A DNA stretch of 64,000 nt from contig NC_134515.1 in NCBI RefSeq assembly GCF_027942865.1, forward strand, positions 14,795,227 to 14,859,226, read 5' to 3'. The notes beneath the pieces were generated by a model, which searched no databases, was not told the origin of the DNA, and worked only from the letters and a program-made list of their open reading frames with translations. Shown here piece after piece: positions 1-64,000 of this stretch (positions are counted from its first letter, which is position 1; every line of letters starts with the position of its first letter). Origin of the DNA: Odontesthes bonariensis (taxonomy: Eukaryota > Chordata > Actinopteri > Atheriniformes > Atherinopsidae). The position numbers and the translations under genes were made by a program.

Positions 1-3000
1 CAGATGACTGATACTGGCCAGCCAGTGTGTCCCTAGCAAACATACATGCACATGCTCACTGCTTTTAAAAACACGTAAGGCAAGTGAATCATTAACTTCA
101 CTGATGGTATGGTAAGTTATCAATGAAAACAATAACTTAAAGGGATAATCCGGAGTAAAATGCACTTTAGGTCAATTTACGGGATGTTGGGAGTACATAC
201 GTTGAGTTGACATCAAAATCATTTAATTCTGATGTGTTTTGAGAATTTTGATTTGACCGTTTTCAGACAAAAGTCGTTAAACTGGAGGAGAGTGGGGCAT
301 ATGGTATCGCCGCTACAAAACGCTATTTTTACGCCTCTTCTACAGCTCCAAACAACATAACACTTACGTGGTAGTGAGTAGAGGGTCCCTAAATCCAAAC
401 AGAAGTGTCCCGAGGTCTTCATGTGGTCGGATAGAGAGTCCAGAATGAATTTAATCAAGCCAGTATCTTTCTGGAAATGCTCCTGCTGCAGTTGGCATCT
501 TCAGCGTAAAGTCCGTATAGTAGAGAGCCGAGTGTGGAGTAACACGCTCTGGAAATTCACAATTTCGTTGCCGTTTTTTTTTTTACAAACATAGTCCAGT
601 ATTTTTTTCGAAAGTGAAATGAAGTTGTATGCAACAGCAAAGCCTAGCTTACTAACAGGTTGGAATTTTATAAAATGTCACGTGACCTTACGTCTCGCGT
701 GACCTAGCCTCCTGTTTACGGAAGACGTCTTTTGCGTGACTGGAGTGACCATCACAGAAGAAGGAGAGGTGTGTGAGCAGATTGTTGAACAAACAGCGGA
801 GCAAACTTTTGGAGTTATGGTGCGTGTTTGTTCCTATCCTGGCTTTCAAAAGAAATACTGGACTATGTTTGTAAAAAAAAACGGCAACGAAATTGTGAAT
901 TTCCAGAGCGTGTTACTCCACACTCGGCTCTACTATACGGACTTTACGCTGAAGATGCCAGCTGCAGCAGGAGCATTTCCGGAAAGATACTGGCTTGATT
1001 AAATTCATTCTGGACTCTCTATCCGACCACATGAAGACCTCGGGACACTTCTGTTTGGATTTAGGGACCCTCTACTCACTACCACGTAAGTGTTATGTTG
1101 TTTGGAGCTGTAGAAGAGGTGTAAAAATAGCGTTTTGTAGCGGCAATACCATATGCCCCACTCTCCTCCAGGCTAACGACTTTTGGCTGAAAACGGTCAA
1201 ATCAAAATTCTCAAAACACATCAGAATTAAATGATTTTGATGTCAACTCAACGTATGTACTCCCAACATCCCGTAAATTGACCTAAAGTGCATTTTACTC
1301 CGGATTATCCCTTTAATAGTTTTTACTTGTTTCACACTGTCCAGGTAGATTTTACGTGCTGAGTATGGACAGTCTCTTTCAATTGAACAATCAAGGCAGC
1401 GATCTCCAGCACCTGTTGGCTGACAAGAAAAAATATATAGAAAATCACCTTAAGTTTTATGGATACAGCATCGATGATTAAAACTGTCTCAAGATACTTT
1501 GCAGAACCCAGAACCTTAGAGCATGCACAAAGGCAACAGAGAAAAGGCAAAATTATCTTTTCAAAAAGCAAGAATCCTCAGTAAATCCATGTTTATTCAG
1601 GGGAACCCTTTTACTGAAGGCAGGGAGACAGAAGGGAAGAAGAGACAATCAGCAGCAAGAGGATGAACTATACACACATACAAACATCTGTCAAAACACA
1701 CGGAGAGGACACATAAAAAGCAACTTTCATGCACCGTTTAATGAAACCATCCCAGTGAAAACAAGTCGCTCTTCTGAAAATATACAATCAAAAGCAGATT
1801 CTCTCTCCTAGTCTTTTCCTTTTGTAGTAGCGAAGACAAGGTAAACTTACATACCTTCTTTTCTTTTATGAAGTGGCTGACAGATCCAAATGAGGACACT
1901 TTTACACACCTGCCAAGAATAAAAGTTAATTATTAGCAGGACACTAAGCAGACCTTCCCGTCTATCCAGCAACACCGGGGGCAGGAGGCCTGTTGGCTCT
2001 GCTGGCATTATGTCAATTACAACCTCCAGAAAAATGTGTGCACATAATGTCAGAGCTGAGAAACTTTTTCTGAATGTATGCAAAAACCAAAAGCATCTTT
2101 ATTTCTGAACATCACACAAGCCTGTTGTTTCACCTGCGCGCTCCGGCCCAGTGATGTATGAGGTCGACGTCATGGCACGATTTGGCCAGAAGAGCAAAAG
2201 AGCTCTCCGCTTCATTTCTCCAACTCCCTCGAACAAATGAGTGAGCAAAGTGATAAAACCCAACCTGCAACAACAGTGCCATTTTTAAACATACTTAATT
2301 ATTACAATGCACAAATGGAAGGATTTTAAATTGACAAACTGGACGAGAAAACAGTTAAATCCTCGCCAAATGAGTTATAAATACCTTTGCATTTTCAAAA
2401 ACACGAGGTACGTGGCTTGCCCAGTACTATAAAAAATCTAATAACTTGTACGTGAGCTCACAGTGATCAAGCCTGAGTTTACTTCCCTTAATAGCTCTTG
2501 GCTTCTGGCACTCGCTGCAATCAAACATCAGTTTCCATATATACACGTTTGTCTTTTTGTGCCACACGGAGTATGCAAATTTGAAAGTGTTGGTTTACAA
2601 TATTGACGAGTTTAAGACTTAAGGAAGTGCTCCAAATTCAAGACAGGTATAATTTACACCATATGAAGTATCTGTAGTGTCAATACACCGTAAAGTAGTG
2701 TTTTTATCCTTCTTTTATCACAGTGTTGACAACAGTAAATCAGGATGATGTGTCATGATGAGGGGAAAGACAAAAGAGGTGTCTACTCTGTGGGTCCAGC
2801 ATTTGGGCCTTAAAATCTTTAAAACCTAAACATGTGTTGGTGTTAAATGTGCTGTTTGATGAGGATGGATGCTTATTGATGTTATTTCTGCTGTGTTTGC
2901 TTTCTTACCGGCTCGAGGTGCTGAATATGGATCACGTCACCCAGGACTCCAGCATCTATGAGCTCCTAGAAAAATGTAGTTTTGATAATCAAAACCACAA

Positions 3001-4279
3001 TAGGTTCTAATATGGACTGTGTATAATTTCTTCCCCACATGTACCAGTTATTTTCCCCCACTTTCCATATTTATATGAAAATGCTCTTTCTGATTTTATC
3101 ATTCTAACTTGAAACTTAACTCTATCTATCTACAGCAGAATCTGTGAGTGTTCAGAAAAAATGAGACACTAACAGGTCTCATGATCTGTTAAGGTGCTGA
3201 TATCTACATCATTTTTAGCAAAAAAATGTGCTAAAGGTTTGGATAAATTCAGTCTAAGAAGCATTCACCTTTATCTTGTGGATAACTGGATCATACCGGA
3301 GAACATGACCCACGGACAGCATCACACCACTCTGCGTGCACGCCTCCACAATAGCCTTGCAGTCCTCTGCAGTTGTCTAAAGGCATGCGGACACAATAAC
3401 GTACAGTAGAGGACTTGAATAAAAAAAAAATAATCATAGTGAAATGTAGCCATTTTAAAGAGGTAAATCTGAATCAAGACTGTCGGTTAAAAACAACCGT
3501 AAAAATCAGTCTGTTGGCATCTCAACAGCCATATCAAAGTGACTCTATCTGTTAATTCATAAACACCTACTGCCATTGGTTTCTCCAGAAGAATGTGGTA
3601 GCCCTTTTTTGCAAAGGCCACGGCAGGATCCTTGAAAACATAAGCAAGTTTACTAGAACCATTTGCCAAAATGCAAAAACAAATTTCCCAAATAATCAAG
3701 ATTAAAATGAAACGAATAGACAGACGGTTTACAAATGATCAACGTTCAGTATATTGTGTGGTTACCTTATGAAGGCGGTCTGGAGTGCAAATTACCACTG
3801 CGTCAGCAAATTTCTCTCTTTCAACTATACTTTGCCAGTCTATTTAGAAATGATAAAGTTTCAGGAGGATCATTATAATCCATTTAATATACATCTCTAA
3901 AATGAAGTTAAGACTTACCTTCAAATACGTTTTCATTATCAATTTTGTGTTTTTGCTGAAGCTTGGTGCGGGCAAACTTTCTTGGATCAGCCACAGCAAC
4001 AACCTGAAAGGGGAAATAAGAAGGGATCTGTCAGAAATGTCAAATCACTTGCCAGTCAGAGGTGAACAGTGTTTTTGGATCGTTTACTTAAAAGACTATC
4101 CAATATTTTAAACATAAACACCAACACAAACACTCTCACAAACGTCCAGTGAGCTTTCTGAACTCTGCTGAACAACCTCTCCAAACCTGCATGCGTTTTG
4201 GATGGATGGATCCAAAGTGTCCATAGATTTCCCCACGACAGCCAGCTCCAACCACGATGACACGGACAGCAGAAGGCAT
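1..4279 (-). CDS. Gfo/Idh/MocA-family oxidoreductase, 3' end outside window
   Basis: Predicted NAD(P)-dependent oxidoreductase; substrate unknown. Coding exons, in order: 4279-4187, 4003-3919, 3839-3766, 3630-3567, 3366-3269, 2965-2909, 2264-2134, 1909-1855, 1419-1327 and 32-1 (cut by the edge). All joins keep frame with GT-AG borders and give about 260 residues. The first exon holds a Rossmann glycine motif ([14 protein letters not shown]), then [27 protein letters not shown] and the family signature EKPMAV, followed by GHVLRYDP. Near residue 225 lies a cysteine cluster ([19 protein letters not shown]). For exon 5 the acceptor at 3367 was chosen because the one at 3377 breaks frame. I know similar fish and bacterial proteins, but no mammalian orthologue comes to mind. 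The family call is firm; the gene name is not. Confidence 0.85.
137..1316. mobile_element. Foldback (long inverted repeat) DNA element with TTAA ends
   Basis: Two arms of about 480 bp (137-617 and 843-1316) are reverse complements with only scattered mismatches, around a loop of about 225 bp. The outer ends both read TTAAAGGGATAATCCGG inward, so the likely target duplication is TTAA, as for piggyBac- or Kolobok-type elements. A 79-codon frame appears in both arms (458-219 minus, 995-1234 plus) as a by-product of the symmetry. A frame at 736-1002 contains MVRVCSYPG, reminiscent of the start of a THAP domain, but it is too short to be a transposase. This is a non-autonomous element inside an intron of the oxidoreductase gene. 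The superfamily is uncertain. Confidence 0.8.
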
Positions 4280-5384
4280 TCTGCAAACCTGTGAGCTGTG
4301 ACACAGATCAAAGCTTATAGGCTCACCTGACACAATAACTGAGGTAGTAAAAATAGACAATCTGACCGGTCCCCATTGGGTAAACTCTTGATATTACCCC
4401 TCGCAAAGTTGTCTCGATTAGCTGTCACTAATAGGACAAAATTAACCATTGAACAATAAATAACTATGCCATCCGACACAGTTTATGAGGTCAGGCAGCA
4501 TATTTCAGAATCTTTGTATGTATCGTTGGTAAATCCTGGCTACCTTTTTAAGACAACGCTGTTATTTGTAGCCTACCTGTTTTGTCCCATATGCTGTCTG
4601 ACTTCCGTGTTGGTCAGCTTTAGTCCAGACACAACTGATAAGAGTACAAGCTGGCGATCGAACTACAACGGAAACAACTTCTTCTTACAATTAAACCAGA
4701 CGACACATCGTCTCACAGTTTCCTGACGCCACCTGCAGTATGGAAGTACGTCTTCGTGTCATATTTACTTACAAGTACGAGTTTTCCAGTTTTAACAGTT
4801 TTCCATGTAATTAAATATATAGTGTTATTTTGTGGTTGTACGTTCTGTTTTCAGAATACCTTCCAGCAGTTCAATTTAATTTCACTACAAAAATGTCACA
4901 TCGTCTCCAATCGTTTCTTACAGCTATCACTAAGCGATGTTATAATTTAATTACGATGCTCTTGTGTAAACTGGTAAAGTGTTTGCAAATAGCACTACTA
5001 GATTGATTAAGTTTACACAGCCCATTAAGAATTATGACCAAACTACAACAAATTCGACTTCACGGAGACTTCGGCTACAGTTCGGCTACAGTTCGTTAGC
5101 CTTCGTCAAATTCTAGAATACGCATGCTGGGGTCACATGACGCGACTGGCATCATTAGCATGAACGCAGCTTTCCGATGTACGATAGCTACAAACAAATC
5201 TGATACAAGCTAGATTCTGCGATTTTGACTTACTCAGAGTGACCGAGCAGTTTTACGTCGCCACATACAGTTCAGCAGAATACTGGTCTTACAGCTAAAC
5301 AACACGGAACTGCGGATTTGGGATATATTTGGACATCTCTCTCTGAGTTAGCTAGCCAAGATTAGCGTGTTAGCTAACATCAGT
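4280..5384. promoter_or_regulatory. Divergent promoter region between the oxidoreductase gene and taf10
   Basis: The two start codons lie 1.1 kb apart and face away from each other, so both 5' UTRs and promoters must fit here. On the minus strand a possible 5' UTR exon ends at a donor at 4577 (ACAG|GTAGGC), and an acceptor at 4296 lies just before the oxidoreductase ATG. A short repeat of TTCGGCTACAG occurs at about 5071-5093. No TATA box was found for either gene. Transcription starts cannot be placed from sequence alone. Confidence 0.5.
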
Positions 5385-6884
5385 ATGAATATAGACAACG
5401 TGAATCAGTCTGTTACAGCAGGAGTTCCTTCTACGACGTCTTCAAGTTCAAGTAATTGTATCGCCAATGATAATGCAACAACCAACGCTTGCAGCATCCC
5501 TTCGATCACGACTAATGGTAATGTTATATGACTTTGGCTAAAATATAAGTTGCCGTTCGTTACACATAGGAGATTGGAAATGTCTTATGTAACCTCTGAT
5601 TTTATTTAAAAACATCCCATTCCTACTTCCTTGAATATGACCCTCTGACTTGCAAGGACTCGTTTTTAGCTAACTTTGTTTACTGTGGAATAGCTACTGT
5701 TGTATTCTGCTGCAGAATGATGACTTGTTAACCTGCTGGGGTTAATTATAGGGTGAAAATAGTTGGCATTTACTCGCATCAGCGTCTGGCATGTTGTGCA
5801 ACACCTCCTTGCAGACATGGTTTTGTCGTTTGCATAATACTGTCAAATGCATAACCCGTAGTAATAAAAACTCAAGGTATAAACTAAATGTATTGCTTCA
5901 CAGCTGCAGCCTCAGCGGTTGTGGTGACTCCGTCCACAGACACGTCAGTCTCCAACGGCGTCTACGCTCCCAGTGGCATCACCAACGGGGATGTAAAGCC
6001 TGCGGTGTCCGCCACGCCTCTGGCTGATTTCCTTATGCAGCTGGAGGATTATACACCCACTGTAAGTCAGTCAGCTTCTCACATTATTGATTAATCGAAA
6101 GCGTAACGTCATCATTATGGCTAATACTGCTGTGTTATTTTGGCTCATCACTGAGTAGCAGTATGTACAGTGCTGCTTTTCCTCACATCTAAAGAAGTTC
6201 CTTTTTACTTTTTAGATTCCTGATGCGGTTACAGGCTACTACCTCAACCGGGCTGGCTTTGAGGCTTCTGATCCAAGAATGTAAGTGCAAAAACATATGC
6301 AAGTCTGTCTGAGGTTATATCCAAATTTTTTTTATTTTCCCATATGTTTATGTCACATGTTTGGAGAGTAACTGATTTGCAGACAGTTGTTGTGTTTGTT
6401 AAAGTGAGTGAAAATGTGATTAGGCCAACTCTTTAACCTCATTTACTAGTTTCTCTCGAAGGAGGACAAAGACACAGGTTAGAAAAAAACAATAATGGTT
6501 TTCTTTTGCATCCCAACAGAATCCGTCTGATCTCCCTTGCCTCTCAGAAGTTTATCTCTGACATTGCCAACGATGCGCTGCAGTACTGTAAAATGAAGGG
6601 GACTGCCTCAGGAAGCTCCAGAAATAAAACAAAGGTGAATGATGATCTACTTTGAAGTTGCCCGTTAGATATCGTTTGTCCATATAATATTTTGAGAACG
6701 TTACGTTTTGCTCACAGGGAAAGTTGTCAGCTGCTGTATAGAGGGTTTGTAAGTTTTTTTCCAAATGGTTTATCATTTTCATCTTTCTTTTTAGGATAAG
6801 AAGTACACTCTGACGATGGAGGACCTGACTCCTGCCCTTTCTGAATATGGTGTTAATGTTAAGAAACCGTATTACTTCACATAG
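5385..6884 (+). CDS. taf10: TAF10, TFIID and SAGA subunit
   Basis: Histone-fold subunit of the general transcription factor TFIID and of SAGA-type coactivators; nuclear. Exons 5385-5517, 5904-6061, 6216-6280, 6520-6634 and 6795-6884 join in frame to 186 residues (human TAF10 is 218). The N-terminal 90 residues are low in complexity, rich in Ser, Thr and Asn, as in orthologues. The conserved core starts at LADFLMQLEDYTPT and runs through TGYYLNRAGFEASDPR, LISLASQKFISDIANDALQ and the end LTMEDLTPALSEYG, finishing in YYFT. The start ATG at 5385 is the first in frame and exon 1 joins exon 2 in phase 1. A poly(A) signal AATAAA sits at 7090-7095, about 200 nt after the stop. The exons are compact, with all introns under 400 bp. 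Confidence 0.96.
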
Positions 6885-7095
6885 AACTCTTTCTTTAAGG
6901 TTTTTGCTTTCGTTAGTAATGATCACCCTGCTGACCCAGTAGAATCTGCCATCATCCTTATGCTAAATGTTTTTGACCATTATTTGGTACAGCTTTAACA
7001 AATCTTTATAGCCACTTTGAAGTTTGTCATTTTTTTTGTGGAGCTATATTTGCATTTTGTTGAATTATGGACTTTTGTTTTATTGTTGAAATAAA

Positions 7096-8354
7096 ACCTT
7101 TAACACAAAAATGTTGTTACTTGTGAGTTTTTATTTTATTTTAATGTGTGACTTTAAGCTGTGAGTCTGAAGAAAATTTCGTTATAACATTATAATGACA
7201 ATAACGACTCTTGATTCTTGCAATGAGTTTCCCCTGCTACCTGCTGGTGGGGTTTTGGTGTTCCCCCTTCTACTCTCAGATTAGTATTCTACTACACTTG
7301 GGATTGGAAAACTCCTCTTTTGCCACTTCTTAAAAGTGGGAGCCTGTTTTGAACATGCATCTTGAATTCCTTCTGGATGAGTTCCTTATGGATAAATGTC
7401 ATTTGCCCTATGCAGTCCTCATATCGGCACATTCCCACCTCCATATTTCATTGTTGGCAATATGCAGTTGCTGTGTTTTTTTCCTGGCCACATCCAAGGT
7501 AAACATGATGATTGCTTTCATCTGACTAATGCTCTTCTTAGATTCACTTCATGTAATTGTGCAAAGTTTTACTGTTGGGAGTGACTTAATGAAGTGTTTT
7601 CTAAAATTCCTGAGCCATCACAGAAACACTTATTCATAGCTTACAGGCCAAACTGCAAATGGCCCTTGTAAAGTAAGCCTTAATGGAAATCCACATCAGC
7701 AGGTGTTAAATTGATAACTACTCTTTCATGTTCCAATGAGTTTCATTGGATTCATATTTTTAATATTAAAAAGAAGACACCACATTCACTCCAGCTTTTA
7801 AATTAGCTTTGCTAAATTACTGGATGCCCATAAAATCATTATTATGTCATTTAATCCCATACACACTTGGCCAATGAGCCAAGGCGACCACATATTATTT
7901 GACATATCACTAGATTATTACACGAAATATATACATTTTCTCTCCTAAGGTTATCAGTGGTTTTTGACGATGGAAAAAAGCTAAATTCCTCTGGGCTGTT
8001 CTACCACATCACATTAAGTGATTTATGTAAATCTTTTGATAATATATTGTGTGATAATTCCTCATCTCCGTTGACTTTTTCTCCCCTGAAATTATGTATG
8101 TGTGTTTAAAGCCAATTAACTATCAAACTAAATCAAATTAGATATTGTGTTTACTCATAAGATACCACCAGGGGGCATACTGGTGCACCAATTTTTATTT
8201 CGCGCTTTTTATTCTTTTGACCCTAACTTTATTCCGTCTTGTGAGGCTCCCTGGGTTCTCTTTGCGCATGCTCAGAACGTGCAAATGATTCTCGTGTAAT
8301 TTGAAAAATAGTGTGGGTCTTTTTTTTTTGTTAAAAAGCGGTTAAAAGGCCATC
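7096..8354. other. taf10-ppih intergenic region, with a CTCF-like motif at 8165-8177
   Basis: AT-rich spacer with no convincing coding sequence. At 8165 it reads CCACCAGGGGGCA, a near-perfect match to the CTCF core on the plus strand, about 190 bp before the ppih start codon. The stretch from about 8200 to 8354 should hold the ppih promoter and 5' UTR. Apart from these nothing stands out. Confidence 0.5.
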
Positions 8355-11300
8355 ATGTCTGTTCAAGCAACAAACCCCAACAACCCCATTGTCTTTTTTG
8401 ACATCACCATCGGAGGGCAGGTGAGTGGAACAAAGAGACAGCTTTATTTCCCCGCTAACGTTGAGTTAACGTTGCAGCTTCCCACTAGTCTCAACAGAAA
8501 GTCCCATTGTCCCATGTGATTATCAGTATTGACGGTATTTGACTATTCTATTCAAGTGTAATTATCTGATACAAAACGTTACAGAGTCTCATTGTGGTTC
8601 ATTTTGTGGTGATTTGCATGCGCTGTAGAACCAGGATTTCACCCAAACTGCTGCTAGCAGCTTGGTCTCTTAAAGGGCAGATTATAGTTCTGCGTCTATC
8701 GTCTTGACGTGTTGCTTTGCTCTGGTCGCGAACCACTTTTCATGTTATCAGAATCAGAATCAGAAAAGGTTTTGTGCCAAGTAATTTGTACATCACAAGG
8801 AATTTGGCCTGGTCTGTTTGGTGCCATAAGAACAAGACAAAAAATATAATAATAATAGAATAAAGTAATAATAAATGTAAAAAAAATTTAATGTAATGTA
8901 ACGCACTCTGTACTGACAGAAAGACAGAACGTTAATATAACGTTAATATATAAAGTGTCAGTGGGGATAAGGGGTCATGTCAGTGGGGTACAGCGGGCCT
9001 TGTTGGTGAGGCCAACTGCAGAGGGGAAGAAGCTGTTCTTGTGGTGGGAGGTTTTGGTCCTGATGGACCGCAGCCTCCTGCCAGAGTGGAGTGCCTCAAA
9101 AAGTTTGTGTCCGGGGTGGGAGGGGTCAGCCACAATCTTGCCTGCACGCCTCAGCGTCCTGGAGGCGTACAGGTCCTAGAGAGATGGCAGATTGCAGCCG
9201 ATCACCTTCTCCGCAGAGTGGATGACACGCTGCAGCCTGCCCTTGTCCTTGGCGGTGGCAGCAGCGTACCAGATGGTGATGGATGAGGTGAGGATGGACT
9301 CGATGATGGAGGTGTAGAAGTACACCATCATCGTCTTTGGCAGGTTGAGTTTCTTCAACTGCCGCAGGAAGTACATCCTCTGTTAGGCTTTCTTGGTCAG
9401 GGAGCTGATGTTCAGCTCCCACTTGAGGTCCTGGGAAATGATGCTGCCCAGGAAGCGGAAGGACTCCACAGTGTGGACTGGGGAGTCTGTCAGGGTGATG
9501 GGGTTGAGTGGGGCTGGTTATGGTTCTGCAGCCTCGGTCTGGAATTTCTAGGGACGCACAGCAGTGCAACTCGTGAGAATTTCGGTGGGCGGTGACGGTA
9601 GTAAGGTTTGGTGTAGTTTGTTTGTTTGTTTTTAAACAAATGGTGGAATGAAGGAAAAGGTTTATTGAAAGAAATGATAGTAATAATGATACTGAGGGCT
9701 TTGTTTCTGGACATTTTATTGTAAACAATTTCATAGATGTGTAATTTCAGAGATGCATATCTGTTTAAAACACAAAATCAAGAGCATGCTAGAGTCAAAA
9801 TACACCGGAAAGTATGAAAACACATCAAAGTTATAGTTGCTTTTCAAGAGTTTAGCGTCTGGGTTTTTTAAGCTTCAGTGTGCAGCGTTTTACACCGACT
9901 CATGACACTCGGCATAGGCTGGCATTTGCTTGGTATTTCCTCACACAAGAAGTAAATGGTTTATCTTCTCTTTTGATGGGTTAAACACAGCTTTTGGGAG
10001 AATAAACTGTTGCGTGCCTTTGCTCAAATGCCAGTAAATCTGCCACGAACACATGTTTTCTGGTAGATTGCTTTGTGGGCCTTGTGTCTTGCTCTTCACC
10101 AAGAACACCACACCTGTCAAGAAACTGTTAGTGCAATCGAGCCAGAGAAGGTTGACAGAGATGTAGGCTGGTACTGAGATGCCACCGATCATACAGGCCA
10201 CAGTCACAGCAAGGTAGGGCATCCAAAATACAAGAAAGCCCAGCGTCAGGCTTAACCACAGAGGCGGCCGTGACCAGTTGTTCTCCAGAAATGTCTTCTC
10301 GCTTATATCGCTGCTATGTGCTGAAGTGAAGAACAGGTCGCTCATTGGGTTTTCTTTCTGCTCTCTGGCTTCATATATCCTGTCAGCCTCTTTCAACCAC
10401 CTGGGAATTTCTGACCAATATGGCAGCACTGTTAAAAGTGATGCCATAAAAAGTCCAAAATGCAAGACCGGGATCAGTGTTGACTCTTTTACCTCACACG
10501 CCAACACCTTCATACCAGTCACAAAATCCAGTTCCACCGGCACTGTATTGGCAGAGCTCATAGAGAAAATAACAGCTTGCATCCACACCAGCAATGTCAG
10601 GACCACATTCCTGAGCAATTTGCTGCGTTCTCTGTGGTTGCACATAGAATTAGCCTCTAAACAATAATCCAGTAAACCTAGGCACATCATGGGCAGTGGC
10701 AGTGCTCCAAATGTTGCCGAGGCGTGAGCCAAGAGGAAACAGTTCGTCACAAAGGGTCTCTCTGCTCCAAGAAACCACACGGTTGCTAGTAGAAATGTCA
10801 GGAGCAGGTCGGCTAGTATAATTGACAAGCTGCACACGCTTCCAAAGTTGGTGAACTTTTTCTGACAACATACATAAAAGTACACTGTGTCCATTCCCAA
10901 CTTGAGAAGCAAAAGAAAAAAATACTTCTCAGTGTTGTCTATTTTTAAGGAATTTGTCTCCTCCCATTGCTTTATGATGGCCAGCATTGTGACTGGTTGG
11001 CTGGTGTTTGGAGACGATGGCAGCAGCTGCATTATTACCACTGTGCTGAGTTCACTGTCAAGATGCTCCAGTCAATGCTGCAAGAGATGCAAAACAATTG
11101 GTGAACAACTGTAGGAAAACAGACGGTAGACCGCAAATCATGAGAAACGCGGACGGTGTAAAATTCAGTAGCAGTCATCTTCTAATAAAATTTCTGTTTT
11201 CATTCCAGGAAAAGATAAATGTATGAACGTTTGCGCTTGTTAAAGGCGGGGTAGGGGATCTTTTTCTGGAACATTTTTTTACATATTGCTTGAAATACTC

Positions 11301-14300
11301 TTCACACCCCCATTGCAACCAATTAATTAAAAGTTTTGACACAAATATGAAAAGTTTTAGTGGCCTCTAGAACGTATAATCTAGGAAAAACACTATCCAA
11401 TCATTGTGAACGGTCCGTTCACAATGATTGGATACTGATGCCGTCTATCAAACTGCAATCTGCTCCTCCCTCCCCCTCCCCCTCCTTCCCCCTTTGCGCG
11501 TACCCTGCTCCGTGAACGAATTACGCGTCCAGAAGCTTGGCAGGAAACTACAGCCAGCTTGGCTAGCACCTAGCATTATTAAACGTATAGTTATCATATA
11601 CTAAATACGGCAACGATCGATGCTTGCTGTCAGAACAGCGCTCGTGCACCTTCGTGCTCGTGCGCGTTCATGTACTCTAGAGGCGTGCCTTCGGGGGGGA
11701 AAGTGAAGAAAAGGGTTGGGACTTTTTACCGGTGTATTTTCAAAATGCAGCTTCGCTGGACTCAAAATCCAGGATCTCCTACCCTACCTTTAACCCCCAA
11801 CAGTCTTTTGTGCAATAAAAACACTTCTTATCCTAGAAGTTGATCCTTGAATACTTGGTTATTTTCACAAACAAAATGCAGCTTTTAGATGAGTCCCGAA
11901 GTCGTTCTGGTTACAAACCGTGGGGCAGTAACACTGGATTTGTTATTTATAAATCAATTACAACACAGTTCGAAATTAACTTTTTGGCTCGTCTGCCATT
12001 CAAAGATAAACTGTTTTTAAAAAAAACAAACAAACAAAAAAACCTTCCACCCAAAAATGACTTTTACTGGTCATAGAATCGCATCAAGACTTGTTAAAGT
12101 TATAGACAGCTATTTTGAGTTTGTAATTTGCCAAAACATTAATGAATTAAAGCACAGTTGAGTTAGTACTGAGCAGCGTGTTATCCCTACCTCCCACCCT
12201 GCTCAGCAGGAAAAAGAAGAAAGGTAAAACAACATCCTGTATTTGTTGCTGCAGTGACACCACACACATGCATTCAAAACCTCACCAGTGTTACAGTATT
12301 GGTATTGAGCAGAACACATCCCTTGATCACCTTTAATTTTTTTACAAGATTTGCAGCCTCAGTAGCAGGTAAATCAAACCCCTTAAGATGCTATGTAAAC
12401 CTAACAAATGTCAAAATAACACAGTGTACCTCTCTGCCCAGAGTTGTCCTCATCCAGTGAGTTTCAGTGGAGGTTCCTTCACCTGCGACAGTATACATGG
12501 TGTCAGGTGGACCAGTTCTTTTTGAGTCTGCTTGTTATGGCTCCACCTTCTTACAAGGAAGCATCTTTGTTTTCCCTGCCGGCTGTTACAATGCTCTGCA
12601 TGTCCTGTAGCAGGAAACTTGAGTCAGTTAAACATTCACAACCTTACTTTTGGCTGAAACCACACCCTACAAGCGGCTTTGTTCAGCTGTGCCACGTCAA
12701 ATTGAAAATGAAACCGCAATTCCAACAAACAGCATCCAGTGTTGGATGTTGGAAGTTTAAGGTTCCTTCCAAGAAATACTACCGGAGATAATGTGTCTAG
12801 TATGTTGGCTTTGAGCCACTGTTTGCCCTCAGTTGGGATATTAACATTGATCCCAGTTTTTCCAATCTGTAGGAGGGTTAATTAATTTGATTAAGTTAAA
12901 ACCTCGTTTTGTGACATGTTTAAAGTCCCCTTACTTGCTCTGTGGTACTTGACCTTGTTGACGGCAGACTCCAACCAAAGAAAACCTGCAGGAAAAGTGT
13001 GCTGTGGTGGATAATTGTCCTGTGTCAACACACGTATCTTCCCTGTTTGATATGTGCCTGGTGTATATGACAACGATTAGCCATCCAATGGCTGCTTGTT
13101 TCACTGTGAGTCATCTGCATGAAGTGAAAGATTTGTTCAGTGATGCTGTGAGGACAAACCTCTCTTTGTGCAACAGCACTACTGTTTGCTTTCTCACACA
13201 AACACACGTGCACATTGTTAGATTGTCGGCCACTTGCATGCCCCTTCCATATGATCTGGTCTGGGAGACGCGCACACACAGACGTGTCACACATCAATGA
13301 TTTAATGTAAAATTGCTGAGTCTCATTTACGTTTTTCCATTATGTATTCTTTGACCTCCACTAAATACAGACAGATCTGTGAGAAAACTGTGTGTACTGT
13401 TTGATGCACGTTTTCAGGAACTAGAAAGCATAAACTCGTTAGTTGTTCTTGTTTGCGTCACTGGTTTGAAAACGATGACAAGAATTGATTTTTTATTTTT
13501 TTTTTTTAATTTTTATTTATTATTGATCTGTTGATTATTGATGCCATCTGTTTTTGAAAGTTTTCTCAACTCTCTGTCAGGATGTCGGACGGATGAAGAT
13601 TGAGCTGTTTGCTGATGTGGTTCCAAAGACGGCCGAGAACTTCCGGTAAGGGCCGAGTCTTCATCGCAGGCTGCTGTAACTGCAGCTCTGATTTTCATTT
13701 TCATCTTTTTGTATATTTGTCGACTTGCTAACATTTTGCTGATCTCTTGCAGGCAGTTCTGCACCGGAGAGTTCAGGTAAGGGAGTGAAAGGACAGCTTG
13801 TTTCTGCTGAGTAAAGCTCCCGGAAGCGATAATTAGAAGTGATGAAATTGGGTTTACATTAAATTACATGTAGGACAAACAATCAGCCAACAGATGAGGA
13901 GAATTTGACTCGTCCAGACTTTTTTTTTTTTTTTAAAGGAAGCAAAATGTTCAAGCCTCAGAGATCCCAAAGATACATAAGTGACCCGAGCAAAAACAAG
14001 GGTGTTTTACTCTTTCAAGGAAATCTATTTAATTGACCAATTATTTTCAGTTTGCCAGAGTTGGTCAAAAAGCTTTATATCGAGTTTCAAACATTAACTT
14101 AATTCAAAACTAGAAACGAAATCTCATTATTGAGTCACGAGAACATTTGATAAAATATTTTAAGATGATTATGGACCTAAGTGCGGGATGCGAGGGAATT
14201 GCTCCGACTTGCAAAACGTGTCGGAAATGAGAAAAATGTTGTCTCAAGTCAAATTTCATCTTACTTAAGATTTCAGGTTTTGTTGCTTGGTGCTGCGGAA

Positions 14301-15543
14301 ACGCTGCTTCCTGCTCTGAAAACCTGCTCTGAAAACCTGCTCTGAAAACCTGCTCCAGGTGCTTGGTTTTATTGATACCAGTCAACAGCAAGTTTTTGTT
14401 GGACCCGAATCTTATTTCTTCTAACTAGTTCAAGCAAAAAAGGACGAAAGATCTGATGAACGCACGAAATTCTGCCTCAGCAGAGGTGCAAGTCAATATT
14501 TAACACATGACCTTTACACAGCAGGTCATAACGCTCATAAAAACAAAAAAAGGCCACCCCAACAACAAGCGCCAAAAGACAAAATATTCTTACGAGCCGC
14601 CGTTCTCCATTATTAGAATATATCTAAATGGCTTCATTTGAAGGGAGTCAAAGAAAGCTTTTAAATTCCAAGTGGGTCTGAAGCTGAAAAATGCTCTTTT
14701 GTCAGTCAAACATGAGTAGAATAGAAGTCTGTTTAACAGGTTCCACTGTGATGTTCCCACATGTAACAATAAGACACCCACAAACGGTTATATCAGTTAC
14801 AGAATAAGAGGATACCTCAACAGTGGTTTAACTGCTCCTAACTGAAATTTTGTTTTTGTCTCCAAACTCTGCCCTGCAGGAAGGACGGCATTCCTATTGG
14901 TTACAAAGCCTGCACTTTCCACAGGTACATGATACAACAGCATGATTGGAATAGCTCACATTTTATTCAGACGTTGTAGAGGGCCACACCCTCAGTTCAT
15001 TTAGCCTGGCTTTCTTTGCATAAAAATTTGTTTGAGGAAGTCAACCAATACAAATAACACTCACAGAACTGAAGTTTTAACTGAGAGGAACTCTGTCATC
15101 GATCAGAGCTGTTCTGTTTGCGTGCTGTCTACATCAGAGCCCAATACCTTTTCTAATAGACAAAGTCGGAGTAACTCTTTCTTTTCAGATTTGACTTGTT
15201 TATTGCTGCAAAGCTGTCTCCAGCAAAGACGAGAGGCATGAAAATTTGCTCTGGTTTTGGCTCTTTCTGTCCTTTGCTGCTGCAGTTTTTTTTTTTTTTT
15301 TTATCTTCTTCTTTGTGGAAGTTTCTGGATGTTTGAGAGACATGTTCATGTTACGCAGGCTGACATTTAGGGGAACTATTAAATGAAGTTATGACTCGGT
15401 TTCCTCTCTTTCCCACTATTTATTCACTCACTCAAATGTGATTTGGAGAGGGTGACCCTGTGATAACTGTGTCGTGCCTGTATTGTTCTATCAAAGTTTC
15501 CCTTGAAAACATATCAAGCTTGTGCTTTATGATTAAATCACTG

Positions 15544-15579
<36 letters not shown>

Positions 15580-17732
15580 GATTTACCTGCCATGAACCTA
15601 AAATGTAGAAAAAAAGCATTATATGTGCCAATTGAAACTTCTCTGTCACGTAATGAAGAACTGATGTTAGCTTCGATATGATTGTTTGGCTTCATCCTGT
15701 TTCGTAATTCGTAGAGAGTGGTTCCTTTTTATAATTAGTGACGGTGGGAAATGAGCGGTTCTGGCATCCTGAACTCTCGCTTCTCTTGGAAGTACTGTGT
15801 AGCCTGTAACATTTAATAGTCCGAGACATTCGGGACGGATGAGGATTTAAAATGCTTTTTAAAGTCTTTTTTTAATTTTTATTTATTTTTTTCACACTTT
15901 GCCCCCAAGTGACCATCAGCCTCAGTTTTACTGTCATGTTTTTCTTTGTTCATTGACAGGGTGATCAAAGACTTCATGATACAGGGAGGAGATTTTGTAA
16001 ATGTAAGTGCATTGACCCCCTCTTCTCTTTTGCCATCTACCTGAATCCAGACTGCAGTAAACTGACATGTTTGGGCTCTCCTATCTTGGTCTATTTCAGA
16101 CATTCGTGTTCTCATGATAAAAGACAGTACTGCTAAGTTCTCTTTAAAATCTCAACCTTATTTTTTAACACTGAACTTCTGAGATGATTTAGCTCTATAC
16201 AAGTAAAATAATTCAATTTGACTTCACTCACAGTGAATTGTATGTTATCTTCAACCTGTATCTGTACTAAACCTTGATAAAGTAGGTACAACTAGATTCA
16301 AGTGCAGAATTAAAACTAGACGTTATCTGTGGGATGATTACTGCTTGCAATTTAGTGATATTAGATTGTTCACCGTTTGAAAGGAAGAAATGGAGGACTT
16401 TTTTAACACGTCTCAAAAGCACTAGACTTTTGTCTTTCCCCCTCTTGTGGTTGTAAACTGAAATACAGTTCCCTTTTTGCCTCCATTGTGAGCCTGATCT
16501 CGAAGTATACACCGTTTTGTCTTTTGTAAAGGGTGATGGAACCGGTATCTGCAGCATCTACAGAGGCCCATTTGCAGATGAAAACTTTAGAGTTAAGCAT
16601 TCTGCACCTGGTCTTCTTGCCATGGTATGTATGGAGATGAAAGCATTTCTGGTAGGGCCACTTGAACTGGAAAGGATGTGCTTTGTCATCTTCTGTCCAT
16701 TCAATAGGAAATTATCCCAACCTCTAACAGAAACACAGATTTAATGGATATATTTTAGGTGAGTTAAAACCCAACAAAAACATCTTTCTTATTCACTTCT
16801 TGTGCAGGCAAACAGTGGTCCAGGGACAAATGGTTGCCAGTTTTTCATTACCTGCACTAAATGTGATTGGTTAGATGGGAAGCATGTTGTTTTTGGTGAG
16901 TAGATCAATATTATGAATTATGCATACAGGGTTTTTAGTGCTGAATCATAATTTGTGTTTGAGTAAAACTGTGTTCATAACTGTTCCAGGAAAAGTGGTC
17001 GATGGTCTGCTGATCATGAGGAAAATTGAGGTAAGAACTAACTTCACTTATTTATCGTTGCTCTAAATGCTTTGCACTTCTTTTGGCAGGCATATATATT
17101 GAAAACAAATTTACACTGATCTGTAAGTTAAACAGTTAATTGGTAAATTTGCAAAATGATAGAGAGCCTGCTCCAGCAGGTTTCATGGAGTTCAGGTTTT
17201 TGCGTGTTTGATGAGACATGCATGCAAGTGGTAACAATAACATGCAAAAAGCACCGTCAGATACACACTTTAGTCGATTTACAATGACAGTTAGACGCCA
17301 AGGATGTTGGATCATTTCAGTGGACCACCATCCTTGCCCCCATATACATGCACAGGAGCAGAATCAGGTCACTGACCAAAGTGTGTCTAACACCTCGATG
17401 CTGCACACTGTCAAACAAAGCAGGACAACACAATAGTTATTTTTTTAAAAGCCATGTCAACATATTTAGTAGTAACATCATTAAAATGTAAATGCACTCT
17501 CACTTTGTGAACTGACTCTCTCTCTTTATATGTTGTGCCTTAAATTGCATCATGTTTATGTAACAAGTAATTGGACCGTTGAGTTTGAGTATGAGGTCTC
17601 CAGTGATCATGGAGGTTGGATTTCAGTCACATGACTTAAGTTTTTGTTCCTCTCTTCAAACAGAATGTGCCTACAGGACCCAACAACAAACCAAAACTCC
17701 CCATCCTCATCGCACAATGCGGGGAGATGTGA
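8355..17732 (+). CDS. ppih: PPIH, cyclophilin H (peptidyl-prolyl isomerase)
   Basis: Peptidyl-prolyl cis-trans isomerase that rides on the U4/U6 and U4/U6.U5 snRNPs through PRPF4 and helps spliceosome assembly; nuclear. Nine exons join in frame to 177 residues, the usual length: 8355-8420, 13581-13645, 13753-13776, 14880-14924, 15960-16002, 16532-16624, 16808-16895, 16990-17030 and 17664-17732. Visible cyclophilin motifs are [34 protein letters not shown] (catalytic Arg), [20 protein letters not shown], and [12 protein letters not shown] with the Trp that binds cyclosporin in this fold. Exon 3 is only 24 nt. The segment GYKACTFHR has Ala-Cys where I recall Gly-Ser in human. Poly(A) signal AATAAA at 18078. 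Intron 1 carries another gene and two repeats. Confidence 0.97.
8745..9535 (-). mobile_element. 5'-truncated LINE (non-LTR retrotransposon) 3' tail, dead
   Basis: Read on the minus strand this encodes the end of a LINE reverse transcriptase [23 protein letters not shown], then [19 protein letters not shown], then [20 protein letters not shown]. At least two in-frame stops break it, one before the MYFLRQ segment and one after GCNLPSL. The 3' end is a short run of the GATTCT unit (8749-8764 on the plus strand), a usual tail for fish L2-like and Rex-like LINEs. It lies in ppih intron 1, antisense to ppih. The clade is not decided. Confidence 0.75.
9941..11041 (-). CDS. gpr160: GPR160-like orphan G-protein-coupled receptor, single exon
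   Basis: An uninterrupted 366-codon frame with seven hydrophobic segments at roughly residues 40-60, 68-92, 100-128, 140-162, 190-210, 258-287 and 291-315. The sequence [10 protein letters not shown] after segment 3 parallels IDYCL in human GPR160 and replaces the usual DRY. Segment 7, [19 protein letters not shown], parallels the human segment 7 closely. Cysteines suitable for the extracellular disulfide are in TNCFLLAH and VLACEVKE. Human GPR160 has 338 residues. The first ATG (11041) is taken as the start, but ATGs a little downstream are possible. The gene lies wholly inside ppih intron 1 on the opposite strand. A minus-strand AATAAA at 9720-9715 could end it. The ligand is debated and is not visible here. 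Confidence 0.85.
   Translation of the reverse strand: MVIMQLLPSSPNTSQPVTMLAIIKQWEETNSLKIDNTEKYFFLLLLKLGMDTVYFYVCCQKKFTNFGSVCSLSIILADLLLTFLLATVWFLGAERPFVTNCFLLAHASATFGALPLPMMCLGLLDYCLEANSMCNHRERSKLLRNVVLTLLVWMQAVIFSMSSANTVPVELDFVTGMKVLACEVKESTLIPVLHFGLFMASLLTVLPYWSEIPRWLKEADRIYEAREQKENPMSDLFFTSAHSSDISEKTFLENNWSRPPLWLSLTLGFLVFWMPYLAVTVACMIGGISVPAYISVNLLWLDCTNSFLTGVVFLVKSKTQGPQSNLPENMCSWQIYWHLSKGTQQFILPKAVFNPSKEKINHLLLV
11240..11793. mobile_element. TTAA-ended inverted-repeat element (MITE-like)
   Basis: The left end reads TTAAAGGCGGGGTAGGGGAT and the right end, reverse-complemented, reads TTAAAGGTAGGGTAGGAGAT: imperfect terminal repeats with TTAA at both borders. About 550 bp long and without coding capacity. 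The inside holds a C-rich run (about 11465-11495) and a strong palindrome at 11394-11434. It lies in ppih intron 1, upstream of the antisense GPR160-like gene, so it may sit in that gene's promoter region. Confidence 0.65.
11394..11434. repeat. 41-bp perfect palindrome
   Basis: Twenty-base arms around a single central T; the left arm begins TATCCAATCATTG and the right arm is its exact reverse complement. It could form a cruciform or an RNA hairpin. It is inside the TTAA-ended element. Confidence 0.9.
11841..13580. other. Remainder of ppih intron 1
   Basis: No exon, RNA gene or clear repeat was recognised. Short open frames here lack codon bias and family resemblance. Confidence 0.5.
14310..14355. 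repeat. Short tandem repeat, 13-bp unit x 3.5
   Basis: The unit CCTGCTCTGAAAA is repeated exactly three times plus a partial copy, in ppih intron 3. Confidence 0.95.
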
Positions 17733-18083
17733 TCCAGCAAACTACATAAGGGGAATATTCAACTTTACCTCATTGGCAAACATCCAGAATATTCCATATT
17801 ATTTCTGATGCGGATACCTTTTCCCATATGGCAGGTTCCCATATAGCTGCACATCACTGATGATTATACAGATGTCGGGTTAACTGCTGCATCAAAATTC
17901 AAATGATTCGAATCATATTCCACTGTAGCTACTGACAATATATATTTAATATTTGGTTTCAAAGTAAGTTTTGTGACACTTAATGGTCAGTGGTCTTGTT
18001 TTAGGTTTCCCTGAAACCATACTGAGAGTTTCTGTACCTCCATTTCTTTTCTTTTTTTTAATGTATCAAATAAGATCAATAAA

Positions 18084-19860
18084 TTTGTACATTTTTATAC
18101 ACTCTTGCGGTTTTCTTAAGTTGAAGAAAAACTTTCCTTATTTGTAAATTACATCATATTTCAAAGTAATTTTTTTGTCATTACTCTATTCAAGGAAACA
18201 TTTAAAGTTTGAAAAATATGGAATTGATCATGTATTGTTGAATTAACTAATGTGAGTTGACTGCAATTTACAGAAAAGCGTGTGCTCAAACATTGTTTTG
18301 GGAGACTGTAGTTGCTAATTTTGTCTTCTGGTGTTATTCAGCAAAACAAACAAGTGATCTCATGTCTGTAAAAAACTCATTCCTTTGAGTTTCATCCTTC
18401 AAAATAGATTGGATTTATCTGCTAGGAAACGCACGCATGTGTTATACTCTCCAGAGATGGTGAAATTAAATTTAACCTCACAGCCATGGAGCAAATGAGG
18501 TTACACAGTCCATTTCCAAGCAATCCTCTGCTTGAACTTGCATCTACCTCATGTATTCCAGCCATCTATACAAATCCAAGCCTCCATAATACCCCCTCCC
18601 CCATCCATGCTCTCCCCTCTACTACCCCGACCATCGTTCCTTCGACATAAAAGATTCCTTTCAGATGGAGTTTCTGTTCGTATGGAGGCAGGAAGAAGGT
18701 TTTTCTTTTTTGTTTTGAAAAGAAGTTCTCTCCATGGGGAGGCCTTCTGGGGCTTATTTTTCTGTGTGGGAGTGCGGAGCTCGGCCATTAAACGGCAAGC
18801 TCTTCACACATCGGCCAGTGCTCGTAAACGGTGCCAGTGGAGCATTAACATGACAATGGAGGAGGGGGCGCTGAGGTGGGGTTGTCTCGCACCCAGTCTG
18901 AGTCTGTCTGCTCCGTGCTCGTCGAAGTGGAGTTTCTGAATTCACACAGAGTGACTTTAGCATTCAGTCACTATTGAGCTTTTATGTAGTAGAGAGGTGA
19001 GATCATCTCGTAGAGGATGTACACCAAGTGGTCTGAAAGCATTTGAAACTATTCTCCCTGAACCTTTCAGGATTCCAATACATATTACAGCTGATTTCTC
19101 ATTTGTAAATGCAGATTCATTTGTCATGGCTGACATCAGCCTTTTGAGAGCATTTGTCCAAGACAGTCAACTAATGAGTGTGCTAATGCCACATTTAAAA
19201 TAAAAAAATATCACTGATGTACATTTTGGGGATTTGGCTGTATTGTCTTTAGGTGTTTCAGTATACTGTGTTGCTGCTAATATTGATGTGCTGTGTGTAA
19301 GCCAGTGAGAGCTTGTTAAATGCAAGAACTTGCTTAAACGTCCACAGTGCAATCATGAGAAGAACCACCACTAAAACAAAAAGGGCAATTCTGTAAATAA
19401 AACCTTTAGCCCCCCCCCCCCTTTTTTTTTTGTGGACCACCTACTGATCATTTTTCTCTGAGCACATTTTCAGTGATCAGCTCTGTGCATGTGCGGGAAG
19501 TAAGTGTGCTGTGTTTACAGATGTCAAATTTGAATTCAGTCATCTAGTATTCTACATGAAAATTAACTTCCAAGGCGTGAGAGACATGACTTGAAATATA
19601 TTAAAGATCAACCTTTTTTATTTTATTTTTAGTTCTTTTCTTGACCAGTGTTGCTGGGTCTCTTCAGGACTTGCTTTGCCTGAACATCGAAGTTAGACTG
19701 TTATGCTATTTTATGTCGATATAACAAAAGAATAGTTTTTAGGTTTACGTAAACATTAACAGACTATCATAACTTTCCCTGAAAGATACTGATGTCCTAA
19801 TGTCACAGCTATCTGATTTGTCTGGATTTACATCACTAAGGGGCGGTGAGAATAGACAGG
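18084..19860. other. ppih-ybx1 intergenic region
   Basis: About 1.8 kb with no supported gene. It includes a C-run followed by a T-run near 19411-19430. Open frames at 18532-18939 and around 19000 have no recognisable protein content. Confidence 0.5.
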
Positions 19861-20181
19861 TACAGTCTCCTTGACCAATCATTTTAGCACAAACTTCGCT
19901 CCAACAAAACTGACACTTGTCTTAGCCAATTGGAAGACGTCTTTGTCTTTGTTAGACGTTCCAACCAATTCGAAGGCGAGTTGGGCGGACCTTCCACCAG
20001 GAACATTCCCCGGCTGAGTAACTCATTCTGCCCAGTTCGATCGGCAACGGGAGCGGAAAGAAGAAAGCTGAGAGCCCGAAGGCAGTAGCCCCCACCACCG
20101 CCGGCCCAGGTTACCATCTAGCACCGGGAAAAATAGCAGAGAGCCGCCGCCGGCAGAAGCCATTACCAACCAGTAGTAACC
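19861..20181 (+). promoter_or_regulatory. ybx1 promoter and 5' UTR with three CCAAT boxes
   Basis: CCAAT occurs at 19875-19879, 19926-19930 (inside CCAATTGG) and 19965-19969, all on the plus strand, 210-310 bp before the ATG. The first, read on the other strand, is TGATTGGTCAA, close to the Y-box consensus CTGATTGGYYAA that Y-box proteins were named for. The region then turns GC-rich towards the start codon, with no TATA box. Confidence 0.6.
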
Positions 20182-23100
20182 ATGAGCAGCGAGGCCGAGA
20201 CACAACAACAACCGCCGCAGCCTGATGCCGATGCGGAAAGCCCATCCAGCCCGGCAGCCGCAGCTTCCGCGGGGGATAAGAAGGTCATCGGTAAGACTGT
20301 TGAAGCTAGTTAGGCTAACGTGGCTTGTGTTACAGTAGGGCGATGAGCTAAGTAGTGGTTCCCACCTATCCAATTCATGGCTAAATTAACCGTTGACTTG
20401 AACGTTACGATGACATGGCCGTTGAGTCGCTCAGTATAAGAACGTCTGAAACTGAATTAAATTTTTATTAGGCAACAATACTTATCAAATTTCTGTCAAT
20501 TATCGATAATTCTGTCTATTTTTTTTCTGTCGTGTTTGTACTGGATGGTTAATTCCAGATGAGAAGTTTTCTCTTAAGCTAAATCTAATTAATTTGCCGT
20601 TTTAAGGGCCAAACGTTTGTGCCGACGTTGATGCTAACTGGCGAAACTAAATTAAAATGTCAGTTGGCGGATGCGTGTCATAATTTTATCCTGTTTATTT
20701 CGTATTTATGCGGATGAACCTGTATTTTGAATTGACCACAAAAGAAAATGTGTGAATATTCTAATAATCCGTGGATTTCAGCCAGTTAATCGCATCAGTC
20801 CATCGGCCTCCGCACGTCAAATATCCACTAGTGAAACCAATGAATCCAACCGATCGTCCATGTGACGATCGCTTGGAGTAATTTCTTCAGCTATCAGAGC
20901 CAGTGAGTTTATATACCCGCGTTAAAGTCGTTAAAATTTAGCAGTTGACCCCCAACGGATTAGAACGTCAACGCCAACAGATAATCGCGCGGCAGTGTTC
21001 GACACTGTCATATTTCATTCCAAATACCCTCATCGGCTACAAGAATTAGCTGCCTACCATCCCTTTGTTCACACGGAAGAACCCGAGTCGATGTGGTGTT
21101 TTATCCAAAACTGTAGAAACGCCATCTTTTGTCCGGTTCATTTGTCCAAAATGTCATAGTAACAATCTATTCTCAATATTCCCAAATGCATCTACCAACG
21201 GATGTTTAGTTTTGGTCGAATTTCTGGGCTATCATTATGGCCTAGATACTGAGTGGTGGCTCCTCGATAGCTAACGAAGCTATTTTAGCCAAGCTAGCTA
21301 ACTGCAGCTATGTACATGGCCGAAAGGGCCACCCAAAATGTCCGCCTTGTGATTCCACTGATGTTTTTTGTGTGTATATATATATATCACACAAGTTATA
21401 TCTCAGTAAAAAAAAAAACAATACAACAATCAATGTTTTTGTTACACTCCTAAAACATTTGGTCACAATCAATGCTGTCGAGTGGCTTATGTTTGTTTCC
21501 GCCCGCTGGCTCTACTCCAACCACATGGTTCTAACCCTTTTAGCTCGATGGCTATTGCTAACAAGTCAGCTAAACTCGCTGCTTGCTAACGTATCCGGGT
21601 GCGACTCTACCACGTGTGGACGCTCACGCACTGAGTTGTGCGTCTGAAAATGGGGCAGTAGGTCTGTAACAGAACAGAATGGTTTATGACACCACAGCGC
21701 AATCCGTTATCATTTTTTTAAATCATCATTTATATGCTGTACTACAGCTCCATGAGACGGCCTGGAACAGTGATTTACAGGGAATAATACCACATCTTTA
21801 AATCCACATTAGTAATGAGTTGACACATTTTGGTTCATGCCTGACTCAAAGAGCAGCTGGCACCGTGCACTCCTATGCACCAGGATCTATAATAAGAGTG
21901 ACAGTTGGGAGTTAAATATACCTTTCTACATTATCTTCTGCCTTTGGCATTTTTACATCATCTGTTCTTATAAGATTCTATTAGTCATGATTGTCATGAT
22001 TAATTCGGTTTAAAAGCCTTACACTAATATCAGAGTGTTATCTCAACAGTGCTGCAAGGAAATATCTCAAGTGTAACCTCTTTAATGATTCAGTTCAATT
22101 GGTTCTCATTGCAGCAACAAAAGTCTTGGGTACAGTCAAATGGTTCAATGTCAGGAATGGATATGGTTTCATCAATAGGTAAGTGAACGCGCCGCATCTC
22201 TGCTTCAGAAAGACAATTGATGTAATTTGTATGTGTGTGAAAGACTATTCTCAATCCTATTACGGTTACGCTTTGCTTACCAGAGCAGATCAGATTATTT
22301 TTTCGGCTGGTCGCCTTACTGTTGTAATATTCAGCTCTTAATTAATCCATGTACTTGCTGACTTAGTTGCAATCTGTCTATAGAGACATCTTTGCATTGC
22401 TGTGCCTCAGGAGGATACTTTTAACTGAGAGGTTCTTTTTCTTTCTTTAGGAATGATACAAAAGAGGATGTTTTTGTACACCAGGTAAGTTTTATGTGAT
22501 AGTGTTAGTGTAATCTTATTATTTAATTAAAAAAAAGAGTCAGTAGGACTTAAAAAGTCTAACGGCTGAACTATTCGTGATTTCAGACAGCCATAAAAAA
22601 AAACAACCCGAGGAAATATCTTCGCAGTGTTGGAGATGGAGAAACTGTGGAGTTTGACGTAGTAGAAGGAGAGAAGGTAAGTGTTCCCTTTGGCTAGTAA
22701 TTTGGTTTCGCCTTGCAGACTTTTAAGGAAACATCCCATACATTTTTTTTTCTCCTGATTGTTTTTTAAGTAAATGAACTCCTTTGGTGCATAGGGAGCA
22801 GAGGCAGCAAATGTCACCGGGCCAGGAGGTGTTGCAGTCCAGGGCAGTAAGTACGCCGCTGACAGGAACCGCTACAGGCGCTACCCACGAAGGAGGGGTC
22901 CTCCCCGCGCAGGAGACTACCCAGATAACTACCAGAGCGATGGAGAGGGAGAGCCTGCCAGTGGAGGACGCGACAAAGGCAGCAGAGAGGGGGGAGACAG
23001 CGCCCCTGAAGGAGATTCGCAACCACAGCAGCGCAGACCCACTTACCCTGGCAGACGGCGTTATCCGCCATACTTTGTACGTAGACGCTACGGCCGCCGG

Positions 23101-24124
23101 CCCCCGTACACCAACGCACCACGCGGAGAGTTGACTGAGGTACGCCGTCCCAGGGCTACTATCCTGAAGCAGGCACCCAGTTCTTCTATGACTCAGGTCA
23201 CTCAATCATGCAATCATGATCAACTTATAGCTCTCTCCTCTCTAACGCTCACGTGGTTGTGATCATCAAATCTTGGTGTACCGGGGGTCTTGACAATATC
23301 ATTCAAATGAACTCAAATAGGCCCCTCAGCCGTGCATTTAAAAAAAAAACAACAAAAAAAAAAAACCAGTTTATTTACTGAACATTCCATCTACTTTCAT
23401 TACAACTTCAACTTGTATATCATCGAATATTCTGAAGTTGTGTCGTCTGTTGGCACTGGAGGAAAAAAAGTGGGGAAAAGACGCTACGTGTCATTGTTGT
23501 TTGATTTGTTTGCTTTCAGGGAGGTGAAGGTGACGAGAGCCAGGGAGGTCCAGATCAGGGCAACAAACCAGTGAGGCAGAACTACTACAGAGGCTTCCGA
23601 CCAAGGTTCAGACCCAGGTTTGCATGTTGGCTTCATTGACGAAGGGCAGCAATAAACGGGAGAGTGAAGTTTCTGCTCGTCTGGATCATATTCTGGAGTC
23701 CACTTGCAGAAATTTTAACGAACCTTTTTAAAAGACCATAAATGCCACACGTTTGGCCAGAGAAGCTCCCCTTTTATTGCAGCCCAACCTCAAAAATTCC
23801 AGCTGTGAATCCAAACAAAAAACACTTTTTTTTTTTTTAAGCACTATTTTGTGCCTGCGACTCACAGCCTCTTCCTTTCACTCCAGGGGCCCACCACGTC
23901 CCAGACCGGTGCGGGACGGCGAAGAGGACAAGGAGAACCAGGGAGGCGAAGGTGGTCAAAATCAACAGCCCCGCCAGCGGCGCTACCGTCGTAACTACAA
24001 CTACCGCCGCAGACGCCAACAGACTGGTGGCAAACCCGGCCCGGAAAACAAGGAGGCCAAGACAGGTGACCCATCTGCAGAGAAAACGTCCGCTCCCGAG
24101 GCCCAGCAGGGTGGGGCTGAGTAG
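20182..24124 (+). CDS. ybx1: YBX1, Y-box binding protein 1
   Basis: Cold-shock-domain protein that binds mRNA and single-stranded DNA, packages cytoplasmic mRNPs and regulates translation and transcription. Exons 20182-20290, 22115-22178, 22451-22484, 22587-22676, 22795-23139, 23520-23617 and 23887-24124 join in frame to 325 residues (human 324). The N-terminus is Ala/Pro/Gln-rich. The cold-shock domain spans about residues 35-110 with RNP1 (NGYGFINR) and RNP2 (DVFVHQ). The tail alternates basic patches ([33 protein letters not shown]) with acidic ones and ends in GGAE, as in mammals. The ATG at 20182 is preceded by GTAACC. Intron 1 is 1.8 kb, the others under 750 bp. ppih upstream gives the same neighbour as in human. 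Confidence 0.97.
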
Positions 24125-24822
24125 GAAATGACCTGCCCACCGGCACCTACCATCTTTTACCATCGTCCGGGTGAGTCTGCGGCCTCATGAATTATTAGGG
24201 TCTGCTTCGATCAAGCCTGTACTCTTAATGCAGTGGATTTGATTAAGCCCAACTGTGAGGCACCAATAAAGCCCTCTCTCTATTGTCCGGGGTGCATATG
24301 AGCAGCAGCAGCTTAGAATACTTTGTCTGCCATCTGGTGATGATGTACATTTTGAGGCATCTCGTTTTGCAGTGTGCTAAATAACTAACCCCACATGGTG
24401 GAAATGTTGATAGAATGTGGAGCATATGAGCAAACGGTGGACTAATTTCTCTTTATTCTTCTTTTACAGTTTTATTTTTGTCAACAAGAAACATCAAACA
24501 AGATCTGAGCAATAAAGATTTGACTTGACGATCGTCACAAGCTTGCACCATGCATTTGACCAGAGTACCAACGATTGCCTGCAGAATCTATGCAGACTTG
24601 TTTTTTTTTTTTTTTTTCCATTATTTTTATGTGACAGCTACAAAGTTTTGGGGAAACAACAAATGTTTTTCTAAATTTGTCCTAAGTTTTTACACCAAAT
24701 GGTTTTTAAAGATAAAATGGAATTTGATATCTGGTCAGTTTGACATTTTTAAATAACTTTTTATGTATTCAAACATTTTAACAAAATGCAAGCTCAAATA
24801 AAACTCCAGAAACCAGGAAAAT
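24125..24822 (+). other. ybx1 3' UTR with an intron (24171-24469)
   Basis: After the stop, exon sequence runs to a donor at 24171 (GTGAGT) and resumes after TTTTACAG at 24470. The downstream exon starts TTTTATTTTTGTCAACAAG, similar to the human YBX1 3' UTR as I remember it, including later blocks such as AATCTATGCAGACTTG and ATATCTGGTCA. AATAAA signals occur at 24511-24516 and 24797-24802, so short and long 3' UTR forms are possible. Confidence 0.75.
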
Positions 24823-24838
24823 TGTCTGTAGTGGTGGC

Positions 24839-25573
24839 TTTAATGTTTGTTTGTCTTCAAGTATACAGGCTATCAACAATGTCACAGACCATGGCATTTC
24901 ATTACAGAGAAGACGGTTAATATGAAGTATTTTTTTAATAACAATTATTCAATAATAGCATATTTTAAAATAAATCTAAGATGGTTCATGTTTTATCAGA
25001 GCTTGAATAATTTATCACATCAGCCTACTACGAAAAACAGTCGTCAACATCTTTGAGACTTATGCAAGAGAAGGAAAGTAAGTATTTAGCATTTGACTCA
25101 TCTTGTGACTTGGCCCATCTGAGGCTGATGTTTAAAGTACAACATGTAAAGCGAAGTTTACATTCATACAAGAAAAAACAGGGAGTGTGCAGCACAAGTA
25201 GAATAAAATGTACACTTGGTGAGGAAGGCTGCTGTTCCAAATCAGCGATTATAAAATGGCTGCACACTCGGGGTGGACAGTAACTCTTAATGTATGATAA
25301 CATACCAACAGTTGTTTTTTAGATTGAAACTTTGGTAGTCTGGCAGAACAATATGAAACACTGAAGGCCATTGATTAGATTTCCAATGCTGACAAAAATC
25401 TTTGGTATTGGACTTCTGGACCATTGTTACAGTAATTACGTTCCTGTGTTCAGTGTGATTCACCGGCAGCGGAGTTGAAAGAAACTGAACATTGAGCGTT
25501 AATCTAGTTTCTATTTTGCCCCATTTTGCCCACCCTGGCAAATGCTGGTATGAAAGTGGCCACTTGGAGCCGT
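24839..25573 (-). other. arhgef16 3' UTR
   Basis: Sequence after the arhgef16 stop on the minus strand. No AATAAA was found before ybx1 is reached; ATTAAA variants lie at 24940-24935 and 24844-24839. The second would make the 3' ends of the two convergent genes touch or overlap by a few bases. Confidence 0.5.
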
Positions 25574-28500
25574 TTAAACATTGGTCTCTTTGCGCAGGCG
25601 CTTCATGCGCTGCACGTTGTTCTCCATGGCAGTGGGGTTGGTGATCTCTGTGGCACAGTTGGCAGGAAACCAGCCTCTCCCTCCATCCCGCATTCTCTCT
25701 CCATAGCACCACGCTAGGAAGAACAAACCATTTAGATGAGCTTATGAACACGTCTGCTTGAATGTGGATATGATCTGTTACGGTTTTGGTTGGAGGGAAT
25801 TGGGTCTCACCTTCCTCTTTTTGCCGGACGATGACGAGCTCGGCCTGTCGCAGCCCGAGTTCATCTGGCTCCTTTGGCATGTAGGCTTTGGTGGCCTCAT
25901 ACTGTGGTAGACCTGAAATGCATTTACATGATGTACTGAAATGTGGTTCATAAAACAAACTGATTCTGGGTATGTTGACCTCAGCTCAGGTGCTCAAAGG
26001 CTCGCGTGACCAACAGTTTGCAAATGATTGATGAGATTCGTCATTGGTTGCCAATTAAATGTTACATAAACTCCTTATAAAGTCTGGTTACACATGGGTT
26101 TAAAACGTCTCTCTGTAATTAAAGTATGTCGCCTTACCATCTGTGCAAGTGACACCCGTCTGCTTGTGCTCTGTAAGAGCAACTATCCAGCGTGCGCGGT
26201 CCACCCTTGGAAAAAGAGAGTGTGGGGGTTACAAAACAAAGTCTGTTTCTGGTGTGAGGGTTACAGGTTAGCATCTCAGAGTGTAATTAAAACTGTCAGC
26301 AGAGGGAGTCAAACACAAAATGTCAGATGTGGTGTTCAGGACATACAAATGAGTGAAAACTATAAGAAATCACAGCTCAGCACAGCTCAGTATTCAGAGA
26401 TCAAGCCTGTAGTTGTATTTATGTATGTATGAATATATTGTGTGATACAAAGACATCAGTTAGAAACAGCTATACCTCCAGATGTTTTCTGGATATATCA
26501 TTCCCCATTTTAGGGATATTACGTAAACTTGGAAGGTTCATTCAATACAGATGGGACTTTAGGGCAGCAGTACCTGGAGTCAGCCACTAGGGAGAGTTGT
26601 TCTGATCTCCCCTCACTGTTCTTGCTCATCCGCAGTTTGAAGGAAAGGTGACCGGTGCTGTTCTTAGCGGGTGGAGACATCCGTCCCTCTGTATCCTCCC
26701 CGACCTCCACCTCCACATTCTCCAGCATAGCATAGTCCAACACCACAAAGCTCTCCTCGCTGGATATACCAAACCAGTGTTTAGTTAACTATGTCCACTG
26801 TCTGCAGCACGCAGGGACAATCAGAAATAATGTGAGTCAGACGCTCACACACGAAGCACTCAAACTAGACTATATATTGACTATCTACTTAAAGTCTATC
26901 CTATACAGTATCACCTGAAAGCTGGGTCACGCTGTTGACTTTTGTACCATTAAAATGACTCCAGCGTAGTGTGAGCTCCTTCCTCTGAGCCGACATTGTT
27001 TGCTTTCTCCCTAATTCAAAACAGATAGCTGTACTCAGTCGGGCTGACAAGCAGAATGCAAGATTGAAGAATCTGAAGTATGCACGCACAGCATCCATCC
27101 TCTCTCCTAGCTCTGTCCCTTTCTCATGCACTTTGCTCATGTTCCCTGCCAGCAGCTGGATCTATTTAGCTTCCTTGAGTCACCAAGAACTAACCCCAAC
27201 ATTGATGGAAGTCGCTTGTGATTCATAACCTTCTTTAACCTACTTTATCCACCGCCCAACCAGGTTCTTATTTATATTCCTAAAGTTTTTAAAGTCGTTT
27301 TCTTTTACTCTACAAACACGGAAAGCTAAAATGATCCACTAAGAACGAATATTGATAATTGGAAATGAAATGACTTGCAGGAGAATGTTTGCTGATACTT
27401 TTGCTTTCATATTGAGTCAGTGAAGTGTCCTGTAAGTGTCGATAGGTACCAGCTCACTTTTTTAAAGTCATTATAGCACTTTTGTGAAGCTAAAGTACTA
27501 GTTTGCACCATTCAATAAAAACACAACAATTTATTGACAAAATCTGATTGCACTAGTTCGGTGGTAAACGCTGTAAAAGCTGTGTGTGTGTGTGTGTGTG
27601 TGTACTCACGTCTTCTTCTTGGTGGCGATGACAACATCGTTGAAGACAAACAGGTAGTAGCTTCTGTTGCTGAAAGCCCTCCATATGCTGAGCTCTTCGG
27701 TGGAGATGGCCAGCTCACCGCACTTCTTCATCCATCGAGATGATGACACCAGCGGAAACGGCTGTGAGAACACAGGGTTAGCAAACGGACATGAGAAGGA
27801 AAGCTTTTGTGCAGTTAAGTTTCTTTATGTTCATTTTACAAAGCAAATCAAACCCTGTGAACTCTTCTCTGTTGAATGTGTCTGTGGGGAAGCATGCTCC
27901 GCTGTTACCTTGATTTTTCCAAACTCCATCTGTTTCTGGATGGTGTACATCTGCTCTGTCCTCTCCATCCGCCTTGCTCCATCGTTGCAGCTGGTGACCA
28001 ACTGTTAAAGATAATGGTGGCACTTACAATCAACAGAACCACGACAAGAACACAGACATGTGGCACCACTGAGTGTTTTCCATGCAGCCATACCTTACTC
28101 ATGGCGTTCAGAGACCAAACAGCAGCAAAGTACTCTGCTGTGTGTGCTGGAGTTTTCTGGCAGATAGTCTGAGGATAAAATATATATATTATTTGCGTCT
28201 GTAGGCAAATCAACATCATTCTCTTTCCTCCATTATGTTAGTCTAAAACTTGAGTTCCTTCATTAATAATATAGTGTTCAGCATCTGGGCTCAACTGTAT
28301 AGTTATAGCTAGAAATACATTTGCTCCTTAAACCCAAAATTGTATTAATAATGCATTAATTTCCCCTTTAAAAACGACATAAGAAAATGGTTTTAATAAA
28401 TATGGCTACACCCGTAGCACTATGACAATGTGAAAGGTGAATACTTAAAATCAGAGGTTTCTAACTATTCTGACCAGAGAAAGTTAGAAGCTTGACCATT

Positions 28501-31500
28501 TTCTTGCACATTCCACAGCGTTGCAGCATTGGACAAACTTCAGTCATTAACTTCCTGTGCATGCATACTAGAACAAGGAATTTGGACCAGTTAAATGGCC
28601 AAGTTGAACTCTACCTTTCCACGGAAACGATCTGAAACCAAAACGCAAAAGTGGCGTTTCGTTTTCACTTTTAAATCTGCATTAGACGAGCGTTTTAGGG
28701 TGAAAATCTGCGTGAATACGGAAACGCAAAAGTGTGTGACGTTTCATATTTATCGATGCAGTAAACACGCCAGATGGCTAGGTGGCAACACTACCAAGAC
28801 CAAGGTCGCCTGCTCTCTCTATGAACTTCAAGAATATCGAGAACGTAGTTCATATTTTTGGTTTGTTCTTTACTACTCTCGCTCATCATTGCTGTTATCT
28901 GATGAAATGACTCTTGAACGTCAAGGCGAGTTGAAAGTCCGCAGGGACGGACATGTTGATAGCCTACTGATGTGTTTCTGGCGCTTTATTATGCTTGTCA
29001 CGTCATTTCTATGTGACGAGAAACGCAGTTTTGCGTTTTTCATCCTTTACACGGTGGCGCGACAGTGGAGCGTTTTCAAGAATTCCACTCTGGAGGGCGG
29101 TTTCACTTTTTTGCGTTTTCATGCCCCCAAAACGCCGTTACCATCTAAACGATATAGTGCATCCGCAAAAAGGTTTTGCGTTTTTAACCCGTTTTCGTTT
29201 CCGTGTAAAGTGCCCCTAACTAGACTCAACTGTGCACGAAAAAACAAGAATGGGTTCAACAACAGGACAAAGATCCTAAATATTACTAAAAAATCCAAAG
29301 GGGGGCCTCCTCAGGAGGTCTAAGCTGAAGGCTTTATCGAGGCCCTCAGAGAGCCGGTCATGCCAGGCAACTTAAAAAATCTTAGAGATCTGAATGAAAA
29401 GATGAAAATTCCTCAGCCTTTACATGCTGTGATACTTACCAAAGGGAGTATTACTAAATACTTTTGCTTTGTGACATTTTCCTTTTCTGTTATTTTGAAA
29501 AAGTAAAACAATGGAAATAAAAATTTTGCTTCAATTATAATATATATATTGCGTAAGGTTTTGAGAGCTGTTCAAATATGAGAGAAAAGATGAAACTGAC
29601 ATCAAGCAGCAGCGGTAGTCTGGTTACTCGCTGCATGGGCAGGATGAGGAAGGACAGCATGGGCAGGCCTCCACAATCACTGCTCCCCTCGATTTTCTTC
29701 AAAGTCTCTTTGAAAGCAGAGTTATTGTTCCTGGGAGACACGAACAGAAAAAAGTTCAGCTCATCGTGCCGTGTCACGGTAGACACTCCGCGGCTTGTTT
29801 TAGTTTGTTCTGGCACTCACAGCAGCGTCTGCAGTGTCCTCTGTTGGAAGGTCTCGTTGGAGCAGTAGACGATGTAGGGCTCGAAGTGGCGGGCAGCGTG
29901 GTTCTGAACAATGTCGCTGATGTCCCAGATCACCGGGTTTACATTGTGACGTTGTTCCAGATCCTCAAAAAAACTGAAAATTGAGCAGGAGGGAAAGGCA
30001 GCTGATGAATGTGTTTTTCCTCACCACAGCAGTATACACACAGCTTGGAAGATGAAGTGTGTCCGGGCTGAAGTGATTTATAACTTTCACTGTATTATTG
30101 TGTCACAAGAACAATGAATGTAGGATGTTTTCACCTTGTAATTTGGACCCAGAGAGAGGTACAGCAATTCCATTTTTTACAATACAATTTTCACCTTTAT
30201 AATAAAATAAATAAATGCAGAAATGATGTTAAAAGCTCTCTTTACTGTAAGATCCACATGATCTCTTCTGCCAAACCTTTGTAAAAGCCTTTTCCATTTT
30301 TAGCACCATCAACAATATGAATGAGTCTCAGCTTGTCCCTTTCTAACAAAAGAAAAAGAGTAAAATGACACCTAAAACACAGCCCCACCTCGGAACAAAC
30401 TACACGACACACATTCACATGTAACATGTATCACACAGAAGCTTCCTGACACACTGTCCTTTCGTTTCACTGATCCTGTTCTACTCTATCACAATCAAAA
30501 ACAAGTGTCTTCCTTTGCAGGTAAAACTTGATCTACTCTAATTCAAAATGTAAAAAAAAGTCAAAGTAAAAAAACAACACAGGGAGGCCGTCCTCAAAAA
30601 CATTATCACCTTGAGGACCGGGAATACCACTCACAGCGGCTTCAGTGAAGGCAGCAGAACCAGTTTGGCCTGCAAGACTAAACATGTTAATAGAGCCTAC
30701 AGGGGACTAAAGAAATGCTAAAGAAAACTACTCTCCCTGAAACTTCAAATCAGCCTATATCCCACCTGAAACCACATCCCAGTGGGAACTAAAATTACAG
30801 CACAACATGAAAACACACAAATCCATTCATAGTGAATGGATAGTCTATTGCCTTGCCTCACTCTCTCTGATAGTATCACTGGGTCTCTTTAAGGAGGTGG
30901 TAAAAATACCAAACCAACTGGTATCTCATGTGCTTTCGACACACATGTGCACACATGCACGTAGGAATTTTACCAGAAAAAAAGATTATACATGGATGTG
31001 AAAAAAAAGGGGGGGGGAAATGTCATTCATACCCTCATTTTAAGAATTAGGATTTCAATAATCATATTTATCAAAACAAATGCATTGCAATTTATCTCAA
31101 AAGTGTATCAAAAGAAAAAGCCAACAAAAGGCTGTTGTGCTGACCGTTGGCTGACTTTGTGGATGACGGAGATGTTGGAGAAGAGGTGGTGGTGCTCTGT
31201 GGCTGTCATTGTTTTCCTCAGCGCCTCGCTGTCCTTGAAGTGACGTACCAGGATGCCCAGGCTGTGCAGGTACGAATGCTCTGAGGTGATGATCTCAAAA
31301 ATGGCCTGTCAAATAATCACCACAGTCAAATGAGTGCGACGCCGCAACTCTCATGTGAAACGTGCTAAAAACACACAGTATGATTCTGTTAAGTAAATAA
31401 AACCCTAAAAACTTCAGGCATCTTCTTTGGGATTAGGCTTAAAACTATCCTTTGATACCCTAAATAATTCCTTTAGTTAGGCTGCCGTAGGCCGAGGCTA

Positions 31501-34500
31501 AAGAGGCTTTTCTCATGATACATTGAGCACCTCCTCCTACGCCGCTCTTTATATACATACTAAGTGAGCCCTAGATGTGATTTCAGTGTTGCGTCTATGT
31601 GTAGCCATCATTTAGCTATGAATATGAATGTTAGCAGTTTTTTTCCCCTTATGACTTCATTCATATATCACACAAACGAATGCAAATATGTAAAATGCAA
31701 AACTGAAGTCTGTAAATCATGTTAAAATCCCAGAAAACACCCACCGAGATTCCAATTTTCAATTTTCCATTTGAAAATGAGTTTTTTTTAACCCACTTTC
31801 AGCTGCCAAAAATGCAGTTATAACATCATCGTGTCACAAAGGCACCTTCGCTTGTTCAGTCTGGAGTTGAAAGACAGCCAGTATTAATCAATATGGAGAT
31901 GTTTTTCCAAACTCATTCCAAGTCCTTGTTTAGAGGTCATGATTTCAACAGATTTATCGTCTCATCTAAAATGTAAATATGGAACTATACAGACTGTATG
32001 CTGCCAGCAAAATGGTTTCAGGAAACGGGCGGCAGGTGATTATCTGAATGTAAATAAATTTCATGTCATTTAGCATAATTGAACAATTACAGCTTCAACT
32101 AGTCCACAGAAATAATGCGCCTCAAAATGAAGATGGTGTAATCCTGCCATATGAAAGTAGGTAGCTTTTCAGCTCAGCAAGTGAAACACTAGGCGAGTTC
32201 TATCTATATTTCTTATCATCGTAAAATTTGGACTAAATGTTTAATCAAAGTCTTCAGGCCTGAATGACTAAAATGTTCCCTTTTAGCCTGCCATTTAGCT
32301 GTTTGTTTTTTTTTAGATATCTTTTCAACCAAAAAATGCTCTGAGTATATACCATTAGAGCTTCCTTTGTGTTTTTCTTTTTCACAGCAGGTATGCCTGG
32401 CTGTATGAGAAGTCCCTTGCTTGTCATGCGGTGGTGACACACCTTCTACAATCTTTCCTCCAATAAAGATGAAGTGGCTCAGAGAGGACCAAAGTGCACA
32501 AACTAAGCTGAAACAAATATGCCACAAAACAGTATTTAAAGTCAATCCCACTCAGCAAAACGTCAAGAAAATGCTTAATAAGAAGAAGTCTGGAGAGCAC
32601 TGTTTCAGCCTTACAGCTCGTTCCAAGATAAAAAGATACAAAAGGCAAAGCACCTGTTCAGGAACAACCAAAGCATGATTACACACGCAGGGTGTGGCTT
32701 TATTCAGCAACTGAGAGCACACAAGGTGGACCTTTGGTATTGACACAACATTTAACATTTTAGACTGCTGGCGAAGACACATTACAAAGGGGAAATCCAC
32801 CCACAGATAGTGTTTCAGTGTGTCCATAGTCTCAATTTGTGATGTTCTATGAAAGATCACAGAATCAGTTAGTGTTGTCACCAACATGATCTGATTCTGC
32901 ATCTGTTTTACATCAGAGACACTTCTTAGAGGCCTTTCGACATTCTACCCAACGACACTCTCGTCACTCAGCTGATTGCGCAACACTGGCTTGATGTGTT
33001 GTGATTAACAAGAGGAGGGGGGGTCAGCGTGTACCCTTGCAGTCTTAAGCAGATGATAAGGACACGCAAATGTGAAAAGCCGGAATTCACCCTTTGCGTC
33101 AAGTTTATGTACCCATTTCAAATGTTAAATCTGGAAACGCATACAGTACTCACCTCTTGTCTCTTTCTTTCTTGAGATGTGATTTTTGATAAAATATCTG
33201 TGTCCTTCACCTTTGCAAGACAAAAGGAACAGAAACCAAAGGTAAAACTCCAGCGCTTTCTTTGTATGGCATAAAGAATGCTTCGAAAAACGGAACATAC
33301 CGATTCAGTGCTGTGATATCAAGAACAGACTTATTGATTCTAAATATATAATAAGTTTTACATACATACTGTATGTAGAGCAAATAAAACAGCACTGCAC
33401 TCTTTTAAAGGAGGTGAAAATAAAAAGATGAAGAAGCAACAACATTTCATCAGGGTGCAAACTGTGTTTTCTGCCAGCGGAAGTGATGACTGAAATATAT
33501 TTACACACATTTGCACTTGTTTAATTATGGCAAATATATCATCAAGCACTTTTACAGAGCTCTTATATCAAACTTAATATTTGAAGACTTACCTGCGGCA
33601 GCTGGCTCCAGGTGAGCTGTGCTGGTCTGTAGCTCTTCACCACAATGCCCTGGTCCTCCACAGGAGGCTCCACCACGACAAAGTCATCCAGCAGCTCGTC
33701 CTGGTTGGTGGAGTTAAGTCCACGCTCACGCATCTCCTGGTAGAGGCACGGTGTAGCTGATGGTTGCATCCACATAAAAAAAAAAAAAAACCAAAACATC
33801 ACTAAAGATTCAAACCAAAAGTATTTTTGCTTCACACAGAAAAACATACAGCTAAATTCCACATGAAGAGCTTTGAAGGGGTGAAGATACCAGGATTTTT
33901 AATAGATATTCATTTTACAGTGAGATTATGCGCACAAAATCCAAATTTCATTCACCCACAAATCTGTAAGAAGTAACGAGACAAAGGTTGTCATGAATAT
34001 TCATAAAAGTAATGAAGAAATTTGCTCAAGCTGAGCTGGAACTTGTCAACATACTAGTACAGGTTCCTTTGAGAATTTATGTTATGTGTGAGGTCAGAGC
34101 TTTTATACTAATTATATTCAAAATAAAATCTGATTTAATTTGGCTGACTCTGCACTTTTAATTTCTTAAACTCTTTCGGAGGATTGAATGTGATCAGAGG
34201 GTTTTGGAGGTAGGTTTTAAGCAGTTGTTAGATATCAGCTATATAAAAAGACACTTTTTGACTCAACTCTTCTGAAGTCCACATAACAACAAAAATGCTT
34301 AAATTATAAAGGAGAAGTGGCTGTGTCCGACAGTCAGGGGTAAGTGTCCAACCTTCAGGACTCAACAAACATTTAATCATGCTGGGAGCATTCTGAGCCA
34401 CTGCTTTCCTGTTTGGTTCTCCTCTGCTGCCTCAAACTCTTTTCCAAACAATGCCGTGGAAATGATTCCAACCACATGGCAGATCCAGCTTTCTGGGAAC

Positions 34501-35604
34501 AATTTCATCACACAATAATTCTACAATGTTCAATTTCTTTTGCAATCTAATTTGAAAAGTGTCAAACGTCTCTGTGTTTTTTTTGTTTGTTTTTTTTCCA
34601 GCTGCTTGTAGTCACAATGCCAAATTTAGCCAAGCGGACAAAATGACACATGATGTGAACATACCATTTTTGAATGAACCACGCTGGTTCCTCTTTCTTC
34701 CCAGGGTTCGCTAGAGAGGAGACAGGAGCACAGCTCGAGTTTATCATTGTGACTAAAGGCGAATTCAGAAAATTCTGAAATCAAGTCAAAAATCAAATTA
34801 ATACGAAATCAAAGAATCAAACATTAGCTTCTACGTTTCGCAATAATCTAGATTGAGATTTTAATAGCAGGAAAATTACAGCTTCTAATGAACATTTATT
34901 ATGAGACAATCAGAAACTAATAGCTTAGATTGTTACTTATATGCTGTTTAGTTTACTGTAGCTTAACAGCAACATGAAAAAGCAGAGCACTGCTCTTTCA
35001 CCCACCCCCCCTCTCAACATACTGTGTGTACCTTGCGTCCAGGGCTGCGAGCTGGACCCGGACTGCTTGCTCTGTTCTCATGAACAGGTTTCAGCATGGC
35101 GGGCGCCGCTTGTTTTGCTGCCAAGGCTTCAATGTCCAGGCTGGTGACTGCCGCTCTGTAAGACTTGTTCCTGCGGTTCCTCCTCAAAGACAAGCCATCT
35201 CCATCACTGTCATAATCCTCCCAGGACACATCTGGCCCCTGGGCTGAGTGACGGCCGTGGTGCCCACTGCTGGAGTTCTCTAGTCCCACTGGGAACGTCA
35301 CCACAGTGGTGTGGTGTCGGTTTTTAGGTCGGCTGGACACAGCTAAATTCTTGGGGATGAGCTGGTGGGTGCCAACCTTCAGTGCTGCACGACTCTCTGT
35401 GCTCAAAACCACCTGCTGGGGCACAACCGTCCCATCTGGTATATCTTCCGGGGGTGTGGATGTATTCTTCTGGGGTGTGGGGGAGCTTTCTGATGGGCAG
35501 TCTTTATCACCTGGCTCATATATATGCAGTTCTGTGGAAAAGTGGTTTTCCAGAAGTGGAGGAGCCTGGTCAGCCATACAGCTGTCCGATTCCCTTTGTG
35601 ACAT
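25574..35604 (-). CDS. arhgef16: ARHGEF16 (ephexin-4), Rho guanine-nucleotide exchange factor
   Basis: Exchange factor for Rho GTPases (RhoG in the literature), acting at the cortex in migration and epithelial signalling. Fourteen coding exons join in frame to 699 residues (human 709): 35604-35032, 34710-34665, 33756-33593, 33210-33154, 31305-31145, 29973-29821, 29730-29601, 28168-28094, 28001-27909, 27761-27610, 26759-26574, 26205-26138, 25912-25811 and 25713-25574. The N-terminus holds [19 protein letters not shown] and [16 protein letters not shown], both ephexin hallmarks. The DH domain (about 281-480) has [20 protein letters not shown]; the PH domain (about 485-625) ends in RARWIVAL; the SH3 domain (about 630-690) has GRGWFPANC. 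The C-terminus is ETNV, a class I PDZ ligand. The ATG chosen starts MSQRESDS, like human MAQRHSDS. Confidence 0.95.
27581..27602. repeat. (TG)11 microsatellite at an arhgef16 splice donor
   Basis: On the gene's strand this is a CA repeat that starts only seven bases inside the intron after the exon ending at 27610 (donor GTGAGT). Confidence 0.95.
28609..29217. mobile_element. Probable DNA-transposon remnant in an arhgef16 intron
   Basis: CACGGAAACGA at 28620-28630 and its reverse complement at 29195-29205 mark inverted ends, and AACGCAAAA-type motifs recur inside both flanks. The right end reads inward from GGGGCACTTTACACGG, the left end is decayed. A 242-codon frame on the plus strand (28595-29323) crosses it but has no recognisable domain. 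It is probably a non-autonomous element; the exact borders and superfamily are unsure. Confidence 0.5.
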
Positions 35605-36381
35605 GGTGTCCTCCTGCTGTGGCGTTGTCCCCGTCTCCTGAGCTCTTCAGCACCTAATACACTGGAGGAAACTGAAGAGGAGGGAGAAAAAGAAAAACAG
35701 CCATTACATGCATATCAAGTCCAGGAAAAGTGTGTGAACTAAAACCTTAAATGTGGGCATGGAAAAACGGAGAGGCGAATAATCTGGCCCAGAAATACCT
35801 CCAGGCCCCCTCAGTGGAGTTCTCAAATCACATCCCAACTGTGACCAAACTCCCATCCCACAGTGAAGGGGCTTTCAGTGGAATGGAGCAGCCAGTTGTG
35901 TCAGACAACAAACTCATTTCCAGGGGACTTAACCCATGAGCCATTGCTCACTCCAACCTGCATTTGCCCACACAAAAACACTCAAAGAAACTTGCTCTAG
36001 CAAATCTGTGCGCCACAGAAACTACAATAAAACAAACTCATACTCATGTCTGATAAGTGCTCCTGCCCTGCTGTCTCAGGGGCTGATAACTACATTATCA
36101 TGTCTGCAGCGCAGCTCTAAACATGTTATTACGGTCTGAAAATGACACTCAGGACGGACAACATGAAATTAGCAGTTTTAAGCGTAGCCTACTGTTCTGT
36201 GCCTTTAGTAAATGAACAGCTTGAATTGACCATCTTGTCTGTCCAGTCGCAGTCTTGAGTTTACAGTAACTCTGCCGCTTGAAAGACGGATTAGGGTGGG
36301 GGAAAAATGTCTGCCTCACATTCCCATGGTCCATAACTGCGAGCTGATACTCGACTCAAACACGGAGCCCATCAATCTTAC

Positions 36382-36540
36382 CTGAGAGAGCTGCGCTTTC
36401 AATACCAGCCGTCTTTCTCTGGTCAGTCGGCGGTTCTGGTAGAGCTGTGGTCAGATGAGTGGAAAAGTGCAGCAGCAGCAGCGGCGGCTACAGTCCTCCG
36501 CTGCAGTCTGCCCACTTCTTCCTCATTAAGCCGAGCTGCT
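36382..36540 (-). promoter_or_regulatory. arhgef16 5' UTR exon and promoter region
   Basis: On the minus strand a GC-rich stretch with a CTGCCGCCG-like triplet run ends in a donor CTCTCAG|GTAAGA at 36382/36381. It would splice to the exon that carries the ATG at 35604 (acceptor at about 35650-35665). The transcription start is estimated, not seen. Confidence 0.55.
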
Positions 36541-38063
36541 TACGTCACTACAGGTGAGCGCCACTCAAACACGCATAAATTGACAGTTTAGATAAAAGCA
36601 GGCCCACAGAAAGCACCTTCGCTCAAATAAACAGCTACACACTCGATGCTCGACGACCCTCCCTGTGATGTTGTAGTCCGTGGACGCTTAAAAACCCAAC
36701 CAGGTTACAACTGTTGCATTTTAAGGATCAGGTAGAGTTTGAATTTAGTCCAGTTGCAGAGTTTTTGCAAATACACGCGGGTAACTCTTCGTCATTTGTC
36801 AACTTGACTTGGACAGTAGTATGTTTTTAATAATTTGTTTGTGGATATCTCACCTGGCTGGTAAAACGGCTATCTGGCACGCCCTGGTGGTCAATATGCG
36901 ACACTACACCCTCCACTGACCAGGCTCAAATCCAAACAGGAAACAATCTACATTTTCTCATGTAGATCTATTTGAGAAAATAATGCAGTTAGAATAGAAA
37001 CAAATTGTTGTGCGGGAATATTTTAGTGTCTCGCACTTTTTGAATGCAGTTTTGTAGTTATTTTTATTTAGTATTTTTACTTTAACAGCGTTGAAGGCTC
37101 TTTTGTCATTGTACACATTTTTGTTGTAATCCCTGAATGGATTTTCCTGTTAGCTGACACGAGTTTTCTTCCAAAATGTTCGATATATATTTTTTAAAGG
37201 TGAATCTTTTTGACGTGGAAATGTCAATGTTGAAAACCTATGTTGTTACTTGCAAAGACAAACTTCAAGGAGAAAGCACATCAGGTGTTTTCTTTTGTCA
37301 AATACAGGCACTCCCAATCAACTCAAACTGAGGATTTTTCCCTTTTTTTCTCAAATATGCAGCCAACATTGATGCTATTGCTTTAAAAAAAAAAAAAAAA
37401 AAAACTTAAATATGAATCTAGACAAAAAAGAAGGAAAATTAAATGTCAGTCACATATTTAAAGAATGAATAAATAACAAAAAAATAATGCTGAACATTTT
37501 TTGGAAATAATATGAAGCTAAATGAAACAGTGGCTAAAGATAGAAAAGGAAAACAAAAAAAAAGGAAAACAAAAATGTTATTCTTGTGGTCAAAATAAGC
37601 TGCTTTGTCCATGTTAGTTTGAAATGACCAAACAATACATCACTTTGTAAAGCACCTCAAGTTATTTTTTTCATTAGCATATATATATGAGCACATTTGT
37701 GTATGTGACAAAGGGCAGTATTAGAATTTGTATTTGGAAGTTTTTGGATGACTGAGCGAAGGTTTCTTTTTTTTTTCTTTTTTGTCACCTGAACAGATGG
37801 CGCAGAAACATTGAATACAAATTCACTTTAACGGGACAGAAAAACACATCAGAGCACAAGTTAAATGGTCATTAAATGGCCTAAAATAAAGTTTTGCGCA
37901 ATATTTCATGAACAACAACAAAATGATTCAGTTAAAATATTGGTATCGGCACTGTATTCCAAAGCTTAAAAAATGCCTCCACAACTCAGTCTTAATATTT
38001 TTCATTGAGGCTGAAGACAAACTCAGAACAAACACAAAACAAACATCTTTTGGTGATCAAAGA
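36541..38063. other. Intergenic region between arhgef16 and espn
   Basis: AT-rich, with an A20 run at 37385-37404 and no supported gene. A weak CTCF-like motif on the minus strand (CCACCAGGG, 36890-36882) lies 0.35 kb upstream of arhgef16. Confidence 0.45.
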
Positions 38064-40187
<2,124 letters not shown>

Positions 40188-43100
40188 TCACTTTTTGGCT
40201 ACATCACCTTTCTTCAGAATTATCTGCCGCTGCCAGGGGGCCAGTTTGGTCTCATCGTAGCCCAGGGTCCGTAGTCTCTCCTGCTCCGTCTTTTCCTCCA
40301 TCTCCTTCGCCTGTTTGGCCTGCTGTTCTGCTTTTCTGTATCCATCCACGAAGAAAGGTTAAAGACAAAACAGTAATTAGCATTATACAGCGATCCTACA
40401 CAAAGTTTCAGCATGCAGGTTAGTTTTCTTATCCGATTCCCCAGAGCTTCACTTTCTTCCATAATAACACCTCATTGTGAAAAATGTGTGGAAATCAGCA
40501 TCTCTGGTTTTAGACAAAAAAAAATGCACTGATTTCCTCCCATTCAGGTCCATATTATCCCAAATATGTTTTGGTGGGACTGAGTGCAGAGCCCAGCCCA
40601 GTCATGTTCCTTGCAACTAAAATAGCCATTTCTTTATGGATTTGTGGTGAGAATATTGCCATGTTATAAAAGGAAGGTCCCTTTTGCCTCATAGCTGAGA
40701 CTCAAGAAAAAAAAACACATTTTGTGTACTCTTAGTCGGGGAAATAAGATATCTGCACACACGTTTGGACAATACAGTGAGTTTCTGTATTAATCTTCCT
40801 TGGTGACCTTTTTAATGCAAGAAACTGTCACTTGTCATAGCAGGTAAAGCGCAGGTGGAACCAAGATAACTATGGCCAAGTTCCAACAAATATCACACCC
40901 TCTTGGGTGAAGGTCCAATGCTACCTTGAGGTTACACTTGATGAGTAGCATTATTTAGCTACTTACGTTAAGTTCAAGTATGTAGTAACAGTTGTTGTAT
41001 GAAAAGAAAAACATACCCAGACAATGTCTTGCTCTTGTAATGTCAGTCAATCAAGTCTTGTTGTGCTAGTTCAAGATAGGAATCTGATAGAAGTGTCAAC
41101 CGTGGTGCATTTGCAGTCATTCTACTAACAATTTGTTGACATATCTGAGGTTTTCTCAGCAAACTGTGAAAAACAAATCTGAAATTTATTTAGGCAGATT
41201 TGATATTCAAAACCCTTTAATGTAAATATTTTCTAAATCATCAAAGCTTGATTGTACAGTCATTGCCACCAGTCACATAAAAAAAATTTGTAAGGACTTG
41301 ATTTGGTCTCTTTCTTTAGTCATTTATCCGGCATGTTATAAACATTACTGTGTGGAATAAGTCAAATATCTTACCTTTTTTGTTCCCTGTCACATCAGGA
41401 GATCGAAGGCACAAGAAGAAAAGGTGTAAATATCTGGTACAGCAACAGCAGTTATTCCACAATTTAGAGCATTTATGGCATAATTCTTGCGACTACATTT
41501 AAATATACATATACTGAACAATAAGTAGGGATAGTTTAACAACACAAAACCACAAAGATAGATAAAGACTTTTGCTTGAAATTGTAACTGTCCTGTGTTC
41601 CTTCAGATAATTATTAAAGTTTGACACCCACAACATTTTATCCGTTGGGAAAATGTGCATTTCATAAACCAGTTTTTACTTGGAGACAAGTTGAAGCCAG
41701 TTTCCTTCATTAGCTGAATGAACAGCTTCTGTTTTGAGGGAGTCCAAAGTTTACAATCTCAGCAAGTCTGTGGCTACATTAAAAAGAGTAAACCATGCAG
41801 AGTTAGCTTGAATTACATTACAGTGTAGTATTCTTGAGGCAGATATTGTGAGTCTTTGAAAACACCATGAACACTGGTAGGGCTGTGCTACGTCAAGGAT
41901 CAGAAATCTTATTCTGTGTCGAGCAGTGAATCCGTTTAACAAAGCAGGTATTTTCTGTCATTGATAAAAGATGTTATCAGAGCTGCACTGATTATCAGTA
42001 CAAGAAAAACATTTAGTTTTATTACATAAAAGTTATAAGAATCACGAAAGCTGTGCAGGAAAGCATCATGTTACGTTAAAACTGATGTTTTGTCACAGAC
42101 AAATCTAAAACATGATGTCCAGTTGAGAAGCCCCCAATCCAAAATAGCTGTTGTTTTGTTTCTATGGATCCAAGCTACATGAAATACTGTAAATGGGACT
42201 TTTTGGTAGTGTAATGGTGCTGGCAGAGTTTTATTATATTGTATTTCTTCAGTGACACTGTGTATCCGTGCTGCAAGGAAGCACCAGTTAATCAAAAGGA
42301 GCAGAAAAATGTTTGCTTCCATCGCGATTCTGTATGTTTCTTTAGATTTGTACAGAGATACGAGGCATACTTCCACATTATATACAGCCTCCAGCATTTA
42401 AGATTTAGGGGAAGCAGAATTTGATCTTCAATGCTGTTGCATAAAAAGACACATTCAAGTGCACATGAGAGAGAATCCTCACAAATAAACCGACCCAGAG
42501 ATCAAGTGTAGCAAACTGCAAAAACTTATATGAACACCTGCAATCACAAGCAATAACGTAGCAGAGTTTCAACCCACGCGCTCAGGAATAAAAGAAATGT
42601 GGTTCAAGGGAGGAGCAGACCTACACTGCATCGTTACTCACCTCTCCTCGTCCATTTTCTTCTTCATCATGTCTCTTCTCCAGGCTGGCATTGACGCCAG
42701 GCGAGATTTCTCCTCGTCAGCCTGTAGGGAGACAAAGGGGCCCAAGGAAAGACAAGAGATGGGGACCCACACCAGTCAGTAAAGATTTTTACTGGGATTA
42801 AAGCCCTCATTTCATCATTGGCTCTTCTTGATTCATTGGTCACAATAACTACGCTAAATACTGGAGAAGCATCATTTTAAAATGCATCTAAGGCCCTATG
42901 CCCACATATTTCACCTGCAGCACAACATCATGAACAGACTGTTTAGCTAGATGATCAACATCAATGGGGCCATTCGTCATCAATCCTGTCAGTCTTGTAA
43001 GAGCCACAGCTACACTGAGCATTGCATGATTACATTAAATAAGCTGTAATATGAAACGGGTCTTTAAGCACAGATTGAATATTAAAAATAAATCAGTCAT

Positions 43101-46100
43101 GAACATAACTTGAACCTGCTTACAGATACTGTAGTTGTAATATTATTTGTGTCAACAGCTCCAAAAAAAACCCCAAAAAACCCACAATTAAATCTATAAC
43201 ATTCGGTGGTGATATTGAAGTGTTTTGTGCGGATATAGAGCCACATAAACCTTTGCAACGCGACATGCCCAGCCTTTTTGTTCGTACATATCCTCAAACA
43301 TAAATTCTAATACAAAGAGCTTTTACGTGAAAACTAAAGAGACTACACAGTCAACATCATAAATTGTTCAAAGTGATGTATCAGTTTACAAAAGCTCAAA
43401 ATATGTATTCATCTTTCTTTTTGTTGGAAATAAACAAAGGCTTTTAAAAGGGCAGATCTGTGTTTTTCAGTTTGTTTACAGAGTGCACACACTGTAACCG
43501 GATCCTTTTTTCTCTTTCAGTGTGTAATTGGAGGTGGAGCAGGAGGAGAGAAAGAGGGCAGCCATCTTGGATTTCTCATCTTTGCCTGAAATACATTATC
43601 TGTTTGCGTTCCTTTTACTGAAGCATTTCACTAGCCAACATGAGAGTCCAGGTAACATTATCCGGACGATAAATTTTTAATGATTCCCTTGGGAATTTCA
43701 GCTCAAGAAAAAAAAAAGAAAAAAAAAATTAAAAGAAAAGAAAGAAAAAGCCAACAAAACAAAAATAGCATCTGATAGAAATAATATATTTTCTTTTTTA
43801 ATTTGTTAATGATTAAATCAAATGGTCAGATGCGGACTGCACTAAGACTGCTTACTGTAATTAAATAATGCTTATAAGTAACAGGTATAACCATGGCAAT
43901 GCTCATGTTAGCTTCATTTGACTAAAATGACATGAGTAACATGATTTACATTAATCACTAAGCTACAGCTGTGTTCAGTGGTGAGACAGAGCACTGAGTC
44001 TCATTTCTAAGAGGAGGAGCATGGTGCTATCCTTCTATCTCTACTTTCTGAGGAGTAAAACAGCAACAGGTTTGTTGCTTTAAAACAGAACTCTCTGAAA
44101 CAATATTCCAAAACAATTAATAAGGAAAGGCAAACATTGGGAGAATCATTTATACAATTGGCAGTTAAACCGCATCAGATTTTAATTAAAATAGTTAATA
44201 TTTAACAAATTAAGCAGATTTTTAGATTTTTAAACCAAGCCTCCAAGCCAATCAGTCTCCAATCTGATGGGCCTCTTAAACGTATTGGCTCTGGGGTCAT
44301 GTTTGTCTCACGTGTTGCACCAATCAATCGGATGTATCCGTGTTAGTCAAAGTGGAAGCAATGCACAAGTCTGGCAAGCATATGTTACTGTCCATGGAAG
44401 AAAAAAAAGGGGAATAGAGTAGCTTCTCAAAATGCGATGACAAGATAATTAAGTTTATGTGAAAAAATTCAGAGTGGGCAGTGTTGTTGAAAGGCAAGTT
44501 GAGCTTGATATTGACTAATAGATGAAGCAGATTCTCTAAACGTAACAATTTTAGATAAAGTAAAAAAGAATTGAAGATATAAACTTGACCTTTTTTATGC
44601 TGCAGCACATTAATGTTCCTCATTGTCTGTATTTAGAGTTCACTTTTGTTTTGTGCAAGAAACACTGGAAAGCACTCCCATAATACTGTATGACAGTACT
44701 GACAACAACACTACACATTCTTTACAGTGTTGTTTATATTATATGAATAAGACAAAAAAAAAAAAACATCACATGAATGGAAATCTATGGAGAAAAAGGC
44801 TCTCAGTTTACCAGCTGGCTGCCTCTCGTTTGAGCTGTGAGGTGATGAAGATTCGCTGTAACCTCCTTATGGCTCCTGTAAGCCACGGATAGCATGACAG
44901 CGGGTGGTACTAAGAGGGTTACTTGAAGGTAATCTTGATGCCACAGTATAGACACTATGAGAACAGCGTGGTTGTTCGGAGCCACAAGTGCTGCAGTGGA
45001 GGATTTCACATTCAAGAACTGTGTGTTTGATAAAAGCTTTTCATTTGTACTTATATCTGCGTCAATATCAGTTTTAAAAATCACATCCGCGTGGATGTCA
45101 ACGTTCTCAAAGTCAAAGACACAAGTTCTTCAAGAATAGATTATTTTGGCCCGATTTCTGCACAGATAGTTGAAATGTTAATCGATAGAGTTAGTGTGTG
45201 GAAAAGGACTGCTGAAATTCTTTAATCCGAAAAATGTCAACAAACTTTTATTTCTGACAACAATGTAGAAATCAAGTAATAAAGATAGACAATTATGGAC
45301 ATGAGCAATGCACAGAGTAACAAAACAGTGAAACAATGAGAAAGTGTTACTTTGATGCTTCATGAAATGAATTTTTTTTTTTAGTTCAGTGGAATATTAA
45401 CCATACTCAGTCATTTTTGTACTGAAACCTGCACTGAAAGACACACATTTTATATAATAAATATACCATTGTATATATAAATTGTTGAGTTCAGACACTG
45501 AAAAACAAAGAGTATTTGTGAGTGAGCGAAAAGCCTTTAGACTTTTCCAACCAACTCTTTGTTTCCGAGTGTGAGCAACAAGCTGCACATAAAATGATGA
45601 GTATCAAGAATCGGAGGTTAAGCTATATTAAACTGTCCTTTATTTCTTGTGAATGCCTAAACGTGTACCCTTTGCAGGTAAGTGGTGAACTGAATCCCTT
45701 GAATTTCAGATACAGCTTTAAGACAAGATACAAAAACGCAAGACCAAAAGGTCATAAGACATTCTTACGGGGTATAATCACTGTCCATGATCTGAACTGA
45801 TATGCCTCCTAACAGGTTTGGTTGAGTTCATATGATCACACGTTAAGTTGTGGAACTAAATGCCTGGAAACAAACCGTGTCACTTCAACTATTCACTTCA
45901 CAGCTAACTCACAAGCCTCAGCACCCTGTTTTTCTTTCAGTTTAATACTAAATGTTGTGACTGGAAGTGATGATTTGCAATTCTGCTGCTATGATGCGTC
46001 TTTCAAACTTGCTTTGGACTTTTCTTCGCCTGCCATGCTGTCTCTTGATTAAATAATAAATTGCATGTTAAAGATTTCAAGTGCGTCTAATGAGCATAAT

Positions 46101-49100
46101 CTTAAATGTGTCACAACCACTCAAACTTTTATTTCGCTTGGTTCATGTCTAGTTGGTAGGTTAAAACTGAAACTGAAGTTTTACTGTTAACTGATAATCA
46201 CTGGAGATGGTGGGTTAATCACTGACACTATCGTAACATGAAATGTAGCCTGAAATATCCACTACTATATACCAATAATATTCACAAAGTCACATTACTT
46301 TTTATGGCAAATCTTGTCCTTTAAAAACTTATTTCCCCAAAAGCAAAGTATCATGGCATCAAACAAACGTCACCCAAAAAGCTCTTGGTTAAAAACAATT
46401 CAAATTTAAAACTAAAAGTAATGTTCTTTTCTTTTTCTCTTTTTTTTTTTTTACATAAAACAATTTCTCTCCATCCATTAAAGCATATGGAAATAAAAAA
46501 AGTTAGTACAGCTAAAAAGAAGCTCTGTGCTGCTTTCAAGTCCTTCAGGTGACACCAGATTGGCTTCCTCGTCCAGTATGTTCCACTGTGCAAGTTAGCC
46601 TACCATACCCTGCCCCTAATCCATTTATTTTGGTTGTGGGTTTAGTTCACTGTTAATTCACATTGCTGTTAGATATCAAAAAGCTCTGCTTCTTTTTCTT
46701 TCCAAAAAGCAAAGCTTCGATCAATGTATCGGATGATCTCCTCATTGCTGAACTCTTTTAACTCATAGATCACTTTAATTGAGTCCTCAGTGGGCTCATC
46801 TCTGGGTGGAGGTTTATCAACATTAGGTTCCTCTATGATTTGAACACCAACAGGTGGAACATCTTTCTTTGGACCTGATCCTGAGCTTTCTGTTGTGTCC
46901 TGTAGTGCCTGAGCCTGTTGTCCACTTTCAGCTGTCAAGGTCTGTAAGTGGGTCTTCTCTGACATTGTCCCATCAGGAACCACAGATGCAGTTGATGGGA
47001 TCTGTTCATTTAATTCCACATTCTTCTGAGTACCACCCTCCAATGACTCCTTCGAGGTTCTCAGTTCCACACAATGGTCATCGTCAGACACACCATGCTG
47101 GGGAGCAGCAGGTGATGGAGAAACATCTAACTGGGAATCTTGTGAGGAAGGCTGCAGTTCTGGTGCAGGTGGAGTAGACTGTTCCTTTGGAGGTGGGGGT
47201 GCAGGATGAGTAGGGGGCGGCGGAGGAGGATGAGAAGGTGGGGGAGGGAGTGATTCCTGCATTGGCATAATGGGTATGTCAGGAGACATGGAGCGGAGAG
47301 AAGCTGTCATCATACCTCCTGCATTATCAGAGTCTCCAAAATACTTGAGTTTTATGTCCTCAAAGCCATCCGCCCAATCTCGTTTCCCTCTCTCAATTTC
47401 CTCCATGACCTCCTTGTGAAATTGTCTTATGACTTCCCATTTATGGCTGCCAAGACGATCAAACATCTCATAGCACAAGAGGTGGCGGAATTTCCGCTCG
47501 CTGCGAGACATGTTCATTTCCAATAACTGGAAGTATCCAAGCATGAAGAGGTCAAGAGTTAGGCTTTCATAGCTCACAGGTGACCCATTGATGTGTGGCA
47601 AGAAGTGCTCTGGCCAATAGATCATCTGAGCGCGGCTCAGCCTCCGGATCTGCCGTGTGGGCACTTGGCTCATGATTGTCCTCCAGTGGCCAATCAGATT
47701 CCCTACTACCTGCTTTGACTTCATGAACAGGAGGAGCTTTTCATCTTCACTTTGCATCTCCCCACTAACTTGAGCATTAAATTGGTTATACTCCCTGTAA
47801 TCCACATCTAAGTGATTCCGTCTCCTGCCTGTATATTTAGTTCGATAACATTCGGAGATGGTATACTTCCGCCAGTGTTCAAGGAACAGAAAAACTATTC
47901 TTTCTTTCCTCATTTCAATGTATTCCTGGACATAGCTTAGATCTGTCTGCACCTCCAAGGTTCGTGTTAGTTGGTCGTTATTTAAAATGGGGTCTGAAGA
48001 AAGAACCTGGTTGAATTGTTCAATGTTTGTTGGAGCCATTGCCTCAGAGGACACATACATCTGAGGAGCATGAGATGCGATGATAATTGGTTCTTCAACA
48101 AGTGGTACAACGGATTCCTCTGTTGAAGGTAAATGTCCGTTGGTATTAAAGTCAGGGACTTTAGCAGAGGAGCAGGTAGCATCATCCTCACAAGCTGTGT
48201 CTGGACAATAATTAGACTCACTTACCACAGGGAGTGATCTTTTGCGTTTGTAAACCCTGTTAGCTTGGTTATCTGCAAATTGAGACTGATTCTGTATTTC
48301 ATAATTGGCCTTAAGGTTTTTGACCGAAACTCCACACTGCTTTATTTCGTTCTCCACGTCCTCTCTTGTCGAGAAGGACTGAGAGCGTCCAATAAATGCA
48401 GTACCAACTGTTGCTGCAGGTTGAGAGTCGCCTGTGCTCATATTCCTTGCCTCTTCTTGAGAAAATCCAGGAAATATAAGATCCAAGATGTCTATCTCTT
48501 TGCCTCCCAGGGTGGCTAGAAGAATTGCCATACTCCTGAGCAGGGTCGAGATCTTGCTGCACCAGGCTGGGAGATCCTCAGCTTGGCCATGTACCTGCTT
48601 TGGATTGACTGAGAAGTGTCCTTGACTGAGAGCAGCAGAAACTGGCAAGAGCTGGTGAAGCTCCCGCTCCAGTTTTTCCAGTTCCTTCTCAATTTCTGAC
48701 ACCTTATGCATGACCTGCAGGTTCTCAATTTGCTTCTCAATTCGGTTCAGGTCAGCCTCGGTCATCAGCTCCCCAAACGGGCCCAATATGGCATTATGGA
48801 TGTGAGAATAGTGCCATTCCTGAGGCTGGTAGTGTCCACTTGACGCAAACTAAATCAGAGGTCAAAGGAGACCAACAGGACAAGAAAAAGGGAGGGAGGG
48901 AGGGATTCCTTCAGCACGAAGTTCCTGGTATGAACACACGCTTGAGTGCAAATCCATCCTAACACACAGGATTTACATGGATTTAGTGGTGCAATGGCAC
49001 AGCCTCATTACAGGCACTAAACTCTCTACTGTAATTTAAAATCACAGAGAACAGAGAATGCTTTGTCCTTTTTGAATTCACTGTCAAATTCTATTCTGAC

Positions 49101-52100
49101 TAGATTATTATTGGTAAAAATATAATATTGTTTCAAATGTTGCAACAGGCCTGTATTTGATTTAGGCACTTGATCATTTCAGACCTTTTACGCCTACGTT
49201 TACTCAGAACGCCAAATTCTCTGTCTACTTTTTTATGCGTCAGTGTTTCTTTTTCAGTTTACAGTTACACTACACAAACACTGAAAAATCTAATTAAGTG
49301 TCCATCTATTAATGTTTTTCCCCATCTTGCTGCATGCTCTGTGACCCAACTATGATGTAACACTACAATATAGTTTAACAGTATTAAATCAGCTTTGGGT
49401 CTTGGCACCAGTGCAACAGAGACACTTCAGTCCTCATCCAACAATGGGGAAAAACCAATTTGGAAGTGCTGGAGAGTTAAAAAGGCCAATATTGTCATTG
49501 TTTTTTTTCTGATAAAAGGGATTTGGTGAGAGATTATGATCTGCTTGCAAACCGCCCTCTTTGGAAAGACATGAACAAAAAACAGCAATTTGACGACATA
49601 AGGTTCTTTGATTCTTAAATTACACAGCACTCACGTTTTATTTGTAGTACTATGGAGCTGTTAAAGTGCTATTTAAATGTTGTTGTTTTTTAAATTATTG
49701 TGCCTTTTTTTAAAACGTGTCTTTATTATCTACACTGTACTGTAGTGTGAATGGGCCCAGCATCACACCACTGAATCTGCATGTAAGAACTTGGAGGCAC
49801 AAAACACCATCATCAAACACCAGCCAACACTATGAATTGTTTAGTCAAGTGTGTTAATGCTGTGATGGACGTCGTAGCCAAGTCTTCAACTCAATGCACT
49901 CCAAAAGGCTGCTTAACAAAGTCTATGAATATGAAGATAGAAGCATGCACAGAAATACCAACAAAAGCCAAGAAATACTTTCATAAATATTGAGCACATG
50001 AATGAGGAATGTTTGAGGAAGTTAGTTCAAAACTTTTAGGCTTTTTAACTGTAAGGGGTTTTAATGCTGCCACTACACACCAAACGATTAAACACCAAAT
50101 GTCAGCATCACTAGAGGAGACCCATTGGATCTTTTAAAAGGATAAGATTTCAATCTTTGGAAGAAATAAATTAATAATTAGTCAGATTTAATTAATCATA
50201 TCACTAGAGTCCTTCTATTGCAATGCTAACAAGTGCTCAGATTACTCCAGTATTAATTACTAATCAGTACCTTGTCTAAATATCTTATATAAACACACAT
50301 CCGGGGAAACTGAGAGGTATGTGTCTTGAATTCTAAAGTCATTAAATCTAATTAAATTTTTTTTAATCTTTTTTGCAAACACAGACTAAAACTCTTGTGT
50401 ATAACTTGGACAATATAATTCATTCTGAAGATGTATGTTGCTAAAGTTCTCAGAGAAGCTGCATAAACTTAGGAATTTGACGTCTCTGAATATGCCACCA
50501 TAAAGCAAAATCTGCCATGCACAGCTACACTTGCAAAGAAAATGCTTTAACACAACCTCACAAACCAAAAATCACAAAAAATCCACACCCACAAACACTA
50601 GCTATCCCCTTTGTGTTGTTAATTTTTTCAAAAATGAAGCTACATTTATCCGGTTTTCAAATGGGAGCACAACAGGGATAGCCAAAACAACAGCACTTAA
50701 TGACTTTCTCTGCAACGTCACGCCTACCTTGCGTCTGTGCTCCTCCTCCTCTTGCATCTTCACCTGAAGCTTTCGCACCATCACCTGCCTCTTCCATTCA
50801 GGGATGGCTTTTCCTTGCTCGTCATGCGTGGGCACTAGAGCCTCAACATCCGCGAGGCTCGTCTTCCTCTCCGACTCTGCTTTTGCTGTGCCTCCCCCAA
50901 TGTTCCCATTGATCGCCGAGTTGGAGGACAGTTGCTCGTAGCTCGCAGAGGTTGACATTGTCCTGGAAGATCCTGAGCCCGTCGGACTGGGGCTGGGGCT
51001 CGGAGTGGTGGGTGGGGAGGTGACAGGTGTACTGGATTGTGGAGGGGATGACGGTTTGGCTGGTGGGGAAGCTGAACGGGTCTCTGGAGATGTGGTGGTT
51101 CCCTTGAGGAAAATAAAGAACGAGATGGACCAGAAACAAAAAGAGTCACACATCTTTTACCTGGTGCATTTTTTAACAAGTAACAACATTCTTTATGGAT
51201 ACATGTCGAAGGCAACATCAGCCATTCTTGAAGAGATTTGAACTTAGCAGTAAGTAAAATCCTAAAATCATGAGTGAATTGTGTGCAACAAGTTAAGTCC
51301 TAGTTTAAATTATGCTTTACTGAGGAGTTGAGTAGCCAAACACTAATATCGTTAGATATTCAGTAGCTCCTTTGGTGATTTAAAGTAAAATTGAGCTTTT
51401 TCTAAGCTAAGGCATTTGCGTTTATTAGTCCTTGATTTAAACATGACAAAGTGGAACCATATTCACAGTTAAAGGCAAAAGCTGGGGTTGAACTGACCAT
51501 ATCTGTGTTTCTGTGTTTCTATTAACCACTGCCTGTCACATAAATTAGTCATGGAGGAAGGCTGTGGACCTACATTGTTGCCGGTGGGTCCGCTGTTAGA
51601 AAACACAGTGGTGTAGCCTTTACTGTGCGGTGTGGGCTTAAGGCTCTTTCCTGCTTTGATCTCTGCCAGCAGCTCTGAGTTGTCACCAGTGGGGGACATC
51701 ATGTTGAAAGATTTTGTGCCTGCAGACAAAAGAAGAGGACAAACAAGTGAAACCAGGTAGGAAGATAGTAGACAGCGAAACAGAAAACAGAGAGAGTGAG
51801 ATACACTGAAGAGGAGAAGAGGGGTTGGGTGGCAGTGTTGAATATTTCATCCAATCAGCCGGGTAACAATGCTGACCTGCAGCATGTTGTACAATGATAG
51901 GAAGTCTTTATGGTTTGGTGAGCCTCTGTTTCTCATGCAAGGGATATGGATATGCTTTTTTTTTTTCTTTACATTTCCTCTTTTAGTCGTGCCACTGTTG
52001 CACTAGAAATATCTGGATAAGAAGGTGACTATAATACACACAGCTAAGCTATAATTGAACTTCCTGATTTTTTTAAAGGAAGAAAGTACACCCAAAGGAA

Positions 52101-55100
52101 TATATGTAGGGATTGAAAAATAAGTCTGATGCTCTAATTAAACATGGTTAAAGAATACTTCTACTTTGGTTAATTTCCTATGCAAAATAGGTGTTACAAT
52201 CAGGCGATAGGAACTTGGGGGGGGGGGGGGGAAGCTCAGAAGAAAGAGGTCATGGCTATGGGAGAAGGATTTCACCCTTCATCAGGACAGCATGCCAGCA
52301 CATTTAGTGCTCTCAGTTGAGCGATTTCTGGCTGAGAAACCCATCACAGAGCTTCACCACCCTTTGTTCACCTCATCCAGCGCCAGGCAAATTTTTCCAT
52401 TTCCCTAAAATCAAGGCTGAGTTCAAGGAGGCCGTTTTGAGTTTGTTCAAGAAGTGAAGAGAAAAACAGTCTCTCAGAGCGGACCTGCTGCTCTGCTTTG
52501 ATCAGTGGCAGAGTGGAGCGCAGTAGTTTGTAGTTGCAGTCAGAAGAAAGGAGTTAACAGTTTTCTTCATTAGAACAGAATTACAGCATTAGCCTTATTA
52601 TCTAACAACCACACTTTGTACATTTAGCTTTAATTGAAACTAATCTGCTTACTGTGAACAATGCAACAAATTCACCCATCCTTAACTCCAAGCTCTCTCT
52701 TTTAATGCTTTCACAAAGAGTTGTTTTTACTTTTGATAGAAGACAATAAAGGAAAATGTTTTAAATATCAAGGCAATTTCAAAGTAGTACAGAAGAGGCT
52801 TTTGTTTTCAAATAATTCCCAAAAATCAGCATTTTAAAAATGATAGCAGTAACATAAGAAAGACTATTCCTGTTATATATTTTAAATGCAATTTCAAATG
52901 GCATACAGCATATACAGCATTCACATAACTATCATTATATTTTGGTACACATAGAGCCAGCAGCAGCCTCACCTGTTTTAGTAAATGTAAACCTCCAATG
53001 TAGCGAATATCCTCAATCCCTCATTGTTTACCCTTTCTCTATTTGTCCAATGGAAAAAAGAAAAGTCCTCTCCTGTGTGAAAGTGTTGCCTGTCGAGGCA
53101 ACCACAATGCTCTAGCTGGTCACAAAGACTGGCTAGCGTGCCACCCCTCCTCACTCTCCCGTGCTCTCTCTTTCTCTGTGTCTCCCTTGGGAGGAGAGAG
53201 CAGCTTTCTGTTAAAGACCCATCATTACAGTTGGGGGGAATCTAAAGGAATCACCAGTAACTGGAAGTGACAGCGGGCCACTGGAAATCTGGCCTGGAAT
53301 TAACACACAAACGCACACACAGAGTCACCGTTCAATCCACAGCTTGTCAGTCCACTTCATCGGACCGTCCTCTGTGCAGCAAACCTGATGCGTGGCTCAC
53401 ACCTCAAATTTTCTAGTTTACAGAGAGAGGGTGGGGACCCACAGCACCAAAGCTTTTCAGTTAGCTCTCGTTTACATTTAGAGTTCAGTTAAGTTGTTTT
53501 TTATAATCTATAAGCTTTTTACAGGCCACTCTCTCAGAAGCTAATGCCATGTGATGGCTCTTTAAATTTACTTTTAACAGATTGTAACGTTTGACAGAGT
53601 CGCATTGCCATATGCCATAAGTACAAAACTTAAGTAAAAAGAAAAATGGAAATCCTTATAACAACAATTAGCAATCCATTTAGATGCGTTTGACAAGAAT
53701 TATAGTTTGAATAAACCCATTTGCGTTCTTGAGTCAAAGTGCTGTGTGCCTTTTACTAGTTAAATTCTGTGTAGGTGTGGGTTGTAGATTTAGCAGGTCT
53801 GCCTGAGAGAGTGTAAACGAAGGTGGAGGTGTGGTAGGCAGAGAACATGCGACAAATAACCTCTCATAATAGACATGCCAGCACAAAAGGCTGTCTGTTC
53901 TGGGGTCAAAACCTGACCTGTTAAGACCCATAATATCCGTATTAGACCGAGTGTGGAATTTGTTTGCTCCTCCTATTCAAGCCGGATGAGACGTGCACAG
54001 TTAATTGATTACATGTCTTAAAACAATAATACACAACAACATGCTTACATAACAACTGGCTTAAAAGGGAGAAGAAAGTTTATGCCTTTGGGCAGTCAAG
54101 CATCCGCAATTGGTGGCCTTAGATGTGTGCTGTAGTACAAAAATAAAATCCGTTACATCCTCTTCATCAGTGGAAAACGACAGGGCAGTTCAAACTGCCT
54201 ACAGCGTAGTAGTCATCTGCCACCTGGTGCGTTGCTGTTGCCTTAATGAGCATCTGAGCTGTAATTTCATCTGAATCTCCCAGATCTGCCAATTACTTTT
54301 AATTTTATGGTCGGTTTATAACCTGGTCAATGATTTGGAACAAATCCTATAATTCTGAGACCACACTGCTCCTTAGCACTTGGGATAAAGATGGGTCTTT
54401 TACATTGCCGAGGAGCCTCCCTTTTCCTGTGGGGATCAATAAAAGAACTCCAAAATAGTAGGGACTCGACTACACATATATATTGTTGCAGTAGTGTTTC
54501 CTGTCAGCCACCTGTTTCGTTGTGTTGCTTCAACAAGTATCTGAGCTGTAAATTCACCTTGAGCCCTCAGTTGTGTTGATTGCTTTTAACGTTATGACCT
54601 AAAAAGGCACAAATGATGTCATTAGAGAGCATACACTGCTCTAAACTTAAGTAGTTTATTGCTGTTCTGCCATCAGATGGCAGAAGGAGCATAAAAAGAT
54701 GAGATAGTTGGAAATTAGCAAAACAAAGTGAGAGGACAAAATAAATATAAAGGTGCCTAACTTGAGTAATTAACATTTAACAGCTTAACTGATGTTGCTG
54801 TTTATTGCTGGTCTATTTTAAACATCGCAAAGCTGAAGTCTTATTTAACGGTAATTGAGCCTCAACTTAAACCTTTGTTTGAGATGACGTGCTGTCTCTC
54901 AGGTTGTAAACATACCAAATGCCCAAATACTGTTCTACATGAGCCTTTCCCAGTCCGTCTGACCCCTGTGACTGCTTTACAGATTCTAAAATTATTTTTT
55001 AAAAGTAAAATGAGTATTTCTTCTTTTTTAAAATCACGTGAATTCAGGGTATATTTTCTTAGACCGTTCAAGTTACTCTTCACCATGTTGATGCCTTATA

Positions 55101-58100
55101 AATAAAGCACCAAATGAACAAAACTACTGAATGTACTACTTATTATTTTTTGTTTCAGTAAAGTAGATCACATTTTTCCTAATGAAAAAGTGAACCTAAA
55201 ACTGTTTTATAATTTGATAACGAAACACACTTACTGAATCCGTCTCAAATAAATCAGCAATAAATGATGGAAAATAGCTGCATAAAAGGCTCTTAAAGGT
55301 GGTTTTAAAATTTAAATGCCTACTATGTGAGCCTTAGACGTATCTAACAAAGCTAACTTATGGAGGTGAAAGGCTAGTTCTCAGTCTGTACTTACTCTTC
55401 ATCTGTTTAAGAGGCCCTGCCTCTGGCTGAGGGACAGCGAGATCCCCGGCTTGACAGAGAAGCAGGAAAAAAAAGCAAAACAAACAAAACAGAGAGAAGC
55501 AGGTGAAGAGGAAGCAGGTGAAAAGAGAAATATGTAAACAGGAGTGTAACAAAGGATTAATGGAGAGGAAGATTATTGAACAAAAACAGCAGAAGAACAG
55601 TGTTAGCTGGACAAAGACCGAATTGAGCTAAAACTGCATTTAAATGAATAAATTACACAATAAAAATGCTTCATCTCTGTACTCTTCATGCTATTGATCA
55701 TTTATAGATAAGCACTTTTGGCATTCCCAGCTCCATTTGACCTCCTGACTTTCATCCAGTATTATTTTGGTTCAAAAGTCAACAGTGCTCAAAAGACAGA
55801 GATGATTAAGTGGATTTGTCAGTTATTTTTTCACATGATCATCCTTGGATGTGAGCATGATATTTTTTTTTTGTAAAGGCCATCAAGCGTGTCCATGAGA
55901 AACGGTGAATGTCAATAAAAATAAATTTACAAATATTTAAGATCAAATTACGATGATCACTTTTCTGTAATTATAGACGTATTGTTGGCCTCAATATGAA
56001 CACTAAAAAACTTTGATTTATTTTCAAGGATCATAGGAACCTTGTAAAGTTAATTCTAACCATTTGATAATTTGTCTCCAGCCTGAGCAACACATATGCT
56101 CTGATCATGAGGGCAGAGGGGCACTTAAGGAAATGGTTGAACACTAAACCAGATCTCAGGGTAATGGTAACCCTGCATCATTAATTTATAATCTGTTATT
56201 TAGAATGCTACGGTTAGACGCAACTCATCTTTACCCAGGGCGATTGCGTTGTACTCTCTAGTACCACAGTTTCTGCTTTCTAGGAATAATTATATAACAA
56301 TATGTGCAAGCAAAAATTAATTTGACATAATTTTCTACAGATGGTCAGTAACACACATTAAGCTGGAAAGAGTTAAGCTGAGGGACACTCACTGCCTGAT
56401 GAGGAAGATGGACGTCGCTGATGAGTGGAGGTGCTGCTGGCATTATTCTGGGTGGTCCCCGGGGGTAGTGGAGGAGGTGGGGGGGGTGTTGGCATTGGAT
56501 TGCTTGGAGGAAGAGGTGGCGGTGGAGGTGGGGGTGGGGGTGGGGGCGGTACAGATTCGTCTGTGGCACCATTTTCAGAGCTATGGGTGGGGCTGTTAGT
56601 AGGCTCCTCCAATAACATGGAACCCTAATAGAAAACCAAGGAGGAATAAGGCAGACTTCATCAATCAAGTGATACCTCTTAACTTGGTATAGTCCAACAA
56701 CTACACTGTTGTTACTCTGTTAGCCAATATTTTGTCACTTAAAGCAGGGATGGGATGGGTAGCCCAGTGTTCCCATAACTTAAAACAACTCTTGAGCTAT
56801 GTCAGAATCTAAAAGCTGGCTCTTTTTTTTTTTTTTTGTCTTTAGTTTTAAAAAGCAATTGGAATGCCATATTATAATAATTATTGAACAAATTAAACGA
56901 GTTAAAAATAAAGAATTAAACAAATTTAAAATAAAAAACAACCATGTTAGTAAACATTATATTATATTGTGAATTTCTACAGCTTTCTTGCATAAGCTTT
57001 AAACGGGTACGCTGAAGCTCCTGCTGGGCATTAAATTCCTGTACAGAGGCAGCTGACAGAGACAGATGTATGCATCCCTTCTAGATATGTCCACCCTCAG
57101 ACACAATACCCTCTGACTAATAGGAGTTAGTTAATATGACCTAATCCCAAGGGGGAATCTCTGAGGGTAAAACGGTAGGAATAAACCATCTGTCACTGCA
57201 AGTGATATTCTTGCACGCGTCTGACACACTCCCAAGGCGTGCCCTAAACTCCGCTGGGGGCAAGTTAATGGGCCGTGACATTTAACTCGATCCCACCCCT
57301 CCTTTGCTCTTCAGACGCGTGCTCATCATTGTTGCCCCTTTCATTTTCAAACCCCCAAGAGAGTCGGGCGGGGGGACCGTGTCCAGATGGGCCGTGGTAG
57401 CACGTGCCGATTCCGCTGATTAGCCAGTCCATCTGCTAGGGTCCTCGGAGAGAAGGAGGGGCCCCACTGAGGCCTTAATTGGCTCAAAGCGGATTATGCC
57501 CCGTGTCAACCCAAACACCCCCTGTTCTGATACTCAGGAGATTTTAAGAACACCTCTCCAGGGACACAGATTAGAGTGTAATAGACTCATTCAATCATTC
57601 TTTTCTGCTTGTGAAGTTATGTGGCAGCAAATTAAACCAGTAACCAGATGCTGCCATCAATAGAAACTTTCGTGTTTAACTTGAATGGAAGAATATTTAA
57701 ATGTTTACTGATGTATACTTTTTTCAGCTAAAAAAACCTTTTGAACCTTTTTACTGTCAAATTTGAATGAAAGGAAAAATTACAGGTTAATACATTGTTC
57801 GTTTTTTTACCCTATTTTTTTTTCATTCAAATAAGAAATTCAGCTTTACTCTCCCTTTTTTGTTTGTTCATTGGTAACTTCCTGGTGAGCCCTCTTTCGT
57901 CCATGACTATCCTGAGTTTGTTCCATTGCAGCTGCGTGGACAATTTACACGGAGGGGAGGAGACACAAGCGGCAATGGAAATGAGGGGGCATTCGGCAAG
58001 CTTATGTAACATGCTGATTGGTAATGCTAAGGCAAATAGTGCTGTCAGTGTTGTAACCTAATGCCAACATGCAATCACCCCGCTAAACCTCACCCAAAAA

Positions 58101-59299
58101 CTGCACCTTATACCAAGCTGGGATGACCACACAACTTTGGACAGTGTGTCCAGGTCACTGTATCATCAACCCATTACCACATACCATGTGTTGTAGCCTG
58201 TACACTGGTTTGGGATCTTAATGTTTAAATCTTTGAAAAAAAATAATAACTTTTACAATATTTAACCTCGTTTGAAATCACCTGGTGTGGAAAGGCATTA
58301 AAATTAATTAGATGGATTTTTTTTTTCTTGCTTTCCATTACACTGGAATAAATTTCTGTCTGTGGAGAACAAGTCAGTCAAGTTATTCAACGTATATATT
58401 GACCTGGAGTCCCTGGAAGAAGAGATTGTACATCTCAAAGGGACCTTCCCGACTAAATAAAGGAAATAAAACAAACTGCATATAACATTATGAATAACAT
58501 CAACCATTTTTAAAAAATTGTGTTTTAGGTATGTCACAACATTTGAACCATATGGACAGAATTCATGACCAGCAAAGGTTTTACTTGCCTCCTCGTTAGG
58601 CGCCATGTTTTTGATTCCAAAGGGCTCCGCCGTGTCGCTGCCCAGAGTTTTGTAGTAGTCCCCAGTGCTGGGCTGCTTGCTAAAGCTCCTCGACTTCCTG
58701 TTTGAATCCACACGCCGCAGTTTATCGTGGCTTTCTCCAGGCGTCAGCTGCTTCACAGAATTAAAAAGAAATGAGAGCAAGAAACGTAAGCTTCAAATTT
58801 ATTTGGTGAAATTTACTCACAATCCACCATATAAAAGGAGTCACATAAATCTGAAACAAAAAATATTCTTTCAAACAATAGTTGCACAAAAATAGGTATT
58901 CAATTGACAAAATAGCAAAAAGTAGAAGGCAGAAAATCGTTTAAAAATGGCTAAACAACAATACACTTTGTACAACATATTTACTCTACTTTATTGCCAG
59001 ATTAGCAGCCTCGTGTGACCAAAGCAGCTTTATTTGGATAATAGAACCAGGCTTTAATTTAGTTAATGTAAAACCCTGGCCGAGACGTTTCATCAAAAGT
59101 TGCAAAAAGAAACCCTTCTGTCAGAGTGGAGTGGTCACCAACTCAGACCATTTCACTTTCTGCTCTGACACCAATCAGGCAACGGAGGTCAAAAAAGCAT
59201 GATATCGTAGGGCCGCTCCATCAGTTTTCAGAGTTTTCACTAAATGCAAATGTAAAATATACTGGATAGATTTGACATATGCACAGCAAAAAAAAAAAG

Positions 59300-59331
<32 letters not shown>

Positions 59332-62300
59332 TCTACATTACAACTCTTACGAAACCGTTTCCATATAGTATATCACAAAAGAGTTGCATAAAGGAAGAAA
59401 AGGCTCATTTTACAACCTATTCTCAGAAATAAACCTTGAAAGCTGTGACATAAAAAGATGTCATCAAAGCAAGATGTTGCTTTGCCTTTCAAATCCAGGA
59501 CTAAGCATCAAATTTGTATTTATTTACATCTCGATGCTTTCACACAAAAGGACTTTGCCACAACATATAGGCCAGTACCTCAGAGATTCAGATGTCTGAG
59601 GTTAACGAAAGCGGAAATAATTGACAGCTCACCCCTGACCTCTCCTCCATAGTGGTGTCATGTTATCAGTTCCTTATAAGCCCCTTTAATTGTGTTGACT
59701 CATGTCTGCTATCGAAGAGATGGTCCCTGAGCTCTCATCATGTGGAAGGGTAATGCGAGCAGGGACTGCTGTTGATGGTTTGTCATCCTCCAGAGAGGTG
59801 GGCCAACAATAGCAATTGTATAAATCATTTTGGCTCATCTCCCTCACGTGCATAAACAGACACCCTCTTCTCCTGTTATATGACAGCATAAAGTCTTTTT
59901 TTTTTTACGTGTGTGTGCAGAAACAACTGTTTTTACATTAAAATGTTACGTGTGACACAATCAAAGGTTGTTCAGCTTGTTTGTTGTTTGAAATAGCTCA
60001 ACACATGTAGCATGTAGCATAATTCTACTGCTAAAACCTTTCAAAGCAGAAAGGCAAGGCAAATGAAACATATTTATACATGTGAATATATTCATCAGAT
60101 TCATTGTCCAAATGCCCCAACAGCTCCAAAACCTTTAGATCAGCTGAAGTTTTCCAAAGCAAAAATGTGATGTCATTAGCAAGCCTCTACTGACATCATC
60201 TTTGCCACATGTGTGCCTTACCTTAGAGTTAGGAATCCCTTCTCTGGTCTGGACAGAGCCACATCCACAAAATCCAATGGAGCACAGAAAATAGCTGTCA
60301 CCAGATCCAGAGCTTCACCTTTTCTCTGCTCAGTGCTACACCTGTCACACAACCTGCCCTCTCACTTTACCCACAGGCCTCATCAATAACCTATTGGGCC
60401 AGCACTGCAGTTGCACTGATGTCACCACCTACCCACAGATCAACCACTCCCCAACCTTGTCCAGTTCCTCTTATGCAAAACACAAATGCCCATGTGTTGC
60501 TCTAAACCACAGAAGGCCACATGCAAATCCTCAAAGCTTTAGGATTATTAGAATATTCTAGCCTTTTGTGTCCCGAATTAGCAGCAAAACTTGTCAGGAG
60601 TTATACTGATTACAAGAGAAATATCAAAGTCCAAATTGTTTGAAGGGACAACAGTCCAAAGAATAAGAATCTGAGAGGCAAAGTGGTCATTGTTTGAATG
60701 TTTGTCATTAAACCTTTGATTTAAGCCAAAGCAAATGCAGACAAATGAGCTGAGCGAAGCAGCATCAGCAAAAGCCTCGACAGTCTCGAACAGACCTGGA
60801 ACAGATTCACTGGATGATTTTCAACGAGACTTTAGATATGTTTTCTGCAAACTAAACACTAATACGAGATCATGGGACTGGCCCTGCAGCTAAGGCACTT
60901 TAGGTAGTTTTTTTTTTTTTTTTTTTGCAATCTAGGGCACACAGTAATCTTAATTGCGTGTGTTTTTGTGCACGCAGGTGTGCGTGTGCTCCAAACGGTG
61001 GCTTCTATTCAATTATTAATGAGGGTCCGCCCTCAGCTGGTCACAAGGGCATAGAAGGGAGCGGGGCAGCACTAATTAACCCCACCCACCAACACACACA
61101 GACGCAGCTCACCATGGAGACGGATGATGAAAACTCACAAACGCTAGCTGTGGACTTTAGAAGTGCACTATCAAAGGACGTTACATGCATAGTAAAACTT
61201 AAAAAATATACAGCTCTTTTGTTGTGTATTGTTAAAGCTAAACAAACAAAACAGGGACGGTTGTGTTGCTATAATCACACTGTAACAATCAGAAAATGAA
61301 TCTTTCATGAGGTGAGAGCGCTCCTTCAGATTAGTTTTATTTGATGTAATTCCAGTGTTTTTAGATAAAGTCATTTATATTTAAATTAGAATTACAAGTT
61401 CAACATCAGTTTTTATGCTTCACAGCATAAAAACCACTAGATGCAGCTCTGACACTTATGTTAATGGCAGTCTTAATTGCTGCTCCTTCTCAGCTCCTGA
61501 AACACTGTTGAGTGATCTGTTGCCAGTTTAATTACTGGAATCAAGATCAAACCCATCACAGCAACCATTGTATGTGTCAACCCAGAGGCTTGCCACACTA
61601 ATGAGCATCTTCTGTGGCCTCGTTAGCCATGCTAACACAATAACATCATTGTGGGCTCCCTGACAAGGCACACAGTTACAGAAGAACTATAGCCGAACTG
61701 ATTAGACACACAGGGGGAAAGTAACAGCTAATTGCCAGTTTATCCATAACATTTTGTTTTTACTGCTTCTATAGTATTGGCCTATATAATTCATAAAGCT
61801 TCTTGAAGACATTCTAGTTTAACCAAAAAGAGGCATGCTCGACCTACAGTTAGCTAAATGTTGGTATTTATTATGCTTCTGTGTTCTGTGCATCATGTCT
61901 TGTGATTATCTTGTGCTTTAAGTGAGCCAGAGAGTTAAACCCAACTTCCTGTTTCTGTTGGAAGTTGGATTGGCACAAAAGAATGAACCAAACAAAAATT
62001 GTAACTCCTGGAAAAACTGTACATTTCTAACTGCCCTCTTGCTTTTTTGACAAGTTGCTTTTATTCTTTCAGCTTAAGCAGGAGCGTACCACCACTATCC
62101 GTACCTCTTTTTTGCTGGCAGCTCTCTCCACATGCCGCAAGTTGCTTTTCACTTTAAGGAACTCAGCTGACGAAGGCTCCTGAGGGGGCTGTGGTGCTGT
62201 GTAGTTCGGAGGGGGAGGAGGAGGAGGGGGAGACTGTGGAGGAGGCGGGGGTGGATAGGTTGGAGGAGGAGGAGGGGGCTTGGAGGCAGCTTCAACAGGT

Positions 62301-62994
62301 GCCTCATTCTTCTTGGGCACACCTGTGCCAATGTCAGGGTTCAACATGTCCATGTATGCTTGCATGTCTGAAATGGCGGACTCTGGTGCACCTGTGACAC
62401 AAACACAATCCAAAACATGCTATGCTGTTAAAAAGCTCTTCCTTTCCATTTTCTAATGCACAGTTTAAATACAAATGAGAAACATGGCTGTGCCGCTCCA
62501 TGTAAAACGAACTGTCTGCACGCTGACCACTAGGGTGCAGCACCAGTATAGAAAGCACCTGTCACAGAACCAAAAAAACTGTTGCATGGTGTTAGCTCCA
62601 CTTCAGTAAACAAATAGGTGTTTGACTAATGCTGACATGTTATATTGGGAAGGTAAAGGTCGAAGATTCGTGGCTAAAATAAGACAAAAGTTTTATTTGA
62701 TAAATATTTTTGATATTGATTTATAAATAGGTGCAGACCTTGATGTGCAACTGCATTCAGCGGAGCTGGCGTGCCTCGTGACGTTGTTAAGCTGCTCCTC
62801 TTTTCCCCAGTGCTGGACTGACTGGAGTTGGCCGAGTCGTAGTTGGACAGGGAGCTGGATGGTGAACCGATGTCAAAGTGTGCCGCCTGGTTGGCAGGAG
62901 GCATGGTGGTGTTAGGGGACGAGAGGCCAGAGTCTGGCTGCTTGTACTCAAGATCCATCGAGGGGTCTCGAGACAAAACACGGTGCTCCACACT
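40188..62994 (-). CDS. espn: ESPN (espin), actin-bundling form, 5' half outside window
   Basis: Espin bundles parallel actin filaments in hair-cell stereocilia and brush-border microvilli. Exons here: 62994-62739, 62391-62105, 58747-58589, 56624-56393, 55449-55396 (cassette), 51719-51574, 51102-50728, 42721-42642, 41386-41375 and 40335-40188; all join in frame to 582 residues. The N-terminal ankyrin repeats lie beyond position 64000. In order the sequence shows [12 protein letters not shown], two proline-rich runs (exons 62391 and 56624) that in espins bind profilin and SH3 domains, [32 protein letters not shown] (the WH2-type actin-monomer site), and [14 protein letters not shown] followed by [14 protein letters not shown]. 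The C-terminal bundling module has [11 protein letters not shown] and [20 protein letters not shown] and ends KKGDVAKK. Human espin ends in nearly the same way. Exon 62994 begins in phase 0. Confidence 0.95.
41375..41386 (-). CDS. espn: espn 12-nt microexon
   Basis: Twelve bases (GGAACAAAAAAG on the minus strand) between a CAG acceptor and a GTAAGA donor. They bridge phase 2 to phase 2 and turn the joined protein into DEEREQKRKAEQ, matching EEEREQKRKEEE in human espin. Without it four residues would be lost but the frame kept. Confidence 0.85.
42722..46623. other. espn intron between the two alternative 3' ends
   Basis: About 3.9 kb of AT-rich sequence with A-rich low-complexity at 43705-43750. 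No other exon was supported. Part of 46130-46623 may be the extended 3' UTR of the long form. Confidence 0.5.
46669..48849 (-). CDS. espn: espn alternative terminal exon, 726-residue tail
   Basis: A single open exon of 2181 nt. It starts after a TTTAG acceptor at 48850, in phase 0, the same phase as the donor at 50728 that also feeds the bundling module. The tail begins [20 protein letters not shown], then [20 protein letters not shown] and a coiled coil (about tail residues 30-65). A region near residues 310-500 follows, rich in aromatic and basic residues ([43 protein letters not shown]), that I cannot assign. Next come a proline-rich run near residue 525 and a closing segment [19 protein letters not shown] follows 40 nt after the stop (46629-46624). 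It lacks the bundling module. It resembles my memory of ESPNL tails, unverified. A separate gene is unlikely because no start codon or promoter fits. Confidence 0.8.
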   Translation of the reverse strand, partial: FASSGHYQPQEWHYSHIHNAILGPFGELMTEADLNRIEKQIENLQVMHKVSEIEKELEKLERELHQLLPVSAALSQGHFSVNPKQVHGQAEDLPAWCSKISTLLRSMAILLATLGGKEIDILDLIFPGFSQEEARNMSTGDSQPAATVGTAFIGRSQSFSTREDVENEIKQCGVSVKNLKANYEIQNQSQFADNQANRVYKRKRSLPVVSESNYCPDTACEDDATCSSAKVPDFNTNGHLPSTEESVVPLVEEPIIIASHAPQMYVSSEAMAPTNIEQFNQVLSSDPILNNDQLTRTLEVQTDLSYVQEYIEMRKERIVFLFLEHWRKYTISECYRTKYTGRRRNHLDVDYREYNQFNAQVSGEMQSEDEKLLLFMKSKQVVGNLIGHWRTIMSQVPTRQIRRLSRAQMIYWPEHFLPHINGSPVSYESLTLDLFMLGYFQLLEMNMSRSERKFRHLLCYEMFDRLGSHKWEVIRQFHKEVMEEIERGKRDWADGFEDIKLKYFGDSDNAGGMMTASLRSMSPDIPIMPMQESLPPPPSHPPPPPPTHPAPPPPKEQSTPPAPELQPSSQDSQLDVSPSPAAPQHGVSDDDHCVELRTSKESLEGGTQKNVELNEQIPSTASVVPDGTMSEKTHLQTLTAESGQQAQALQDTTESSGSGPKKDVPPVGVQIIEEPNVDKPPPRDEPTEDSIKVIYELKEFSNEEIIRYIDRSFAFWKEKEAELFDI
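48850..50727. other. espn intron before the alternative terminal exon
   Basis: No gene or repeat recognised in 1.9 kb. Confidence 0.5.
51720..55395. other. espn intron between cassette exon and WH2 exon
   Basis: Contains a G15 run at 52217-52231 and a pair of diverged direct repeats at 54202-54312 and 54488-54600. Otherwise nothing recognisable. Confidence 0.5.
54202..54600. repeat. Pair of diverged direct repeats, about 110 bp each
   Basis: 54202-54312 and 54488-54600 share GCCACCTG, CGTTG, GTTGC, ATCTGAGCTGTAA, TTCA and TTTTAA..TTATG in the same order and spacing, with many differences between. The offset is about 290 bp. Confidence 0.6.
55396..55449 (-). CDS. espn: espn 54-nt cassette exon
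   Basis: Acceptor with a long pyrimidine run ending CTGTCAAG, donor GTAAGT. The exon fits phase 1 on both sides, so it can be in or out without changing frame, and adds about 18 residues ([17 protein letters not shown]). I do not recall a matching exon in human espin. Confidence 0.7.
56625..58588. other. espn GC-AG intron with a GC-rich block at 57000-57560
   Basis: The block stands out from AT-rich surroundings and carries GGGGCCCC, a CACGTG E-box at 57401-57406 and several GC-rich motifs. It may be regulatory. The rest is featureless. Confidence 0.4.
58748..62104. other. espn intron
   Basis: Holds an A-run of about 40 at 59288-59327 and a T-run at 60908-60926. No exon was supported. Less AT-rich patches near 60230-60500 and 61570-61690 could be regulatory. 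Confidence 0.45.
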
Positions 62995-64000
62995 CTGTCA
63001 GAGAGTGCAGTTCATCAACACATGCATCTTAATTTATGTGTGATATTGAGCAATCTAATATGTGGATATAATTCCAACACTTATTTTCTTGATTTGTTTT
63101 CTAATTAATTCTTAATTGCTTGTTATCTAAACATATTTGGTTCATTTAAGTTAGATGTGAAATGATGCTGTCTCACTAAACAAGACAGATTCATTGTTAT
63201 TAATAGAAAGTATCCCCAAGTTCAATCATCAGTTCATAAATCCCATTACCTCTTTGTCCCTGGGGCTTAGGTGAGGAGAAAAGCATTATGAGTATAATTA
63301 CTGCACAGTAATGAAACTTCTCACAGCTGGTCGGAAAGGCTCTGGGGCCTTTCACTTTTCCCACAGTGCAGGACTTAAGTGGCTGAATATTCCTCATGAG
63401 AAAGAGCACAAGGAAAAGGAAATACGTTTCCTGGGCACCAGAGAGTTCAATGTGGAGGAGTTCTTATTATTCTGCACAGTCTGGGAGTTTAATTTGCTGT
63501 GTCCATGGAGACCACAGTATGCAGACTGTTAGTAGCTCTAATAATTAGCAGAGAAACACTGACATCAATCAAGGGACAAGTTGGATCAGTGAAAACTATT
63601 TGTCATTTCAGTGAATCCATGCATGCGTTCTTCTGTGTTGTGTTTCGGAGTCGGGGATCATCCAGACAACCTGACAGACCAGATCTTTTTTTAATGGTAT
63701 GGTCTTCTGAGCAAACTTCAATCACCTCAACCCACTGCCAGTGGAGTCAGGTGGTAAATCAAACAGCCATTTGGAAAATGACTGCAACTTCTGTCCATTA
63801 CACATAATGTAAAGCTTTGTTCTCTCCTCTTACATACTCCAGCTCTAACAGTATCATTGCTACAGTAGCATCTACACTAACCTTTAAAGGAGCACCATTG
63901 TTGACTCGAGGTTATACCTAAAACACAGCAGTTTCTGCCAATATAGGAGGCTGATTTAGCAAAACAGACATTGCCTTTGCCATAACCCCCTAGCTTGAAA
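62995..64000. other. espn intron running off the right edge
   Basis: No exon with espin similarity was found; the ankyrin-repeat exons should lie further right. Confidence 0.6.

Follow-up and report, generated by a model that had tools for sequence, protein, structure and literature searches.

Exon Organization of the Locus

The window, which is the whole stretch of 64,000 nucleotides of Odontesthes bonariensis DNA analysed here, contains on its minus strand seven modelled exons (A-G) of an espin-type gene, followed by two alternative endings. Joined together, the seven shared exons give one frame with no stop in 503 codons, and the other two frames show 10 and 23 stops. The first 22 codons of exon A (62739-62994) align with the C-terminal 22 residues of 5ET1, a mouse espin ankyrin construct, 18 of them matching; this similarity is not significant alone (E 0.16). 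Exon B (62105-62391) encodes a first proline-rich stretch and an xAB-like segment with 5 of 13 residues identical to rat xAB; among its eight required residues, K and LRHV are kept, N and I are changed non-conservatively, and Y is conservatively replaced by F. Exon C (58589-58747), which has a GC donor, encodes an ARB-like 20-mer (R..G, with YY) exactly 24 residues after the xAB-like segment, exon D (56393-56624) a second proline-rich stretch, and exon E (55396-55449) is part of the shared frame. Exon F (51574-51719) contains a WH2 motif (Pfam E 3.5e-4), whose 20.6 bits are under the curated cut-off of 23.1. Exon G (51102-50728) ends at 50728 in a phase-0 donor, CGCAAG/GTAGGC.

As the sequence-only reading had proposed, this donor can be joined in phase 0 to either of two acceptors, one at 48849 (CTGATTTAG/TTTGCG) and the other at 42721 (CCCTACAG/GCTGAC), and the shared frame stays open into either arm, giving 503+726 or 503+79 residues. 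The first acceptor opens the alternative last exon T (48849-46669), the 2181-nt open exon already described in that reading: 726 open codons, a single stop at its end and an AATAAA (46624-46629) starting 40 nt after the stop can be read directly in the sequence. The second opens the bundling arm, which lies intact 4-6.5 kb downstream of exon T and is formed by exon H1 (42721-42642), a probable 12-nt microexon H2 (41375-41386) and the last exon H3 (40335-40188), with the stop; the arm is in frame with or without H2.

Espin bundles actin in hair cells, and the actin-bundling module at its C-terminus comprises about 116 residues. In the 42721-40188 form, the complete module likewise extends for 116 residues from LVPTHDEQ to the stop. 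It had been placed at 42721-40188; 79 of the 116 residues are indeed encoded there, but the first 37 are encoded by the 3' end of shared exon G, and the arm includes the probable microexon. Two mouse ESPN bundling peptides are found in this arm, LASLPAWR in H1 (7/8, reached by 0 of 500 shuffles) and LAPWQR in H3 (6/6, 1 of 500). The literature, in the excerpts available, gives the size of the module as about 14 kDa.

Exon T is the longest open frame of the window, and the runner-up has 376 codons. From the intronic stop frequency, 42.8 stops are expected in 726 codons, with a probability of about 7e-20 of remaining open, and its codon score is -0.03 per codon versus -0.68 ± 0.09 in 180 overlapping intron readings. 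Its length, the stop expectation and the codon score rule out a chance open reading frame.

Identification of the Gene as espn

The long form had been expected to keep the ankyrin, proline-rich and WH2 regions. The two proline-rich stretches are in shared exons, but the WH2 match is below the cut-off mentioned above and no ankyrin exons are present in the window; ankyrin ORFs are located upstream, on the same contig (C15) and strand (L013 and L014, the latter with a Pfam E of 1.4e-12). Downstream, the neighbour ybx1 shows a match to zebrafish YB-1 chain 6a6j (E 7e-7 over 24 residues), and another neighbour, a RhoGEF fragment with one short match below the cut-off (E 0.0013), is probably arhgef16. 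A synteny figure legend of PMC7014666 gives espn, arhgef16 and ybx1 in succession in zebrafish, medaka and fugu. The gene was assigned to espn because of these neighbours (ybx1 and probably arhgef16) and its espin-type segments, and it was not filed as ESPNL since the bundling arm is intact downstream of exon T. A leiomodin-2 match to exons A-C (E 3.6e-4) was rejected as largely proline-rich matching, and a PDB search with a shortened protein containing the shared part and the module gave no useful match.

Identity of the Tail Encoded by Exon T

Six mouse ESPNL peptides printed in the accessible part of PMC4773517 were placed by a six-frame search of the window, with 500 shuffles per peptide. 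Four of the six show their best match in exon T: MAHVPARQLRRLSRR (10/15, reached by 0 of 500 shuffles), FEVFEHLGAHGWEAVRAFHK (11/20, 0 of 500), DLPAEERKMRHLL (7/13, 2 of 500) and EIQECGVSVR (7/10, 0 of 500). One more, HWKKSAYTPALRTAACRT, is placed by position; with 5/18 against the tail, it does not reach significance by itself (12 of 1000 shuffles when the tail alone is searched), and it scores slightly higher elsewhere in the window (466 of 500 shuffles). The last of the six, CQEYESELGR, misses the espn tail (best window match reached by 371 of 500 shuffles, 4/10 at the aligned place), and it is matched 7/10 and 6/10 by two other loci of the genome, C19 and C20. On the tail, the four position-numbered peptides have offsets of 423, 421, 422 and 422. 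Tail residues 393-479 are matched by three mouse peptides, and a further one fits by position at 325-342. These places agree with the conserved domain that had been noticed, without a name, at tail residues 310-500, and the comparison with ESPNL advised at the time thereby gave it an identity: judged by its sequence, the espn tail is homologous to the C-terminal domain of mouse ESPNL.

None of seven control peptides from MYO3A, MYO3B and actin (seven of the eight printed) has its best match in the exons, and for a hexapeptide translated from a guide RNA for mouse Espnl the length does not suffice for a placement in the window (284 of 500 shuffles). Sequence searches of the tail against Pfam and PDB gave chance-level matches only, and pattern scans of viral and genome contig collections gave 16 and 53 pattern matches, with no relative confirmed. 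A structure prediction had also been advised for tail residues 310-500; AlphaFold of residues 300-510 without alignment gave only helices, with a mean pLDDT of 42.7, and was unusable.

Two Other espnl-Type Loci

In a whole-genome search, the tail was found at the espn locus (C15), C19 and C20 (8 matches at E ≤ 0.001). The first half of the module is present at the same three loci and its second half only at C15. In all three, the junction between the common exon and the tail is in phase 0, and the 37-residue module start of exon G has 27/37 residues in common with C19 and 25/37 with C20. Tail identities are 194/481 between espn and C19, 195/474 between espn and C20, and 248/466 between C19 and C20. 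Both espnl-type loci match a conserved core at tail residues 306-529 (47263-47934) and a C-terminal motif at residues 700-726 (46672-46752); the identity is 81% with C19 over residues 700-726 (27 aligned) and 76% with C20 over residues 696-724 (29 aligned). Around the C19 locus, 43 kb of sequence showed no ankyrin exon, so this locus may be truncated or split; nor did exons for ARB and WH2 turn up in the stretches retrieved around either locus. Since two separate espnl-type loci are present, the long form of espn is no stand-in for a missing ESPNL.

Origin of the Dual Ending

Because exon T encodes a homologue of the mouse ESPNL domain and a complete ESPN-type bundling arm is kept, one gene encodes both an espin and an espin-like ending, which supports the central claim of the sequence-only reading. 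Exon T could instead be a relic, intact but no longer spliced here, with espn making the bundling form only, as in mammals. The published espin isoforms have a common bundling C-terminus in the excerpts available (PMC10046292, PMC3953818), which would suit a relic; 726 codons without a stop against about 43 chance stops, coding-like codon use, a conserved core and C-terminal motif, and intact splice and poly(A) signals make it quite improbable. The tail might also form a gene of its own, driven by a promoter somewhere between 50728 and 48849, as an unseen first exon would fit in the 1.9-kb intron and the tail has its first Met at residue 29. This is hardly credible, given that two other loci show this tail behind the same common exon, joined in phase 0 at the same position, and that the mouse ESPNL protein (PMC4773517) contains a 27-residue module piece and the C-terminal domain together. 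An unrelated gene is ruled out by the presence of the same exon pair at three loci.

The age of the tail was approached with a quartet of mouse ESPNL, C19, C20 and the espn tail, compared at the 84 positions with printed mouse ESPNL residues. Mouse ESPNL matches C20 at 53/84 and C19 at 48/84; for the espn tail, the corresponding counts are 43 and 31. At these 84 positions, there are 13 sites where only the espn tail differs and 2 where only mouse does; the bootstrap values of the comparison are 0.976 and 1.000. The espn tail is therefore the outlier of the four sequences, three from the fish and one from mouse, and looks ancient, an argument that assumes roughly equal rates. Alternatively, fish espn could have acquired exon T from a fish espnl after the separation of fish and mammals, by exon duplication or gene conversion, and the dual gene would then be a derived fish novelty. 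The coexistence of espn and both espnl-type loci in the genome allows such a copy, and the unrooted quartet is resolved by few sites (2, 2 and 1 informative). However, mouse ESPNL is nearer to C19 and C20 than the espn tail is, under a rough clock, and the tail identity between C19 and C20 exceeds that of espn with either, so we regard a copy as improbable. The best reading is that the choice of last exon is older than the ESPN/ESPNL split and is now divided between two genes in mammals.

Comparison with Mammalian Espins and Proposed Function

The window probably covers the 3' part of an espn gene in which two last exons exclude each other, a choice that would predate the ESPN/ESPNL split. Splicing of 50728 to 42721 would give an espin with the full actin-bundling module, and splicing to 48849 with polyadenylation there would replace the last 79 residues by a 726-residue ESPNL-type domain. 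The choice would have been present before ESPN and ESPNL separated; ESPNL would then have lost the bundling arm and mammalian ESPN the tail exon, with this fish espn keeping both.

Like mammalian ESPN (espins 1-4), the fish gene shows two proline-rich stretches and a 116-residue module, along with the upstream ankyrin repeats that would belong to it, an xAB/ARB-like layout and a WH2-like motif, but the published mammalian isoforms, in the accessible text, vary mainly at the N-terminus, by transcription start, and have one common C-terminus, whereas the fish C-terminus has an alternative. The long form resembles mammalian ESPNL in having ankyrin repeats and the initial part of the module followed by the C-terminal domain, without the second half of the module. 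It differs in that its locus is espn by its neighbours and also encodes a complete bundling arm, and in the addition of an xAB-like segment, an ARB-like 20-mer and a WH2-like motif. After the FHK match, the tail has 247 residues in fish versus 104 in mouse ESPNL; the latter ends in PPATPQS (from a cloning primer, the frame being chosen from the linker), so the fish C-terminal motif is absent at the mouse end.

According to the available portion of PMC4773517, mouse ESPNL binds actin without cross-linking and is a myosin III cargo, and ESPN-1 and ESPNL, the products of two genes, both bind myosin III and differ in their influence on the motors that set stereocilia steps. The fish long form would travel to the tips of protrusions as a myosin III cargo, held by its ankyrin repeats, and its contacts with actin would be made by the initial portion of the module, perhaps together with the xAB-like segment. 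The statement that it cannot bundle in the usual way holds insofar as part of the actin-binding is lost, but it retains the first third of the module, a WH2-like motif and a partly conserved xAB, the latter making weak cross-linking possible; it would thus cross-link actin weakly or not at all. The C-terminal domain may give it an ESPNL-type role, and the ratio of splice forms may set bundler against weak or non-bundler from a single gene.

A broader proposal, whose chances appear about even, is that ESPN and ESPNL go back to two splice forms of a single ancestral vertebrate gene, parted by duplication and reciprocal exon loss. This fish espn would still be undivided, and its choice of last exon would yield a bundler carried by myosin III as well as a hybrid weak or non-bundler, unlike published mammalian espins, in which the xAB-like segment, WH2 and the module's first third are combined with the ESPNL tail; hair cells would thus have a splice switch for the length of their protrusions. 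The fungal SKI7/HBS1 pair is a comparable case, in which, in the available text of PMC3597508, one alternatively spliced ancestral gene is kept in some species and found as separate genes elsewhere; here mammalian ESPN and ESPNL would be the genes with one output each, and this fish has the dual gene and two ESPNL-type loci.

No report of an espin with an ESPNL tail was found in the open-access literature, among the matches listed, and an annotated unpublished fish isoform may exist. A gene encoding both endings would explain the origin of ESPNL, and the length of protrusions in fish might be controlled through its last-exon choice. The cited literature, in the excerpts available, assigns no function of its own to the ESPNL C-terminal domain, and the fish long form would be a natural hybrid for asking what this domain does.

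Two alternative endings of the espn gene

The espn gene is on the minus strand and its model has seven shared exons (A-G) in the window. Joined, these exons read through 503 codons of one frame without a stop, against 10 stops and 23 stops in the two remaining frames; the open frame continues into two alternative endings. Exon G (51102-50728), which carries the first part of the bundling module, ends with the donor CGCAAG/GTAGGC at 50728. One ending is exon T (48849-46669), the tail, whose acceptor is CTGATTTAG/TTTGCG and whose frame runs for 726 codons from 48849 to a stop at 46669; an AATAAA starts 40 nt past this stop and others are found 536, 1025 and 1417 nt downstream of it. The other is the bundling arm, with an alternative acceptor at 42721 leading to exon H1 (42721-42642, 80 nt), a probable 12-nt microexon, H2 (41386-41375), and a last exon, H3 (40335-40188), all on the minus strand; the arm is in frame with or without the microexon. 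The strand reading and translation bear out the sequence-only reading, in which one espn exon ending at 50728 can join two downstream sequences, one of them a long exon with its own stop and AATAAA 40 nt later; the dual-ending idea holds, with corrections on the ankyrin exons, the loss of bundling and the split of the module. The gene structure and homology are solid, and the transcript of the long form, espn ending in exon T, is predicted. Exon C shows an apparent GC donor, GAG/GCAAGT, at 58588-58589.

A chance open frame in exon T is ruled out by stop statistics, frame length and codon scores. If stops were as frequent as in the introns around it, 726 codons would contain 42.8 of them (P of none about 7e-20); no other frame in the window is as long, the next having 376 codons. 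Codon scoring, trained on the remaining exons, gives the tail frame -0.03 per codon; the same DNA scores -0.27 to -0.55 in its five other frames, and 180 overlapping intron readings score -0.68 +/- 0.09 (highest -0.49).

Identity of the long terminal exon

Pfam and PDB searches of the tail gave no named domain. The mouse ESPNL paper gives six peptides: four residue-numbered antibody peptides of the C-terminal half and two mass-spectrometry peptides (PMC4773517). They were scored against all six reading frames of the window, with shuffled versions serving as the control and the cysteines added at peptide starts omitted. Exon T holds the best match of four of the six: MAHVPARQLRRLSRR (10/15), FEVFEHLGAHGWEAVRAFHK (11/20) and EIQECGVSVR (7/10), whose scores were reached by 0/500 shuffles each, and DLPAEERKMRHLL (7/13; 2/500 shuffles). 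HWKKSAYTPALRTAACRT matches at 5/18 residues, which alone is not significant (12/1000 shuffles equal it within the tail and equal scores occur elsewhere in the window), and its position is as expected from the numbered peptides. CQEYESELGR did not find the espn tail in this six-frame search. For the four numbered peptides, subtracting the tail position from the mouse start number gives 423, 421, 422 and 422; the printed start numbers were used, and the first peptide, of 18 letters, has a printed range of only 16. QDERGR at Q433, read from a guide RNA for mouse Espnl exon 8, resembles exon G and its counterparts (THDEQGK in espn, THDERGR in the espnl-type locus C20) and is too short to place (284/500 shuffles). 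Mouse ESPN bundling-module peptides LASLPAWR and LAPWQR match H1 (7/8) and H3 (6/6), respectively. Three ESPN-1 ankyrin peptides and seven of the eight printed MYO3A, MYO3B or actin peptides, those scored, show no significant match in the window. With ESPNL peptides matching exon T, in agreement with the proposed espin-like form, and ESPN peptides matching H1 and H3, a single locus carries both an ESPNL-specific and an ESPN-specific ending. The apparent novelty is the joint encoding of both endings in one gene, each protein type being already known; no published report of it was found among the open-access literature matches listed.

The end of the espn tail (46672-46752) is among its best conserved stretches, being 81% identical to the tail of the second espnl-type locus, C19 (27 residues), and 76% to that of C20 (29 residues). 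A conceivable role for this C-terminus is the binding of a PDZ domain. The end of mouse ESPNL is apparently different, since it seems to be PPATPQS according to a cloning primer whose frame was taken from the linker (PMC4773517).

Other espnl-type loci and age of the tail

In the whole genome (945 Mb), where the window lies at C15:14795227-14859226, the tail query matches at three loci, espn (C15), C19 and C20, with eight matches at E<=0.001. C19 and C20 contain a common exon (LVPTHDE...) with 27/37 and 25/37 residues identical to espn exon G and a phase 0 end, and their tails open at the place corresponding to the espn tail. The C19 tail is read as a single exon of 530 residues and the C20 tail, of 496 residues, as two exons, seemingly split by an intron which the espn and C19 tails do not have. 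The 8-kb intron preceding the C20 tail shows long open frames, retrotransposon-like by eye. The module query (124 residues, 11 matches in the genome) finds the first half at C15, C19 and C20 and the second half only at C15. It also shows a weak match to its middle at C23:17984381-17984527 (E 6e-4, 39%), which falls in a frame of 1314 residues and may reflect charged low-complexity sequence; another five, all with E above 2, were taken as chance. A search of 43 kb around C19 and of 43.5 kb around C20 with exons C (ankyrin-binding 20-mer) and F (WH2) gave nothing at E<0.01.

Ankyrin-repeat open frames are located upstream of the window on the espn strand, so the espn ankyrin exons are placed outside the window, with candidates upstream in the same contig. 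The earlier proposal that one gene encodes an espin and an espin-like protein stands for both endings, by structure and homology, with the correction that the ankyrin exons are not in the window. Ankyrin-repeat frames near C20 share about 61-63% identity with two of the espn frames. Around C19, the DNA searched extends some 19 kb upstream of the common exon and showed no ankyrin exon; the locus may be a truncated one, or its 5' exons may lie far off.

Tail identities are 194/481 between espn and C19, 195/474 between espn and C20, and 248/466 between C19 and C20. For mouse ESPNL, 86 tail positions have a known residue; two were dropped, leaving 84 without a gap in any of the four sequences. At these 84, mouse matches C20 at 53, C19 at 48 and espn at 42, the espn tail matches C20 at 43 and C19 at 31, and C19 and C20 match at 50, the C19 values being lowered by one diverged stretch. 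Sites differing in one sequence alone number 13 in the espn tail, eight in C19 and two in mouse. Bootstrapping over sites, mouse is closer than espn to C20 in 0.976 and to C19 in 1.000 of replicates; the unrooted quartet has only five informative sites, split 2:2:1. If rates were roughly equal, these distances suggest that the espn tail branched off ahead of the split between fish and mammal ESPNL, which is what an exon T older than the separation of ESPN and ESPNL would give.

Predicted properties of the long form

Mouse ESPNL is a myosin-III cargo which binds actin and does not cross-link it (PMC4773517), and has 27 residues, 74% identical, in common with the initial part of the bundling module. 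The fish long form would show the same combination, exon G contributing 37 of the 116 module residues, and would add a possible extra actin-binding segment (xAB) and WH2. The earlier suggestion that it cannot bundle in the usual way is not a safe one: jerker espin 2B, with the second half of the module replaced, is reported still to make nuclear actin bundles dependent on xAB, interpreted as residual cross-linking (PMC3953818), and by this analogy the long form may have weak cross-linking. The choice of last exon would then yield either a bundler or a protein that bundles weakly or not at all. Because two espnl-type loci are present, the long form would add to ESPNL and not replace it.

Identity of the gene and its neighbours

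Exon A opens with 22 residues of which 18 are identical to the C-terminal end of mouse espin ankyrin construct 5ET1 (E 0.16, support and not proof), and exon F shows a WH2 motif (E 3.5e-4, under the Pfam cut-off). Espin xAB has been mapped to a 13-mer ending in LRHV, and 24 residues downstream of it is the 20-mer that binds ankyrin, running from R to G with consecutive tyrosines (PMC3953818); the window shows LRHV, exactly 24 residues and then a 20-mer of this pattern. The xAB-like 13-mer is 5/13 identical, keeping K and LRHV, with Y changed to F and two required residues changed. Downstream, 22795-23196 (plus strand) has a 24-residue match to zebrafish YB-1 (6a6j; E 7e-7), and a minus-strand fragment (31195-31296) has a weak RhoGEF match (E 0.0013); a synteny figure legend places espn, arhgef16 and ybx1 in succession in zebrafish, medaka and fugu (PMC7014666). 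On exon A, WH2, the xAB and 20-mer layout and the ybx1 and RhoGEF neighbours, the gene is identified as fish espn. At 9126-11071 (minus strand), two open frames of 376 and 206 codons are in parts LINE reverse transcriptase-like by eye, and a 242-codon frame at 28595-29323 (plus strand) is opposite to the probable arhgef16; neither region has a Pfam match at E<=0.01. The region 20000-24121 (plus strand) contains coding-like frames of ybx1, and around 22795-23196 two plus-strand frames are open and coding-like.
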